Source: Prochlorococcus sp. AG-363-P19 (GTDB lineage Bacteria > Cyanobacteriota > Cyanobacteriia > PCC-6307 > Cyanobiaceae). From it: a stretch of 64,000 nt of DNA. Made by a program: the position numbers and the translations under genes. The first letter of the stretch is position 1. Each line of letters opens with the position of its first letter. The DNA is taken from NCBI GenBank assembly GCA_003280055.1, contig QCGG01000001.1, positions 62,001 through 126,000 of the forward strand, given 5' to 3'. The notes under the pieces were generated by a model, which ran no database searches, had not been told where the DNA came from, and saw nothing but the letters and a program-made list of their open reading frames with translations. This document shows, one piece after another, positions 1-64,000 of the stretch.

Positions 1-191
1 GAGTTGCCGGTAAAGAAGTTAAAGAAGTTAGTCGAGTTGATGGCGTTAAGTTTCGATTAGGCCCAGGATATTGGTTGATGATGCGGTTTTCGGGAACTGA
101 ACCCTTGCTCAGAATTTATTGTGAAGCCCCAACTTACCCTGAGGTCACTGAAGTACTTGATTGGGCTAAGGAGTTTGCTAAGAAGGCATGA
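1..191 (+). CDS. Phosphohexomutase C-terminal fragment (cut by window edge)
   Basis: Reading from base 3, the frame is open from the window edge to a TGA at 189-191 and encodes the last 62 residues of an alpha-D-phosphohexomutase. The diagnostic motif is RFSGTEPLLRIY, the phosphate-binding loop of the C-terminal domain IV in phosphoglucomutase/phosphomannomutase enzymes. This family moves phosphate between C1 and C6 of hexoses for glycogen and nucleotide-sugar supply. Substrate preference cannot be judged from this piece. The stop overlaps the start of the following rdgB gene (ATGA-type junction), so the two are probably cotranscribed. Confidence 0.85.
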   Translation, partial: VAGKEVKEVSRVDGVKFRLGPGYWLMMRFSGTEPLLRIYCEAPTYPEVTEVLDWAKEFAKKA

Positions 192-799
192 TGTTAAAAG
201 ATAAAAGTCTAAGAACTATTTGTCTTGCCACAGGAAATCAAGGTAAGATTTCTGAGTTTGAAAGTTTGTTTGTAGATTTACCTGTAAAGATGTATTTAAA
301 ACCGAAGGGTTTTGAAGTAGAGGAAACCGGAGATACTTTTGCTGAGAATGCAAGGATTAAGGCAATTTCTGTAGCCAGAGAAACAGGCTATTGGGCAATT
401 GCTGATGACTCTGGATTGTGTATAAAGGCCTTAAATGGAGCCCCTGGGGTATTCTCATCCCGCTATGGAAAATCTGACTTAGAAAGGATTCAACGTGTAT
501 TAGGTGAATTAGAAGGTTGTGATGTTAGAAATGCATATTTTAGTGCTGCGATTTGTGTTGCCTCTGAAGATGGCTCTGTCTTAATAGAGGTTGCAGGGCT
601 TTCTAAGGGTCTAATAACTTTTACTCCTAGAGGTGAAAGAGGTTTTGGCTATGACCCGATTTTTGAGATTGAGAGTCTTGGATTGACATTCGCAGAAATG
701 ACAAAGCAAAAGAAGGCGGAATTTAGTCATAGAGGTAAAGCCTTTAAAAAGTTAAAGCCATTGTTGAAAAAGCTTTTTTCTGATTACCCATTTCCATGA
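188..799 (+). CDS. rdgB: Non-canonical purine NTP pyrophosphatase (RdgB/HAM1 family)
   Basis: 203 residues, the usual length for the Ham1/RdgB family. These cytosolic Mg-dependent enzymes hydrolyse dITP, XTP and ITP to monophosphates and so keep deaminated purines out of DNA. The N-terminal signature LATGNQGKISEF, the central ADDSGLCI segment with its acidic metal-binding residues, and the late GERGFGYDPIF loop are all present. Two adjacent ATGs (188 and 191) overlap the preceding mutase stop, so the exact start is ambiguous by one codon. A strong stem-loop with a T run follows at 840-873. Confidence 0.93.
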   Translation: MMLKDKSLRTICLATGNQGKISEFESLFVDLPVKMYLKPKGFEVEETGDTFAENARIKAISVARETGYWAIADDSGLCIKALNGAPGVFSSRYGKSDLERIQRVLGELEGCDVRNAYFSAAICVASEDGSVLIEVAGLSKGLITFTPRGERGFGYDPIFEIESLGLTFAEMTKQKKAEFSHRGKAFKKLKPLLKKLFSDYPFP

Positions 800-839
800 G
801 ACGTTTTAATTTAGATAGCTGGAAATTTATACGTACCAC

Positions 840-873
840 TCTTCATGATTAGAAAATTATGAAGAAGTTTTTT
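840..873 (+). terminator. Rho-independent terminator after rdgB
   Basis: TCTTCATGATT (840-850), a four-base AGAA loop, then AATTATGAAGA (855-865) form an 11-bp stem with one G-T pair, followed by AG and six T (868-873). It lies between convergent rdgB and the carotenoid oxygenase gene. The T run makes it directional for the plus strand. Confidence 0.75.
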
Positions 874-897
874 GGTACTTTCCCTTTGGCCGAGAAT

Positions 898-2427
898 TTA
901 GGTATTGACCCAGCATCCATGCAGGCCGTGAGGAATTGCTAAAGGTAGATCTATTTTTGCTTGAAGTGTTAGATCTTTCGAGTCAAGGATTACAAGGTCT
1001 GTGGCATTTCGGTCACCATTCCAGACCATAATTAATATCCAGCCTTCGTCTTCATTTGGTGAGTATTTACTCGGGACCATAATTGGCTCACCAACGAAGC
1101 CTTCTGGGGATGCACTCCATTTAGAAGAAGCTCCATTTTTAAGGTCTAATTTCTTTATATTTTGTAGTGGACCATTGCCCTCTTCGCATTCAGATGTTGC
1201 CATCCATGCATAACGTGCTTTTCTTCCCACGAAATTTGGATTTACCATTGCAAATTCACAACATTGTTTGCTAATAATTGTTGTACTAATAGATTCTTTT
1301 TGGAGATTAATCTTGCACCTTTTTAATAGTCCCTCAGGAAGTGAGTCAAAGTTTATTTTGCGAAAATCTTGTTCAGGACCAATTGAGGGAAAATCTTTGT
1401 AATAAATACTTTCAATCGTAACTTCTTCATTGCTTTCCCAAGCATTGAGATGGTGAAATACAAAACCATCAGGGGCATTAAATAATCTGGGGTTCTGTCC
1501 TTTGAATGAGCCTGACTCTCTAGGTATTAGTATAAACTTGCTCTGATTTCTTGGTGATGAATATAGGCATTGAGCTGCGCTCCTCTGCCCCAGTAGAAAA
1601 GGTATTGGATTTATAGAGATTGCATTCTGCAAGAAAATAGCCCAATTAGGGGTAATAGCAAAATCATGAAGAAAGGCAAAGCCCTTAAAGTTGTAGGTAT
1701 TGTCATGAATTAGATGACCACATTGTTCTCCTTCATCTACAAATTCCATTAATCTAATTTTACTTTTAGGACCAGTCTTTACACCAAAAGTCACTATCTT
1801 CTTTTTTTGATGGTGACCTGGATCAAATTTTGGATGAGCACTAAAAGCTTCATTGACTTTTAGTACTCCATTAAGATTAGACAGTCCTTTGGTCTCTAAG
1901 GTCTTCGGATCAAGGGCATATGGCCCAGCTGCTTCCCATAACGCAAGTAGTTCATCTCCAAGGATCATTACATTAGTATTTGCAATATTTTTAAGACGTA
2001 GATCAAAAGCATTTGATAAAACCCCGCCAGGTTTCTGTGTGCCAAATACACCTCGATATAGAAATTTATTGGCTTTTGTTTCTTCTTCCCATGCCTGAGT
2101 TCGAACAAATCTATTCGTAATTGATGCATTTCCCTCATTGAGATTGATCGCTGTAATCATTCCGTCGCCATCAAATGGATGATGAATCCATTTACCACCC
2201 CTTTCCATTTGCCCAGGACCATTACGAAAAAGAGTTCCGCAAAGATTTTTAGGTAAGCAGCCTTTTGTTACAACAAGTGATTGATTTGTTAGCTCTTCGC
2301 TGACATTTTGGTAGGCACTTGCCCAGAATTGTTTGTCAAAGCTGGGAGAAACGTCTATGGCGTTTGGCTTTAAATTATTTTGTGGGTATTTGTTATCTTT
2401 AAGCATTCTTTGGGCCAGCTTGTTCAA
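898..2427 (-). CDS. Carotenoid cleavage oxygenase (RPE65/CCD family)
   Basis: 509 residues, full length for the non-haem iron carotenoid oxygenases, which use O2 to cleave carotenoids or apocarotenoids at double bonds. The family start is visible ([20 protein letters not shown], then DGDGMI). Probable iron-ligand histidines sit in [28 protein letters not shown] and the C-terminal IPHGLHG. Seven-bladed-propeller spacing looks intact and no signal peptide is seen. The start overlaps the end of hisB by 29 bases; a second ATG at residue 8 would shorten but not remove the overlap. Substrate is unknown; cyanobacterial relatives include apocarotenal oxygenases. Confidence 0.88.
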
Positions 2428-3019
2428 GTAATCCTTTGCTACTTGGTACTTTCCCTTCTCTTCTGGGGTCTTCTTCTATTGCCATCCGAAGTGCTCTTGC
2501 GAAGGCCTTAAAGCATGCCTCGACAATATGATGTGAGTTCATCCCAGACAACTGATGAATGTGTAGTGTAAGGCCACTATTGTTTGAAACAGCTATAAAG
2601 AATTCCTTGACCAATTCAGTGTCGTAACTTCCAATCCTTTGAGAAGGGATCACTAACTCATAGGTCAGGTGAGGACGCCCAGAGCAATCCATCGCCACTT
2701 GAACTAAAGCTTCATCTAGTGGCGCAATAAAGTGGCCAAATCGATTAATTCCTCGTCTATCACCTAGTGCTTGAGACAGGGCTTGACCTAGTGCTATACC
2801 AATATCTTCATTGGTATGATGGTCATCAATAAAGGTATCGCCGCGGGCTTCTACATTTAAATCGATGAGACCATGGCTTGATAATTGATGGAGCATGTGA
2901 TCCAGAAAGGCAACTCCAGTTGAGATTTTGGAGACTCCTTCGCCATCTAGATTTAATTGAACCTTTACGTTGGTTTCAGATGTGACACGCTGTACATCTC
3001 CTGTCCTCGCTTTTTTCAT
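2399..3019 (-). CDS. hisB: Imidazoleglycerol-phosphate dehydratase
   Basis: 206 residues, the size of monofunctional HisB. It dehydrates imidazole glycerol phosphate to imidazole acetol phosphate in histidine biosynthesis and is a Mn-dependent cytosolic 24-mer in characterised cases. Family motifs are clear: [37 protein letters not shown], and [20 protein letters not shown], which carry the metal-binding His/Glu residues. The ATG at 3019 has a purine-rich GGGGGAC upstream. It shares a strand with the downstream oxygenase and upstream fabI, with short gaps. Confidence 0.96.
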
Positions 3020-3055
3020 TGTTTGTCCCCCTTCAGATTTAGATCAATATTGAGA

Positions 3056-3838
3056 TCACATTCCATTAATGCAATAACCAGCATCAACGTAAATAGTTTG
3101 GCCAGAGATACCGCTTGCAAGATCACTAAGTAGGAATGCAGCAGTGTTTCCTACTTCTATTTGAGTGACAGTTCTTCTTAGAGGGGCCTTCTCTTCCACA
3201 TTGTGAATCATGTCTAGGATCCCTCCAATAGCAGAGCTGGCCAACGTGCGTATTGGCCCAGCACTTATTGCATTTACCCGAATTTGTTTTTCTGGACCTA
3301 GCTCAGCGGATAGATACCTTACCGAAGCCTCTAGGGCTGCTTTAGCAACTCCCATCACGTTGTAGTTCGGGATTGCTCTTTCAGCACCTAGATAAGTCAA
3401 GGTGACTATTCCTGCTCCTTCGCTAAGCAATGGTTTGGCATGGTTACACAAAGGCGCGAGTGAATAAGCACTTATTTCAAGCGCTCTAGAGAAGCCTTCA
3501 GCACTTGTTGCACTGAAGTCTCCTATCAGATCTTCTTTTCCCGCAAAGGCCAGGCAATGGACTAGTCCATCTAATTCTCCCCACTGATTTGAAACGGCAT
3601 TAAAGACATTCTGGATCTGTGAATTATCCTGAACATTTAGTGGTTCAAAGAGGCTTGGTTCAAGGGGTTTTGTTAGATCACGGACTTTTGCCTCGAATCG
3701 TCCTTTCTCATCTGGCAAATAAGTTACCCCTATATCTGCACCAGCTGCTTTTAGTTGTTGTGCGATGCCCCATGCGATGGAGCGGTTGTTGGCTATGCCA
3801 GTGACAAGAATTTTTTTGCCGCTTAGATCTAGAAGCAT
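3056..3838 (-). CDS. fabI: Enoyl-[acyl-carrier-protein] reductase (NADH)
   Basis: 260 residues, a typical FabI. It reduces the enoyl-ACP double bond in the last step of each fatty-acid elongation cycle. The N-terminus LVTGIANNRSIAWGIA is the FabI-specific nucleotide-binding motif, and YNVMGVAKAALEAS gives the Tyr-(6)-Lys catalytic pair. The C-terminus IYVDAGYCINGM is also typical. This gene supplies core fatty-acid synthesis. It is not adjacent to the polyketide synthase further along, though its pathway could share acyl-carrier substrates with it. Confidence 0.96.
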   Translation of the reverse strand: MLLDLSGKKILVTGIANNRSIAWGIAQQLKAAGADIGVTYLPDEKGRFEAKVRDLTKPLEPSLFEPLNVQDNSQIQNVFNAVSNQWGELDGLVHCLAFAGKEDLIGDFSATSAEGFSRALEISAYSLAPLCNHAKPLLSEGAGIVTLTYLGAERAIPNYNVMGVAKAALEASVRYLSAELGPEKQIRVNAISAGPIRTLASSAIGGILDMIHNVEEKAPLRRTVTQIEVGNTAAFLLSDLASGISGQTIYVDAGYCINGM

Positions 3839-4115
3839 CTCTTTTAATGACCAGGTGAGGAATGGAAGGATTCAGCTATGGATGATTGGCCCTTAGAATT
3901 CATGAGATTGTTCTTAAGGACCGTCTTTGTTAACCTCTCTTTCAAGCTTTAAAGACAATAATAAATGTTCAGGACTTAGGCAAAGACTTTTTATTAATCC
4001 ATGCCTTGTCGCCCAGTTTATTTTGGGTGGCACAATCCCTTGAAGTTAAACGTATATAACTTAAGTTCGTTTGAACTACCAAAATAAAACTCATTTAAAG
4101 GATTCCTTTCCCCTA
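3839..4115. promoter_or_regulatory. Divergent intergenic region fabI / thioredoxin-like gene
   Basis: About 277 bases between divergent starts, so it should carry promoters for both directions. Seen here: a TATATA stretch at 4053-4058, then a perfect 10-base palindrome AACTTAAGTT at 4058-4067, about 50 bases before the favoured ATG at 4116. No RNA gene or longer ORF is visible. Confidence 0.35.
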
Positions 4116-4736
4116 ATGTCCTTGACTGCTTCAACCATGCTTGCATTGGAGTCCGTGTTGCCAAGGTTTGAATTGCCTTTGGTTGATGACCCTATTTTGC
4201 AAGAGGACCCTTTCAATAAAGGGGTTGCGAAATTGAGAAGCTCAGATTTGGACGATAGACCTGTACTTTTAATGGTTCTATGTGCCCATTGTCCTTTCGT
4301 AAAACATGTTGAAGAGCAGTTGAGCACTATGCAAGAAGATTATCTAGAGAGAGTTCAAATCATTGCTATCTCAAGTAATAGCATTTCTACACATCCTCAG
4401 GATGCTCCCAAGTATTTGGCATGTCAGGCTAAAAACAATGGTTGGACTTTCCCTTATTTATTTGATCAGGATCACTCTCTCGCTAAATCCTTGAAGGCTG
4501 CCTGTACTCCAGAGTTTTTTTTATTTTCTGGCTCTTTAGACGGTCAGCATAGGCTTAAGTATAGGGGGCAGCTTGATGAAAGTCGCCCTGGCAATAACCA
4601 ACTAGTGACTGGTAATGACTTAAGAGTGGCTTTGAATGCAGTTCTTTTAGGGGATGAGATCCCCCTTGAGCAACGTCCCTCGATCGGTTGCAATATCAAG
4701 TGGCAACCTGGAAATGAACCTGAGTGGTTTAAGTGA
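4116..4736 (+). CDS. Thioredoxin-fold redoxin (AhpC/TSA-like)
   Basis: The preferred start is the ATG at 4116, preceded by AAAGGA at 4097-4102; an upstream TTG at 4071 would add 15 residues. The product (206 residues) has a thioredoxin-like fold with the CAHCPFVKHVEEQL active-site motif. This resembles the CxxCPFVK group of peroxiredoxin/ResA-like proteins often annotated as 'thioredoxin family protein'. A cis-Pro region is suggested around CTPEFFLF. No signal peptide is evident, so it is probably cytosolic. A disulphide reductase or peroxidase role is plausible, but no specific substrate can be named. Confidence 0.8.
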   Translation: MSLTASTMLALESVLPRFELPLVDDPILQEDPFNKGVAKLRSSDLDDRPVLLMVLCAHCPFVKHVEEQLSTMQEDYLERVQIIAISSNSISTHPQDAPKYLACQAKNNGWTFPYLFDQDHSLAKSLKAACTPEFFLFSGSLDGQHRLKYRGQLDESRPGNNQLVTGNDLRVALNAVLLGDEIPLEQRPSIGCNIKWQPGNEPEWFK

Positions 4737-4790
4737 AAAGGTGTTCTATAAGGGGTCGAACGGTTCTCGGCACCATTTAAGGTGCTGTTC

Positions 4791-5945
4791 ATGAAGATAC
4801 CTCCGTTTAGTCTCACAAGACAATTAGCTGATCTTGCGCCTGAATTGGGATCTGCAATGCAGCGAGTCTTGGAAAGTGGCCATTTCATTGGAGGGCCGGA
4901 AGTCGATAGGTTTGAGAGGGAGTTTGCCTTGTCTATCGGTGTGTCTTTTGCTGTTGGTTGTAACAGTGGAACCGATGCACTTGTGTTGGCCCTGCGCGCT
5001 TTAGATATAGGCCACGGGGACGAGGTGATAACTACTGCGTTCAGTTTTTTTGCTACTGCTGAAGCAATAAGCAATGTTGGAGCTAAGCCTGTCTTTGTAG
5101 ATGTTGATCCAGACACCTTTTTAATTGATCTAAATAATGTTGAGCAAGCGATAACACCTTCTACAAAAGCAATCTTGCCGGTTCACTTGTTTGGACTTCC
5201 TGTCGATATGGAACGTTTAATTCAACTTGCAAAAAAATATGAGCTTAAAATTGTTGAAGATTGTGCACAAGCTGCTGGGGCTACTTGGAAAGGAAAGCCT
5301 GTAGGCTCATGGGGTGATATTGGCTGCTTTAGTTTTTTTCCCACTAAGAATTTAGGTGCTGCTGGTGATGCGGGAGCAGTGACTACAAATGATCATCAAC
5401 TAGCACAAAAGATGCGTGAGTTAGCAGTGCATGGTATGCCTCAACGTTATCTACATTCTGATTTGGGCTATAACAGTCGACTTGATGCTATTCAGGCTGT
5501 TGTGTTGAACATTAAACTTCCAAAGCTTGATGCTTGGGTTGGGAAACGTCAAAAAATTGCCTTACGCTATAGAGACTCCCTGCAAGGATTGCCATGTTTC
5601 TCTCTTCCTTGTACGGTTGATTCTCATGATGGCCGTCATGCCTGGAATCAATTTGTAATTCAAATTTCTAAGCCTATTCATTCACCTGTAAATAATGAAA
5701 ACTTAGTATTACGTGATTGGTTCAAGGCAAAACTTGAGGATTCAGGTGTAAATACAATTATTTATTATCCAATACCTATTCATATGCAGCCTGCATATGA
5801 AAGTCTTACTTATCAGAAGGGTTCTTTGCCAGTTACTGAGAAGTTATGCACAAAAGTCTTGAGTCTCCCTATTTATCCAGAATTAACTATTGAAGAACAG
5901 GACAAGGTGATTTTTGAGCTAAAGAAATTAGCTCAAAAATTCTAA
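4791..5945 (+). CDS. DegT/DnrJ/EryC1/StrS-family PLP aminotransferase
   Basis: 384 residues from the ATG at 4791; a GTG at 4782 would add three. This family transaminates keto-sugars of nucleotide diphosphates to amino-sugars. The hallmark SFFPTKNLGAAGDAGAV contains the PLP Schiff-base lysine. GCNSGTDALVLALRAL binds the cofactor phosphate, and EDCAQAAGA holds the Asp contacting the pyridine nitrogen. It sits about 54 bases after the redoxin gene on the same strand. The polysaccharide locus 15 kb downstream is a likely user of amino-sugars, but the specific sugar is not readable. Confidence 0.9.
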   Translation: MKIPPFSLTRQLADLAPELGSAMQRVLESGHFIGGPEVDRFEREFALSIGVSFAVGCNSGTDALVLALRALDIGHGDEVITTAFSFFATAEAISNVGAKPVFVDVDPDTFLIDLNNVEQAITPSTKAILPVHLFGLPVDMERLIQLAKKYELKIVEDCAQAAGATWKGKPVGSWGDIGCFSFFPTKNLGAAGDAGAVTTNDHQLAQKMRELAVHGMPQRYLHSDLGYNSRLDAIQAVVLNIKLPKLDAWVGKRQKIALRYRDSLQGLPCFSLPCTVDSHDGRHAWNQFVIQISKPIHSPVNNENLVLRDWFKAKLEDSGVNTIIYYPIPIHMQPAYESLTYQKGSLPVTEKLCTKVLSLPIYPELTIEEQDKVIFELKKLAQKF

Positions 5946-6004
5946 TTTAGAAAATAGTTATACGATAATATGGCAAATTAAAATTGATTAATGAATCGAA
6001 TTAT

Positions 6005-6565
6005 TTATATTCCTAGTTTTTGCTTTACTCTAAACCAAGCAGTGATACTTTTCCCATCAAGAGCTTCATTACCACTTGCGATAAGTGAATCAAGTTCTTC
6101 GGGCATCATAATAAGAACTTCAAGATCTTCATCTTCGTCTCCTTCTGGTCTCTCAGTCATTTCATGTAGTTCTGTTGCCAGGAAAAGATGAATAACTTCA
6201 TCTGAGTATCCAGGGCAAGGGAACATCTCTCCAATGGGGGTCCAGTTAGAAGATGTATAGCCTGCTTCTTCGGCTAATTCCCTTTTCATTGTTGTCAAAG
6301 GATCTTCACCTGGCTCTAGTGTCCCTGCTGGGAATTCGAGGATTCGCCTTGCTATTGCAAATCTATATTGCCTAAGAATAATGACCTCCCCATCGGATGT
6401 GATGGGTACTGCTAATGATGCACCTGGATGTTTGATTAAACCAAAGTTTCCCTTTAATCCAATTGGTAATTGGAATTGATTAAGTTCAAATCGAAATTTT
6501 GGAGCTTCTAAGCAAGAGATGCTTTGAAGTACTTTGGAAGGTTCTTGTGGCGCTAGAGGTGTCAT
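6005..6565 (-). CDS. NUDIX hydrolase (ADP-ribose pyrophosphatase type)
   Basis: 186 residues. The complete Nudix box is visible: GTLEPGEDPLTTMKRELAEE followed by AGY, matching GX5EX7REUXEEXGU, where the Glu residues bind Mg. VIILRQYRFAIARRILEFPAG just before it is typical of the ADP-ribose pyrophosphatase/NudF branch that clears ADP-ribose and related nucleotide sugars. Convergent with the DegT aminotransferase and followed upstream by folK on the same strand after about 70 bases. Substrate assignment within the Nudix superfamily is only inferred. Confidence 0.88.
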   Translation of the reverse strand: MTPLAPQEPSKVLQSISCLEAPKFRFELNQFQLPIGLKGNFGLIKHPGASLAVPITSDGEVIILRQYRFAIARRILEFPAGTLEPGEDPLTTMKRELAEEAGYTSSNWTPIGEMFPCPGYSDEVIHLFLATELHEMTERPEGDEDEDLEVLIMMPEELDSLIASGNEALDGKSITAWFRVKQKLGI

Positions 6566-6635
6566 GTTGAAGTTCTATAAGGTTTTTTTGTAATGATGAT
6601 GTTGAGCTTTCTTCTAATTCTTTGTAAAAGTCTTC

Positions 6636-7214
6636 CTAATCCCATTGATCACTGTTGGTGAGTTTTCGAGGGGTTTTTGTGTGTTCTGTAAGGGCAGCTG
6701 CTAATGGAATAACCACGAAACTGCGCTCAATCAGTCTTGGATGGGGTAGGGTTAGAGCATCATGATGTACATGAAGATCCCCCCATGCCAGGAGGTCAAG
6801 GTCCAATGATCTTGGGCCCCATTTGATATTAGGAGTATGGCGTTTCCTGCCAAATTCATTTTCAAGGTTGAGAAATCTATCGAGCAATGAAAGGGCTGAT
6901 TCCTCAGAGGGAGTGATGCTGGAAAACATTTTTCCGTCGATAACCACTACAGCATTTATATAATTTTTCTGGTTAGGGGGCCCTCCTACAGGAGTCGTTT
7001 CAAATAATGGTGACCAGCGAAAACGTATGCCCTCATTGAAGAGAGGCGCCTTTTTGGATTCCACTAATTCTGTTAAGGCCCATTCATAAATCTCTTTTTC
7101 AAGTTTTGGCCTCACTGCGATTAATGTTTCTCGAGGGAGCCCTTTTTCGCTTGGGAGGTTCGCTCCAAGTGCCACAGCAAGAGTTCTGGGTGGTTTTTGG
7201 ACCAATGAAGACAT
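6636..7214 (-). CDS. folK: 6-hydroxymethyl-7,8-dihydropterin pyrophosphokinase
   Basis: 192 residues, within the HPPK family range. It transfers pyrophosphate from ATP to the pterin in folate synthesis. Seen: the start AVALGANLPSEKG, the substrate segment FETTPVGGPPNQKNYINAVV, then RKRHTPNIKWGPRSLDLDLLAWGD split across positions 119-142 (Asp residues of the DLDLL motif bind Mg), and LPHPRLIERSFVVIPLA. Divergent from chlD, whose start is 48 bases away, so the two share a short promoter region. Confidence 0.94.
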   Translation of the reverse strand: MSSLVQKPPRTLAVALGANLPSEKGLPRETLIAVRPKLEKEIYEWALTELVESKKAPLFNEGIRFRWSPLFETTPVGGPPNQKNYINAVVVIDGKMFSSITPSEESALSLLDRFLNLENEFGRKRHTPNIKWGPRSLDLDLLAWGDLHVHHDALTLPHPRLIERSFVVIPLAAALTEHTKTPRKLTNSDQWD

Positions 7215-7262
7215 GCCTTGATCAGCGAGACTAGTAGATAAGTGACTTGAAGATTCACGCTC

Positions 7263-9413
7263 ATGGTTTCAAGTGGACCTGTTACCACTGCGAATGCATC
7301 ACAAGCCAATGAAGCATTAGCAAAGGAATTGGCTCAGCGTTCATTTCCTCTAGCTGCAGTTACAGGACATGGCACTTTGAAGCTTGCGTTGCTTTTGGCA
7401 GCCGTTGATCCTGGCTTGGGGGGAGTGATTATTGCTGGTGGCAGAGGGACTGGGAAATCTGTTTTAGCTAGAGGCTTACATGCTTTGCTCCCTCCGATTG
7501 AGGTTCTTGATCTTGGATCTCAAGTTGATGGTGTAGGCGCAAGTAAGAAAGCTTTCTCCTTTGGCAGGAACCTTGATCCGAATATGCCAGAAGACTGGGA
7601 TGAAGGTACTAAGAAAAGATTGGTAGAAGACTTTGGCAGTTCTATTAATCAAGATGCTGCTGATGATTTCCCTAAGAAGGTTGTGCAAGCTCCCTTCGTG
7701 CAAGTCCCTATAGGGGTTACTGAAGACAGGCTAGTTGGGTCGGTAGACGTCACAGCATCTCTTTCTAGTGGCTCGGCTGTGTTTCAGCCTGGCTTACTTG
7801 CTGAAGCTCATCGAGGGGTCCTTTATGTAGACGAATTGAATCTGTTAGATGATGGGATTGTTAATTTAATTTTGGCAGCTGTAGGGGCTGGAGAAAATAA
7901 AGTTGAGAGGGAGGGATTAAGTCTTAGCCATCCATGTAGATCTCTTTTAATTGCGACTTATAACCCTGAAGAAGGTGCAGTACGTGATCATCTTCTTGAT
8001 CGATTTGCTATTGCGCTTTCGGCGGATCAAATAGTTACTAATCAACAGCGTGTGGAAATTACGGAGGCTGTTCTATTACATGGCAAATCTAGTGAAGGCT
8101 TCGCTGAGAAATGGTCAGAAGAAACAGAAGCATTGGCAACGCAGCTCTTGATAGCAAGGCAATGGTTGCCTGACGTGCAAATCAAATCTGAGCAAATTGA
8201 ATATTTAGTGAATGAGGCTATTAGAGGGGGAGTAGAAGGCCATAGATCAGAGTTATATGCAGTTCGAGTTGCTAAAGCTCATGCTGCGTTAAGTGGGAGG
8301 GATGAAGTTGATGCGGAAGATTTGAGGGTTGCAGTTCGTTTAGTTATTGCACCTCGCGCTTTGCAGCTTCCTCCAGAGGAAGAGCAAATAGATCCTCCTC
8401 CTCCAGAAGAACAGCAACAACCGCCTCCTCAAGAACAAGAAGATGAGGATTCTTCAGATGAAGATGACAACGAAGAAGATGAAGATAACGATACTTCTGA
8501 AGATCAGACCCCTCCAGTCCCAGAGGAGTTCATGTTGGATCCTGAAGCGGTAATGATTGATTCTGATCTGTTGTTGTTTTCATCTGCTAAATCTAAGAGT
8601 GGGAATAGCGGGAGTCGTTCAGCAGTTCTTAGTGAAAGTAGAGGCCGTTATGTAAAGCCGATAATTCCAAGAGGCCCCGTTCGACGAATAGCAGTGGACG
8701 CAACATTGAGAGCCGCCGCTCCATATCAGAAAGCCCGACGCACTAGGCAGCCAGATCGCACCGTCATTGTTGAAGAAGGGGATCTCCGGGCCAAGTTGCT
8801 ACAGAGAAAGGCAGGCTCATTGGTTATTTTCCTTGTCGACGCTAGTGGTTCGATGGCCTTGAATCGCATGCAAGGAGCAAAAGGGGCTGTAATACGTTTG
8901 CTTACGGAAGCATATGAAAATCGTGATGAGGTTGCTCTTATACCTTTTAGAGGGGATCAGGCTGAGGTTTTATTGCCGCCCACGAGATCAATTACTGCAG
9001 CCAAAAGAAGGCTAGAGGTAATGCCTTGTGGTGGAGGGTCGCCTTTGGCCCATGGCCTTACGCAAGCTGCGAAGGTAGGAGCTAATGCACTGGCCACAGG
9101 AGATCTTGCTCAAGTTATTGTTGTTGCAATAACTGATGGTAGAGGGAACGTACCTTTGGGAACTTCTTTGGGGCAACCTCAATTAGAAGGAGATGAGCCT
9201 GTTGATCTCAAGCAGGAAGTGTTGGATGTGGCAAGTCGGTACCGGAGTATTGGTATTCAATTGTTGGTTATTGATACTGAACGTAAGTTCATAGGCAGTG
9301 GAATGGGTAAAGATTTAGCCGAGTCGGCCGGTGGAAAATATGTTCAATTGCCTAAGGCTAGTGATCAAGCAATTGCTGCAATTGCTATGGATGCTATTGG
9401 AGACATAAAATAG
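7263..9413 (+). CDS. chlD: Magnesium protoporphyrin IX chelatase subunit D
   Basis: 716 residues, full length for ChlD, which with ChlI and ChlH inserts Mg into protoporphyrin IX, the committed step to chlorophyll. An N-terminal AAA+ domain resembles ChlI, with a degenerate nucleotide loop [15 protein letters not shown] Pro/Glu/Asp-rich linker follows (roughly residues 373-425), then a C-terminal von Willebrand A domain with the MIDAS motif VDASGSMAL near residue 527. That domain order is diagnostic of subunit D. The ATG at 7263 is used. Convergent with the MCE gene with only 16 bases between. Confidence 0.96.
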
Positions 9414-9429
9414 CCTTAAGAAAGCTTGC

Positions 9430-10275
9430 CTATTTATTAATTTTATTAGTATCTTTACTTGTCTTATAGGGGTAAAGTTCGTTGAAGAATTCGCCTAAGC
9501 CAATTGTCACGCTTCTAACTGAATCTATAAATTTAGGATCACTAGTTAGACTCTCTATATCAGTTCCAACAGAGTCAATCTTTTGAGTAAGCGATCTTGC
9601 ACTGGTAACAGTTTCTTTTAACTCACTAATTGTTTTTGGATTATCTAGAGAGGCAACAACATTATTTATATGTCTAGTTGCATTGTTTAGGTTTTCGATT
9701 ATCGGCACTGCCCTAGCCAGCTCAACTTTTAGTTGTTTTATTAACATATCAACATCTTCTATTATTTCCTTTCTTTCAGCATCTCTGAGAATCCTTTGTA
9801 ATGATTTTGTGACCGTAGTTAGAGATGTTGCTGGTTCGCCAGGGATATAAGCACCATTGCATAACATTTTTTTACTCGGACAATCACCTGCGAAGGGCAT
9901 TGGTAAATTTTCAGTTTTTAAAGTTCCGGTGCTGATTAAAGAAACCACTGAATCTCCTCCAAGTAAGGAACCCCTTGAGACACTTGCAAAGACTGGCAGA
10001 GGAAGCTTCAAGTCACTGTTATCTATCTCTAGTGTCGCCAATACAGTTGCATTTGTAACCAGTATTTTACTTACATTTCCTATTACTATACCTCTGTAAG
10101 TCACTGGTGAACGCTCGGAAAGTCCACTCGCATCAGGGAACTTTGCTGTTACACGCCACCCTTTGGAGCCCAGTCTTACTGAATTCATCCACGAGTAAAT
10201 ACCAGCGAAGGAAACAATTGCCCCCAAAATTGAGAATCCAACAAGGGCATCTCGGATACTGCGTTTCATTACCAT
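9430..10275 (-). CDS. MCE/MlaD-family lipid transport protein
   Basis: 281 residues with one N-terminal membrane helix (FSILGAIVSFAGIYSW), then an MCE domain beginning WRVTAKFPDASGLSERSPV and continuing YRGIVIGNVSKI. The C-terminal third is predicted helical. MCE proteins form periplasmic rings that carry phospholipids between membranes with an ABC ATPase and MlaE-type permease. The paired ATPase is immediately upstream and shares its terminal base with this start (10275), which supports a transport operon. The permease is not in this window. Confidence 0.87.
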   Translation of the reverse strand: MVMKRSIRDALVGFSILGAIVSFAGIYSWMNSVRLGSKGWRVTAKFPDASGLSERSPVTYRGIVIGNVSKILVTNATVLATLEIDNSDLKLPLPVFASVSRGSLLGGDSVVSLISTGTLKTENLPMPFAGDCPSKKMLCNGAYIPGEPATSLTTVTKSLQRILRDAERKEIIEDVDMLIKQLKVELARAVPIIENLNNATRHINNVVASLDNPKTISELKETVTSARSLTQKIDSVGTDIESLTSDPKFIDSVRSVTIGLGEFFNELYPYKTSKDTNKINK

Positions 10276-11060
10276 TAATGCTCTAAATGTTTCATGGGTC
10301 CATCAAGACTGCCGGTTCGGAATTGCTCCACGTATGGGTTCTTAGTTTCCCTAAATTCTTGAATAGTACCGTCCCATTGGAATTTTCCTTTATAAAGGAT
10401 GAGCACGTTTTTAGCGCAACGTTCAATAGTGCTTCTTACGTGACTGACCACAATTGAGCAACCCTTTGCCACTGTTGATGTCTTTACTATTAGGTCCTCT
10501 ATACGTGTAGACGCCACTGGATCTAGACCAGCAGTTGGTTCGTCATATAGAACTAATGGATTAGTCTCTTCACTTTCATTGGAGGAATTTACAAGGGCTC
10601 TTGCGAAACTTACTCGCTTCTGCATTCCTCCACTTAACTGCCCTGGGTATTGACTTGCGACGTCATACAGGCCAACGGCTTCCAAGCATTCATATACCTT
10701 TTCTTTGATTTGATTTGATTTTAAGCGACCGCCACGCATCAAAATAAATCCAACATTTTCTTCTACCGTAAGTGAACCTAAGAGAGCAGGGTTTTGGAAA
10801 ACCAGACGCACATCAGGAGGAGAGCTTTGATCCAGCCTTAGGTACTCTTGTTTTTCGCCAAATAAATTAAGTTCCCCTTGTGTAGGTAATAATAGCCCTG
10901 CCAATATCCTTAAAACAGTAGATTTTCCACAGCCTGAAGGGCCAACAATGGCAAGCCTTTCTCCTTCTCGCATGGAAAGGTTGACCTGATCAAGCACAGG
11001 GGAAGGCCCCCATTGCATTGACAGATTTTTCATCTCTACCACAGGGGGCAATTGACTCAC
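10275..11060 (-). CDS. ABC transporter ATPase (MlaF/YrbF-like)
   Basis: 261 residues, single nucleotide-binding domain. Walker A is GPSGCGKSTVLRIL, the signature LSGGMQKRVSFARAL, and Walker B LVLYDEPTAGLDP; the LSGGMQKR signature is typical of the Mla/Mce lipid-transport ATPases. The partner MCE protein is directly downstream. The ATG is at 11060. The predicted role is energising lipid transport at the inner membrane. Direction of transport is not deducible. Confidence 0.9.
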   Translation of the reverse strand: MSQLPPVVEMKNLSMQWGPSPVLDQVNLSMREGERLAIVGPSGCGKSTVLRILAGLLLPTQGELNLFGEKQEYLRLDQSSPPDVRLVFQNPALLGSLTVEENVGFILMRGGRLKSNQIKEKVYECLEAVGLYDVASQYPGQLSGGMQKRVSFARALVNSSNESEETNPLVLYDEPTAGLDPVASTRIEDLIVKTSTVAKGCSIVVSHVRSTIERCAKNVLILYKGKFQWDGTIQEFRETKNPYVEQFRTGSLDGPMKHLEH

Positions 11061-11163
11061 GAAAACATCGCGTTGGCTATATCGCCATCTTGCCTGGAAT
11101 GTCCAACTCTGTAAGCATCTTTAGAGTTGTGTTGTTATCTCCGGTTAAGTTGCCTTTAGAAAA

Positions 11164-12600
11164 TTGACTTTGCCGAACAAACGCTCTTCTGAATACCTCT
11201 TAACAAAACGCCGTCTTCTAAAGCGGCGTTTAAAAAGGAGACGTCAAAAAGCCATAAGAGATTCCCAGCAAAGAGAATTTGTATCACGTTCGCGAAGGGC
11301 CATTAGTTGGTTATTGCCTGGGTTAGTAGTTAAGCGCTGGATGTTGACTTCAGGTTTAGGTCTTTTAATGGCTCTTTTGGGTGCAGCTATTTGGGCAGAC
11401 CTCAAGCCGATTTATTGGATGATTGAAACCTTGAGTTTCGTTTTGGGAGCGATTACTAAGGTTTTACCCAGAAGCATTACTGGACCAATAGTGTTAATTT
11501 CCGGTGCCAGTCTTTTGTTGTGGGGCCAGAGCAGAAGTTTTGGTTCTATTCAGCAAGCTTTAGTTCCAGATAGAAGTACAGTTCTTGTTGATGCACTTCG
11601 GGCCAAAAGTAAACTCAATAGAGGGCCAAATATTGTTGCGATTGGTGGTGGAACAGGTTTATCTACGTTGCTTAAGGGACTGAAAAGATTTAGTAGCAAC
11701 ATCACTGCAATAGTTACTGTTGCTGATGATGGCGGTAGTAGCGGAGTGCTTAGGCGTGAATTAGGTGTGCAACCGCCAGGTGACATAAGAAATTGTTTGG
11801 CTGCTTTGTCTACAGAAGAACCCTTGATGACAAGGCTTTTTCAGTATCGCTTTTCTTCTAGAGGTGTTTTGGATGGTCATAGTTTTGGGAATTTATTTCT
11901 TTCTGCCTTAACAGCAATTACTGGCAACTTAGAAACAGCAATTACGGCTTCTAGCCGATTGCTAGCAGTCCAGGGTCAAGTAGTTCCTGCAACAAACGTC
12001 GATGTGAGGTTGTGGGCTGAGTTGGAAAATGGACAGCGGATAGAAGGAGAATCTTCAATTGGTAATGCACCAAGTCCAATAGTTCGGTTGGGCTGCATTC
12101 CTGAAAGACCTCCTGCTTTGCCTAGTGCATTGGAGGCTATTGCAAATGCTGATCTGATTTTGCTTGGACCTGGCAGTTTATATACTTCGTTATTGCCAAA
12201 TCTTTTGGTCCCTGAACTGGTTCAGGCAATACAACGAAGTGGGGCGCCAAAACTATATATATGTAATTTGATGACTCAGCCAGGAGAAACCGATGGGTTA
12301 AATGTCGAAGGTCATTTGAGGGCAATAGAAGCTCAGTTGGCAAGTTTAGGTATTAGTCAACGTCTTTTTGGGGCTGTTTTGGCACAAGATTCTTTAGCAC
12401 CTTCTCCTCTGGTTGAACATTACAGAAGTAGGGGTGCTGAACCAGTCATATGTGATGAAAAAAGCCTTTTAAGTCAGGGCTATGAAGTAATGCAGGCTTC
12501 TCTTCAGGGTGCAAGGCCAACAGCAACTTTGCGTCACGACCCAAGAAGTCTTTCAATTGCAGTAATGCGTTTCTTTAGAAATAAAAAAAGAGATTTTTAA
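11164..12600 (+). CDS. YvcK/CofD-like protein with membrane-anchored N-terminus
   Basis: 478 residues. From about residue 155 the Rossmann-like motif IVAIGGGTGLSTLLKGLKRF, then VTVADDGGSSGVLRRELGVQPPGDIRNCL, identify the YvcK (gluconeogenesis factor)/CofD-related family, known in Firmicutes to bind UDP-sugars and affect cell-wall metabolism and shape. Before it lies a very basic segment (residues 17-28) and two membrane helices (about 62-78 and 104-119). No ATG or GTG lies upstream after the in-frame stop at 11146; TTG at 11164 or 11170 is the only option to include the basic region, and the next Met is residue 60. The biochemical role here is unproven. Confidence 0.82.
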   Translation: MTLPNKRSSEYLLTKRRLLKRRLKRRRQKAIRDSQQREFVSRSRRAISWLLPGLVVKRWMLTSGLGLLMALLGAAIWADLKPIYWMIETLSFVLGAITKVLPRSITGPIVLISGASLLLWGQSRSFGSIQQALVPDRSTVLVDALRAKSKLNRGPNIVAIGGGTGLSTLLKGLKRFSSNITAIVTVADDGGSSGVLRRELGVQPPGDIRNCLAALSTEEPLMTRLFQYRFSSRGVLDGHSFGNLFLSALTAITGNLETAITASSRLLAVQGQVVPATNVDVRLWAELENGQRIEGESSIGNAPSPIVRLGCIPERPPALPSALEAIANADLILLGPGSLYTSLLPNLLVPELVQAIQRSGAPKLYICNLMTQPGETDGLNVEGHLRAIEAQLASLGISQRLFGAVLAQDSLAPSPLVEHYRSRGAEPVICDEKSLLSQGYEVMQASLQGARPTATLRHDPRSLSIAVMRFFRNKKRDF

Positions 12601-12601
12601 T

Positions 12602-13150
12602 TTAGTAGGCGTCTTGCATCTCAAAAAAGTCTGGTTGTACATAATCTTTTCTAAGAGGCCAACCTTTCCAATCATCGGGCATTAATAATCTTTTTGGGTG
12701 AGGATGGCCTTCGAATTTGATGCCAAACATGTCGTAAGTTTCCCTTTCCTGCCAATCGGCCCCTCTGTAAAGCTTGTAGAGGCTAGGGACGTTAATATTC
12801 TCTTTTCGTTCTAGAAAAACTTTAAGACGAATCTCTCGAAGCTTCTGTTTTTCAGGTGTAGAACTTGAACTAATAGAGAGTTCATTCATGGCGATTAAAT
12901 GATAGAAGCAGACAAGCTTTTCCCCTGGCCCTTCGTCGTAGCCTCCTTGACACTCTAAATAGTCAAACCCATTTTCTTTTAGTGCAGAAGCTACATCAAA
13001 AAGAGAAGAGGGCTTGACTCCAATTACTTCGATGCCCAGATGGTCCGATTCAAGGATGTCATGTTCTAAGTTTTGGCTTTTGAGCCAGTTACTTACTGGA
13101 CCTGCAATGGGCTTATCAGGGACAGTTTGTTCAATTTGATTGTCATTCAT
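12602..13150 (-). CDS. ndhJ: NDH-1 subunit J
   Basis: 182 residues, homologous to the 30-kDa/NuoC subunit. The C-terminal motif [20 protein letters not shown] and [22 protein letters not shown] is diagnostic. It forms part of the peripheral arm of the thylakoid NDH-1 complex, which serves respiration, cyclic electron flow and CO2 uptake. Its start overlaps the ndhK end by four bases (translational coupling), and its stop lies one base from the convergent YvcK-like stop. Confidence 0.97.
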
Positions 13151-13893
13151 GAGTTTTTCGAGCTTGATTTGTTTTCCAGCGGAGTCATTTTGGATTCTTG
13201 ATTAGCCTCTATTTCTTTTAAATTACTTTGTTGTAAGGCGGCTTTTTGACTTTTTGCATTTAAATATGAGCCTGTGATCTGGGGTTTGATCTGTTTCATA
13301 TTGTGGCTGACAGTAAAATATCTATGTGTTTGGTTGAATTTCCCTCTCTCAACTATTGATTCATTCCCTACTTTTTTACGTAGTTTGATAACTGCATCAA
13401 ATATCGCCTCAGGTCTTGGTGGACATCCAGGTAGATAAAGATCTACAGGAATTAATTTGTCAACCCCTCTGACTGCGGTGGTTGAATCTGCGCTAAACAT
13501 TCCCCCAGTAATGGTGCAAGCTCCCATTGCGATTACATATTTTGGCTCAGGCATTTGCTCGTAAAGCCTTACCAGGGCGGGTGCCATCTTCATGGTGACT
13601 GTCCCTGCCACGATTAATAGGTCAGCTTGCCTAGGTGAACTCCTTGGGACTAGTCCAAAACGATCAAAGTCAAATCTGGAGCCGATCAGAGCTGCAAACT
13701 CAATAAAGCAGCAGGCCGTTCCATAAAGAAGAGGCCATAAACTGCTTAATCGAGCCCAGTTGTGAAGGTCATCTAGGCTGGTAAGAATAATATTTTCACT
13801 AAGTTCACTGGTTACTTGAGGGGTTCCTAAGGGGTTGCAGGTGGCAGCCCTTAACTCACGTGTTGCTTTGATTGAAGGATTGCTGTCTGACAT
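13147..13893 (-). CDS. ndhK: NDH-1 subunit K (4Fe-4S subunit)
   Basis: 248 residues, homologous to NuoB/PSST. Cluster-ligand cysteines are visible in [23 protein letters not shown] and [14 protein letters not shown], giving the N2-type 4Fe-4S site next to the quinone pocket. Middle gene of ndhC-K-J, the conserved cyanobacterial and chloroplast order. The C-terminal 50 residues are Lys/Gln/Ser-rich and variable, as usual in picocyanobacteria. Confidence 0.97.
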
Positions 13894-13897
13894 TAGA

Positions 13898-14260
13898 TTA
13901 GGTCCATTCTAGAGCACCTTTTCGCCATGCATAGGCAAGTGCCATAACAAGAATCGAAATGAAGATAAGAGCTTCTATAAAGGCAAGTAGCCCTAGCCGA
14001 TGAAATGCTACGGCCCAGGGATATAAGAAAACGGTTTCTACGTCGAATATCACAAAAACCAAGGCGAACATGTAGTAACGAATATTGAATTGGATCCATG
14101 CACCACCTATTGGCTCCATCCCAGACTCATAGGTCAGCTCTCTTTCTCCAGATCTACTTTTTGGAGACAAGAACTTATTTGTTACTAATGCAAGCGTTGG
14201 CACAGCTGCTGAAACAAGCAAAAAGCCAAGAAAGGCATCGTATCCTGGGAGGACAAACAT
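13898..14260 (-). CDS. ndhC: NDH-1 subunit C
   Basis: 120 residues with three membrane helices, the NuoA/subunit 3 homologue. The loop [32 protein letters not shown] (residues 33-64) and [15 protein letters not shown] are invariant family features. First gene of the ndhC-K-J operon; the ndhK start follows after four bases. Divergent from rubA, whose GTG start is about 80 bases away. Confidence 0.97.
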
Positions 14261-14342
14261 AAAGTCGATTAATACTTTCGTAGTTTGGCACTATCTGCCA
14301 ATGATTTCCTAGATAGAGTTATTAAGAATCATTGGAGGAGAG

Positions 14343-14768
14343 GTGAGCGATCAGATTAATACTGCGGCAGACAATGAGCCTGATAATGCAGGTGAAAGAG
14401 CTGCTAACAAACCCTCAATTCTACAAAGCAACTCTAATGAGTTGGTCAACGACACAAGTAATCATCGCTATGAGTGTAGAAATTGTGGCTATATTTATGA
14501 TCCTGATGAGGGTGTTAAAAAGGTTGGTATCGCTAAAGGAACAGCATTCATTGAGCTAGATGCGAATACTTTTCGATGCCCTGTTTGCCGAGCAAGCCCT
14601 ACTGCCTTTAAAGACATTGGCTCTCGCGACCAACCTAGTGGCTTTGAAGAAAACCTCAACTATGGGTTCGGAGCGAATAGGCTTACTTCAGGCCAGAAAA
14701 ACATTTTAATTTTTGGAGGCCTTGCTTTGATGGTTTCTTTTTTCCTTTCTCTTTACTCCTTGCGTTGA
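14343..14768 (+). CDS. rubA: Membrane-anchored rubredoxin (photosystem assembly)
   Basis: 141 residues. The rubredoxin iron site is formed by Cys45 and Cys48 (YECRNCGY) and Cys79 and Cys82 (CPVCRA). A C-terminal membrane helix (about 119-139) anchors it to the thylakoid. The GTG start at 14343 follows a strong TTGGAGGAG ribosome site. Cyanobacterial and plant RubA/RBD1 is needed for photosystem assembly, and the order rubA-ycf48-psbEFLJ seen here is conserved in cyanobacteria, which supports that role. Confidence 0.95.
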   Translation: MSDQINTAADNEPDNAGERAANKPSILQSNSNELVNDTSNHRYECRNCGYIYDPDEGVKKVGIAKGTAFIELDANTFRCPVCRASPTAFKDIGSRDQPSGFEENLNYGFGANRLTSGQKNILIFGGLALMVSFFLSLYSLR

Positions 14769-14783
14769 TTCAATTCTCTTCCT

Positions 14784-15791
14784 ATGAAACATCTTCTGTC
14801 CAAACTGATCAATTTGCTCTTAGTTGCTTCGATTGGCTTTGTATTGAGTGGTTGTGTGTCTACACGACTACCCATGGCTAACTCAAGCCCATGGGCTGAA
14901 GTCTCCTTAGCAACTGACGCAAATCCCTTGGATTTGAGCTTTATAGATGATGAACATGGTTTTCTTGTAGGTACAAACAGACTTATCCTTGAGACAACAG
15001 ATTTAGGAAAGACTTGGGAGGAACGAAGTTTAGAACTTCCTGAAGGAGAAAATTTCCGACTTATAAGTATTGACTTTCAAGGTGATGAGGGATGGATTGC
15101 TGGCCAACCTGGTTTAGTTCTACATACAAATGATGCAGGGAAGAATTGGACTCGTTTATTGCTTGGAGCCCAATTGCCAGGAGATCCCTTTTTGATTGCA
15201 GCTACTGGAAGTGATTCTGCTGAACTTGCAACTACTGCTGGGGCTCTTTATCAAACACACGATGGGGGAGTCAATTGGGAAGCAAGGGTTAATGATGCCG
15301 AAGGGGGTGTAAGAGATCTACGAAGGAGCAGAGATGGAAGATATGTAAGTGTCAGTAGTTTGGGTAATTTTTTCGCGACTTTGGATTTAGAGCAAAATGC
15401 TTGGGTACCCCACCAGAGAGCAAGTAGTAAAAGGGTTCAAAGTATGGGATATCAGCCAAATGGAGAACTTTGGATGCTTTCACAAGGCGCAGAAATTCGT
15501 TTAAATGACATTTCTGGAAATGTTGAGAGCTGGAAGAAGCCAATTATCCCAATTACTAATGGCTATAACTATCTTGATATGGCTTGGGATGGGCAAGGCG
15601 CAATTTGGGCAGCAGGAGGGAATGGAACTTTATTAGTAAGTACAGATGGTGGCGATAGTTGGGAGGTCGATCCTGTTGGGGATAGTCAACCTACAAATTT
15701 ATTACGTGTAATTTTTGATAATTCAACTCAAAATCAGCCAAAAGGCTTTGTTTTAGGGGAACGTGGCCATCTATTGCGTTGGGTTGGGTGA
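14784..15791 (+). CDS. ycf48: Photosystem II assembly factor Ycf48/HCF136
   Basis: 335 residues. The signal peptide ends in the lipobox VLSGC, with Cys24 as probable lipidation site, so it is a lumenal lipoprotein. The mature part is a seven-bladed propeller with BNR-like repeats such as TTDLGKTWEERSL, TNDAGKNWTRLL, THDGGVNWEARV and STDGGDSWEVDP. Ycf48 binds newly made D1 and helps assemble PSII reaction centres. It lies 15 bases after rubA and about 100 bases before psbE. Confidence 0.96.
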   Translation: MKHLLSKLINLLLVASIGFVLSGCVSTRLPMANSSPWAEVSLATDANPLDLSFIDDEHGFLVGTNRLILETTDLGKTWEERSLELPEGENFRLISIDFQGDEGWIAGQPGLVLHTNDAGKNWTRLLLGAQLPGDPFLIAATGSDSAELATTAGALYQTHDGGVNWEARVNDAEGGVRDLRRSRDGRYVSVSSLGNFFATLDLEQNAWVPHQRASSKRVQSMGYQPNGELWMLSQGAEIRLNDISGNVESWKKPIIPITNGYNYLDMAWDGQGAIWAAGGNGTLLVSTDGGDSWEVDPVGDSQPTNLLRVIFDNSTQNQPKGFVLGERGHLLRWVG

Positions 15792-15894
15792 ACTTTTTTG
15801 GCCTTAATCCACAACTCTCTGTAACCATGAGACGTTTCTTCCCACAGACTGAGGGTTAGCCCTATAGGATCTAAAAGCTGATACGCGTGAGTCT

Positions 15895-16143
15895 ATGGCT
15901 GCCGGCTCAACCGGGGAACGCCCTTTTTTCGAAATCATCACTAGCGTCCGTTATTGGATCATCCATGCGGTAACGCTACCTTCAATCTTCCTAGCAGGCT
16001 TCCTGTTCGTTTCCACAGGACTCGCTTACGACGTCTTTGGAACACCAAGACCAGATGCCTATTTCCAGGCTTCTGAAAGCAAAGCTCCAGTTGTGAGCCA
16101 ACGCTTTGAATCCAAGTCCCAATTAGACCTGCGCCTGAAATAA
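15895..16143 (+). CDS. psbE: Cytochrome b559 alpha subunit
   Basis: 82 residues, the expected PsbE size. One thylakoid membrane helix contains the haem-ligand histidine in [16 protein letters not shown]. The N-terminus [14 protein letters not shown] is diagnostic. First gene of psbEFLJ; the stop is 4 bases before psbF. With PsbF it binds the b559 haem in the PSII reaction centre. Confidence 0.98.
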
Positions 16144-16147
16144 AGCC

Positions 16148-16288
16148 ATGTCCCAATCTTCTGCACCTCTTGTTTCGCCACGGGCTTATCCGATCTTTAC
16201 TGTTCGGTGGCTTGCTGTGCATGCTTTAGCAATCCCAACTGTTTTTTTCATTGGGGCCATTGCTGCTATGCAGTTCATTCGTCGCTGA
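16148..16288 (+). CDS. psbF: Cytochrome b559 beta subunit
   Basis: 46 residues, read directly from the ATG at 16148 to TGA at 16286. The sequence contains [18 protein letters not shown], where the His is the second axial haem ligand, and ends AAMQFIRR, as in PsbF generally. One membrane helix. It pairs with PsbE; the spacing of 4 bases from psbE and 16 to psbL fits the operon. Confidence 0.98.
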
Positions 16289-16304
16289 TCACTCTTTACC
16301 CAAC

Positions 16305-16424
16305 ATGCAAGTCAACCCGAATCCAAACAACCTTCCGGTTGAGTTAAACCGCACAAGTCTTTATTTAGGCTTGTTATTGGTTTTCGTCATGGGAGTGTTG
16401 TTCTCCAGCTATTTCTTTAACTGA
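16305..16424 (+). CDS. psbL: Photosystem II protein L
   Basis: 39 residues, from the ATG at 16305 to TGA at 16422. Contains [19 protein letters not shown] and ends FSSYFFN, the standard PsbL sequence with one membrane helix. PsbL lies at the PSII monomer interface and stabilises the QA side. Third gene of psbEFLJ. Confidence 0.98.
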
Positions 16425-16438
16425 TTCTTCTGAAAATC

Positions 16439-16636
16439 ATGAGTGCAAAACTTAAGGGACCTGATGGTCGTATTCCTGACCGCCTTCCAGATGGACGACC
16501 AGCTGTTTCATGGGAGCGTAGATGGACTGAAGGGGTACTACCTCTTTGGTTGGTTGCTACTGCAGGAGGCGTTGCAGTCTTCTTTGTCCTTGGAATCTTC
16601 TTTTATGGCTCCTATACAGGCGTTGGCTCCGCTTAA
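16439..16636 (+). CDS. psbJ: Photosystem II protein J
   Basis: 65 residues. The C-terminal half has one Gly-rich membrane helix ([20 protein letters not shown]) and ends [10 protein letters not shown], as PsbJ does. It influences electron flow from QA and PSII assembly. Last gene of the operon, 14 bases after psbL, followed by a long stem-loop terminator. Confidence 0.97.
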
Positions 16637-16740
16637 GTTCTCAAGTCTTTAGTTGGAATCCTGGATTGCACTTTATTCAAGTCAATCACATTTGTTCTGA
16701 ATAGGCTTATTGCCAGTTTTTTAGCTTGAATCACCTAAGT

Positions 16741-16790
16741 GCATTCATCCAACTAGGGCCTAAGGTTCTATTGGATGGATGCCTTTAACT
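16741..16790 (+). terminator. Stem-loop between convergent psbJ and mtnP
   Basis: GCATTCATCCAA (16741-16752) pairs with TTGGATGGATGC (16771-16782) as a 12-bp stem with one U-G wobble in plus-strand RNA; GGGCC/GGTTC can extend it inside. It is followed by CTTTAACTTTTTC. On the minus strand the same site would have an A-C mismatch, so it probably serves the psbEFLJ transcript mainly. Confidence 0.7.
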
Positions 16791-16833
16791 TTTTCAAAAT
16801 TAATTGCGTCAATAAAAATATTGGCTTTGAGAT

Positions 16834-17733
16834 TTATCCCCAATAAGGCTTTGTAAATAAGGCAAGTTTTTTCTTTGTGCTTGAAGGAACCTTGTCTTTT
16901 TCTGTCATTAGTCCGTCTTTGAGAGCGTGGTGGGCCTGGCTTTTTGGTCTTAATTCAGCAACTTTTTTTGCACTTTCACAAATAATGTCGGTGGCCACTT
17001 TGGCATTGGCTTTTAGGTTCTCTATGATTTGCTCTACCGTTACATTGTCTTTTTCTGAATGCCAACAGTCATAGTCGGTTGACATTGCAAGAGATGCATA
17101 GGCTATTTCTGCTTCCCTTGCTAGACGAGCTTCTGTGTGATTGGTCATGCCAATTACAGAGCATCCCCAACTTCGATAAAGATTTGATTCTGCTTTGGTT
17201 GAAAATGCTGGTCCTTCCATTGCTAAATAAGTTCCACCTCTATGGAGCTGTCTACCTTCTGGCATTAATGATGCACCGACTTCGGCTACAAGCCTAGACA
17301 GTGCATTGCAAAATGGATCTGCCATGGAAACATGAGCTACGGCTCCTTCTCCAAAAAAGCTGAGAGGCCTTTGATGAGTCCTGTCAATAAATTGATCAGG
17401 GATGACCATATCAAGTGGACGTATTTGCTCCTGAAGAGAGCCAACTGCGGAGGGGGAAATAATCCATCTCACGCCTAAGGCTCTCATTGCCCAGATGTTT
17501 GCTTGATAAGGTACTTGCGTTGGGGTGAAGCTGTGATGCCTTCCATGCCTGGCCAAGAAGACTACTTCTGCCCCCCCAAGTTCTCCTAGTCTTAAAAGGT
17601 CTGAAGGGTCACCAAAAGGAGTTTTTATTTTCAACTCTTTAATATTTTCCAACCCTTGTATGTTGTAAAGCCCACTGCCTCCAAGAATTCCTAAACGGGC
17701 TTGATCAAGATTCTGGCCTGACGAGAAGTACAA
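16834..17733 (-). CDS. mtnP: 5'-methylthioadenosine phosphorylase
   Basis: 299 residues. Family PNP/MTAP class 2: LGILGGSGLYN at the N-terminus, FLARHGRHHSFTPTQVPYQANIWAM, then YLAMEGPAFSTKAESNLYRSWG and MTNHTEARLAREAEIAYASL. It phosphorolyses methylthioadenosine to adenine and methylthioribose 1-phosphate in methionine salvage. The reading frame has no ATG or GTG upstream of the conserved core; TTG at 17733 follows an in-frame TGA at 17755-17757 and is the best start. Confidence 0.92.
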   Translation of the reverse strand: MYFSSGQNLDQARLGILGGSGLYNIQGLENIKELKIKTPFGDPSDLLRLGELGGAEVVFLARHGRHHSFTPTQVPYQANIWAMRALGVRWIISPSAVGSLQEQIRPLDMVIPDQFIDRTHQRPLSFFGEGAVAHVSMADPFCNALSRLVAEVGASLMPEGRQLHRGGTYLAMEGPAFSTKAESNLYRSWGCSVIGMTNHTEARLAREAEIAYASLAMSTDYDCWHSEKDNVTVEQIIENLKANAKVATDIICESAKKVAELRPKSQAHHALKDGLMTEKDKVPSSTKKKLALFTKPYWG

Positions 17734-17875
17734 ACAATCTATTTCGACTCTTAATCATGATAGCCAATTTCAAATACTGTAAATTCTGTTTTCAGAAAAC
17801 CTCACAAGCTTTTAGTAGTAGTCATTAACTTTTGAACAGTAGTAAGTAATGTTTTATTTAATGCGTTAAGGCAAA

Positions 17876-19318
17876 TTACTCTGAGCCATCTCCAACTCTC
17901 CATATATTTAAACCTGCTGCTTTTATGGCTTCTTGGTTTGCTATTGCCCTTGCGTCAAATATCCAGGCCGGTTGTCTCATGATTGGTGCAATTTCACTCC
18001 AGTTAAGATTTTTAAATTCCTCCCATTCTGTCAAGATCAACGCTGCATCAGCACCCTTTAATGAAGAGTAAATATCTTCTGCTGACCCCCATCTTCCGTC
18101 ATTATTTACTGTGTATTTGTTTGAATTAGCATTGTTTACATTGAGGGTGGTATCACTCAGGCAGCTTTTGATTTGATAACCTTCAACTTTTGGATCGTAA
18201 ATAGCAAGTTCAGCCCCTTCCTCTAAGAGCCTTTTTGCGATCATTATTGCTGGTGATTCGCGAGTATCATTTGTATTAGCTTTAAATGCAAAACCAAGGA
18301 GCGAAATTTTTTTACCAGCCAGAGTGCCAAAGAGTTTCTGTACTACAAGTCGAGCGATTCTTTCTTGTTGCCAGTCATTTAACTTAACTACATTTTCCCA
18401 ATACTCTGCCACTTCAGGCAGACCAAAATGACGACATAAATACGTAAGGTTTAAGATATCTTTCTTGAAACAACTGCCCCCAAAACCTGGACCTGATTTA
18501 AGGAATTTAGAGCCTATTCTTGTATCAGTTCCTATAGCTTTTGCCACTTCATTTACATCTGCTCCTGTTACTTCGCATAAGGCAGAGACGGAGTTTATGG
18601 AGCTAATCCTTTGGGCGAGGAATGCATTGGCAGTTAACTTAGAAAGTTCACTACTCCATAGGTTGGTTCTCAAAATATTTTCATTAGGGACCCATTGCCC
18701 ATAAATCTGAGCCAAAGCCTCAACAGCACTTATGTTTTCACCTCCGATTAAAATTCGGTCAGGATTTTCTAGGTCTTTAATTGCAGTTCCCTCTGCTAGA
18801 AACTCTGGATTAGATAACACCTCAAAGGTTTTAGGCTCGTCGTGTTTATTGTCTTCTTTTTGGGCAGAGCTAAGAATTGATTTGATTACTTCCGCTGTTC
18901 TTACGGGTAGGGTGCTTTTCTCTACAACAATGGTATGTTTTTTGGAATATTTTGCTACTTCACGTGCGCAAGCTTCGACCCAACGAAGGTCACTAGCTTT
19001 CCCAGCGCCAACTCCCTTGCTTTTAGTGGGTGTGTTCACGGATATAAAGACCATATCTGCATTTTCTATTGCTGATTTTACATTTGTTGAGAAGTGCAGA
19101 TTCCTTCCTCTTGCTCGTTCTACTACTTCATCTAAACCTGGCTCATAAATAGGCAATTTGCTGAGATCAGAATTGTTCCAGTCTTTGATACGAGATTCAT
19201 TTAGATCGACAACATTTACTTGAATATTTGGACAGCGATCTGCAATAACTGCCATGGTTGGCCCTCCCACATAGCCTGCTCCGATGCAGCAAATATTTTG
19301 AATGCATGTACTAACCAT
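17876..19318 (-). CDS. UDP-glucose 6-dehydrogenase, eukaryote-like form
   Basis: 480 residues. Oxidises UDP-glucose to UDP-glucuronate with two NAD. The N-terminus IGAGYVGGPTMAVIADRCP resembles animal and plant UGDH rather than the short bacterial Ugd. Catalytic Cys is in GFGGSCFKKDILNL, and the NAD/UDP segments VFISVNTPTK and FLAEGTAIKDLENPDRILIGG are present. The start abuts the hisS stop with no gap. Its product could feed the UDP-glucuronate 4-epimerase at 28.3-29.3 kb for acidic polysaccharide. Confidence 0.93.
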   Translation of the reverse strand: MVSTCIQNICCIGAGYVGGPTMAVIADRCPNIQVNVVDLNESRIKDWNNSDLSKLPIYEPGLDEVVERARGRNLHFSTNVKSAIENADMVFISVNTPTKSKGVGAGKASDLRWVEACAREVAKYSKKHTIVVEKSTLPVRTAEVIKSILSSAQKEDNKHDEPKTFEVLSNPEFLAEGTAIKDLENPDRILIGGENISAVEALAQIYGQWVPNENILRTNLWSSELSKLTANAFLAQRISSINSVSALCEVTGADVNEVAKAIGTDTRIGSKFLKSGPGFGGSCFKKDILNLTYLCRHFGLPEVAEYWENVVKLNDWQQERIARLVVQKLFGTLAGKKISLLGFAFKANTNDTRESPAIMIAKRLLEEGAELAIYDPKVEGYQIKSCLSDTTLNVNNANSNKYTVNNDGRWGSAEDIYSSLKGADAALILTEWEEFKNLNWSEIAPIMRQPAWIFDARAIANQEAIKAAGLNIWRVGDGSE

Positions 19319-20653
19319 TTAATTATTTTTGTTGGGTGTAGCTTGTGTGCGCAATGACTCCATAAGACTTTCCAAATTGTTTAGAGGATGTAATTGTTCA
19401 TTTTGAATAGGATCGTTTTGTTTTAAAGAATGATCGAGATTTTTAAGGCGGATTTGGCCAGTTCTCATTTCATCATCTCCGATAACTAATGCCCATCTTG
19501 CACCACTTCGGTTTGCTCTTTTGAATTGTTTGTTGAAGGCCCCACTAGAGCAATCGAGTTCAACGATAAACCCTGCGGCTCTTAATTCTTGTGAAATGAC
19601 CAGTGCTTTTTTCTCGGCATCGGCACCCTTGTTTATTAAAAAGATGTCTGGATGGTTGATTTTGCTCAAGAGAGCTGCTTTCCCTGAAGGATTCTCTTGG
19701 GAAATTTGTTGAATTAGAAGAATTAATCTTTCTAGCCCTATGGCCCATCCAATCGCTGGAGTGGGGGGGCCTCCAAGTTGTTCAATCAGTCGGTTGTATC
19801 TACCGCCTCCACATACTGTTGATTGTGCACCAAGCTGAGGACTGGTGATTTCAAAAGCCGTTTGATCGTAGTAATCGAGCCCTCTGACTAGTCGGTCATT
19901 GATTTTAAAGGGGATATCAAGTGCCTGAAGATGTATTTGTACAGAAGCAAAACGTTTTTGACTTTCCTTGGAAAGTGAACTATGTAATTTAGGGGCTTTT
20001 TCTAGTAGAGCTTGTGTTTGAGAATTCTTACTATCTAGAATTCTCAAAGGATTTTGCAGAAGTCGTTTTTGAGAGTCTGTATCGAGGGCAGATTCACGGG
20101 ATTGCAACCAATTAACTAATTGAGAGCGAAAGGTTTTGCGATCCTCTTCATCTCCAAGACTATTAATCTCAAGCTCCAAATTATTTAAGCCAAGATCTTG
20201 TAGCAAATTCCAAGCAAGTGCAATAACTTCTGCATCGCTTCTTGTTTGATTAAGGCCAATAAATTCAACTCCTAGTTGATGGAATTGCCTTTGTCTTCCT
20301 GCTTGCGGGCGTTCATATCTAAACATAGGGCCTGCATACCAGAGGCGTTGCATTCCTTTGTTAAGGAGACCATTCTCTAAGACTGCTCTTATTACTGACG
20401 CTGTTCCCTCTGGTCGAAGTGTGCAAGACCTTTCCCCTCTGTCTAAAAATGAATACATTTCTTTGCCTACAACGTCCGTTTCTTCTCCAATGCCTTTAGA
20501 AAACAACTCGGTTGCTTCGAGTAAGGGAGTGCGAATCTCGCTGATACCTGCGCGCACGAAATGTGTACGAGCTAAAGATTCAATTGCTTGCCAAATTGGA
20601 GTCTGTTCAGGTAGGAGGTCAACCATGCCTCTAAGTTTCTTTAGATGGTTCAC
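19319..20653 (-). CDS. hisS: Histidyl-tRNA synthetase
   Basis: 444 residues, class II. The motifs [11 protein letters not shown], motif 2 [19 protein letters not shown], the HisA box [15 protein letters not shown] and motif 3 [14 protein letters not shown] are all present. It charges tRNA-His in the cytosol. The start used is GTG at 20653; the next ATG (residue 10) lies inside the conserved RGM segment, so GTG is preferred. Directly upstream of the UDP-glucose dehydrogenase. Confidence 0.97.
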
Positions 20654-20777
20654 ATTTCTCCTTTAGTTTTCTTGAGTGAATTAGTAAGTTCGGAAAAGAA
20701 GGTAAGTTGGTGGAGCAAGAGAACTAGATTATGTTGATATAAATCATAAAGCCCGTTCATTTTGTCCAGAAGAGATA

Positions 20778-21935
20778 TTAATTGTAGGTACGCCGAATAG
20801 GCTTTTTAAGTAGGTTTTCATATTGTTCCAGAGTCCTTTCATTGACAAGTGATACTTGAAATTCGGCCATAACCTTTTTTCTTGCTTCTTTGCCAAATTT
20901 GCGTGCTAGATCTGGATTCTCTATTAGAAGTCGGATTGCAAGTGTTAATGCTCTTGAGTCTCTTAAAGGCACTAGTAAGCCTGAACGACCATGGTCCACA
21001 ACATCCCTGCATCCAGGCACATCTGTAGTGATGATTGGCTTTTCCATGGAAGCAGCCTCAATAAGTGATCTTGATAAACCTTCTCTCCAAGAAGGAAGAA
21101 CTACTAGGTCACAGGAGGCATAAAGTGTATGCATATCCGTAACATGGCCAAGGAAGTGGATCCTTGATTCAGTTTGCAAACCAGTAATTTCATCTTTTGA
21201 TAGAGAACTTCTATTGTCGAGATCTAGATCGCCTGCTAGGAGTAATTCGATTTTGTACCCTCTGGACCATAAATTTTTACATGCCTCTAGAACTTCTAGT
21301 AGACCTTTTTGTTTAATTAGCCTAGAAGGAAAAAGTAGTTGAAGAGGATCTTGAAAATCCCCTGCTGCATCTTTCGGAGGTTTGAATTGTTCTATGTCAA
21401 CTCCCGAGCCATGAATTAGCCGAGCCTTCCCTTCATCAGTAATTCCTAGTTGAATAAGTTGTTCTTGGTCTTCTGCATTTTGGAAAACCACAGTAGACCT
21501 TCTAGCTTTAAAGACACTCTTGTAAATAGGTTTTAGAGCTCTTCGAAGTATTAGATGATGTGTGCGTGTTCCTAAGAAAACATGCCCAAGACCTGTTACT
21601 GCATTTATAACTCTATATACTCTAGAGAACTTTGCTGCAATGGTGCCATAAAGACACGCTTTGATAGTGAAATGGTGGACCAGGTCAGGCTTCTTCCTTT
21701 GATAAGTTCTTATAAGATCTAAGAGTGCTGTTGCCTCCGTAAAAGGGTTAATAGAGCTGCGAGATACTTTCCAGTTGTTGACTTGAAAACCTTCTTTTTC
21801 AATTGATTTTGTGTATTTGTCATGAGGTGCTACAACTGAAACCTCATACCCTTTTTCTCGAAGCTCTCGCAACAAAGGAAATCTGAAATTGTATATATAC
21901 CAACTGGTATTTGCAACAAGAAGAACTCTAAACAT
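20778..21935 (-). CDS. GT4-family glycosyltransferase of the polysaccharide locus
   Basis: 385 residues, GT-B fold. The N-terminus FRVLLVANTSWYIYNFRFPLLREL with PDLVHHFTIKACLYGTIAAK resembles capsule/O-antigen transferases such as the UDP-GalNAc/GlcNAc enzymes of PglA/CapM type. The C-terminal donor site includes WREGLSRSLIEAASMEKPII, giving the E-x7-E motif. Probably cytosolic or membrane-associated and adds a sugar to a lipid-linked intermediate. Next gene upstream on the strand is asnB. Confidence 0.88.
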   Translation of the reverse strand: MFRVLLVANTSWYIYNFRFPLLRELREKGYEVSVVAPHDKYTKSIEKEGFQVNNWKVSRSSINPFTEATALLDLIRTYQRKKPDLVHHFTIKACLYGTIAAKFSRVYRVINAVTGLGHVFLGTRTHHLILRRALKPIYKSVFKARRSTVVFQNAEDQEQLIQLGITDEGKARLIHGSGVDIEQFKPPKDAAGDFQDPLQLLFPSRLIKQKGLLEVLEACKNLWSRGYKIELLLAGDLDLDNRSSLSKDEITGLQTESRIHFLGHVTDMHTLYASCDLVVLPSWREGLSRSLIEAASMEKPIITTDVPGCRDVVDHGRSGLLVPLRDSRALTLAIRLLIENPDLARKFGKEARKKVMAEFQVSLVNERTLEQYENLLKKPIRRTYN

Positions 21936-22031
21936 TGTGAATTAGTTTCTATTTGAGAAGATGAAGTGATAGAGACTTTTTTAAGAGACAGAAAGAAAAC
22001 ATAGTAGAACTGAGCTTCTTGATATTTTTTT

Positions 22032-23972
22032 TCACCCCCATCTTTCTAACCATGAATGTGCCATTAACACAGGCCACAATGTTCCAATATGATCAAAATT
22101 TCCAGAAAGATGTTGATTCCAGATATGCTCTATTTCCGCAGAGTTAAACCAGCGATGCTTTTTTATAATTGTTCTATTAAGCAGATCATCTGCCCAGGGT
22201 TTTAAAGGCCCTCGAAGCCAGCTGCCAATCGGCATTGCAAAACCAGTTTTTGGCCTTTTATAAAGCTCGGGAGGAAGATATTCCTTGAGTAGTTCTTTTA
22301 ATGCCCATTTACCTATATATCTACGTTCCTTAGTTCGGATTTTGAGTTGCAATGGCAGACTCCAGGCGGTTTGTGCAACTGAAGGATCCAAGAAGGGCGC
22401 CCTAGTCTCGAGACCGACTGCCATAGAAGCCCTATCAACTTTAACGAGGATATCGAACGGAAGGTAATTTATAAGGTCGGCTAGCATTATCTGTTCCTCA
22501 GGAGTGGGAGCAGTGGGAAGGGGAGAAATGGTTTTTGAATTTCTACCCTCGTTTAAATTCGATTCTAGTAAAACTGCATATATAGCCTCTAAAGAGTTAG
22601 CGGCACCAATTGCAGAAGCAAGCTTTTGTCGTTTCTGTTGAGCCAGGCCATCTGAAGAAAGACCTAACAGCTCAAAGGGAGCATTTTGGATGGCAGATTT
22701 TAAAATTTTGCGAATTGGGCTAGAAGTGAAACCTAGTCTGCGATGTAGTAATGGTGCTAGTCGATGTCTGTTGTAACCCCCAAAAAGTTCATCGCCGCCA
22801 TCCCCTGTCAATGCAACTGTTAGGCCTGACTTTCTAGCTTCCCTACATAATAGATGTGTTGGAACCTGAGAAGAATCAGCGAAGGGTTCTGAATATAGAT
22901 TTGGGAGTAAAGGTATTAATGCTTGTGCATCTTTAGCTGTTAGAGCTACTTCGGTGTGATTAGTTTTTAAAACCTTAGCTATTTCGCTTGCACAAGGTCC
23001 CTCGTCAAATTTTGGCTCATCTGGAAAAGAAACTGTGAAGCTGCGTATTGGACTTTTACTATTTTCTTGAAGTAGAGCAGTAGTCAAAGAAGAGTCAATT
23101 CCACCTGAAAGAAAGGACCCTAGAGGAACATCTGCAATTGATTGAATTCTGATTGCTTCTTTTAGGACATCTTTTAAATCTTGAAGTTTCTCATTAACAG
23201 AAGAATACTCAATTTTTTTGGAATTAAAGGCATATTCAAAATACTTTTCCTGTGTATTCCACCATGAGAAACTCTCTGGCAATTGGTCAGGAAAAGTTTC
23301 TGAAGAGTTGGCCTTTATTGTTACTAGATGACCAGGTAGTAATTGTTGTATACCCTTATAAATGCATTTAGGTGCTTTTATATATCCTAAACGCATATAG
23401 CTATCAATTGCATCTCTATCTAGTGGATTTGAAAAAGGTCTGACCTCTCGAAATGCTGAAACGTCAGATGAAAATGTAATCCCATGGCCATTTAGTATTC
23501 CCCAATAAAGAGGCTTTTCGCCAAATCTATCTCTAACAAGAGTAAGTTCTTTCTCTTTGCGGTCCCACAAAGCAAAGGCGAACATTCCCTTGCTTAGATC
23601 CAAGGCCTTCTTTATTCCCAATACTTCTATAGCAGATAATAAGGTCTCTGTATCTGAATCTCCAATAAATTTCTGATCATATTTAGTTTTAGTCTGGATA
23701 TGCCTCCGCAATTGATCATGATTATAAATTTCCCCATTAAAAACTATTATGAAACGTCCACTTTTACTAGCCATAGGTTGATGCCCTGCAGTAGACAAAT
23801 CGACAATTGACAACCTTCTATGGCCTAGTCCTATTCCCACTGAGCGATCGATCCAAATACCGGAATCATCTGGCCCACGATGTGATAAAGCATTGGCCAT
23901 TTTTTCGATTGTATTTGTAAGATCAAGATCTTGATTGTTCTTAAAAAGCCAAAGGCCTGAAATGCCACACAT
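22032..23972 (-). CDS. asnB: Glutamine-hydrolysing asparagine synthetase-like
   Basis: 646 residues. The class II amidotransferase domain starts MCGISGLWLF with catalytic Cys2, then SHRGPDDSGIW. The synthetase domain has the pyrophosphate loop LSGGIDSSL near residue 287 and LTGDGGDELFGGYNRH. Housekeeping asparagine supply is possible, but many AsnB copies inside polysaccharide loci amidate sugar carboxyl groups, and this one sits among capsule genes next to uronate-making enzymes. The start overlaps the preceding gene's stop by one base (TAATG). Confidence 0.9.
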   Translation of the reverse strand: MCGISGLWLFKNNQDLDLTNTIEKMANALSHRGPDDSGIWIDRSVGIGLGHRRLSIVDLSTAGHQPMASKSGRFIIVFNGEIYNHDQLRRHIQTKTKYDQKFIGDSDTETLLSAIEVLGIKKALDLSKGMFAFALWDRKEKELTLVRDRFGEKPLYWGILNGHGITFSSDVSAFREVRPFSNPLDRDAIDSYMRLGYIKAPKCIYKGIQQLLPGHLVTIKANSSETFPDQLPESFSWWNTQEKYFEYAFNSKKIEYSSVNEKLQDLKDVLKEAIRIQSIADVPLGSFLSGGIDSSLTTALLQENSKSPIRSFTVSFPDEPKFDEGPCASEIAKVLKTNHTEVALTAKDAQALIPLLPNLYSEPFADSSQVPTHLLCREARKSGLTVALTGDGGDELFGGYNRHRLAPLLHRRLGFTSSPIRKILKSAIQNAPFELLGLSSDGLAQQKRQKLASAIGAANSLEAIYAVLLESNLNEGRNSKTISPLPTAPTPEEQIMLADLINYLPFDILVKVDRASMAVGLETRAPFLDPSVAQTAWSLPLQLKIRTKERRYIGKWALKELLKEYLPPELYKRPKTGFAMPIGSWLRGPLKPWADDLLNRTIIKKHRWFNSAEIEHIWNQHLSGNFDHIGTLWPVLMAHSWLERWG

Positions 23973-25039
23973 TAGAAAAGCCAGTAAGGAAAAAGAAGGT
24001 TGTTATACGGAACCCAGTAAACAGAATAGTCACCAAAAAATAGCCATATTGTCAGAATCATTACTGAAGCAAAGACAATTATCTCTTTCCAGAAAAATTG
24101 TGATATCCCTAATATACGTTGATAGGGAATACTACTTCCTACTACCATTTGTATTGGAATCACATAAAGAGCTAAGCGATCTATCATTGATGTAGGTGCT
24201 TTGGCTAAAAGTGCTATTGCAAATATCACCGTTGCGAATGACATTAATCGCCAAATCTTTTTAGATGCAGGTGCTAATTGGTATTTTTTTTCAGTAAACA
24301 GATATGCAATTGAATATACTAAGCTAATTCCAACACGTATATATGCTCCTTTAGACTCAAAACTTTCATAATAACCGAACATAACCCCAACTGATTCGCT
24401 AGAGAATGCAGATGAAAAGATTCCATAACCTGCAAGAAGAATCAGTATTATACGAATAAGGACAATAAATTTTAGTTTTTTAGGTAGAAGAAAAGCAGGT
24501 AATAGAAGAATCAGAAGACTCGTTTTGTGGAAAGTTGAAGCAATTGCAATCCAGATGAAAAAAGGAATAAATTTTCTGTTTTGAATAGCTAGTAAGGCAA
24601 GCATCTCTAGTCCTATGCTTACACCTTGACGGGTATATCCCATTGCTACCATTATTACTAAGTACGGGAATGCAATTAAAAGTGCTAACCATGGCCTTGG
24701 TTGATTTCTGCAGAAAAGGACTAGGCCAACTGAAAAAATAAAAGCGCATAAAGTATTTACTAGATAAATTCCACCAAATACATTTGCTCCTATCCATTCG
24801 AAAATGAAGTATCCTGACTCATCACCTTTTAATAGAGCAATAATAGATGGGAGCTCAACACCTTTTGCCAATTGCATACTTTGCATATAGGAACCCCAAT
24901 CTCCTCCAACTTGATGCCGAAGACCAATAAATAAGGTTAAGAAAATGATTAATGGAATAGTATTTTGATTTATCCAAGAACCCTTCCTGTAAAAACTTTG
25001 AAAGGCTAAATAGAGAAAGATTAGGTAGTAAGTGATCAT
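23972..25039 (-). CDS. EpsG/Wzy-like polysaccharide polymerase
   Basis: 355 residues, almost entirely hydrophobic with about nine to ten membrane helices. FLTLFIGLRHQVGGDWGSYMQSM is typical of the EpsG family (RxxxGxDxxxY near the first loop), and YTRQGVSIGLEMLA carries the RQG/ARG signature common to it. Such proteins polymerise repeat units at the periplasmic face of the inner membrane. It lies between the flippase-like ABC gene and asnB, which fits a Wzy role. Sequence divergence leaves the exact linkage unknown. Confidence 0.8.
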   Translation of the reverse strand: MITYYLIFLYLAFQSFYRKGSWINQNTIPLIIFLTLFIGLRHQVGGDWGSYMQSMQLAKGVELPSIIALLKGDESGYFIFEWIGANVFGGIYLVNTLCAFIFSVGLVLFCRNQPRPWLALLIAFPYLVIMVAMGYTRQGVSIGLEMLALLAIQNRKFIPFFIWIAIASTFHKTSLLILLLPAFLLPKKLKFIVLIRIILILLAGYGIFSSAFSSESVGVMFGYYESFESKGAYIRVGISLVYSIAYLFTEKKYQLAPASKKIWRLMSFATVIFAIALLAKAPTSMIDRLALYVIPIQMVVGSSIPYQRILGISQFFWKEIIVFASVMILTIWLFFGDYSVYWVPYNNLLFPYWLF

Positions 25040-25150
25040 ATCTGATGTTATCTAACTGATGATCATTTCTTCTTATCAGCCCTGTAACCCTTTAAAGAGG
25101 CTTCGTTTACCTTATTAAGGATTCTGATGGCTTTTATTGTGAGGTTTTTT

Positions 25151-26947
25151 TTATTCATATTCTGCTACTCCATTGGCTAATTTAATTATTCTGTCACACC
25201 CTTTAAGTGTGGATTCTCTGTGAGCAATTATTATCACCGTTAACTCAGAGCTTAGGTTGTCGATAGATTGCATTACTTCTGATTCAGTTTGACGGTCAAG
25301 AGCACTAGTTGCTTCATCGAAGACAATTAACTTTGCTTGCTTATATAATGCTCGAGCGATAGCAACACGTTGCCTTTGCCCACCACTGAGACAAATCCCT
25401 CTTTCGCCTACATGGGTGAAGTATCCTTCTGGGCATTGATTGATAAAGTTTGATATCTTTGCCATTTCGGCTGCTTTTTTTACCTGGTCCATGTCTATTT
25501 TTTCTTGTGGTATGCCAAATGCAATGTTCTGGGTAATAGAGCTGTCAGCTAAGTAAATAGTTTGGGGGACGTGAGCAATAGAAGCCCTCCATGCTTTTAA
25601 TAGGTCTGAATTATTTCGACTATTGATGTTGATTCCGTCTATACATATTTCTCCAGATGTTGGGGCAAGAAGTCCCATTAAAATATCTACTAAAGTACTT
25701 TTACCACTACCTGTAACCCCAATGAGGCCAATACGCTCACCCTTGAAAATTTCCAGGTCAATTCCTTTTATAACTTCGCTTAATTTTTTCCCATAACTAA
25801 ACTTAACTCGTTTTAATTGAATGCTTTTGGTGAATTGATAACTGTGGGTTTTAGATGATGTTGCATTGACTGGAAGAGGTTGTGATAAAAGATTCAATAT
25901 ATTTGCAAGATTAACTTTATTGTTTCTTATTTGAGCCCAGCCTTCATAGACCTTTTGCACCATAGGTAATAGTCTTTGAGCTCCTAATGCAAGTGCTCCT
26001 AGAAAAGGCAAAGCCTTTGCGACCCCGCCCTGAATAACGAGTGCATATCCTGTTAAAGCAATAATCACCATCCCCACTGGTTCCATTGCTAAGCGGGGGA
26101 AAGCGGTTAAGAAGCTACTTTTTGCTGCCGCGCTTCTCAAAGGCCTGTCAGATTGAATGTAAAGACTGGTGTAAAACTCTTGGCTGCCATCCAAGAGAAC
26201 TTCTCGAATAGCTCCTAAACTTTCCTGTAGAGCTTTGATTAATTGTTTGTTGAGAGTTACAAGCTCTTTCCCAAGACGCAAAAGTGGTGTTTTTGAAATT
26301 AAAACTGCTATTGAATAAACAATTGCAATGAGAAGACCTGCTCCTAATGCAATCGCCAAATTTATTATCAACAAAGTGATAATTAGCCCTAAAACAATAA
26401 GGAGTGCACTTAACAAATTCAGAGCAGGAATTAATACTAGGCCAATTGTTCTTTCTAAATCACTAGTCAGATAAGAAATCAATGTGCTGCTATTTCTTGA
26501 TATGTGCACTGCATAACTTTGGTACATTGTTCTTCTATATGCCTCGCAGCTAATATCGGAACCTAATGCTGCTGCTAATTTACCGGTAAGCTTTAGATTT
26601 AATAGCCTTATAGCTGCTGCCAGAACGGCTGTGAATGCGAAGCCAATTGTTATAGGTAGAAGTAGTTCTTGAGGGCCAGAAATTCCAAAAATATCAGCCC
26701 ATTCCTGGATAATTTTCTGCTTCCAAAGTCCTTCTGGGTTTGCAAGTACTGCTAAAAAAGGTAGAACAGCAGCAAGGCTGATCATTTCAGCAAAACTACT
26801 AACTAACATCAACAATATTAGTAATCTCACTTGATGACGCCTTTCAGGGTTTAGGTGGCCCCAAAGAGCACCCAGAAGAGTCCTAAGGCTATTTTTTTCT
26901 GAAAAAATAGGAATTTCTTTTGTGTGATTTAAATTGTTATAGATCAC
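25151..26947 (-). CDS. ABC exporter, fused permease-ATPase (flippase-like)
   Basis: 598 residues. About six N-terminal membrane helices (roughly 40-330), then one ATPase domain with Walker A GVTGSGKSTLVDIL, signature LSGGQRQRVAIARAL and Walker B LIVFDEATSALD. The half-transporter layout matches MsbA/PglK, which flip lipid-linked saccharides. There is no Wzx-type flippase in this locus, so this gene is the obvious candidate. The start overlaps the upstream dehydrogenase stop by four bases. Confidence 0.88.
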   Translation of the reverse strand: MIYNNLNHTKEIPIFSEKNSLRTLLGALWGHLNPERRHQVRLLILLMLVSSFAEMISLAAVLPFLAVLANPEGLWKQKIIQEWADIFGISGPQELLLPITIGFAFTAVLAAAIRLLNLKLTGKLAAALGSDISCEAYRRTMYQSYAVHISRNSSTLISYLTSDLERTIGLVLIPALNLLSALLIVLGLIITLLIINLAIALGAGLLIAIVYSIAVLISKTPLLRLGKELVTLNKQLIKALQESLGAIREVLLDGSQEFYTSLYIQSDRPLRSAAAKSSFLTAFPRLAMEPVGMVIIALTGYALVIQGGVAKALPFLGALALGAQRLLPMVQKVYEGWAQIRNNKVNLANILNLLSQPLPVNATSSKTHSYQFTKSIQLKRVKFSYGKKLSEVIKGIDLEIFKGERIGLIGVTGSGKSTLVDILMGLLAPTSGEICIDGININSRNNSDLLKAWRASIAHVPQTIYLADSSITQNIAFGIPQEKIDMDQVKKAAEMAKISNFINQCPEGYFTHVGERGICLSGGQRQRVAIARALYKQAKLIVFDEATSALDRQTESEVMQSIDNLSSELTVIIIAHRESTLKGCDRIIKLANGVAEYE

Positions 26948-28329
26948 AATCGAATGGGATTTAGTTCTCTAGGGGCAATTCCTTTAAGGTCAACAAGAAC
27001 TCCTTTTTTATCGAGTAGATCCTCCCATTGAGATGTGACTATCTCTTTAAATTCCCTATGAGCTACAGCTGCAATCACTGCTTGATATTTAGTTGATTTA
27101 GGTATGTTATTGATCACTTCGGTCTCGTATTTGCTCTTTGCTTCTTTTGAATCAATCCAGGGATCCACAACTATTGATTTCATGCCATAGTGCCTGAGGG
27201 CCTCTATTACATCAACTACACGTGTATTTCGTAAATCAGGACAATTCTCCTTAAAGGCAAGACCTAAAATCAAGACTTTTGAACCACTAATATTTAATCC
27301 TCTACTGGCCATTTCAAGAACCATTTGTTGCACAACCCAATCTCCCATGCTGTCATTAATTCTTCTTCCTGCTAATACTATTTGAGGTATATAACCTACT
27401 TGCTCTGCCTTGTGAGTGAGGTAATAGGGGTCCACGCTTATGCAGTGGCCACCAACAAGTCCAGGCCTAAATGGTAAGAAATTCCATTTAGTTCCTGCAG
27501 CTTCAAGTACATCCAGAGTGTCTATTCCTAGTTTATGAAAGATTATTGCCAACTCATTTATCAGTGCAATATTTAGATCCCTTTGGGTGTTTTCAATAAC
27601 TTTGGCAGCCTCTGCAACTTTTATGCTTGGAGCAAGGTATGTGCCGGCATGAATGATTGAGCGATAAAACTTATCTACCCAATCTGCGGCTGTTGAATTA
27701 CTTCCACTGGTGACTTTAGTGATTGTTGTTAGTTTGTGTGTAGTGTCACCAGGATTAATTCTCTCTGGACTATAACCACAGAAAAAATCTTCATTAAATT
27801 TGAGACCAGATTCTTTTTGAACAATAGGGACGCAAATTTCTTCAGTAGCACCAGGATAAACAGTGCTCTCATAGATGACAACTGGCAATATATTATTTTG
27901 TAGACCCTTAGAGAATATTACCCTGTCCTTTAGAGCTTTACCAACAGTTCTACTTGCTTCTTCAAGAGGTGAGAAATCAGGTTTTTTTGCTGAATCTATC
28001 GGGGTTGGAACTGTTACTAGAAAAACATCTGCTTCTCTAAGAAGATCAGCATTACTTGTGAACTCTAAAAGGCTTGATTTTGTAAGTTCATCAGGACTGG
28101 TCTCATTAGTAATATCAATTCCTTCGTTTAATTCTTTAAGTCTTTTCTTGTTAATGTCAAAGCCAATGACTCGTCTTCTTAAAGTTATTCCGGAAGTTAC
28201 GCAGTGTTGCACTTTGCCAAGCTCAACAGCTAGAGGTAATCCCACATAGCCAAGCCCTATAACTGCAATTGTGCAGTTGGATATATCCGGCAACTTAGCT
28301 TCAAGAGATGTAGTTGCTTTAGATGCCAT
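26944..28329 (-). CDS. UDP-HexNAc/nucleotide-sugar dehydrogenase (WbpA/VipA type)
   Basis: 461 residues from the ATG at 28329; a TTG at 28353 would add eight and lengthen the overlap with the epimerase gene. [18 protein letters not shown] binds [18 protein letters not shown] follows, and the catalytic Cys is in [35 protein letters not shown] marks the subgroup acting on UDP-GlcNAc/GalNAc/ManNAc rather than UDP-glucose. It therefore makes a second type of uronate beside the UGDH at 17.9-19.3 kb. It overlaps the epimerase end by 11 bases. Confidence 0.9.
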
Positions 28330-29341
28330 AAAAGTCTCGATACCAGGAGACAAAATGATTCACTCCTTCTTTGACTGATGTGTTTGGTTTGAAGCCTATC
28401 CAATTTTCTAGGGAGGTTGTATCAGCTGCTGTTGCCGGAACATCTCCAGGCTGCATTGGTAGAAAAGTTTTTTTTGCTTTTACTCCAAGTGCATCTTCCA
28501 AGGCTGTGATGTACTCAAGTAAGGGGGTGGGATTGGAGTTGCCAATGTTGAATATTCTGTGAGGGGCCCAACTTGTAGAAGGGTTAGGTTTAATAGGGTC
28601 AAAATTTTCGTCTGTTATAGCTGGTTTTTTCATAAGCCTTATAAGACTTTCGATTATGTCGTCTATGTAGGTGAAATCTCTGATCATGTTCCCTTCATTA
28701 AAGACTTTTATTGGTTCTCCTTTCAGCATTGCATCAGTAAAAAGAAAAAGAGCCATGTCTGGCCGTCCCCATGGTCCATAAACTGTAAAGAACCTTAGAC
28801 CTGTCGAAGGAAGCCCGTACAAATGACTATAGGTATGAGCCATTAGCTCATTTGCTTTCTTTGTGGCTGCATAAAAGCTAACAGGGTGATCTACCCCCTG
28901 TTGCTCAGAGAAAGGCAAATTGGTATTGCCTCCATACACAGAGCTGCTACTTGCATATATCAGGTGCTTGACCTTGTGGTGGCGACAGCCTTCAAGGATA
29001 TTGCCAAACCCAACTACATTGGATTGGATATAGGCATTTGGATTTTCTATGGAATATCTCACTCCTGCCTGTGCAGCTAGGTTGACAACAATTTCCGGAG
29101 TGTGAGTCTTGAAGAGCTCTTTGAGAGTATTGGCGTTTTCAAGATCTCCTTGAATAATTGCAAAATCGATTTGATTCCTAGATGCTGTTAGCTCGAGTTG
29201 ATTTAAACGAGCCTTTTTAAGCGCTGGATCGTAATAGGGATTGATGTTATCTAAACCCACTACCGGGGTTCCTATTTCTAAAAGTTTTTTTGCAAGGTGA
29301 AAGCCAATAAAACCAGCCGCACCGGTAACTAGAACAGACAT
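28319..29341 (-). CDS. UDP-glucuronate 4-epimerase (CapI/LspL type)
   Basis: 340 residues, extended short-chain dehydrogenase. NAD motif [16 protein letters not shown], the [15 protein letters not shown] segment characteristic of glucuronate epimerases, catalytic Ser in YASSSSVYG, and Tyr-Lys in [34 protein letters not shown] is the subgroup signature. It interconverts UDP-glucuronate and UDP-galacturonate. First gene of the minus-strand run; divergent from the wza-like gene. Confidence 0.93.
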
Positions 29342-29522
29342 TCAGAATTTGAGCTGGATTGGTTGAACGAGTTTGAGTTATAAACCTGAAGATAGCGGAA
29401 GGTTAGAGGTTGTTAGCGCAGATGACCTTCTTGGACAGGAGTTTTACTTAAGTCTTAAGGTCAGTAGCTTTACCGGCCACCTCGGCTGGCTCGTTGGGTG
29501 CCTTAGGAATAAGTTCTCTTTC

Positions 29523-30701
29523 ATGAGAAGGATGAAAATTGGTTCAGTAAGGATTTTCACAGCCAGTTTAACGGCTATGTTTTTTAGTCCGTTGTTTTTA
29601 ACAACGGGTGCTATATCGGCCACTGAAAAAGATTCAGTTGCAATAAGTACTAATTCATCAAAGATTGAAAATACAGTTCAGAGCTCTTATATTCTCGGCC
29701 CTGGCGACAGGATCTTTATTGAGATGATTGATATCCCTGAGTTGTCTGGTTTTTTTTCTATTGGGCTTGATGGCTCTATATACCTTCCACGTTTAAGAGC
29801 AGTTAGCGTAGAGGGCTTAACAATTTCTGGCCTAACGGAACTTCTTAGAAAAAAATATAAGAAGTTTGTAATAGACCCAGACATATATATTCATATCACA
29901 GATTATCGCCCTATTCGTATATATGTCGGTGGTGAAGTCAATAGACCTGGTTATTACACTCTTTCAGGATTAATTAACACAGCATTAGGAGCTACTGAGT
30001 CTTTTGAGGCTGTACCTAATACCTTGGATATTAATCCTATAGGGTTAAGCCGAGGTGAAATGACAGGAGATCAACCTTCCTCTCCGACGGTTTATCCAAC
30101 CGTTTTCGATGCTATAAGAGCCGGACAAGGAATCACAGCATATTCCAACTTGTCAAAAGTCGAGGTGACTCGAAAAAGACCAATTAATGATGGAGGAGGG
30201 AGAATGCGAACTGAAGTTGATTTTTTGACTTTAATAACGGATGGAGATGAATCACAAAATATCAGACTGTTTGATGGTGATTATGTAAGAGTGGCAAAAA
30301 GTAAAATGGTTTTAAGAGATCAGCTTTTAAATGCTAGTCAGACTAATTTAAGCCCACAATTTTTCAGAGTTTTTGTTAGTGGCCGTGTAGAGATGCCTGG
30401 AGCTGTAACCCTCCCCCAAGGTTCAAGTCTTAATAAGGCATTGATGGCTGCTTCTCCAAAATTACTACGAGGGAAGGTTGAATTTGTTCGCTTTACTAAG
30501 GGTGGAGATATAGATAGGAGAATATTTAGTTATAAGCCTTCAGCACCGGTATCTGATTATAGAAATCCATTATTAATGCCTGGAGATATTGTTCGAGTAA
30601 GAGATTCTTTGTTTACCAGCTCAATGCAAGTTATCAAGGAGGTCTCAGATCCTTTTGTTGGAGTATATTCACTTTATAAACTTATTGATGGAGCTTTCTA
30701 G
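29523..30701 (+). CDS. Wza-like polysaccharide export protein
   Basis: 392 residues from the ATG at 29523; the open frame extends upstream to a TTG at 29373, but a basic, hydrophobic signal-like stretch (MRRMKIGSVRIFTASLTAMF) starts here and the upstream part does not look like a secreted N-terminus. The mature region begins YILGPGDRIFIEMI, the poly_export domain, followed by IYVGGEVNRPGYYTL and later FVSGRVEMPGAVTLPQG, the SLBB repeats. It should form the outer-membrane/periplasmic export channel. First of three plus-strand export genes. Confidence 0.88.
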   Translation: MRRMKIGSVRIFTASLTAMFFSPLFLTTGAISATEKDSVAISTNSSKIENTVQSSYILGPGDRIFIEMIDIPELSGFFSIGLDGSIYLPRLRAVSVEGLTISGLTELLRKKYKKFVIDPDIYIHITDYRPIRIYVGGEVNRPGYYTLSGLINTALGATESFEAVPNTLDINPIGLSRGEMTGDQPSSPTVYPTVFDAIRAGQGITAYSNLSKVEVTRKRPINDGGGRMRTEVDFLTLITDGDESQNIRLFDGDYVRVAKSKMVLRDQLLNASQTNLSPQFFRVFVSGRVEMPGAVTLPQGSSLNKALMAASPKLLRGKVEFVRFTKGGDIDRRIFSYKPSAPVSDYRNPLLMPGDIVRVRDSLFTSSMQVIKEVSDPFVGVYSLYKLIDGAF

Positions 30702-30710
30702 ATATTTAAC

Positions 30711-32372
30711 ATGAGTGAATACAAATCTCCAAATTTTAATAATCCTGAGCCAGAGGAAGATGATGGAATGACTCTACAAGAAGTCATTCACTTCTTTCTA
30801 AGGAATAGAATTTTACTAGGAATAATTACTTCTTTGTCTGCAGTTTTTGGTGCAATTTATGCGTTTAGACTTCCTCCAAAGTGGGAAGGAAGCTTTCAGA
30901 TAGTTGTTGCGGCTAAGCAGGAAAATCCAATGATGTCTACTGCCTCTTCCTTTATCAATCAAGCAGCATTACTTAATAGCGGCCTTCTTCGTGGGATGTC
31001 TGGTGGTGAATCAACAGAATTGCAAACAGAAATCAAAATTCTTGAAAGCCCATCTGTTTTAAGACCTGTATATGAGTTTGCTAGTGAACAGAAAAAATTG
31101 ACAGAAGAAAATAATTCACCAATACCCGAATTTAAGTCCTGGTTTTCTCAAAGTGTAAGTATTGACTTAATACGTAGAACAAAAGTTCTTACTATCTCTT
31201 ATAAAGATTCTGATAAGAAATTAATCCTTCCAGTTTTAAATAAGATGAAGGATATTTATCAGCAGTATTCAAACCTTGAACGCCTTTCTGCTTTGTCTAG
31301 AGGAATTGAGTATGCAAGCACCCAGGTGCAAATTTTTAAAGAGAGATCAGAAAAGTCCAATCGTTTGCTTGATTCATATGAGATTCGCCATGGAATAAAA
31401 TCTGATAGCAGGATGTCTGGTAGTGGTTTTACTAATCCTAATTTTCTACAAATAGATAACCCTGTAAGCCCGAGTAGTTTTATGACTACTACTTCTTCTT
31501 CTGCTGCGGATGGTTCTCGCTCAGGTGATCCTATATCTGACTTGTCTAGAATTAATAGAGAAATTCTCCGTCGTAAAAGGATTTTTACTGACGAAGATCC
31601 TAGTATGAAAGCTTTAATAAGAGAAAGAGATGCTGTAAGGACTTACGTAGAACTTAGTGCTGGTGGCACACTAGCTTCTCCTTCTGGACAGCCTAGCAAT
31701 AAAGAAGAAGCACAGAAAATTATGGTTAAGTATAAGGAACTTTTCCGGAAAGCTGAGAGAGAAAGTAAGACTCTTGATTCTTTGGAAAGCATGCTTTTGA
31801 ACCTGCAACTTTCAAAAGCTCGTTCAACTGCCCCTTGGAAATTAATTTCAGATCCAACTCTTGTTTCTGATTCTCCTGTTGAACCACATAAAAAAATGAT
31901 TGTTCTAATAGCCTTATCAACTGGTCTGGTATTAGGGACAATTATTGTTTTAATTAATGAGCTTATTAAAGGTAAGGTGTTTTTATTACGAGCTTTTGTA
32001 AAAGCACTTCCTTGTCCACTTCTACAAGAATTGCCTTTGCTAGACCCTTCATGTTGGCGAGATACTCTCGCGGTAATTGTTAATGGACCCATTGCTAAGG
32101 CTGGCAATGGACCGATTGCTTTAATACCTTTAGGGGGTATAAACCCATCACATCTTAAAGTCCTGTCGAGTGATTTGAAGGAATTGATTGGTAATAGAGA
32201 ATTCTTTATAACGCCTGATGTTAATGCAACAAATAACTGCTCCTCAAAAATCCTAGTTGCATCACCTGGGTTGATAACTTATGACAAATTGAACAGGATT
32301 TCGAAACAACTTGCTCTTCAGGAAAGTACAACAACTGGTTGGTTATGGATTGATCCATACGCAAAACCCTAG
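30711..32372 (+). CDS. Wzz/Wzc-like chain-length protein lacking a kinase domain
   Basis: 553 residues. TM1 near residues 33-52 (NRILLGIITSLSAVFGAIYA) and TM2 near 394-413 (MIVLIALSTGLVLGTIIVLI) bracket a long periplasmic region with coiled-coil stretches, the Wzz layout. A cytoplasmic tail of about 130 residues follows without Walker A, so the BY-kinase of Wzc is absent. It should set export or polymer length in partnership with the Wza-like protein nine bases upstream. The tail resembles no domain I can name. Confidence 0.82.
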   Translation: MSEYKSPNFNNPEPEEDDGMTLQEVIHFFLRNRILLGIITSLSAVFGAIYAFRLPPKWEGSFQIVVAAKQENPMMSTASSFINQAALLNSGLLRGMSGGESTELQTEIKILESPSVLRPVYEFASEQKKLTEENNSPIPEFKSWFSQSVSIDLIRRTKVLTISYKDSDKKLILPVLNKMKDIYQQYSNLERLSALSRGIEYASTQVQIFKERSEKSNRLLDSYEIRHGIKSDSRMSGSGFTNPNFLQIDNPVSPSSFMTTTSSSAADGSRSGDPISDLSRINREILRRKRIFTDEDPSMKALIRERDAVRTYVELSAGGTLASPSGQPSNKEEAQKIMVKYKELFRKAERESKTLDSLESMLLNLQLSKARSTAPWKLISDPTLVSDSPVEPHKKMIVLIALSTGLVLGTIIVLINELIKGKVFLLRAFVKALPCPLLQELPLLDPSCWRDTLAVIVNGPIAKAGNGPIALIPLGGINPSHLKVLSSDLKELIGNREFFITPDVNATNNCSSKILVASPGLITYDKLNRISKQLALQESTTTGWLWIDPYAKP

Positions 32373-32492
32373 CCATATGAAGTATATTTTTTTATTCGAA
32401 CTCTCTTCTACAAATAGCATTTTTTCTATCTTGTTCCCTCGACTTTTTCTAAGATTTAAAACATACACTTATGCTTTTCCAATACTCTTATA

Positions 32493-34550
32493 GTGAATAG
32501 GTTTACTTTACTATTTAGAGTTCTGAGCGGGACTTTATTTATTCAGCTTTCTCAGATATCCGCTGCCAATGCAGAGTTGATCTGGGATGACCTTCAAATA
32601 GGACAAGATTCTCAGAACTTAAATATTTCTAAGGTTAAGGATCAAAATGTATTGAATGTCAGATCACCTAAGCCTAAAAAAAACGATTTAGTTTGGGAGG
32701 CAAAAGAAAGTAAAAATAATATTATTAAATCTCGAAAACCCATTACTTGGGAAATTATCCCAGATTATCCAACTCTTAAAAAAGATTCTACAGTTTGGGA
32801 GAATGTACCTGAAGGCGATCCGTCTTATTTAGATAGGCAGATCAATGATCAATTTGGTGGCCTAGAGATACCTAATAATTTTGAGGAAGCCCAAGATGTT
32901 TTGAATAAACTTCAACCACGTGCTGAAGACTATCCATTGCCATTAACCTTGGGGCTTATGGTGCCAACAGCTAACCAAGTTACTGAATCAGAAATAAAAT
33001 TAAGTGCATACCAAATTTCACCGTTTGATGCCGGTGAGGCTGGTGGAACTGGAAATCAGAATTATGCAATCCAGTTTGATGCAGGTATCACAGATAGATT
33101 GCAATTTTCCGGGTTCGTTTCACAAGCAGATGACCCACTTTTTGCAAAAATAGATAGCCTTAGCTCTCAACCTGGAAACTTCTGGGAGATTTATGGTGCA
33201 CAGATTAAATATAGACTTGCAAGTGATCCTTATCGATTGTATGAAGATTCTCCAGGACGATACTGGAACCTTTCTTTTGCAGCATCTTTGGAAGGATGGA
33301 ATGTAGGAAGTGGAGGTTGTGACTCTGCCTTGTGCAAAGGAAAGGATGATACTAGTCCCAATATATTTAATGATTCTGGACAAAGAGTTTACACCAAGAA
33401 TTTAATTGGCTCTGTCGCTTTACCTTTAACATGGAACACTTCTAAAACATCGCAAATTAGTATTTCACCAGGAGCAAGTTTCTTACCTGAGCTTCAAGGT
33501 TCTGACCAGGGTGGTTCAGGTGAGTTTTATGGAAATAATTTCTGGGTCTCCGGTGGGGCTCTTTGGCGTCCTATTCCAGAAATAGATTTATTTACATCTG
33601 CATTGTTATCTTTTGGACCAGGAAATAATAGCTTTGATCAAAATTTAACTTTTGAGAGGGTACCTATATTTACTGGAGGGTTAGTTTGGAACTTGAATCC
33701 CAGAATTTCACTTGAAGGATCATTGACTAATGGTTGGGGCGCTACACCAGCAACCTCCTTACTCGCCTTGCCCTCGTCTAATCAGATAGGTTATTCAACT
33801 AAATTCATTTACAACTCAGGTGCTATGGATACACCTCAAATACCTCTGACTATGCGACAGGACTCTCTTTCCACTGGAGGACTTACTGTAAATACTGCGC
33901 TTGTTCCTCCAGATGGGACTAATCATTTATGGGGTAATTTTGATAGTTCAGGAAATATCTTTGCATCCTACTCTTACTCAATATCTAATATCTTTCAATT
34001 GGATCTTTATAGAGCTGGTCTTTTTAACCAAGTTGATGTTGTTGGCGGTGAACCTTCTTCAAGTTTGGATAGATATTACACAACTGATGATGGACTTCAT
34101 TGGCGAGTTGGCGGTAAAGCTGTTGCATTAAGTCCTCTTAGGGGCGCTCCAATTTGGACTTCTGGAAGAATAAGTCTTGGAAGAAATAACGATGCTAAAA
34201 GTTATCAAGGCTATATTTTTGCAGAATCAATTAATACTTACGAATACAACTCATGGTTGGCTTTGAATGTAAACCCCAAGATAGCTCTTAGTGGAATTAG
34301 TGATCCGTGGGGCGTAGGCTTTAGCGCGAATATACAAATAGGACATAGCTTCCAGTTGATACCAGAGATAAATTTTGTTGGTTCACATACAGAGGCTACA
34401 AATATGACCATTGCTTTAAGGTGGTTAGCAAAACCAGAATTTACCTATGTAGATTTTTACTTAAGCAATGCTGCTGGGTTGATGGATATAGGACAGTTAA
34501 TGCGAACTGATGATCCTAGGATTGGGACAAAAGTAAGCTTGATTTTCTAA
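32493..34550 (+). CDS. Secreted outer-membrane beta-barrel protein of the polysaccharide locus
   Basis: 685 residues. Signal peptide with a likely AxA cut near residues 24-27 (SAANAE). Then four short Trp segments, LIWDDL (W31), LVWEAK (W68), ITWEII (W86) and TVWENV (W102). From about 150 onward alternating aromatic/polar strands such as YAIQFDAGITDRLQFSGFVS and a terminal LIF predict a barrel. It could be a Wzi-like capsule anchor or export porin; homology is not certain. GTG start at 32493. It overlaps the convergent P450 end by four bases. Confidence 0.7.
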   Translation: MNRFTLLFRVLSGTLFIQLSQISAANAELIWDDLQIGQDSQNLNISKVKDQNVLNVRSPKPKKNDLVWEAKESKNNIIKSRKPITWEIIPDYPTLKKDSTVWENVPEGDPSYLDRQINDQFGGLEIPNNFEEAQDVLNKLQPRAEDYPLPLTLGLMVPTANQVTESEIKLSAYQISPFDAGEAGGTGNQNYAIQFDAGITDRLQFSGFVSQADDPLFAKIDSLSSQPGNFWEIYGAQIKYRLASDPYRLYEDSPGRYWNLSFAASLEGWNVGSGGCDSALCKGKDDTSPNIFNDSGQRVYTKNLIGSVALPLTWNTSKTSQISISPGASFLPELQGSDQGGSGEFYGNNFWVSGGALWRPIPEIDLFTSALLSFGPGNNSFDQNLTFERVPIFTGGLVWNLNPRISLEGSLTNGWGATPATSLLALPSSNQIGYSTKFIYNSGAMDTPQIPLTMRQDSLSTGGLTVNTALVPPDGTNHLWGNFDSSGNIFASYSYSISNIFQLDLYRAGLFNQVDVVGGEPSSSLDRYYTTDDGLHWRVGGKAVALSPLRGAPIWTSGRISLGRNNDAKSYQGYIFAESINTYEYNSWLALNVNPKIALSGISDPWGVGFSANIQIGHSFQLIPEINFVGSHTEATNMTIALRWLAKPEFTYVDFYLSNAAGLMDIGQLMRTDDPRIGTKVSLIF

Positions 34551-35977
34551 TCTGTTCCTTCAATTATCTCCAGCCATAACTTTATACCATTTGAAGATCG
34601 TAATGTTAGTCGGCCTGTTAAATCAGGATTTTGCCCTGTGACTGGTATGAGTTTGAAATTTCTGATGAGTTCAGCAAGTACAAGGACAGCTTCCTGTTGG
34701 GCAAAAGCAGCTCCAGGACATTTTCTTGGTCCTAAGCCAAAGGGGAGGAAGGCGTCCCTTACCCAATTGGATTCTTGTGATTTTATAAAACGTTCGGGTT
34801 TGAAAACCTGAGGTTCTTCCCAATGGTTTTCATGACGATGAATAACCCAGGGTGAAAGGGTAATAAGTGCCCCCATTGGACAACGCTTTTCTTTTCCTGA
34901 AACTAAGAAACTAGTAGAAGTTTTTATTCTTTCACGTATAAAGAAACTCACTGGTGGGTATAGCCTTAATGTTTCATTGAATATTGCAAAGCAGTAATTT
35001 AGTCTTCTTATTTCCTTTTGCTCTAATGCTTTTTTGACGGGTTTGTTAGCTGTTACGGAGCTGATTTCTTCACGAAGCTTACATTGAACTTGAGGGTATA
35101 GAGCAAGTAACCATGTTGCTATTCCTAATGAGCTTGCCGAAGTCTCGTGCCCTGCTAGAAAAAGGAAACAAATTTGATCAACAAGTTCATTTTCCGAAAA
35201 CCTTTTATTGGTTTCCTGGTCAATACCCATTATTAAACAATCAAGAAGATCTTTGGGACTGGAATAATTTGGAGGTTCTTTAGCATGATTGTCTAGTCTT
35301 TCTTTAATTGCTAAATGTATCCAGTCTCGAATCACTTTTGCATCAGTATTCAGGCTTTTTTGTATTATTCTTTTTGGTAGTTTTAAGAATCTCATTACAA
35401 GCGCTCTACTCGCTTTCCTTTGGTATCGAGCAAATGCTTTAAAAATCTTCTTTGCTTCGCCTTCATTCAATGGCCGGCTAAGTATTGTTCTCATAATTAC
35501 ATCAGCTGTAACCAGTGTCATTTCTTGATCAATATCTATCGGATAAAAGGCTTCTTTTGTCTTTAGCCTATTTATTAAATCCCCCGTTGCGGAGGCCATA
35601 GATGGGAAAACATTGTTTAACTTTGCTGCCTGAAATGCTTGGTCTATTAGGCGCCTTTGCCAGGCCCACTCTTCACCATTTACTGAAAAAATTGCTCTAC
35701 CTATCAAGGGTTCCAGAATCCATAATGTATAAGGATGTTTTGGAAAGTTCTCTACATCTTCAATAAGAATCTTTCTGATTAACTCAGGGTCGTTTATAAG
35801 GAATACTGGTAATCCGAGCAGATTTAGTTCACCAAAGGGTATTCGAAAATCCCATTCATTTAGAAGTCCTAGCCATGTTTTCCATCCTCGTGCGAGTCTA
35901 TGGAAAATATTGGGTGTATAAGGCAATGGTTTTGGCCATGGAGGTTCATTTCTTGATGGTTTGGCTATCTCATTCAT
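34547..35977 (-). CDS. Cytochrome P450
   Basis: 476 residues, full length and intact. The I-helix oxygen-binding motif AGHETS is at 275-280, the K-helix ExxR is E335-R338 (NETLRLYPP), and the haem Cys is C420 in FGLGPRKCPGAAFA. It resembles CYP110/CYP4-like cyanobacterial monooxygenases that hydroxylate fatty acids or terpenoids. The start overlaps the alpha/beta hydrolase stop by four bases. Position on the polyketide-synthase side suggests it may tailor that product, but that link is inferred. Confidence 0.92.
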   Translation of the reverse strand: MNEIAKPSRNEPPWPKPLPYTPNIFHRLARGWKTWLGLLNEWDFRIPFGELNLLGLPVFLINDPELIRKILIEDVENFPKHPYTLWILEPLIGRAIFSVNGEEWAWQRRLIDQAFQAAKLNNVFPSMASATGDLINRLKTKEAFYPIDIDQEMTLVTADVIMRTILSRPLNEGEAKKIFKAFARYQRKASRALVMRFLKLPKRIIQKSLNTDAKVIRDWIHLAIKERLDNHAKEPPNYSSPKDLLDCLIMGIDQETNKRFSENELVDQICFLFLAGHETSASSLGIATWLLALYPQVQCKLREEISSVTANKPVKKALEQKEIRRLNYCFAIFNETLRLYPPVSFFIRERIKTSTSFLVSGKEKRCPMGALITLSPWVIHRHENHWEEPQVFKPERFIKSQESNWVRDAFLPFGLGPRKCPGAAFAQQEAVLVLAELIRNFKLIPVTGQNPDLTGRLTLRSSNGIKLWLEIIEGTD

Positions 35978-37110
35978 TGGATACTCTTGTTAACTGAATT
36001 GGTAAGTAAGCCAGGCAAATCGACGCTTGAACAATGATTACGTAGGTAATCAAAATGTATCTTGAATTGATTAAGGAGAATGTTTTTATTTGGATGGTTT
36101 TTTGCTGGTGACTTTAGGGAGATTATTTCCATTTTGGGATAGGATTGTCCCTTTGGCAAAGTTATCCCACAGCTTGTAAATGGGTTGACTCCAGCGAAAC
36201 AAAGTAGGTCTTGTTCTGAGGTGACATCACGCCATGGTAATCTGGGCTCATCTGCCAGTAGTTTTAGGTCCTCCCTGAAAGGTTTTGCCTCCGGATAGAT
36301 CGATAGGTTTGTAAGATTTTGCCCAAGGGTGAGTAATTCAATTCTAGCAAGTATTGCCTTTGCCTTCTCATTTCTTTTTAATTGAGCTGCTAACATTGCA
36401 AGTACAAAGCTACCGCTGCTATGCCCAATGATTAATATACGTTGGGCAGGATTATCTTTTTCTATTTTAATTAATTCGTCTGCTAGTTTAGAGATTCTTT
36501 TTCGCAAGTCCTTTTCCTTTGCTTGCCCTAGGCGATGTGTGAATAGGATTGACCTTGTCAACCAAATTAACCCGATCTTTTCAGCGAGTTTCCATGCTGA
36601 AAATAGAGTTAAAAGTCCTATGCCTAAGGCTATGAATTGATAGCCTGCTTCTAGATCCAATCTATGCATCATTTCTAGTAATATCAATGCAGTAGTCAAT
36701 GAGCAAGTAAGTGCTAAACAACCAAAAAGCAATGGATATGCTCCGCACAAAGCTACTCCAGGACATAGCCTTGCAACTTTAAGAAACTTGCCTTTAAAAA
36801 AATAAAATGATGCATATGATAAGACTTGCCTAAGAATCTCTAGAGGGTGTCTTGGCCAGTTTGCACGAGCAATATCGTCCCAATGAAGGAAACTCAGTTC
36901 TGAAGAGGAGGACTTTCCAATTTTTGAGTTGTTTCGAGTCTCTTCTGCTTTTCTCAACGGCCATCGAGTTATTAGATCATTGGTTATTCTTTTTCCAGTA
37001 CGATAGCCTCGGACTTTGAGCTCTGCTTGAAAGAGAGCTAAATAGTGGGCTGCACCTCTTGGATCAAATCCACTCACGAAATAAGTTCTCGAACAAGGGT
37101 TAGCAGTCAC
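35974..37110 (-). CDS. Membrane alpha/beta hydrolase
   Basis: 378 residues. The N-terminal part (VSGFDPRGAAHYLALFQAEL) begins like a lipase/esterase fold, is interrupted by two or three membrane helices (about 120-195, including CGAYPLLFGCLALTCSL), and continues with the nucleophile elbow ILIIGHSSGSFVLAML, where the middle Ser would be catalytic. The substrate is unknown. It is coupled to the P450 by a four-base overlap. In this context acyl-ester or thioester hydrolysis or acyl transfer is plausible. I do not recognise a named family. Confidence 0.72.
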   Translation of the reverse strand: MTANPCSRTYFVSGFDPRGAAHYLALFQAELKVRGYRTGKRITNDLITRWPLRKAEETRNNSKIGKSSSSELSFLHWDDIARANWPRHPLEILRQVLSYASFYFFKGKFLKVARLCPGVALCGAYPLLFGCLALTCSLTTALILLEMMHRLDLEAGYQFIALGIGLLTLFSAWKLAEKIGLIWLTRSILFTHRLGQAKEKDLRKRISKLADELIKIEKDNPAQRILIIGHSSGSFVLAMLAAQLKRNEKAKAILARIELLTLGQNLTNLSIYPEAKPFREDLKLLADEPRLPWRDVTSEQDLLCFAGVNPFTSCGITLPKGQSYPKMEIISLKSPAKNHPNKNILLNQFKIHFDYLRNHCSSVDLPGLLTNSVNKSIQ

Positions 37111-37178
37111 AGGCTTAACTCTCTGCTCAGATCCATCCCGCTGTTAATCATGGTTAGTACTCAATTACTGAAAAAGTG

Positions 37179-37745
37179 ATGTTGAATGGAAAAAAAAGTA
37201 GTGCCCTTTTTCTAGGACTGATATTAGGTCTCTCTTCGCCAATTGGTTTGATTGCAGGCGAAAGACAAGAACCACAGTTAACTAGGCTCAAAAGAGTTAC
37301 AACCTCTACGATTACAGTCCCTGTAGAACTGAATAGAGCATGGGATGTCCTGACTAGTTATGAAAGCACTGCCATTCAGATGCCTGATATTAAAAAGGCA
37401 AAGGTTTTAGTTCGAGATGGTAATTTACTTAAAGTATCTCAAACTTATCAAGCACCCTACACTTTTGGTCTGGAAATCTCTGCATTGCTTCAGATAAAGG
37501 AGATCCCAAAAAACAAAATTGAATATCAGCTATTAAAAGGGGAACTGATTCGTTCTCTTAGAGGGCAATGGCAATTAACTCCTGTTCCTGGAGGAACACA
37601 AATAAGTCATAGCATTGAAATCGACCCTGAACTTCCAGAAGTCTTCAAGCCAGTTTTCCGTGAACTTAGTGAGTCAAATTTAAATCAATCAATGAAGCTA
37701 CTTTATAGCTTAATGGTTAATCATTCAGAATCTGAACCCCCTTAG
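37179..37745 (+). CDS. Secreted SRPBCC/START-like protein
   Basis: 188 residues from the ATG at 37179 (GTG at 37176 is one codon upstream). Signal peptide ALFLGLILGLSSPIGLIAG. The core TITVPVELNRAWDVLTSYESTAIQMP is a typical SRPBCC (polyketide cyclase/dehydrase, Bet v 1-like) fold start, which binds hydrophobic ligands. Export suggests a lipid or pigment carrier in the lumen or periplasm. The only plus-strand gene inside the polyketide region; its 3' end overlaps the convergent GT2 gene by 29 bases. Confidence 0.75.
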   Translation: MLNGKKSSALFLGLILGLSSPIGLIAGERQEPQLTRLKRVTTSTITVPVELNRAWDVLTSYESTAIQMPDIKKAKVLVRDGNLLKVSQTYQAPYTFGLEISALLQIKEIPKNKIEYQLLKGELIRSLRGQWQLTPVPGGTQISHSIEIDPELPEVFKPVFRELSESNLNQSMKLLYSLMVNHSESEPP

Positions 37746-38934
37746 GTTTTAGAGTTATTTGATAGTTAATTCCTCGCCACTCTACTTTTTTCGCGAGAAG
37801 AGCAGAAAAAGTAGACAAGCCATTTAAAATTTGCCCTGGGAAAAGAGCCAAGGCAAAATTCTTTATAGAAGTTGTTTTCTTATTTAAAGCTAATTTTTCT
37901 ATCCAAGTCAATAAGAAAAGGCATGCTAATTCATAGGCTAATAAGGAAGACAATGTATTAAAGAGTATTCCTAAACAAATTAAAGTTGTTGTGCTTATTC
38001 CATGTATTAATATTAATGGCCAAGCTGGATGATGAAGACGAACTGTAAGTACCTGCCTAGTCAGCCAATTTGACAAATCACTTATTTTGATACCATCACT
38101 TTTGTCAATTATTAAAAGTTCAGGAATAAATAGGTATTTCATTTTTAATTGCTTGAGTGGTTTATTTAGGCATGTATCTTCACATAAAGAGTTGTTCATA
38201 AGCTTTATCCAGAGGCCTGAATCTACAACTTCTCTTCGAACTGCAAGTGAACCACCCCAGGGGATTTTGAACAGTGTCATTAATACTAGAGCCCCTGCAT
38301 TCCACACAGTTCGAATATAACCTTCTATTGTATTTTGACTTGGTAAATACCATCTGTTTCCAGAAACGGCACCAATACCTTTTTGGCAACAACCAAGTAC
38401 AAGAAGCTTTAGCCAATTTTTGGGTACTACTGCATCAGCATCGACTAGTGCAATGACTTTTGAGTCAGGGTGAAGATTCCTTAATGCTTGATTAATAGAA
38501 GAACATTTTAGAGAGCCATTTTTTTGTCTTTTTTGAAGAGCTTGAAGGGTAATCTCTAACTTATCAGGACTACTTGTCTTATTTATGGCATATTGATTAA
38601 TTGCCTTTTCTACTATTTTCCATGAATTATCTGATCGCGAATCCACTATAATTTGTAGTCTAATTTTGCCGGGATAGTTTTGATTATAAAGAGCATTTAG
38701 CAACGGTAAAAGTGTTTCGTCTGCACCTCGTAAACACAAAATTATTTCAGCAGCAGGCCATCTTCCATTAAGCGGCTTCCCCCATTTGCTTTGTATTTCG
38801 CGAAGTTGCTTGAGTTTGATTGCAAAAGTAGCCACAAGCATTGCTTGAATAGCAATGACAAAGGGAAACATTAGTTGCAGAAAGTCCCTTATTATCAAGC
38901 TGCTACGGAACTTTTGAGAAGTGAAGAAGCCCAT
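37717..38934 (-). CDS. Membrane GT2/GT21-like glycosyltransferase
   Basis: 405 residues. An N-terminal membrane helix, then a GT-A domain with LVDADAVVPKNWLKLLV (DxD), GAVSGNRWYLP, LCEDTCLNKPLKQLK (acceptor Asp) and a late RQVLTVR that resembles the (Q/R)xxRW box, followed by C-terminal membrane helices. This pattern is seen in ceramide-glucosyltransferase-like and HpnI-type enzymes that glycosylate lipids. The start lies 40 bases inside the polyketide synthase coding end, so translation is probably coupled. It is the closest candidate to glycosylate a released polyketide alcohol. Confidence 0.83.
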   Translation of the reverse strand: MGFFTSQKFRSSLIIRDFLQLMFPFVIAIQAMLVATFAIKLKQLREIQSKWGKPLNGRWPAAEIILCLRGADETLLPLLNALYNQNYPGKIRLQIIVDSRSDNSWKIVEKAINQYAINKTSSPDKLEITLQALQKRQKNGSLKCSSINQALRNLHPDSKVIALVDADAVVPKNWLKLLVLGCCQKGIGAVSGNRWYLPSQNTIEGYIRTVWNAGALVLMTLFKIPWGGSLAVRREVVDSGLWIKLMNNSLCEDTCLNKPLKQLKMKYLFIPELLIIDKSDGIKISDLSNWLTRQVLTVRLHHPAWPLILIHGISTTTLICLGILFNTLSSLLAYELACLFLLTWIEKLALNKKTTSIKNFALALFPGQILNGLSTFSALLAKKVEWRGINYQITLKPKGVQILND

Positions 38935-41900
38935 GTTCCGATTAGATCTTCAAAGTCAGGGCAATGAATATTTTGATTTTCTAATGCGCTGAGAGTGAGG
39001 CTGCAACTTGGACGAGCTTTGACGCCGAGCGCGTTTAGCTCAGGGTATGTAAGTTGTTCTGCTCCCCAGCGTTGCTCGAAGAAAGCTCTTAGAGGATTAA
39101 GAGGATTATTTGTGTCTTCTGAGATTGCTTCAAGCCATTCCTTCATTGGTACTTGTCGTAATGGAGCTCCATCAGAAATGAGCTTTGTTAAAAGGTCATT
39201 AAGCATTAAAGGACGTGGATGTTGTAGGTGAAAACAATGACCTGTTGATTCTTTTCTCCACGCTAGAGCAGTGATTGAATCGGCAACATAATCCACAGGT
39301 ACCAGGTCCAGTTCCCATGCGAGTTGAGGGGCTTGGCCTAGCGCTAAGCATCCTTGGAGAAGTCTTTGCAGAAGATCTCCTTCATGCCAATGGCCAGTAA
39401 TGGAATGACCTCCTATTAGCGGAGGTCTATAAATACTGATTGGCAAGCCACGTTTACCCGCTTCACTCACCAAGCGCTCACTAACCCATTTTGTTTGAGA
39501 GTAGCCAATATGAATACCTTCCCAAGAACAAAGGTCGTCAGTCTCAAGGATTTCGCTATTTCTATATGCAGCTCCTTCAAAAACCGAAACGCTAGACACA
39601 TGCTCAAGTCGTATTGGGTCAGAAAGAGTGGCCAGCTTAAGAACTTCTTTGGTTCCTCCTACATTTGCAGCTGCAAGCTGCGCATAGGACGCCATTTGAC
39701 TAAGTTGTGCTCCGTTATGAAGAATCCCACTTATTTCAGAAGATAAAGTATTAAATTGTTCGTTTTCCAACCCAAATCTAGGTAGAGACAAATCACCAAG
39801 AACTGGTTCTATTCTTTTCTCCCAAGCATGTTGCCAAAGTCCATAGCGGTGTAAATTTTCTTTGATTCTTTCTAAAGCATGTTGCTTAGTTTTTGCTCTA
39901 ACAAGACAACGGATTTTAAGTTCAGGCCAATGGTTTAATTGACCAGCTAAAAGGTATGCACCCAAAAAGCCAGATGCTCCAGTTAACAATATAGAATTAC
40001 CCGGAGATAGATCATTTTTTGAAACTATATTAGACCATTCAATGTCGAGCTTTGCTTCCTGCTCTAGGTTCAATATGCCTGAATTTTGTTGACCACCTTC
40101 GGGTGTTAATTGTTTAATACCTAGTGTGGCGAGTGCATCCAGAGTTGGATCATCTGCAAGAGCCTCTAGGTCCAGTCTGATTCCAAGCTCTGCTTGTACT
40201 ACAGCTGCATATTCAACTGCCATTAAGGAATCCAGACCTAGGTTAAATAGTGATGAACTGGAATCTATTGAAGATGCCTCAAGTGAATCTTCAGATTCAT
40301 ATTCTGCTGCCATGACTCTTGCTAATCTTTCTCGCAACTCATTCACTACAGTTGTTTGACGTTCAGTGTTAGGGAGATCTTTTAACTTCTGCCAAAGACG
40401 TTCTGAAGGTGATGGTCCAATTTTTTCTAATAAGTCATTAAACCAATCTTTTTGTCGCAGCAATGCCTGAGATGCAAGAAGTTGCCAGTCCGCATCGATT
40501 ACAGAAACCACACCACCTTGTCCTCTTTTTAGGAGCCGGTTTAGTGTCTCAAGGGCATCTTTGGAGTCAAGCATCTTTATTCCTATTCTTTCGAAACGAC
40601 TTTCCAGTCCCGCTGCCATACCCTTACCTGCCCATGGCCCCCATTGAATAGACAGTCGAACAGGAGATGTTGTGCTGCCTTTGCAATAGCCTTCCATGGC
40701 GCCATTGGCTGCTGCATAAGCGGATTGACCGGGAGAACCAAGTAGAGCTGCAATTGATGAAAATCCAACTAAAAAATCTAAATCAAATTCTTTGACAAGG
40801 GTGTTTTCAAATAATTTCCAGCCCAAAACCTTTGGAGCCAAAGTTTCTTCTACACAGCCTTCACTAATAGTGGAAAAGAGGCCATCTTGGTTTACTCCGG
40901 CAGCATGAAAAACTCCTCGCAATGGTTTCTCGCTGGGGAGGGTTTGAATTGCCTTTTTAATCTTTGTATTTACTTCGCTATCTTTATCAAGATAGAGGTC
41001 ACAAGAAAGTGTTATAAAGTTGATTTCTTTCTCTTTAAGGTCACTTAGAACTTTTTTTGCATCTTTGCTTAAGTTTTCGAATGAACGGCCAACTAAAATA
41101 AAAGAATCTGCTCCCTGAGATACAAGCCAGGGAATTAATTTGAGTCCTATACCTCCTAAGGCACCAGTGATTAAATATGTGGCTTTACAATGAATAGTTA
41201 GTGGATCAGATTTTATTGGTTGTGTTATGACAACTTTGCCTATGTGTTTTGCTTGGGCCATATGCTTAAAAGCCTCTCTGAATTCATTTATCGACCAAGT
41301 TTTCAGTGGGATATTTCTTAATGAACCATTAGATATCTCTTTACTTAGTTTCAGAAGAAGTTCCCTTATTTTGTGAGGATCAGCTGTTGCAACTTCGAGT
41401 AAATCAAAGGGTAAATAAGAAGAATCTGGACGTTTCTCTTTTGCCTTGTCTATGCTCCATATTTCAATCTTGCCAAGCTCAACAAACCTGCCGCCTTTTT
41501 TTAGAGCCCGAAAGCTTTCATCAACCCAAGCCCCCTTGAGACTATTGAGAACTACATCTACTCCGTTCCCGTCTGTCAATTTCAATACCTCGTCGGCAAA
41601 ATCCAGAGTTCTGGAATCAAAGATTCCTTCCACACCCTGTTGCTTTAAAAGACTTTGTTTCTCAGCCGAGGCTGTTGCAAACACTCTTGCCCCAGCACGT
41701 TTAGCAATTTGTATTGCGGCCTGGCCAACTCCGCCTGCACCTGCATGAATCAGAACTGTCTCATTAGGGGTTATTTTTGCAAGACTTTCTAGCCCATAAG
41801 CAGCTGTGAGGTAGGCAGTCGAAAAGGTTGCCCCTTCTTCTGCACTCATTTTGTTTGGTAATGGTATGCAAAGCTCTTCTCTGGCAACAACGTGACTGGC

Positions 41901-44900
41901 AAGACTCCCTATTGTTAAAGCTGCGATAACTTTTTTGCCTAGAAGTTCCTTAGATGAACCAGGTCCTACATTTATGACCTTGCCGACAGCTTCTCCTCCA
42001 AATGGCAGCCTAGTTTGATCATCAATCCCAAGTGAAATTGCATGATCTTTAAGTAATCCAAGTGAGTTAAGAACATCTCTGAAGTTGAGACCAGTCGCTT
42101 CTACAGAAATTTCCAATTCTCCAGGCAATAGTTTGCTTGCTGGCATTGCCTTTCGATGCAATCCTTCTATGCGGCCAGTCCCATCGGTTCGTATTTGGAA
42201 TCTTTCGCTTTCTAAGATTTCGAGATGTGGTGTATTTAAATTACCATTTATGTAGGAAATTTCAGAGTGCTTTTCACTGGCAATAAAGATATCTTGCCAA
42301 TCTTGATTTTTTGGATGTTCAGAAATCTTATTGGAAATGAGCAATGTTGTTAATTTCCATTCTGGTCGTTCCAGGAGCAAAGTACGTTGAAAAGCTGTTA
42401 AACAATTAGTTGTAGGATTGTCACCTTCCAAAATTAGAAAAATATGACCTTTATAATTATTTGATAAACTCTTTAGGGTTTTGGAGACTTCTTTTAAAGT
42501 CGATATAGGCTCACTTGCTTTTGAGCTAGGCCAGATAATTAGAGATTGGTCAGTTTGAGGAATGGTGCTCCCAAATGGAAGACTATTAATAGACATATTC
42601 TCAGAAATAGCCCAGGTTTCTAACTCTTTAATGCGATCTTCTTCTGCAGTAATTATATTAACTTCTTTGTTTTCAAAGTTAAATTTGGTATTTTCTTGAT
42701 TCTTTATACTTGACCATTTTACATGAAATAATTCCGGTCCACTTTTAGAGGGTTCTTTGATTGGAAATAGAAGTTCTAGAATGGATCTAGTAAGCCTTTT
42801 TAGCTTTAAACCAACGATTCCGCCAATGTATTGACCATCTTTCTCAAGTTTTAAATCGGCTAATAGAGTTGAGCTTTGCGTATCTGGTGGATGTAATAAG
42901 ATATTGCAGCTGAATTGATCAGGTAAAGGCCAATTGAGTATATGAATATTTTCTATGCCAACAGGTAAGAACAATTGACTATTCGCTTTATTTAGATTGA
43001 CGCATGCTGCTACAGCTTGAAAACAGCCATCGAGTAGGCATCTATCAGGTGAATTAATTGGTCGTTCTATTTCAACCCAGGCTTGGTTATTTTTGGAACG
43101 CAATCTTTTTATTGGCTTATAGAATTCTCCATAATTAAGACCAATAGTTGCTAGAGAATTGTAAAATTTATTTGGATTAATAGACTTCAAATCAGAGAAT
43201 AAATTAGGCTCCTTATTTTGAAAGTCATCGCTTGAGAGCTTTTTAATAGTATTATTATCAAAGCGGACAAGCCCATGCTTTATCCATTCGCTCTTAATAT
43301 TACTTTGGCTATAAAAACTCATTTCTCCATCGTCTAGTATAGCTTGAAGATTGCTGAAACCATTGTCAATTTTCAAAGGAGTATCAAGTTCAAAGCCTGA
43401 AAGATTCGCTTCCCAATTGTTTTCTACTTTTAGATCTAATGCCAATCCAATATATCCAGCTGCTGGAAAGACTATCCAATCACGTATGACATGGTCTTCT
43501 AAATCTTGTGTGCTTTTGGGGATTAATTCGGCTTCAAAATATTTCGATTTTCCAGGCAATTGGAGCTGTTTGAATTTTAATAAACTATTAGATATTGAGG
43601 CTTCTAGTTTAACTTTGCCTAGATGGTCTAGCCAAAGGCTTGACTTGGTCTTTTCCTCTTCTGCCTGGGTCCACCAGTAACGTTGTTTAAGAAATGGATG
43701 ACCAGGAATATTTATAAGATTGTAGGGGAAAGGCTGATGAAAAGCATTCCAATTTATCTTCTCGCCTTTACCAATAGCATGTGCTAGCTCTTCAAGCTTT
43801 TCACGTCCTTCTTTCCCAGACAAGCCAAGATTAACCTGCTCAATTTCTTGTTTTGAAATGGACTTTCCTGAAGTTGTTTCTCCTTCCCACGCTGGCATCT
43901 CTTCTCTTTTAAGCTTAGAAATTAATTCATCACGGTCAGAACAAATAATAATGTATCTATGCGGAAATAAACTTCTACTTAAGTGAGTACTTGCGGCAAC
44001 ATCATTAATACTTAATAGAGGGTCATTTTTAAGAAGAAGTAGATACTTTTCTCTAAGAATGTCGAGTGCTTTTGCTGTTCTAGCTGAAAGGCAAAGTAGG
44101 TATAAAGGGGGTTCATTTATAGCGGGTATAACTTTATCTTGTTTTTTGCTTGATCTTGGGGCCTCGCTTAATACTGCATGTGCATTAGTACCTCCAAATC
44201 CAAATGAGCTGACTCCAGCAATCAGCTTTCTTTTAGGATCTGGGAACGAAGATAGCTCAGTTTGAACTTCTAAACCAAGCTTTTTAAAATCTATAGAAGG
44301 ATTAGGAGTATGAAAATGGAGATTTGGAGCTATTTGTTGCTCTTTTAAGCAAAGAGCAGTTTTTATAAGGCCGGTTATTCCTGCTGCAGTTTCACCATGT
44401 CCAAGATTTGTTTTTACTGAACCAATGCGACAAGGCCGATCGTTGGCTCTCCCTTCTCTAAGTACGCTCCCTAATGCGCGTAACTCAATGGGGTCGCCTT
44501 GACGTGTACCTGTTCCATGAGCCTCGACGTATTGTGTTTGGCTGGGATCTAAACCTGCACTCTCGTAAGCTTTCTTGACGCAATTAGCTTGGGAACGTTG
44601 ACTAGGTGCTGCCAGGCCTTGGCTCCTTCCGTCTGAGTTGACAGCAGTTCCGTTGATCACAGCATGGATCTTGTCACCATCCTTTAGAGCAGCTTTGAGA
44701 GGTTTTAGCAGGACTACTCCGGCACCTTCAGATCGAACATATCCATTTGCTTCAGCATCAAAGCTTTTGCAACGACCCTCTGGGGAAAGTAAACCAGCTT
44801 TGCAAAAGCTCATTTGTATACCTGGATGAATTAGAGCTTGAACTCCACCAGCTATTGCAAGATCTGATTCCCCTTTTCGAAGACTTTCACAAGCCAAATG

Positions 44901-45467
44901 AACTGCAACTAAAGATGAGGAACAAGCTGTGTCGACAGTGAAACTTGGACCTTTTAAATCTAAAAAATATGAAAGACGATTCGCAGCAATACAACCGGTA
45001 TTTCCTGGAAGGATAAATGGTTCATTGTCTGGGGTTAGGTAGTCTTCACTTGAAGCCCATAGAAGAGAACTGTAGTCGGCACTTGAAATGCCTACAAAAA
45101 CACCTACGGATCTACCGCGAATATCTTCTATTGGTAGGCCAGCATTCTCAATAGACCGCCAGGAAACTTGTAGCAACATGCGTTGCTGTGGATCCATGCA
45201 GATTGCTTCTCTTGGTGTGATCCCAAAAAAGCTTGGGTCAAACAAATCAATCTCTTCGATAAATCCACCCTTTCGTACATGTTGGGTGAGAGGATTTTTA
45301 GGATCTGAATTGAAGTGAGCGTCTAAATCCCATCGATCAGAAGGGATGTTTGTTATTGCATCTTTGCCATCACGAATGAACTCCCAGAATTGCTCTGGAG
45401 ATTGGATGCCACCTGGCAGGTGGCATCCAATGCCGATTATTGCGATGGAGTCCTGCAAAGGCATCAA
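38895..45467 (-). CDS. Type I polyketide synthase, AT-less, with terminal reductase
   Basis: 2190 residues. Domains: ketosynthase 1-430 (Cys182 in VDTACSSSL, His317 EAHGTGT, His357); KS linker 450-530; no acyltransferase, but post-AT-like linker PGHPFLKQRYWW at 588-599; dehydratase about 610-895 (His659, Asp813, with Asp663 in the usual Gly place of HxxxGxxxxP); enoyl reductase about 1085-1415 (HAGAGGVGQAA 1241); ketoreductase about 1425-1660 (TGALGGIG 1434, Tyr1584); acyl carrier about 1705-1785 (LGLDSLM, Ser1747); thioester reductase 1820-2185 (TGASGFLG 1829, Tyr1989/Lys1993). A fully reducing, probably iterative enzyme releasing aldehyde or alcohol. Malonyl units must be loaded in trans. 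Confidence 0.95.
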   Translation of the reverse strand: MMPLQDSIAIIGIGCHLPGGIQSPEQFWEFIRDGKDAITNIPSDRWDLDAHFNSDPKNPLTQHVRKGGFIEEIDLFDPSFFGITPREAICMDPQQRMLLQVSWRSIENAGLPIEDIRGRSVGVFVGISSADYSSLLWASSEDYLTPDNEPFILPGNTGCIAANRLSYFLDLKGPSFTVDTACSSSLVAVHLACESLRKGESDLAIAGGVQALIHPGIQMSFCKAGLLSPEGRCKSFDAEANGYVRSEGAGVVLLKPLKAALKDGDKIHAVINGTAVNSDGRSQGLAAPSQRSQANCVKKAYESAGLDPSQTQYVEAHGTGTRQGDPIELRALGSVLREGRANDRPCRIGSVKTNLGHGETAAGITGLIKTALCLKEQQIAPNLHFHTPNPSIDFKKLGLEVQTELSSFPDPKRKLIAGVSSFGFGGTNAHAVLSEAPRSSKKQDKVIPAINEPPLYLLCLSARTAKALDILREKYLLLLKNDPLLSINDVAASTHLSRSLFPHRYIIICSDRDELISKLKREEMPAWEGETTSGKSISKQEIEQVNLGLSGKEGREKLEELAHAIGKGEKINWNAFHQPFPYNLINIPGHPFLKQRYWWTQAEEEKTKSSLWLDHLGKVKLEASISNSLLKFKQLQLPGKSKYFEAELIPKSTQDLEDHVIRDWIVFPAAGYIGLALDLKVENNWEANLSGFELDTPLKIDNGFSNLQAILDDGEMSFYSQSNIKSEWIKHGLVRFDNNTIKKLSSDDFQNKEPNLFSDLKSINPNKFYNSLATIGLNYGEFYKPIKRLRSKNNQAWVEIERPINSPDRCLLDGCFQAVAACVNLNKANSQLFLPVGIENIHILNWPLPDQFSCNILLHPPDTQSSTLLADLKLEKDGQYIGGIVGLKLKRLTRSILELLFPIKEPSKSGPELFHVKWSSIKNQENTKFNFENKEVNIITAEEDRIKELETWAISENMSINSLPFGSTIPQTDQSLIIWPSSKASEPISTLKEVSKTLKSLSNNYKGHIFLILEGDNPTTNCLTAFQRTLLLERPEWKLTTLLISNKISEHPKNQDWQDIFIASEKHSEISYINGNLNTPHLEILESERFQIRTDGTGRIEGLHRKAMPASKLLPGELEISVEATGLNFRDVLNSLGLLKDHAISLGIDDQTRLPFGGEAVGKVINVGPGSSKELLGKKVIAALTIGSLASHVVAREELCIPLPNKMSAEEGATFSTAYLTAAYGLESLAKITPNETVLIHAGAGGVGQAAIQIAKRAGARVFATASAEKQSLLKQQGVEGIFDSRTLDFADEVLKLTDGNGVDVVLNSLKGAWVDESFRALKKGGRFVELGKIEIWSIDKAKEKRPDSSYLPFDLLEVATADPHKIRELLLKLSKEISNGSLRNIPLKTWSINEFREAFKHMAQAKHIGKVVITQPIKSDPLTIHCKATYLITGALGGIGLKLIPWLVSQGADSFILVGRSFENLSKDAKKVLSDLKEKEINFITLSCDLYLDKDSEVNTKIKKAIQTLPSEKPLRGVFHAAGVNQDGLFSTISEGCVEETLAPKVLGWKLFENTLVKEFDLDFLVGFSSIAALLGSPGQSAYAAANGAMEGYCKGSTTSPVRLSIQWGPWAGKGMAAGLESRFERIGIKMLDSKDALETLNRLLKRGQGGVVSVIDADWQLLASQALLRQKDWFNDLLEKIGPSPSERLWQKLKDLPNTERQTTVVNELRERLARVMAAEYESEDSLEASSIDSSSSLFNLGLDSLMAVEYAAVVQAELGIRLDLEALADDPTLDALATLGIKQLTPEGGQQNSGILNLEQEAKLDIEWSNIVSKNDLSPGNSILLTGASGFLGAYLLAGQLNHWPELKIRCLVRAKTKQHALERIKENLHRYGLWQHAWEKRIEPVLGDLSLPRFGLENEQFNTLSSEISGILHNGAQLSQMASYAQLAAANVGGTKEVLKLATLSDPIRLEHVSSVSVFEGAAYRNSEILETDDLCSWEGIHIGYSQTKWVSERLVSEAGKRGLPISIYRPPLIGGHSITGHWHEGDLLQRLLQGCLALGQAPQLAWELDLVPVDYVADSITALAWRKESTGHCFHLQHPRPLMLNDLLTKLISDGAPLRQVPMKEWLEAISEDTNNPLNPLRAFFEQRWGAEQLTYPELNALGVKARPSCSLTLSALENQNIHCPDFEDLIGTWASSLLKSSVAA

Positions 45468-46585
45468 GCCAACTCCATTATTAACTTTCTAATGCCATCA
45501 AGATTTCCTTTGAGACGATTGTAGTTATATGTAGCTTGAATAAGCGTATGCTTTCTGGGGTCTTCCAGCCAATTTGAAATTAGTTTCCTTAGATCTTCCG
45601 GATTCTTGATAGATATGTCTATATCTCTAGCAGAGAAGTAATACCTTGCTAGTAATTCCTGAGGCATAGTGCTCCCAAAACCATTAAAGATAAGCACACA
45701 TCCTGAAGATATAGCTTCAGTAGCCGTCCTTGCACCCGGTCTAGCAACCATGGCCCAAGCGTTTTTGTAGAGATTTGCCATTTGTTCTGGACTTTGAAAA
45801 CCAATTGCTTCCACTGATATTTCTGGGTGGGAATTTTTCCAAGTATTAAGTTGCTCTATAGCGCTTGCTCGCCTCCCACATAAGGCAACTATGCGAATTC
45901 GACCAGCAAGGGGAAGAAGATTATTAAGCAAATCAACATGATTATTCGAGCCATTAGCTCCACTGCCAAGAACAATTAGAGGGAGCGCATTCAAATCATT
46001 TTCTTTATTTGTGGAATTTGCCAAGGCCTTTTCAAAAGTGGGATCAAAAAGAGGACCTAATACTTCTATCTTGCTAACAGGAAAACCCCTTTTGATGACT
46101 TCGTTCTTGACCTCTGAGGTTAATGCCCAGAATTTGTCAGTCTTCAGGGAAACCCAATTTCTACTAAAACCGAAACCTCCATCTAATTCAGTACAACAAG
46201 TGATACATCTCAATGATTTACCAAGAATCCTTTTGGCAAGATCAAAGTGTCCTCGGTTGATATGTGGGTGGGTTGAAATAATGACTTCTGGGCGGAATCT
46301 TTTGAGCAGGCGTATGAAATAGTTTCTTCCAAGCAAAACTGTGCCAGGTTTGACGAGGTCTTCAAATTCAACTAAACGCCAGTAAATTTTATGAAGCCAT
46401 GGCCAGTGTTTTTGGATCCAGTTGTAGAGGTTTACGCTTGTGCGCATGACGATGCTTGCTTTTTCTAGTAAATGCTCTACGGAAGCTGACCCATCAGGAT
46501 CCCAATGAGATAACCAGTTTTTTATTGCATAGGCGGCTGCATCATGGGCAGTACCACCGCTTGAGGTAAGAATTAGAACTCGCAT
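45464..46585 (-). CDS. MGDG-synthase-like GT28 glycosyltransferase
   Basis: 373 residues. The N-terminus VLILTSSGGTAHDAAAYAIKNW and RPEVIISTHPHINRGHFDLAK match the MGDG synthase N-domain; the C-terminal GT28 donor site shows PLIVLGSGANGSNN, ALCGRR and MVARPGARTATEAISSGCVLI. Such enzymes transfer galactose or glucose to diacylglycerol at membranes. The stop overlaps the polyketide synthase start by four bases and its own start is 17 bases after the MFS gene, so all three form one operon. Predicted acceptor: a lipid, perhaps the polyketide product. Confidence 0.88.
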   Translation of the reverse strand: MRVLILTSSGGTAHDAAAYAIKNWLSHWDPDGSASVEHLLEKASIVMRTSVNLYNWIQKHWPWLHKIYWRLVEFEDLVKPGTVLLGRNYFIRLLKRFRPEVIISTHPHINRGHFDLAKRILGKSLRCITCCTELDGGFGFSRNWVSLKTDKFWALTSEVKNEVIKRGFPVSKIEVLGPLFDPTFEKALANSTNKENDLNALPLIVLGSGANGSNNHVDLLNNLLPLAGRIRIVALCGRRASAIEQLNTWKNSHPEISVEAIGFQSPEQMANLYKNAWAMVARPGARTATEAISSGCVLIFNGFGSTMPQELLARYYFSARDIDISIKNPEDLRKLISNWLEDPRKHTLIQATYNYNRLKGNLDGIRKLIMELA

Positions 46586-46602
46586 AAATTAATGATTTAC
46601 CT

Positions 46603-47901
46603 CTAAAAAGTTGAACGCAAGTTCTTTGCTTGGCTGATTCTTGAAAGAAAGAGTACCCAGCCAATTGCCCCAAGTGCGACGGCTATAGCTCTTCCTTCTT
46701 CAGTGCCCAATGAAGATTTTATCCAGGAAGGTAAGCCAGGCCAAATTAGGGCAGGTTGAATTAGTTGATCTACCGCTAATGAGACAGAAATAAAAGCAAT
46801 TAATCTGGCTGACCATTCAAATGCATATCGCACTGCAAAAAAACGAGGAAGCTCTTCAGGAGGTGCTATCTGACTCCAGATTTGCTGAATTGAAGACATG
46901 ACAATAGGCAAGCCAGAACTGAAAATTAAAACACCTCCAAACCATATGAGAGGACGGGAGTCAAATGTTTTTAATCCTGCCCCCATAAGGATTAGCGCTT
47001 GTATAGAAATCATGTTGGGCCATATTCTTTGCCAGTAGTTCGCTGCTTTTCGCTGCCACGCAAGTAGGCCTAGGGAGTATCCCAGCATGGCCGCGAGAAT
47101 GACGAGCGCCATCCTTTGAGTTCCATATGCCACCGCAACCCAGGCCGGGAAAAGTATTTCAGTCGCAGCATAAGAAAAGGCTATAAAAGTGCTCATTGTC
47201 AGAGCCACTTGACCTAGAGGACTTGAGCTCCATATTTTTTGAAGTGTGGCCCAATTTTTTGTGAGTTGAATTCCCTTCCATTCGGATGCGTTTTTGGAGG
47301 GATGATTGAGTTGATTTGGCCAGGGGGCGGCGAGCACGCAAATAAGTGCAATTAAAAAACTACAAGCATCTATACCCAGAACCCCTTCTAAGCCAATTAA
47401 GCCAGCTAGCCAACTACCTAGAAAGGGGGCTACTGCTAAAACCAGGGTGTCAGTGCTGGCAAAGAGTCCATTCGCCTTGACAAGAGATTCTTTATTGAGA
47501 ATCAGAGTAGGAATAAGACTTGAAAAACTAAGAATCAATGTTGCTTCAGCCATTGCGGCCAGTCCTTGTAGAAGGAGAACAGGCAATAAGTGAGGTATCC
47601 CTTTCCCTTGCAAAAGGAGCATTGAAAAAGCAAGGGTGCAGAATGCCCCAATGCCGTTTGAGATGAGCATTACTCGTCTTCTTGGCCAAGCTGCAACTTG
47701 ATTTCCGATTAGAGGTAAAACAATGATTCTTGCTATTTGAACTGACAGAGCCACTAAAGCGAAGTCTGCCAAATGTTGAGTCTTTGCAAAAAACCAAAGA
47801 CCTATTCCATATAGGGTTGTTTGCGTACCAAGATTGGAAATAAGTTGCCCTAGCCAAAGCCAAAGGAAAGTTTTTTTTGCTTTTGTTTCTGTAAAGGGCA
47901 T
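46603..47901 (-). CDS. MFS transporter
   Basis: 432 residues with about twelve hydrophobic helices. The first loop shows GNQVAAWPRRRVMLISNG, the loop 2-3 Arg-rich motif of the major facilitator superfamily; the N-terminus LWLGQLISNLGTQTTLYGIGLWF is typical of the enterobactin-exporter-like drug/siderophore efflux branch (MFS_3). First gene of the minus-strand polyketide operon. Export of a glycosylated product is a reasonable guess, not shown. Confidence 0.86.
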   Translation of the reverse strand: MPFTETKAKKTFLWLWLGQLISNLGTQTTLYGIGLWFFAKTQHLADFALVALSVQIARIIVLPLIGNQVAAWPRRRVMLISNGIGAFCTLAFSMLLLQGKGIPHLLPVLLLQGLAAMAEATLILSFSSLIPTLILNKESLVKANGLFASTDTLVLAVAPFLGSWLAGLIGLEGVLGIDACSFLIALICVLAAPWPNQLNHPSKNASEWKGIQLTKNWATLQKIWSSSPLGQVALTMSTFIAFSYAATEILFPAWVAVAYGTQRMALVILAAMLGYSLGLLAWQRKAANYWQRIWPNMISIQALILMGAGLKTFDSRPLIWFGGVLIFSSGLPIVMSSIQQIWSQIAPPEELPRFFAVRYAFEWSARLIAFISVSLAVDQLIQPALIWPGLPSWIKSSLGTEEGRAIAVALGAIGWVLFLSRISQAKNLRSTF

Positions 47902-48068
47902 TCAGAGATTATTCCTTAGAGTCAAGACTTGAGGTGATTCCATATCTCAAAGCAGATTTCTCAGATTGTTCTTTTTAAGAAAGCACTTCTTTGATCCAAG
48001 GGAATAACTTTGTAAAAAGCCCTTGATTTCATTTTCTGCATTCTTTCTGTGTCTGAAGAGGTGAAACC

Positions 48069-50237
48069 ATGAGAACCGAAAAGATTGTTTTAGCAGGGGG
48101 AGGTCATAGTCATGCCTTATTGCTTAGAAGTTGGGCTATGCGACCTCATACAAGACCTTCTTCACAGATAACCCTTATTAACAGAAGAAGCACAACTTTT
48201 TATTCTGGGATGATTCCAGGATTGATTTCTGGCCATTATTCGCAAAAAGAGCTTGAAATTGATCTCAGGTCCTTGACACGTATGAGTGGTGTATCCCTTG
48301 TGATTGGGGAGATAGTTGGCTTGGACCTTGCCAAGAAACAACTCTTGTTAGCTGATAGGCCTCCAAAAGAATTCGATGTTTTAAGTCTTGATGTTGGTTC
48401 TGAAACCTATATACCAGAACAGTTTGAAACAAAATCAGGGCCTTTTGAGGTAATGCCTATAAGACCTTTAGAGGCTGCATTGGATTGGTTAAAGAGAGAG
48501 GATAACTTTCTTGATTCACAAGGATTGACGGTAATAGGTTCTGGTTTAGCTGCGGTTGAGGTAGCACTTGCATTGCGGAACAGATGGCCTGACCGCTTGC
48601 TTTCATTAAGTGCATATCCCTCTCATCTTTCCAAAACATTCATCAAAATTCTTGAAGTGGCCTGTGTAGAAATTGTTTCTTCTCAAAGGCCCTTAAGTTC
48701 ATCAGCATTGCTATGTACCGGTAGTAAAGCTCCTGATTGGCTTGCGATGAGTGGACTTGCTGTTGATGTATCAGGAAGAATACTGACTTCGAAAACTCTT
48801 CAGGTGATTGACCAGCCAAGTATTTTTGCTGTTGGGGATTGTGGTGTTATCCAATCATCTCCGCGACCCCCCTCAGGTGTTTGGGCTGTACGTTCTGCTC
48901 AACCACTTGCTCAAAACCTTGAGCTTTTGATTAAGGGGATGCCTTTAAAAAAATGGGCACCTCAAAAATATGCTTTAAAAATTATTGGTTTTCAAAGTGG
49001 CTCAAAATCTTCTTATGCGATTGCTATTTGGAGAGGTTTTACTTTAGGTCCCTTCCGGTTTTTGTGGTGGTTAAAGAAAACAATTGATCTGCATTTTATA
49101 TCTCTCTTTAAAAATGATGCCTCTTCAATGACTATGGAAGGTAATGAATGTCGAGGTTGTGCTTCTAAGCTTTCAGCAAATACATTAAAGGCTGCACTAA
49201 ATGATGCAGGACTGTCTATTCTTGGAAGTGAGCCTAAGGATGCGGTTGATATAGACCCTGGCTTGAATACCAGTAATTTTCTACAGAGTGTTGATGGATT
49301 TCCCGCTCTAGTTAGTGATAGTTGGCTTAATGGAAGAATCACAGCACTTCATGCAAGTTCTGATTTATGGGCTAGTGGAGCAGATCTTGTATCAGCCCAA
49401 TCTCTTGTAGTTCTCCCTAAAGTTTCTGGAGGAATTCAGCAGGAATTATTAGCTGAGACCCTTCAAGGAATTCAGTCTGCTCTTGATCCTCAAGAGGTTA
49501 AGTTGATCGGAGGGCATACTTTTGAGGCAAGAAGTAATGCTCCTAAGTTAATTAATATGGGTTTAGAAGTCTCTCTTGCCATTAACGGGAAAATAGACTC
49601 AAAGAATGGCCAACTTCGCAAAGGCCCTCTACTCCCAGGTGATGCATTATTGATCAGTAGGCCTATAGGTATTGGGGTTCTATTTGCAGCAGATATGGTG
49701 GGCGAAGTGTCCCCAAGTTATATTGAGAATGCTTTGAATCAGTTGAGCAAAAGTCAGTATTCTATTTTTAAGCAACTGATGATTCTAAGAGACAATTCAT
49801 CAATATCAAACCCTGTCCATGCTTGTACAGATGTTACTGGCTTTGGCTTGTTAGGGCATTTAGCAGAGATGATTAAGGAAACTTCTAAGAGCTTACAGAA
49901 AGCCAGCAAGAATTATTCTTCCGTAAGAGTTATTTTAAAAGCTGCTGATATTCCTTCTCTTCCAGGTTCTCTAAGCCTTTTTGAAAGAGGGTATTCTAGC
50001 ACTCTTGCTCCTTCTAATCGTTCTTTTTGGGGGTTACTTGAGCCTTCATTTGCCGAGTCAGCATTAGTGGAGTTGTCCTTGGGAGAAATCCCTATGGAAA
50101 GTTCTAGACATAAAGCTTTGAAAGAACTAATTGTTGACCCTCAAACTTGTGGTCCTCTTATGATCAGTTGCGACCAGCTCTTTGCAAATGATCTTTTAGC
50201 ACTTGGGAATTGGTATCAAATTGGATATGTAATTTAG
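48069..50237 (+). CDS. selD: FAD oxidoreductase fused to selenide, water dikinase
   Basis: 722 residues. Residues 1-345 form an NADH-dehydrogenase-like flavoprotein: FAD site LAGGGHSHALLLR (8-20), second nucleotide site VIGSGLAAVEVAL (155-167) and IFAVGDCG (252-259). From about 358, SelD starts with the active pair Cys364/Lys367 in CRGCASKL, then the phosphate-binding LVSDSWLNGRI, and later HACTDVTGFGLLGHLAEM. SelD makes selenophosphate from selenide and ATP. The fusion is known in cyanobacteria and would serve 2-selenouridine in tRNA. RBS GAAGAGG precedes the ATG. The active residue is Cys, not Sec. Confidence 0.94.
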   Translation: MRTEKIVLAGGGHSHALLLRSWAMRPHTRPSSQITLINRRSTTFYSGMIPGLISGHYSQKELEIDLRSLTRMSGVSLVIGEIVGLDLAKKQLLLADRPPKEFDVLSLDVGSETYIPEQFETKSGPFEVMPIRPLEAALDWLKREDNFLDSQGLTVIGSGLAAVEVALALRNRWPDRLLSLSAYPSHLSKTFIKILEVACVEIVSSQRPLSSSALLCTGSKAPDWLAMSGLAVDVSGRILTSKTLQVIDQPSIFAVGDCGVIQSSPRPPSGVWAVRSAQPLAQNLELLIKGMPLKKWAPQKYALKIIGFQSGSKSSYAIAIWRGFTLGPFRFLWWLKKTIDLHFISLFKNDASSMTMEGNECRGCASKLSANTLKAALNDAGLSILGSEPKDAVDIDPGLNTSNFLQSVDGFPALVSDSWLNGRITALHASSDLWASGADLVSAQSLVVLPKVSGGIQQELLAETLQGIQSALDPQEVKLIGGHTFEARSNAPKLINMGLEVSLAINGKIDSKNGQLRKGPLLPGDALLISRPIGIGVLFAADMVGEVSPSYIENALNQLSKSQYSIFKQLMILRDNSSISNPVHACTDVTGFGLLGHLAEMIKETSKSLQKASKNYSSVRVILKAADIPSLPGSLSLFERGYSSTLAPSNRSFWGLLEPSFAESALVELSLGEIPMESSRHKALKELIVDPQTCGPLMISCDQLFANDLLALGNWYQIGYVI

Positions 50238-50262
50238 GCCTGATTTACACTTGGAAATCTAT

Positions 50263-51537
50263 TTAATTAACTGAATTTTTGCTTTGGCCAAAAATTCTAT
50301 CTACCTCGTTAAGTCTAAGTCTTCTTAACTCTTCCCCTAGTTCTGGACCTGGACTTAATCCATCTTTTTGAAGTTTCTCAGCTGACACATTTGGCTTTAC
50401 ATTGCTCCAGTAACTCAACCAATCTAATAAGTACTTCTTTAAGGGAGTAACTAAACAAGCCGTTAAAGCTACTGAGTCAGCAAGAAGATGTTTCTCTTCG
50501 ATTATTTCACACCACTTTGAAGGTTGCCATGAATGACACTTAGAATAGATATCTGTTGAGGTAAGCAACTCTTTTAGCTGAATACTTTCTTTGATTATTC
50601 GTGCTTGCCTTTGAGGTAAGAAAAGACGCTCTGCAATTTTTGGGCCTTGACTTGAACTTGCGATTAATACAGTGAGTCCATCCAGATTTAGACTGATTCC
50701 TATTCTTATGCGATTCCTTAAGCTTTGATCGTCTTGTAATTCATTATCAAGCAATTTTAGAGCACCCCAATTTTGTAGTTCTTTCAGTGCTTCTTCCCAA
50801 GGTTCATTTCTAAATAGTAAATCCAGCTCCATTTTTAGTCTTGTTGAGAGTGCCGGAGGGGCATCTTTTGGACTGTTATTGATTTCCCAAGACCATGGCC
50901 AATGTTTGAGTGTTAATTGTATCTGCTGCAATGAATTCTCGGATAAAGAAAACCCTAATCTTGCTGAATATCTTGCCCCTCTAATGATTCTTGTCGGATC
51001 TTCTTCTACGCTCCTTTGATGGAGAAAATTAAGCTCTTTATTTTGCAAATCTAGTCGACTTCTTTTTGCTTCTATTATTTGTTGATTCAAAAGATCAACC
51101 GCAATTGCATTTACGGTGAAGTCTCTACGATCCAGATCCTTTTCCAGGCAACATGGTTTTACTATGGGATTTTCTCCTGGGGCTGGATAAGTCTCTTCTC
51201 GAGTACTGGCTATATCAATAACTGAACCGTCGATAGTTAATTTTACTGAGTCATAATTATCATGATACTTTAAATTACTAAGTCTATTCTTATCTAGTTC
51301 CTCTTCTAAGAAGTAGGCTAACTTTCTTGCAGAGCCCTCTACAACAATATCTAAATCAGTTTTTTTTAAATAATTATCATTTTGGTAATCTTTTAAAAAC
51401 CAATCTCTTACTGATCCTCCAACCAATGCGATCCTACTGACCCCAGCTTTTCCGGCGGCTTGAACGAGTATTTCTTTTATTCTGATTGGTATAATAGGAA
51501 AATCATTGTCAGATACAGATTGAATCAGCATATTCAC
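50263..51537 (-). CDS. CCA-adding / poly(A) polymerase family tRNA nucleotidyltransferase
   Basis: 424 residues, class II nucleotidyltransferase head: IALVGGSVRDWFLKD, then KTDLDIVVEGSARKLAYFLEEEL carrying the two metal-binding Asp residues, and RRDFTVNAIAVDL. The downstream HD-less helical body includes RIIRGARYSARLGFSL. It restores or adds the 3' CCA of tRNA, or only part of it if it works with a partner, as in some cyanobacteria with separate CC- and A-adding enzymes. Specificity cannot be decided here. Convergent with the selD fusion. Confidence 0.9.
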   Translation of the reverse strand: MNMLIQSVSDNDFPIIPIRIKEILVQAAGKAGVSRIALVGGSVRDWFLKDYQNDNYLKKTDLDIVVEGSARKLAYFLEEELDKNRLSNLKYHDNYDSVKLTIDGSVIDIASTREETYPAPGENPIVKPCCLEKDLDRRDFTVNAIAVDLLNQQIIEAKRSRLDLQNKELNFLHQRSVEEDPTRIIRGARYSARLGFSLSENSLQQIQLTLKHWPWSWEINNSPKDAPPALSTRLKMELDLLFRNEPWEEALKELQNWGALKLLDNELQDDQSLRNRIRIGISLNLDGLTVLIASSSQGPKIAERLFLPQRQARIIKESIQLKELLTSTDIYSKCHSWQPSKWCEIIEEKHLLADSVALTACLVTPLKKYLLDWLSYWSNVKPNVSAEKLQKDGLSPGPELGEELRRLRLNEVDRIFGQSKNSVN

Positions 51538-51592
51538 CTCTCGCTGTTGTAAATTTTAGGCGACATCTTGGTAGAACTTTTTGCTTAGCTCT

Positions 51593-54007
51593 TTAGATGT
51601 TGCCTGCAGGCTGTATTGGTGCAAGTCTTGGATCAAGAATTTTTGGCCCCATTCCCTCGAACTTGACTGCGATCGAGATTTTTTGGCCACTACCAAAGGT
51701 ATGCGTTATCTCGCCTAAACCAAAATTCGCATGAATCACTTGATCTCCTACAGCCCAGGATTTCCCAGGTGATGGACCTGCATGAACTTTTCTCAAGCCA
51801 TTGGCCGGAAGACTCTGCTCGCCACCAGCAAGGGCCTCAAGACTCTCTTTGCGATCAATTCTTGTAAGTCTTTCTAGGCGATTCTCTTTCCGAAGCGCTG
51901 CGCCTCCTGAGAGAGGCCTGTCTCCTTTTAAAAGATTCTCAGGCAGTTCTGAAAGAAATAGAGATGGAAGGGCTGGTTCTCTTATCCCTCCCCATAAACG
52001 TCTTTCGGAGGCGTGAAAAAGGAATAATTGTTCTTTTGCTCTTGTAATGCCTACATAGCAAAGCCTTCTTTCCTCTTCTAGTGATGAGGAATCATCCAAA
52101 GAACGGTAGCTAGGGAAAAGTCCTTGCTCCATTCCGACTATGCAAACTACTGGGAATTCAAGCCCTTTGCTGCTATGCAAAGTCATGAGGGTTATACGAT
52201 TGCTAGAGGTATCTTTTTCATCGGCATCGCTAGCAAGTGCAGCGGTTGCAAGAAAAGTTTCAATATTCCCATCATCATTTTCTTCTTCATGCTGAATAGC
52301 AGCATTGATTAGTTCTTGTAGATTTCTTCTTCTTTCTTCTGATTCTTCAGTAGCATCAGAAATCAGTTCATTTAAATATCCACTCCTTTCAATGACATCT
52401 TGGATTAATACATGTGGCTTTGAATTTTTTAATTGTTCTTTAAGGGAGGTGATTAATTCGCAGAATTGTAATAGTCCTTTTGCAGATCTACCCCCTAATG
52501 TTCTTACGGCCTCATGGTCACTTACGATATCCCATAGAGGAATTGAGAGTTGGTTTGCGGCATCAGTTAGTCGTTGAATAGTCGTTTTGCCAATACCTCT
52601 ACGAGGTGTATTTATAATTCTCAGAAGACTTACTGTGTCAGCAGGATTTATGAGTAGTTTTAAATATGCAAGAATATCTTTAATCTCTCTTCGGTCATAA
52701 AAACGAAGTCCTCCTACTACTACATATGGGATTCCCCACCTGACCAAAGAATCTTCTAGGGATCGAGATTGAGCATTAGTCCTATAAAGGATAGTGATAT
52801 CTCTCCAATTAAGTTCAGGATTAGTTCTTTGGAGGTTTTTTAGCCTGTGAGTTACAGCCTCAGCCTCTGCGATTTCATCGTCACATCTGGTTAAATGTAT
52901 TAGAGAACCTTCACCACGGGTAGCCTTTAGAACTTTATCTATTCTTTCGGTGTTGTTGCTAATTAATGAATTGGCTGCTTCCAGAATTGTTGCTGTTGAA
53001 CGATAATTCTCTTCAAGTTTAACCATTGTTTTTGTAATTTTATCTGATTTCTTGTCGCCAAAATCATTCTGAAAATCCATTAGGATGGTAAAATCAGCAG
53101 CTCTAAAACTATAAATACTTTGATCGGCATCACCTACTACAAAGATTGAGCGATTGTCCCAACTTTTGAAAAGACTAGGTTGTAAATTATTTGTACTTAA
53201 AAGTCTTATTAGTTCATATTGTGTTCGATTTGTATCCTGATACTCATCAACCAAAAGATGCTTAAATCTATTATGCCAATAGCCCCTAATCTGTTCATTT
53301 TGTTGGAGTAGTTGGACAGGTATTAGAAGAAGGTCATCAAAATCAAGGGCATTATTTGCTGCAAGTGATTTACGGTAAAGCCTATAAACCTTGGCAATTA
53401 GTTTTCCACGATGACCTTCCGACTCGACTTCTAGCTTCTCGGGCATCCAGCCTTGATTTTTTGCATTGCTGATGGCCCACCTAATCTTTTTAGGTTCAAA
53501 TCTTTTTGGATCGAGTTGTAGATCCTGTGTGACAATTTCTTTGATAAGGTTTTGAGCATCTTTTTCGTCATATATCGAGAATTGTCTAGTCCAGCTCAGT
53601 CCTTCAGTATCTACAAATTTATCAATGTCAAAACGAAGTAAACGTGAAAATAGAGCATGAAAAGTTCCAATCCATAGTTCTTTTGTGATTTCTCTATAAA
53701 TTCTTGTTCTAAGTTCTCTTTGCTTACCCATTTCAAGTGTGCTGTAGGGCTGCGCAAATTGATCAAAAGCAATCTTTCTGGCCAAAAGGATTTCAAGCCT
53801 TTCCTTCATTTCTCGGGCCGCTTTATTTGTAAAAGTGACTGCCAAAATGTTTGCAGGGTCTACACAGTGGTGACTTATTAGATGTGCGATTCTGTGTGTA
53901 AGAGCGCGTGTTTTACCACTGCCAGCCCCCGCTACAACTAGCAGTGGGCCGGACAGGTGGTCCACTGCTTGCCGTTGGGCATCATTTAGTCCATCGAGAA
54001 AGCTCAT
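51593..54007 (-). CDS. UvrD/PcrA-type DNA helicase
   Basis: 804 residues, SF1A helicase. The Q motif LNDAQRQAVDHLSGPLLVVA leads into Walker A AGAGSGKTRALTHRI; motif II VDEYQDTNRTQYEL, motif III FVVGDADQSIYSFRAAD, motif IV LEENYRST, motif V TLMTLHSSKGLEFPVV and motif VI RRLCYVGITRAKEQLFLF follow in order. A 3'-5' translocase for repair and replication-fork clearance in the cytosol. The C-terminal tail after about 730 has the Tudor-like HANFGLGEITHTFGSGQ segment. Its start at 54007 is divergent from the following GT by about 60 bases. Confidence 0.95.
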   Translation of the reverse strand: MSFLDGLNDAQRQAVDHLSGPLLVVAGAGSGKTRALTHRIAHLISHHCVDPANILAVTFTNKAAREMKERLEILLARKIAFDQFAQPYSTLEMGKQRELRTRIYREITKELWIGTFHALFSRLLRFDIDKFVDTEGLSWTRQFSIYDEKDAQNLIKEIVTQDLQLDPKRFEPKKIRWAISNAKNQGWMPEKLEVESEGHRGKLIAKVYRLYRKSLAANNALDFDDLLLIPVQLLQQNEQIRGYWHNRFKHLLVDEYQDTNRTQYELIRLLSTNNLQPSLFKSWDNRSIFVVGDADQSIYSFRAADFTILMDFQNDFGDKKSDKITKTMVKLEENYRSTATILEAANSLISNNTERIDKVLKATRGEGSLIHLTRCDDEIAEAEAVTHRLKNLQRTNPELNWRDITILYRTNAQSRSLEDSLVRWGIPYVVVGGLRFYDRREIKDILAYLKLLINPADTVSLLRIINTPRRGIGKTTIQRLTDAANQLSIPLWDIVSDHEAVRTLGGRSAKGLLQFCELITSLKEQLKNSKPHVLIQDVIERSGYLNELISDATEESEERRRNLQELINAAIQHEEENDDGNIETFLATAALASDADEKDTSSNRITLMTLHSSKGLEFPVVCIVGMEQGLFPSYRSLDDSSSLEEERRLCYVGITRAKEQLFLFHASERRLWGGIREPALPSLFLSELPENLLKGDRPLSGGAALRKENRLERLTRIDRKESLEALAGGEQSLPANGLRKVHAGPSPGKSWAVGDQVIHANFGLGEITHTFGSGQKISIAVKFEGMGPKILDPRLAPIQPAGNI

Positions 54008-54066
54008 CGATGAAGGTTATCTCCGGGCGGGAAAAACTTCTTGAATAGTTTGTCTTACTCCAAGTT

Positions 54067-55170
54067 TTGTCAGACTGTTTAGTACAGATTCGTTGGCGAG
54101 AAGCGCAATTGTCACTGGCCCTTTTTAATGGAAGTTATCTTGGCTCAAAGCCTACTGGTATAGGCGTGGTCGCAAGGGATTTGATTAGAGAGCTTGATCC
54201 TTTAATGGTTCCGTTATTGGATCCTTTGAAGGGATCACGCCCTGGGAGCATTCCTATCAGGAATGATTTGATGCCTGAATTGGGGATGAAAGCTCATTTA
54301 AGGCGATTGATTTGGACGCAAACAAAATTGCCGAAAATTGTGAGAAAAGCGGGCTCGCCAATATTGCTTTCACCTTTACCAGAAGCCCCTTTGCTAAAAG
54401 GAATACGCTCAGTTGTTATTGCTCATGATTTATTACCTCTTAGGTATCCAAAAATCGAGCCGTTATTGCTATATCACCTTAGTTATGTCCCACTCGTACT
54501 TAATTCGGCCAGGAAGGTTCTATGTAATTCAGAAGCCACCGCAAGAGAACTGAATGGTGTTTTGGGTATTCCTGCTAAGAAATTGATCAAAATCCCACTA
54601 GGTTTTGACCGAGTAAATTTGCGTCCTTTGTCTCTAGAAAGAAAACCTTTCTTTTTAGTCTTAGGAAGACATAATCCTCATAAGAATATATTTGGAATTT
54701 TAAAAGCATTTTCACAAATTAAAGAAAAGGATATGCAAATCTGGTTTGTTGGTCCTCACGATCGTCGATATACTCCAAGGTTGAAAAAATGCTCAGAGGA
54801 GCTCGGTATTTCTAGAAGATGTAAGTGGATCCCCTGGGTGACTGATGAGGAGAAATTAAGACTGCTCAATACTTGTCAGGCACTTTTAATAGCAAGTTTT
54901 TGGGAGGGATTTGGCTTGCCTGCCTTGGAAGCTATTGCTTGCCAGACCCCAGTTATTGCTTCTAATGCGGGTGCATTGCCCGAAGTTGTCGGAGATGCAG
55001 GTATGTTGGTTGACCCCAAAAATGCTGAAGAAATAGCTACAGCAATGAGACTTATGCTCTTAGACCAGTCTTTGCGCCTTAATATCATTGCTAATGGTGC
55101 AAAGAGGTTAAAAGTTTATAGCTGGGAAAAATCAGCGAGGGTTATTGAGTCAGTTCTTGAAGATCTTTAA
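54067..55170 (+). CDS. GT4-family glycosyltransferase
   Basis: 367 residues. [22 protein letters not shown] at the N-terminus is the acceptor-domain glycine loop of mannosyl/rhamnosyl GT4 enzymes, and [23 protein letters not shown] carries the E-x7-E donor motif. [20 protein letters not shown] is also typical. No ATG or GTG is available near the N-terminus; TTG at 54067 is the likely start. Convergent with the next glycosyltransferase. Substrate and acceptor unknown. Confidence 0.85.
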
Positions 55171-55203
55171 AGCAAGTTTTGTTAAGGGCCTATATTTAAT
55201 TAC

Positions 55204-56238
55204 TTAAATACTTGATTTTAAAAACCTTCTGGCCTTGTTGATAAAATATCTATAATTTAAATTTTTCTTGGGGTTCGAATACTTTCCCTCTATTACATTA
55301 TTCCAGTGCCAATCAACCTGCTTAAGTGCAATTAACCAGCTTTGTAAAAGCGCTTCTTCGCTATGTCTATTCATCAGATCTTCTAAGTCGTCTAAATTAG
55401 TAATCCAATCTTCAGGATGTTTTACGGCTTCATGAATATTTTCTATGTCTTTCTCTAGAGAGAAGCAACCTAATTGGTGGCCAACTCTGCCTGGTATAAG
55501 GAAATCTGATAAGGCATGGTTAAAGCTGCTAAACAGAACACAGCCGCAAGCTATTGCCTCAAGCGGAGGAAGTCCAAACCCTTCTGATAGCCCAGAAGAT
55601 GTCCAATATTCGGTAGAATCGTATATGAAAACTTTTGAGTGGTTATATAGGCTTACAATGTCTGTTATCCATTCTGACTGTAGTTGCACATTTAAGCCTT
55701 CCTTTTTTAGAGCTGGGACGAGGTGATTGATTACATAGTGACTGTTTTTTCGTGTTTGAACCAGTACATCGATTTCTCTATCTTTGACTGAATCTGAGAA
55801 TGAATTACCAGCTCTTTTGCCCCTGTGGATCCATTTGTGCTCAAGTGCGTTCTGAATTAGGAATAGAGGGTTTCTTGGTGCTTTTGCGGCCCAATATCCA
55901 AGTGTATTTTTGCTGGCAGCTAGTATAGGTATTTCCTTAGGAAGGTTGAAATTATAGCCAGTGCTGTGAGCATGATATGCAATTGGTCTACCCTTCAATT
56001 TTTTGATCAATGAAGGGATGTCATGACCCCATGAGATAATCCAAATAGTTGAATCCTGAGAGATGCTTTCCTTTAATTCGTCATCTAAATAGGCATGATT
56101 TTCTTCACGATTCCTATAGGTGACGACTTTATTGGGAAACTTTTCCTGAAGTAATCTGGATGCTTGTAACTCAACATTGAGCCCACCACAAAGGAATCTT
56201 TCTGTTGTCCCAGGGACTAGAAAAGAAATTTTCCTCAC
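55204..56238 (-). CDS. Putative glycosyltransferase (GT4-like)
   Basis: 344 residues. The N-terminal part FLVPGTTERFLCGGLNVELQASRLL and the C-terminal SSGLSEGFGLPPLEAIACGC, an E-x7-E-like donor motif, indicate a GT-B glycosyltransferase, although the middle is divergent. Minus strand, 40 bases downstream of the 71-residue gene. I do not recognise a closer family. It may act on surface glycans with the adjacent GT4 gene. Confidence 0.72.
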   Translation of the reverse strand: MRKISFLVPGTTERFLCGGLNVELQASRLLQEKFPNKVVTYRNREENHAYLDDELKESISQDSTIWIISWGHDIPSLIKKLKGRPIAYHAHSTGYNFNLPKEIPILAASKNTLGYWAAKAPRNPLFLIQNALEHKWIHRGKRAGNSFSDSVKDREIDVLVQTRKNSHYVINHLVPALKKEGLNVQLQSEWITDIVSLYNHSKVFIYDSTEYWTSSGLSEGFGLPPLEAIACGCVLFSSFNHALSDFLIPGRVGHQLGCFSLEKDIENIHEAVKHPEDWITNLDDLEDLMNRHSEEALLQSWLIALKQVDWHWNNVIEGKYSNPKKNLNYRYFINKARRFLKSSI

Positions 56239-56278
56239 GGAATTGCTTTTTAATAGTTATATCTTTTATAGGACAAGA

Positions 56279-56494
56279 TCAATCAATAGTTAGTTTTTTG
56301 AGTTGATTTTTAAGTTGTGAAAGTACTTTGCTGATTTGAGTTAATTCAGCATGATCTTTAATGATTGCATCGATTTGTTTGGGAGGCATTTTTAATTTCT
56401 GGGCCATTGTGATTACTTCTTTGGCCAGTCTTTGTCTGTAATCAGATAGCTCTGATATTGAGTCCTTGATATCTTGTGGTTTCGTGTCAGACAT
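56279..56494 (-). CDS. Small helical hypothetical protein
   Basis: 71 residues, no recognised family. The sequence is polar and predicted helical throughout, with two coiled-coil-prone stretches (about 8-35 and 48-70, the latter LTQISKVLSQLKNQLKKL). The ATG at 56494 is followed by an ordinary coding pattern without stop, and the gene fits between neighbours with a 40-base gap. Adjacent to the phycoerythrin promoter region, but no functional tie is shown. Confidence 0.55.
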   Translation of the reverse strand: MSDTKPQDIKDSISELSDYRQRLAKEVITMAQKLKMPPKQIDAIIKDHAELTQISKVLSQLKNQLKKLTID

Positions 56495-56866
56495 GGGTCT
56501 TTATTTTACGCATTACAGATTAGGCATTTGCCAGGGGAATTCCCAACCCTGGCTTTAATAGGATTTTATACCTAGAGACAAATGCTGGAGTGATTGCTTT
56601 TTGCTGAATTCATTCTCAGCCTAATGAGCTTTGCGATGATAGAGACCCATTAGACAGTTTCTATGAAGAGGATTGGTTACGAAGCATTGCGGTAACAATT
56701 GCTATGTCCTTCCCTTTTTGGCATAGGACGTAGGTTTACTAGGCTGGCTATCTATTTATACGGTCGACTGTTCTCCTGATTAATCTAGTTACGGGAGAAT
56801 TTACTAGCCCGTTGTTAAATAGACCACAAGTTCAAAGTTCTGCTAACTGTTTGGCTCTTTATATAA
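56495..56866. promoter_or_regulatory. Divergent control region upstream of cpeB
   Basis: This 372-base stretch has no credible gene and must hold the promoter and leader of cpeB. It contains three inverted repeats: GCCAGGG (56530-56536)/CCCTGGC (56547-56553) with a nested GGGAATTCCC (56535-56544); GTTAC (56676-56680)/GTAAC (56692-56696); and TTCTCC (56771-56776)/GGAGAA (56794-56799). A TATATA-like AT stretch lies just before the ATG. Their roles are unknown; no -35/-10 pair is convincing by eye. Confidence 0.5.
56530..56553. repeat. Nested inverted repeat
   Basis: GCCAGGG at 56530-56536 and CCCTGGC at 56547-56553 are exact reverse complements separated by 10 bases, and GGGAATTCCC (56535-56544) is a second perfect palindrome sharing two bases of the left arm. 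The two cannot form at the same time. On the plus strand TTTAATAGGATTTT follows. It is an operator or leader hairpin candidate, or a terminator of incoming transcripts. Confidence 0.6.
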
Positions 56867-57415
<549 letters not shown>

Positions 57416-57441
57416 TTTACTTAATTGAGTTCTTTCACTAA

Positions 57442-57948
<507 letters not shown>

Positions 57949-57963
57949 ACATTAGTAAGTTTT

Positions 57964-57981
57964 CAAGATAGATTGATCTTG
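57964..57981 (+). terminator. Hairpin downstream of cpeA
   Basis: CAAGAT (57964-57969) and ATCTTG (57976-57981) form a perfect 6-bp stem with a 6-base loop; an alternative pairing joins TTTTCAA and TTGAAAA around it. No strong T run follows, so it may be an mRNA end stabiliser or partial terminator between the abundant cpeBA message and the lyase gene. Confidence 0.4.
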
Positions 57982-58044
57982 TCTTTGAAAATACAAACCT
58001 AATTATTTCGTTGAATACTTTTTTACTTTAGCCTTTTTAATTTT

Positions 58045-58647
58045 ATGACAGAGGATGAGAAGCAGAAGCCAAGTCTGGAATCTTTATTTCTTGACTTTGA
58101 CCATCCAAACCCACATATAAATAAAAATGCTTATGAAAAGATGGCACGTTTTTGGCCAAATAAGGCTATGGAAAAATTGTTGAAAGATCTTGATCATCCT
58201 GACTTGATAATCAGAAGAAAAACAGTCAAAGCATTGGGGTGCTTTGATAAAGATGTTTATCACCCATTGGTAATTACCTATCAGGAAAGAAAAACTAAAG
58301 AAATCTTGGTTAGCTGCATGAAGGTTTTAGTTAAGGTTGCTTGTAAAGATAAAAATCTACCTTTTCCTGATGAGGTAATGAATTTAATTAAAATTGCGAT
58401 AGAAGATGATATTCCGGAACTAATTCTAACAGTTGTTCCCCTTTTGAAATTGTTGGGGAAACAGGGCTTACCAATTCTTGTTAAATGCTTAGAGGATTCA
58501 AATGTCCTCAAGTCTAGTGCTGCAGCCACTGCACTGAGCGAGATGAAGTATCCAAAAGTTCAGACACATTTAGAATCATTGCTTGTGAATAATAGACTTG
58601 ATCCAATTGTTCAATCAAGCCTTAAAGCTTCTTTTGAGAAGCTTTGA
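58045..58647 (+). CDS. cpeZ: Phycoerythrin bilin lyase subunit CpeZ-like
   Basis: 200 residues, HEAT/E-Z repeats: FDHPNPHINKNAYEKMARFW, DLDHPDLIIRRKTVKALG, and later VPLLKLLGKQGLPILVKCLE. The size and position after cpeBA match CpeZ, which works as chaperone-like partner of CpeY when attaching phycoerythrobilin to CpeA in characterised systems. The start is an ATG at 58045 without an obvious ribosome site, common in this genus. It is 96 bases after cpeA. Confidence 0.85.
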   Translation: MTEDEKQKPSLESLFLDFDHPNPHINKNAYEKMARFWPNKAMEKLLKDLDHPDLIIRRKTVKALGCFDKDVYHPLVITYQERKTKEILVSCMKVLVKVACKDKNLPFPDEVMNLIKIAIEDDIPELILTVVPLLKLLGKQGLPILVKCLEDSNVLKSSAAATALSEMKYPKVQTHLESLLVNNRLDPIVQSSLKASFEKL

Positions 58648-58703
58648 TCGAATGCTGATTTGAATTGATTAAGCGATGAATTTTGAATCACAATTTAGAA
58701 ATT

Positions 58704-59573
58704 TTAAATATTACATAATTTCTTTATTACAATCTCAAGAATCTTTATCACCATCTTGTCAGATTCAATTTTTTTTCTTGTTTCTAGTTCCTTTAAGGAG
58801 TCCTTTGCTTGTAAACGCATAAGAGATAAGGCAGAGTTTCTTCTTACTATTGCACTTTGATCATTTAGCTTTGCTTGAAGTTTTGATTCCACCCATTTTT
58901 GATTGTCTAATTCCCCCAATATGGTCACCGCCTCTGCGCGGACTTCACATGACTTATCGTCCATCGCTGAAATGAGAATATTTTTTGCTTCTTCATCACC
59001 TAAAGATTGGATTTGATCGCCTATTGCTGCTATTGCGGCCGCCCGGATTTCCATATGTCTTGATTTGGCTGCAATTTTTAGTGTTTGTGGAGCTTCAGCT
59101 CCAACAAAAGCTATCCCCCAACTTGCTAATCCTTTCTGCATTGCAGAGCTTTTTGGATTCATAAGTACTAATTGCAATAGATCGACAGCCTGTTTCCCAA
59201 AGATTGCCATTGCTCCAGCTGCTGAACCTTGAACAACAGGATCTTTATCATTTATGAGAGCTTTCAACAGATCAGGTAATGCACTTGGGTCTCCTATGAG
59301 TTTTAGAGTTTTCGCGGCTGCTCTTCTTATGATTACGTTTTTGCTGTGAATTAAAGCTTTTCTAAGTGCAGGAGTTGCGACTTTGCCAGTTACCCCTAAG
59401 GCTTCAGAGAAGGTGCGTCTTACCAGTCCTCTAGAGTCTCCTAGCCCAGAAATCATACGATTAATATTTTCAGGATCTTTTCTTGGCACTTTGCCATTTC
59501 TTAAAATGACTGTTAATTCTTCTGCTAGCTTGTCAGCCTCCGAGGTGCTAAGTAATTCTTCTTGACGGGTCAC
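58704..59573 (-). CDS. HEAT-repeat bilin lyase-like protein (CpeF/MpeV or MpeU group)
   Basis: 289 residues, at least five HEAT/PBS-lyase repeats, for example LGDSRGLVRRTFSEALG, LIHSKNVIIRRAAAKTL, LINDKDPVVQGSAAGAM and SMDDKSCEVRAEAVTILGEL. The size and repeat pattern fit CpeF/MpeV or MpeU, lyases acting on phycoerythrin beta or alpha subunits; which one cannot be settled. It lies in opposite orientation between cpeZ and cpeY. The extra lyase would fit CpeB having three bilin sites. Confidence 0.75.
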   Translation of the reverse strand: MTRQEELLSTSEADKLAEELTVILRNGKVPRKDPENINRMISGLGDSRGLVRRTFSEALGVTGKVATPALRKALIHSKNVIIRRAAAKTLKLIGDPSALPDLLKALINDKDPVVQGSAAGAMAIFGKQAVDLLQLVLMNPKSSAMQKGLASWGIAFVGAEAPQTLKIAAKSRHMEIRAAAIAAIGDQIQSLGDEEAKNILISAMDDKSCEVRAEAVTILGELDNQKWVESKLQAKLNDQSAIVRRNSALSLMRLQAKDSLKELETRKKIESDKMVIKILEIVIKKLCNI

Positions 59574-59748
59574 AGGAATTAAGAGGCTTGGAGAGGTTTA
59601 TTGGATTATTGATAGCTTTTAAATAATTTAACTAGAACTACTAATACCATAGGAAGTTTAAAGCATGAATTAAATTCACTGAATTTAGCAGAAGTTTTTT
59701 TTCTTCTCATAATGAAAAAATCAATTTAGCTCTAGGTATCAAAAATCC

Positions 59749-61077
59749 GTGAGAACTAGCCCGTTTGATAATTTGCCCCCTCTCCTTTACGAGGAGGCAT
59801 TGGAAATCCTTGCTACTCCAATTAGTGATTTGAAGATATCTAGCGATTATTACAAGGCTGCTTTTCACTTGGCTAAATATCCAGGAGTCCATACAGAAAA
59901 TGTGTTGATTTGTCTGTTGAAAAATAAAAGTTTAGAGCAAGCAGTAGTCATAGCTCAAAGGAAGGCAATTGATACACTCGCGAAGCTTAGATGTGTTCGT
60001 GCTATTCCCATCATAGGTACTTATTTATATAGCAATGATCCTTATCTTGTTGAAAATGCGGCGTTAGCATTAAAGGAACTTGACTGTAAAAATGTTGATT
60101 TACTGGAGAAGATGATTTCACTTTTAGATGACCCTAATCAGCATAGAAGGGCTCTGATCAAGAGTATTACAGCTTTGGGGGATTCAAGAGCATTAGATAA
60201 GATCAGGGTCTTTGCCGAAGATCTTGCTTTGCCTCAGGCTGTCCGGGGCGCGTCAATTTCTGCTCTCTCAGTTTTAAATGGTGAAAAGGATAAGCTTGAT
60301 GAACTACATATTTATCTAAATGATGACAATCAAAACAATCGACATTGTGCTTTTAATGACTTGCTTGATTCAGGAGATTTTAAGCAATTAGGGGTATTAT
60401 TAAGAGCGCCAATTTCCCCTTCATTTCGCCTTACTGCAATTCAAAAGCTTTGGTCTACAGGCTCAAAACATGATAATTTGACTCAATTAATAAATTTGAT
60501 AGATAATTTGATTATTGATGATCCAAGAGAAATAGATCTTTCTTTGAGATATCAGGAGAGACCTGAAAATAGTTTTCTTATCAGTGAGTTATTTTCAACA
60601 GATTTTCAACATTGTTATTTAGCGCTAAGGACCTTGCTTGGTAGAGAGACATTTGATTTATGGCCATTGATTGAAGATGTATGGAAGCAAGCATATAAGG
60701 ATTATGGTGCTATATACTTTTTGATACAGTTGTTTAGATTGCAGTCTGGTTGGACTAGAAGAAGTCTTCTTAAGATTGAAGAGCTGCTCTTTTTCTCTCT
60801 TAGTGATAGTTGGCCTGATTATATGAAATTTAGGCCCATATCTATTCTTCTGATATCCACTTTGAAGCCAGACTTTCTAGTTCTTAAGTCTGTTCAATGG
60901 CTTTGTCCTGAAAAGAATCCATACTGGGCTTCACGCTATGCAGCTTTAATGGCAATAGAGAAAAAATTAGCCGAAGTGCCGGCACATCATATTGCAGCAA
61001 AACTTCAAAATTCTCTTGATGACCCAAATGACTTTGTTAGGTTCAAAGCGGAAAATATTCGCTTAAAATATTGTTAA
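59749..61077 (+). CDS. cpeY: Phycoerythrin alpha bilin lyase CpeY-like
   Basis: 442 residues, HEAT/Armadillo repeats in the N-terminal half: AFHLAKYPGVHTENVLICL, ALAALKELDC-like YLVENAALALKEL, LDDPNQHRRALIKSITALGD. The length and arrangement match CpeY, which with CpeZ attaches phycoerythrobilin to Cys82 of CpeA. The C-terminal part ends WASRYAALMAIEKKL, also HEAT-like. Start at 59749 is GTG. Its 175-base upstream gap is shared with the divergent CpeF-like gene and should hold promoters for both. Confidence 0.88.
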   Translation: MRTSPFDNLPPLLYEEALEILATPISDLKISSDYYKAAFHLAKYPGVHTENVLICLLKNKSLEQAVVIAQRKAIDTLAKLRCVRAIPIIGTYLYSNDPYLVENAALALKELDCKNVDLLEKMISLLDDPNQHRRALIKSITALGDSRALDKIRVFAEDLALPQAVRGASISALSVLNGEKDKLDELHIYLNDDNQNNRHCAFNDLLDSGDFKQLGVLLRAPISPSFRLTAIQKLWSTGSKHDNLTQLINLIDNLIIDDPREIDLSLRYQERPENSFLISELFSTDFQHCYLALRTLLGRETFDLWPLIEDVWKQAYKDYGAIYFLIQLFRLQSGWTRRSLLKIEELLFFSLSDSWPDYMKFRPISILLISTLKPDFLVLKSVQWLCPEKNPYWASRYAALMAIEKKLAEVPAHHIAAKLQNSLDDPNDFVRFKAENIRLKYC

Positions 61078-61142
61078 TATTAGAGGCTTGACTTCAAAGA
61101 TAATATTCAAAGTCAATCAATAGACTGCTTGCCTTTGTTGTT

Positions 61143-61748
61143 TCAATTGGACCAGTTTTGTTTGATCCGATCTTGATAGGATTCAACTTTGTCAAAGAGT
61201 AAAGGCCCATTTTTTGAGCCCCATATTATTTCACCTGTATTGCTATCGATCCCCTGGTCGAGGCTAATTAAAATATTTCTATTGATTTCTACTTTGCTAG
61301 TTAAGAAAGTCTTTTTGCCTTTATTTTTAATGAGGCATCTTCCTCCAGGCTCAACATTACCTAGGAAATGTTCAGCTCCAACTTGTTTGAAATACATATC
61401 ACACCCCTTTCTCTCTATTATCTGGTTAGTTTGTATTTCACTTAAGAGTTCAGGGTGGGAACCGGCACCGGCAATTCTATGTGAATTATTTAAACCATAA
61501 CATTTAAAAACAATAATGCCATTATCCTTGATAAGGACTTTGTTTATTGATTGTCTATATGGGGTCCAAGGAGAATAGTCTTTACTTTGTTCACAATAGA
61601 AGCCTGGGCCATTTAGTATCTTCCAGTCGATAGGCACGAAAAACGTATTGATATGATCAAATAGACGAGCATTTTGAGAAGACTGCTTTTTGTTTGAGAA
61701 TTTCCCTGCCAAGACTTTGCTGAAATCAATAACTTCCTGGGATAACAT
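61143..61748 (-). CDS. cpeT: CpeT-type bilin lyase
   Basis: 201 residues, the CpeT/CpcT family size. Recognisable segments are RLFDHINTFFVPIDWKILNG near the N-terminus and GPGFYCEQSKDYSPWTPYRQ, which match family positions, and later RKGCDMYFKQVGAEHFLGNVE with PGGRCLIKN. CpcT/CpeT proteins are beta-barrels that attach or chaperone bilin to Cys153/165 of beta subunits, here presumably Cys163 of CpeB. It is 11 bases after cpeS on the minus strand. Confidence 0.9.
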   Translation of the reverse strand: MLSQEVIDFSKVLAGKFSNKKQSSQNARLFDHINTFFVPIDWKILNGPGFYCEQSKDYSPWTPYRQSINKVLIKDNGIIVFKCYGLNNSHRIAGAGSHPELLSEIQTNQIIERKGCDMYFKQVGAEHFLGNVEPGGRCLIKNKGKKTFLTSKVEINRNILISLDQGIDSNTGEIIWGSKNGPLLFDKVESYQDRIKQNWSN

Positions 61749-61759
61749 ATAGGATATTT

Positions 61760-62290
61760 TTAGAGAAGACGTATTTCAGAAGAAAAGGAAGTTTGTAGAA
61801 TGCCAGATCCCTCAGATGTTTTGATAATAGAAGCTCTACATCTTACATTGTTTGAAATGAACCATATTTTTTCTTCGACAATTGATTGATCATAGGTTGT
61901 TTCAAGAATCAATGTCCCCTCGGAAGAGAAATGATATTTAGAAATTGATTGTATTTTTTCTGCATAACCTACACTTCTAATCAGCCTACCTTCTTGTTTG
62001 TTTATGGGTATTGGAATTAAAAGACATGAACCGTATCTTTCGGCTTCACTTTTCTCGTCTGTGTATTCACTTGATAAACTCCATTCCATTTTGAAGGGAA
62101 GCAAACCATTGGTTCCTGATATATTCTTTTCATTTGAAAGTAATTGCTTAACTTCTATGCTGCTAGGGTTTATTTTTTTAATAGTGATAAGGCTAATTGT
62201 TTCTTCAAATTGTTGAAAGGCCAGTGAGTGAGTACTTCTCATTGAGCGCCACTTTCCTTCACTAAGTGATATGAATTTCTCAACTCTCAT
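61760..62290 (-). CDS. cpeS: CpeS-type bilin lyase
   Basis: 176 residues, lipocalin-like. The N-terminus MRVEKFISLSEGKWRSMRSTHSLAFQQFE is the CpeS/CpcS signature, and LLIPIPINKQEGRLIRSVGYAE and EEKIWFISNNVRCRASII follow. CpeS attaches phycoerythrobilin to Cys82 of CpeB in characterised systems. Its start overlaps the stop of the upstream repeat protein by 11 bases, so the two are translationally coupled. Confidence 0.93.
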   Translation of the reverse strand: MRVEKFISLSEGKWRSMRSTHSLAFQQFEETISLITIKKINPSSIEVKQLLSNEKNISGTNGLLPFKMEWSLSSEYTDEKSEAERYGSCLLIPIPINKQEGRLIRSVGYAEKIQSISKYHFSSEGTLILETTYDQSIVEEKIWFISNNVRCRASIIKTSEGSGILQTSFSSEIRLL

Positions 62291-62591
62291 CTAAGGATGT
62301 TGATGACTTGAAACGCTCTATATCTTCTCTAGCCTTTTTATCAAGGAGTTCAAGATCTTGGCGAGCCTTTTTATCAAGTCGCTCAAGATCTTCTCTAGCC
62401 TTTTGATCAATTCGTTCAACATCCTCCCTGGCCCTTTGGTCTACTAACTCAATATCTTCTTTGGCTCTTTGAATCATTCGAACCATAGAATCTACCATCA
62501 TTGACATTGCCATTGGTACCTTTTTCCCTGAGGGCGTCAATGAAGATTGTTCATCCGGACGGTCATTTGAAGGAGGCCGGAAGTGTGCCAT
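62280..62591 (-). CDS. Eleven-residue-repeat helical protein in the PE cluster
   Basis: 103 residues, no recognised family. Residues 1-26 are polar and Pro/Ser-rich; 27-40 (PMAMSMMVDSMVRM) are Met-rich; 43-97 are five tandem copies of an 11-residue unit, consensus AREDIERxDKK with Ala at 1, Ile/Val/Leu at 5 and Val/Ile/Leu/Phe at 8. That is a hendecad pattern for a long amphipathic helix or right-handed coiled coil. It overlaps cpeS by 11 bases and lies next to the linker gene. Function unknown; a scaffold or membrane-surface role in PE assembly is possible. Confidence 0.75.
   Translation of the reverse strand: MAHFRPPSNDRPDEQSSLTPSGKKVPMAMSMMVDSMVRMIQRAKEDIELVDQRAREDVERIDQKAREDLERLDKKARQDLELLDKKAREDIERFKSSTSLDES
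62301..62465 (-). repeat. Five tandem 33-base units encoding hendecads
   Basis: The region encodes residues 43-97 of the small cpeS-linked protein as five in-frame 33-base copies. On the given strand the units share AAG-ATC-TTC-style codons around GATCTTGGCGAGCC and GATCTTCTCTAGCC. DNA identity between copies is only partial while the peptide is well kept, so selection acts on protein level. Such repeats can gain or lose units by slippage. Confidence 0.8.
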
Positions 62592-62740
62592 AGTTTGAAG
62601 TCTTTGTTGAAACCTTAATCAGCTCTAGTGCAAGGAGATTTTATCGTCATGAAATTGCTTTCATTGATCGATCAACTTTCCCATTCTTAATTCTGCTCCT
62701 ATAGGCAGGTCACTAATCATTTTAGTACTTTATTAGGTGA

Positions 62741-62750
62741 GTAGTACTAC
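62741..62750. repeat. Perfect palindrome between linker and repeat-protein genes
   Basis: GTAGTACTAC is a perfect 10-base palindrome within the 217-base gap 62592-62808. Another AGTACT lies at 62724-62729, and GTCAC (62709-62713) pairs with GTGAC (62755-62759) around both. A possible operator for the minus-strand coil-cpeS-cpeT run. No terminator T run or gene is otherwise visible in this gap. Confidence 0.4.
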
Positions 62751-62808
62751 CTTGGTGACTAGATTGAAATTCTCAAATGTTGGCATTGCGAATAATTCAG
62801 GTTGCTTT

Positions 62809-63666
62809 TCAGGGCAGAAGCTCTTCTAATAGTTGAGCGACCCCGCTGGGGGTATGGGTCAAAGTAGGTCTATTGTTAATTGAATTGTCGCTTGTTGCAA
62901 AGCCTTTAGTTAGCTTAGCCAGCCTTATAAAACTGGAAGCTGCTAACCCACATGGTGAATTCCAGGAGCGAGGATAGGGAACCACATCTGAACCAAAAGC
63001 TTCTTGATATTCAGATGAATCAATTAATGCATTTATATGACTATCAAAACCTGTTTCTTTGAGCCTTTCAATGTGTCTGATGATTTCTTCTTGGTTTTCT
63101 GGAGCTCGACCAAGAATGTGCTTAAAACTTAGTTCAATGCAACGTTGTTGATTGACGGATTCAAAGTAGTGAGTCCTGTAGAAAGGAGACTTGGCTAACC
63201 CTCTTATGAACTCTTTGATAGTGATGTCGCCATTTCTCAGTCTTCTTTCAAGGTCTATTGATCTTTCGCTATCCATTATTTGGAAATTCCCGTATATTTG
63301 CCTATAGGCTGCTTTGATAGCTAGGTGATAAGAACTATCGTCGTGTGGCTGAACCTTATCGAAAGTAAAAGCATTGGATGCAGAAGAGCAATTAGGCTTT
63401 GGGCCGATAGGAGCTTGGCCTTTTAAATATGATTCTCTTTTGAAGGAACTTATCAGAAGATTTTCACTTATTGAGCTTTCTAAAGCGTTTAAGGACCTTG
63501 CATTTGGGATAAAAGTGTTAGGTTGACCTGGCATGCAGCCAGCATTGGAACACATTATGTAGGTCATATCAGTGCTGCCACAGAATCTTGACTTGGCATA
63601 GCCGACCTGTTCTTCAAATAAATTAAAGGCCCCAAATTTAACAGCTGCATAAGGTATTGAGTACAT
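62809..63666 (-). CDS. Phycoerythrin-associated linker (PpeC/MpeC-like)
   Basis: 285 residues. A phycobilisome linker (PBS_linker) domain spans about 110-235: AYRQIYGNFQIMDSERSIDLE, DITIKEFIRGLAKSPFYRTHY, RCIELSFKHILGRAPENQEE, ALIDSSEYQEAFGSDVVPYPR. The N-terminal 95 residues are not linker; they hold Cys29, Cys39 and Cys44. Gamma-type PE linkers such as MpeC carry a bilin on an N-terminal cysteine, so this extension may be chromophorylated. It would join PE to itself or the membrane. It heads the minus-strand run linker, repeat protein, cpeS, cpeT. Confidence 0.9.
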   Translation of the reverse strand: MYSIPYAAVKFGAFNLFEEQVGYAKSRFCGSTDMTYIMCSNAGCMPGQPNTFIPNARSLNALESSISENLLISSFKRESYLKGQAPIGPKPNCSSASNAFTFDKVQPHDDSSYHLAIKAAYRQIYGNFQIMDSERSIDLERRLRNGDITIKEFIRGLAKSPFYRTHYFESVNQQRCIELSFKHILGRAPENQEEIIRHIERLKETGFDSHINALIDSSEYQEAFGSDVVPYPRSWNSPCGLAASSFIRLAKLTKGFATSDNSINNRPTLTHTPSGVAQLLEELLP

Positions 63667-63910
63667 TTTAGATTTTGATGTAGTGGGACCTTTGTTCGTA
63701 AAGTAGATTCGGGATCTAATCTATTTAAATGCTATCAGTTAAATGGATAAAATAGTTAATTAACAAACCTTTAGAATGATTCTTCGCATTTCTAATGAAA
63801 TGGAATTTCTTCTAGACTCTGAATACAATATTTTCTGAGATGAAATCTATATCTTTAAAGGATAAGATTGGAGAGGCTGTTAGCCAATTATGCCTGTCAA
63901 GAAATATAGA

Positions 63911-64000
63911 CTAATTGTTATTTTTACCAAGGCCAGGACGGTTTTTTATAAAAAGTTTGCTCAGCTCAGTATCCACACCAAGTTCATTTGGTAGTCGAAT
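63911..64000 (-). CDS. Possible C-terminal end of a minus-strand gene (window edge)
   Basis: The minus frame is open from the window end to TAG at 63911-63913, giving 29 residues that end KNRPGLGKNN. It is too short to assign. The same strand as the linker gene and a 240-base gap before it are compatible with an upstream gene. On the plus strand a frame from an ATG near 63891 also runs about 35 codons, so coding is not certain. Confidence 0.3.
   Translation of the reverse strand: MRLPNELGVDTELSKLFIKNRPGLGKNNN

Follow-up and report, generated by a model that had tools for sequence, protein, structure and literature searches.

A candidate glycolipid locus in marine picocyanobacteria centred on a polyketide synthase without an AT domain

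What would a picocyanobacterium make with a polyketide synthase (PKS) set between two lipid-type glycosyltransferases? Picocyanobacteria dominate photosynthesis in the open ocean and are regarded as poor in secondary metabolism of this kind. The question is raised by a locus of Prochlorococcus sp. AG-363-P19 within a 64,000-nucleotide stretch of contig QCGG01000001.1 (the window, to which all positions below refer). The original prediction was that six minus-strand genes form an undescribed system for a glycosylated fatty alcohol or polyol. The cluster is real, conserved and under selection, and a glycolipid is the best, if unproven, reading of it: we consider it somewhat more probable than all alternatives together that the locus serves glycolipid biosynthesis and export via an iterative, fully reducing PKS that is fed by the housekeeping enzyme FabD.

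Our check of the open reading frames bore out the six predicted genes, their coordinates and their strand. These are an MFS transporter, a TIGR00900 H+ antiporter-like protein and putative inner-membrane exporter (46603-47901; PF07690/MFS_1, 1.6e-19); a GT28-type glycosyltransferase related to MGDG synthase and processive diacylglycerol glucosyltransferase (45464-46585; PF06925/MGDG_synth, 1.6e-10, above the Pfam cut-off); the type I PKS (38895-45467), whose Pfam and NCBIfam domain matches read KS-DH-ER-KR-ACP-TR, TR being a thioester reductase; a membrane GT2 resembling ceramide glucosyltransferase and HpnI (37717-38934; PF00535/Glycos_transf_2, 1.6e-8); a membrane alpha/beta-hydrolase-like protein outside the named families (35974-37110); and a cytochrome P450 (34547-35977; PF00067, 5.8e-72) carrying the heme motif FGLGPRKCPG. 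Most of our family assignments are at the family level and lie under the NCBIfam cut-offs, with only TR and FabD exceeding theirs. The 17-base gap between MFS and GT28 and the overlaps of PKS with GT2 (40 bases) and of hydrolase with P450 (4 bases) are as predicted, whereas the predicted 4-base overlap of GT28 with the PKS holds only from a TTG start (2190 aa); from the adjacent ATG at 45464 (2189 aa) the overlap is 1 base (TGATG). Nor is the minus-strand run unbroken, as had been thought: 606 bases lie between GT2 and the hydrolase, housing most of a plus-strand gene that the prediction omitted. It encodes an SRPBCC/START-like (Polyketide_cyc) protein with an N-terminal hydrophobic segment (37176-37745; PF03364, 6e-10).

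Related genomes that have the synthase tend also to have its neighbours, and this was the point on which the prediction had staked itself. A strong PKS match is found in about 48 of the 400 Cyanobiaceae genomes that we sampled. GT28 is present in 43 of the 400, and 40 of these 43 have the PKS (Fisher p 2e-43); SRPBCC is present in 41, and in 39 of these the PKS is there too (p 6e-43; one of the two exceptions lies at a contig end), and by this co-occurrence the SRPBCC gene belongs to the cluster. Since the genomes are related, the p-values overstate independence; the co-occurrence extends over some 15 genera. The three GT28 genomes without the PKS are relic loci that record co-loss: in one (L111) the GT28 is intact and the PKS behind it is reduced to its first ~150 residues, and in the other two (L112 and L113) only GT28 fragments are left and the PKS is gone. 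The set of six genes recurs in more than 20 species, far beyond chance. Thirteen of the 16 fetched loci with a PKS of the window's type have the full GT28-PKS-GT2-hydrolase-P450-MFS set; two of the others are truncated by contig ends and the third, Synechococcus L064, is without hydrolase and P450, which are thus dispensable. The MFS gene stands beside the cluster in most homologous loci, its order with GT28 being swapped in three Synechococcus loci, and diverges far faster than the PKS, which suggests replacement. An order-level search of 299 genomes listed no match outside Cyanobiaceae. The same sampled genomes also hold a second, more distant PKS family.

How the PKS is built alters the mechanism that the prediction had assumed, since the absence of an AT domain had been overlooked. 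From the N-terminus, KS (44166-45452, minus strand, like all domains here) has its Cys/His/His residues intact in 17 of 17 aligned AT-less copies. DH (42768-43550) has its His and DGxFQ motifs, ER (41223-42194) matches PF00107/PF13602 and quinone_pig3, KR (40629-41183; PF08659, 2.2e-41) has S-Y-N, and ACP (40125-40283; PF00550) has GLDSL. The reductive release domain TR (38913-39992) scores 295.5 bits with TIGR01746 against a cut-off of 213; the predicted resemblance to HglB/HetM is sound for this domain, and kinship is shown no further. The AT profile PF00698 has zero matches in the PKS, and KS and DH are only ~110 residues apart (junction at 43569-43910), at a place where AT-bearing homologs have an AT of ~340 aa. 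In the alignment, ~60 variable residues replace the AT in the AT-less proteins, which preserve the post-AT linker up to its final PGHPFxRxRYWW, as expected of a clean excision.

Could the PKS be a decaying relic that makes no product? The missing AT and the degraded state of the cluster in some Synechococcus would fit, and we nevertheless give this reading almost no weight: a single ancient loss is common to 17-18 copies, their frames are full-length, and kept motifs and selection contradict decay. The DH, KR, ACP and TR motifs are kept in the 17 aligned AT-less sequences save one truncated by a contig end, and full-length AT-less orthologs are 50-72% identical to the window's PKS. Between close marine Synechococcus the PKS has a dN/dS of 0.14-0.16, and the remaining cluster genes have 0.07-0.28 in the closest pairs. 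Intact catalytic motifs together with a dN/dS of ~0.15 argue that the AT-less PKS is functional, a prediction from motifs and purifying selection.

The existence of AT-bearing relatives allows the loss to be assigned to one branch. Homologs from Cyanobium and freshwater Synechococcus, among them Cyanobium usitatum str. Tous and Synechococcus sp. 8F6, are like the window's locus in gene set and domain order and retain a cis AT of ~340 residues between KS and DH, which the marine copies do not. This AT has the motif GHSxGE in most homologs and HAFH in one relative (L071); HAFH is typical of malonyl specificity, and malonyl is also what FabD transfers. Some strains among these relatives have a two-gene version, KS-AT-DH-ER-KR-ACP plus an AT-less KS-KR-ACP-TR, usually with at least one accessory gene missing nearby. 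A tree of ER-KR-ACP sequences (39 rows) unites the 17 AT-less proteins in a single clade (SH-aLRT 100) that sits within the AT-bearing proteins and adjoins a freshwater Synechococcus group; a KS tree of 41 rows recovers the same clade with 18 members (support 98). Both trees come from quick searches without bootstraps, with L051 and L063 on long branches. We conclude from these sequence comparisons that the AT was lost once, by one excision, in an ancestor of the marine Prochlorococcus and Synechococcus lineages.

If the module still elongates, as parsimony suggests, malonyl must be supplied from outside the PKS. A single AT-domain gene, a FabD above the equivalog cut-off, is present in the window's genome; it lies outside the cluster, between FabH-like and PlsC-like genes. 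The genome further encodes a PPTase-like protein of Sfp length. Exactly one AT-domain gene is present in 15 of 16 other AT-less genomes as well, the sole exception being a fragmented MAG (G088) in which the search found none, and two AT-bearing control genomes have two each. Loading of AT-less PKS modules by FabD has been demonstrated in two other systems (PMC12828459, PMC13096860), and by analogy FabD likely supplies malonyl to the ACP of this PKS. By function, then, the PKS belongs with trans-AT synthases in having no internal AT, and departs from them in having no dedicated stand-alone AT in the cluster; its KS groups with AT-bearing picocyanobacterial PKSs in a tree without reference trans-AT KSs, which argues against trans-AT descent. 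The PKS is thus probably trans-AT by function and, as far as tested, not by descent.

An enzyme without an AT and with a TR above its cut-off might also dispense with repeated elongation: it would accept a single acyl-ACP made by fatty acid synthesis, perhaps extend it by one unit from malonyl-ACP, and act mainly as a reductase that provides a fatty aldehyde or alcohol to the glycosyltransferases. We regard this as unlikely, given that the KS, KR, DH and ER motifs, needless in a pure reductase, are under purifying selection.

The glycolipid reading has the two glycosyltransferases act on the chain. Enzymes of the MGDG-synthase and ceramide-glucosyltransferase types glycosylate a lipid hydroxyl. 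GT28 falls in the MGDG synthase/UgtP family: it passes the PF06925 cut-off, and its profile matches the solved structures of processive DAG beta-glucosyltransferase (9wde, 9e-24) and MGDG synthase (4wyi, 3e-15). GT2, with hydrophobic segments close to both termini, reaches 57 bits with the HpnI model against a cut-off of 310 (E 1.1e-15), and its profile matches the solved ceramide glucosyltransferase 26qf at 1e-5 over a partial length. That the nearest solved relatives of both act on lipid acceptors supports lipid glycosylation. It also means that the enzymes could instead glycosylate diacylglycerol or another lipid, and one may ask whether the locus has separate products, with GT28 and GT2 building diacylglycerol glycolipids or the primer for a polysaccharide, and an unglycosylated metabolite coming from the PKS, P450 and hydrolase. 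The setting within a surface-polysaccharide region is compatible with such a division; the reading frames of GT2 and PKS overlap, however, and GT28 almost never persists without the PKS and decays upon its loss, so that we find separate products improbable.

The setting itself fits an envelope product. The locus is flanked by hisS/UDP-glucose-dehydrogenase-like genes on one side and selD on the other, amid genes for envelope polysaccharides; next to it on the plus strand are the envelope genes Poly_export/SLBB (29373-30701), a Wzz-like gene (30711-32372) and an outer-membrane beta-barrel (32493-34550). These are neighbours and not specific to the cluster; the beta-barrel was considered as a member and dropped, being found in 83 of the 400 genomes, 48 of those 83 without the PKS.

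For the tailoring proteins the assignments vary in firmness. The hydrolase has no match in Pfam or NCBIfam, and its profile finds nothing significant among PDB sequences, and the predicted hydrolase fold is drawn from an invariant GHSSG and an AlphaFold model; the protein also has a hydrophobic helical insert. Foldseek neighbours of the model are nearly all alpha/beta hydrolases (best E 2e-3, TM-scores to the query <0.3), which makes it a marginal candidate for a membrane alpha/beta-hydrolase-like protein. For the P450, the CYP110 fatty-acid hydroxylases are a possible lead. The hydropathy peak of SRPBCC at residues 10-28 suggests a secreted protein, a putative periplasmic lipid carrier.

TR domains release aldehydes or alcohols. 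In the FabD-fed pathway that we propose, whose loading, iteration, starter, chain length, glycosylation and localisation we infer, the single-module PKS would extend an acyl starter iteratively, with each extension fully reduced by KR, DH and ER. Its ACP would take malonyl from FabD, which we propose to have served it ever since its own AT was excised in the marine ancestor. Release by the TR domain would yield an aldehyde or alcohol; GT28 and the membrane GT2 would attach the sugar(s), and the P450, perhaps with the hydrolase, would tailor the chain by hydroxylation. Export of the product over the inner membrane would fall to the MFS protein, and onward transfer to the outer membrane perhaps to the secreted SRPBCC. 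With reductive release by TR, a pair of lipid-type glycosyltransferases, a P450 and an exporter at hand, the glycosylated long-chain alcohol or polyol of the original prediction is still the most economical candidate for the product.

A bolder claim, to which we lean somewhat less than to its opposite, is that an envelope glycolipid of an undescribed class, derived from a long-chain (poly)ol, is made by marine Prochlorococcus and Synechococcus, with a PKS that lost its AT once and has since been run by FabD, so that what it yields is tied to primary lipid metabolism. A more tentative extension is that hydrolysis would yield long-chain alkyl diols, provided that the P450 hydroxylates the chain at an internal position; where such diols come from in the open ocean is debated. 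A conserved and selected PKS/glycolipid locus in streamlined genomes predicts a surface lipid that has gone unseen, and this lipid could bear on responses to phage, grazers, light and nutrients and possibly serve as a biomarker.

How does the locus compare with known systems? The hgl islands of heterocyst glycolipid synthesis (HglE/C/D/B-HetM, HglT, HgdBC) are like it in combining a reductive PKS, TR release, a glycosyltransferase and an exporter for a long-chain sugar lipid (here the predicted product). This combination in one locus would suit an hgl-type system in an organism without heterocysts, an identity that we rule out on the KS type and rate as extremely unlikely. The hgl islands are related to the PUFA-type KS and have been defined by at least 7 of 19 Anabaena hgl-island genes being clustered (PMC11804610). 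No PUFA/HglE-type KS is found in the window's genome, where the only KS matches are the cluster PKS and a FabF-like gene, and the PUFA/Hgl-type (PfaA) model TIGR02813 gives the PKS 303 bits, far under its cut-off of 1010. The Pfam gene content of the cluster differs from that of an hgl island too: the module is single, fused and AT-less with a non-PUFA KS, the glycosyltransferases are of MGDG and ceramide type, the exporter is MFS rather than ABC, and a P450, a hydrolase and SRPBCC are added.

A caveat attaches to calling the system undescribed. CF-20, as the accessible part of a 2014 survey (Calteau) describes it, is an uncharacterised PKS family found in both marine and freshwater picocyanobacteria, its gene order conserved and its inheritance vertical, with losses (PMC4247773). 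It is probably the same cluster, although the second, more distant PKS family noted above is present in these genomes too. The AT loss, the FabD link and the glycolipid reading do not appear in that accessible part. In the literature that we searched, we found no report of this AT loss or FabD link, and the strongest new fact here is that the AT was excised once and that FabD is the sole AT left. It is a clean natural experiment, in which close relatives either have or lack the AT, the loss falls on one branch and one malonyl transferase remains, and it opens to direct testing how a cis-AT PKS comes to depend on an enzyme of primary metabolism. The nearest parallels in mechanism, PipC of pseudotetraivprolide and BrnF of barnesin, are likewise AT-less, with no dedicated trans-AT gene and FabD as the only candidate. 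For these two, loading by FabD has been shown, whereas here it is predicted from the genes; and while PipC and BrnF are modules of NRPS-PKS hybrids, the picocyanobacterial enzyme is a stand-alone, fully reducing PKS.

The polyketide synthase is not always a single gene. At loci L040-L047 and L052 in other genomes it is encoded as two, one with the order KS-AT-DH-ER-KR-ACP and the other an AT-less KS-KR-ACP-TR protein, and the latter would leave a 3-hydroxy group in place before release. Between L065 and L066, two marine Synechococcus loci that carry the cluster, the MFS exporter and the hydrolase are much more diverged than the synthase, which suggests that genes have been replaced or exchanged within the cluster.

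Outside the window, the FabF-like ketosynthase of the same genome (G000:C7:27869-28598) seems to be broken into two overlapping frames of 230 and 227 aa; the gene is an essential one, and the split is probably an assembly frameshift. This small genome also encodes a second P450 (G000:C10:45568-46716). Within the window, 56867-61077 holds a group of small ORFs, some of which look phycobilisome- or HEAT-repeat-like by eye.

In two Verrucomicrobia MAGs (L107 and L108), a GT28 homolog with 35% identity lies immediately 3' of a ketosynthase-like stretch, an arrangement hinting that the KS-GT28 pairing is older and extends beyond cyanobacteria.
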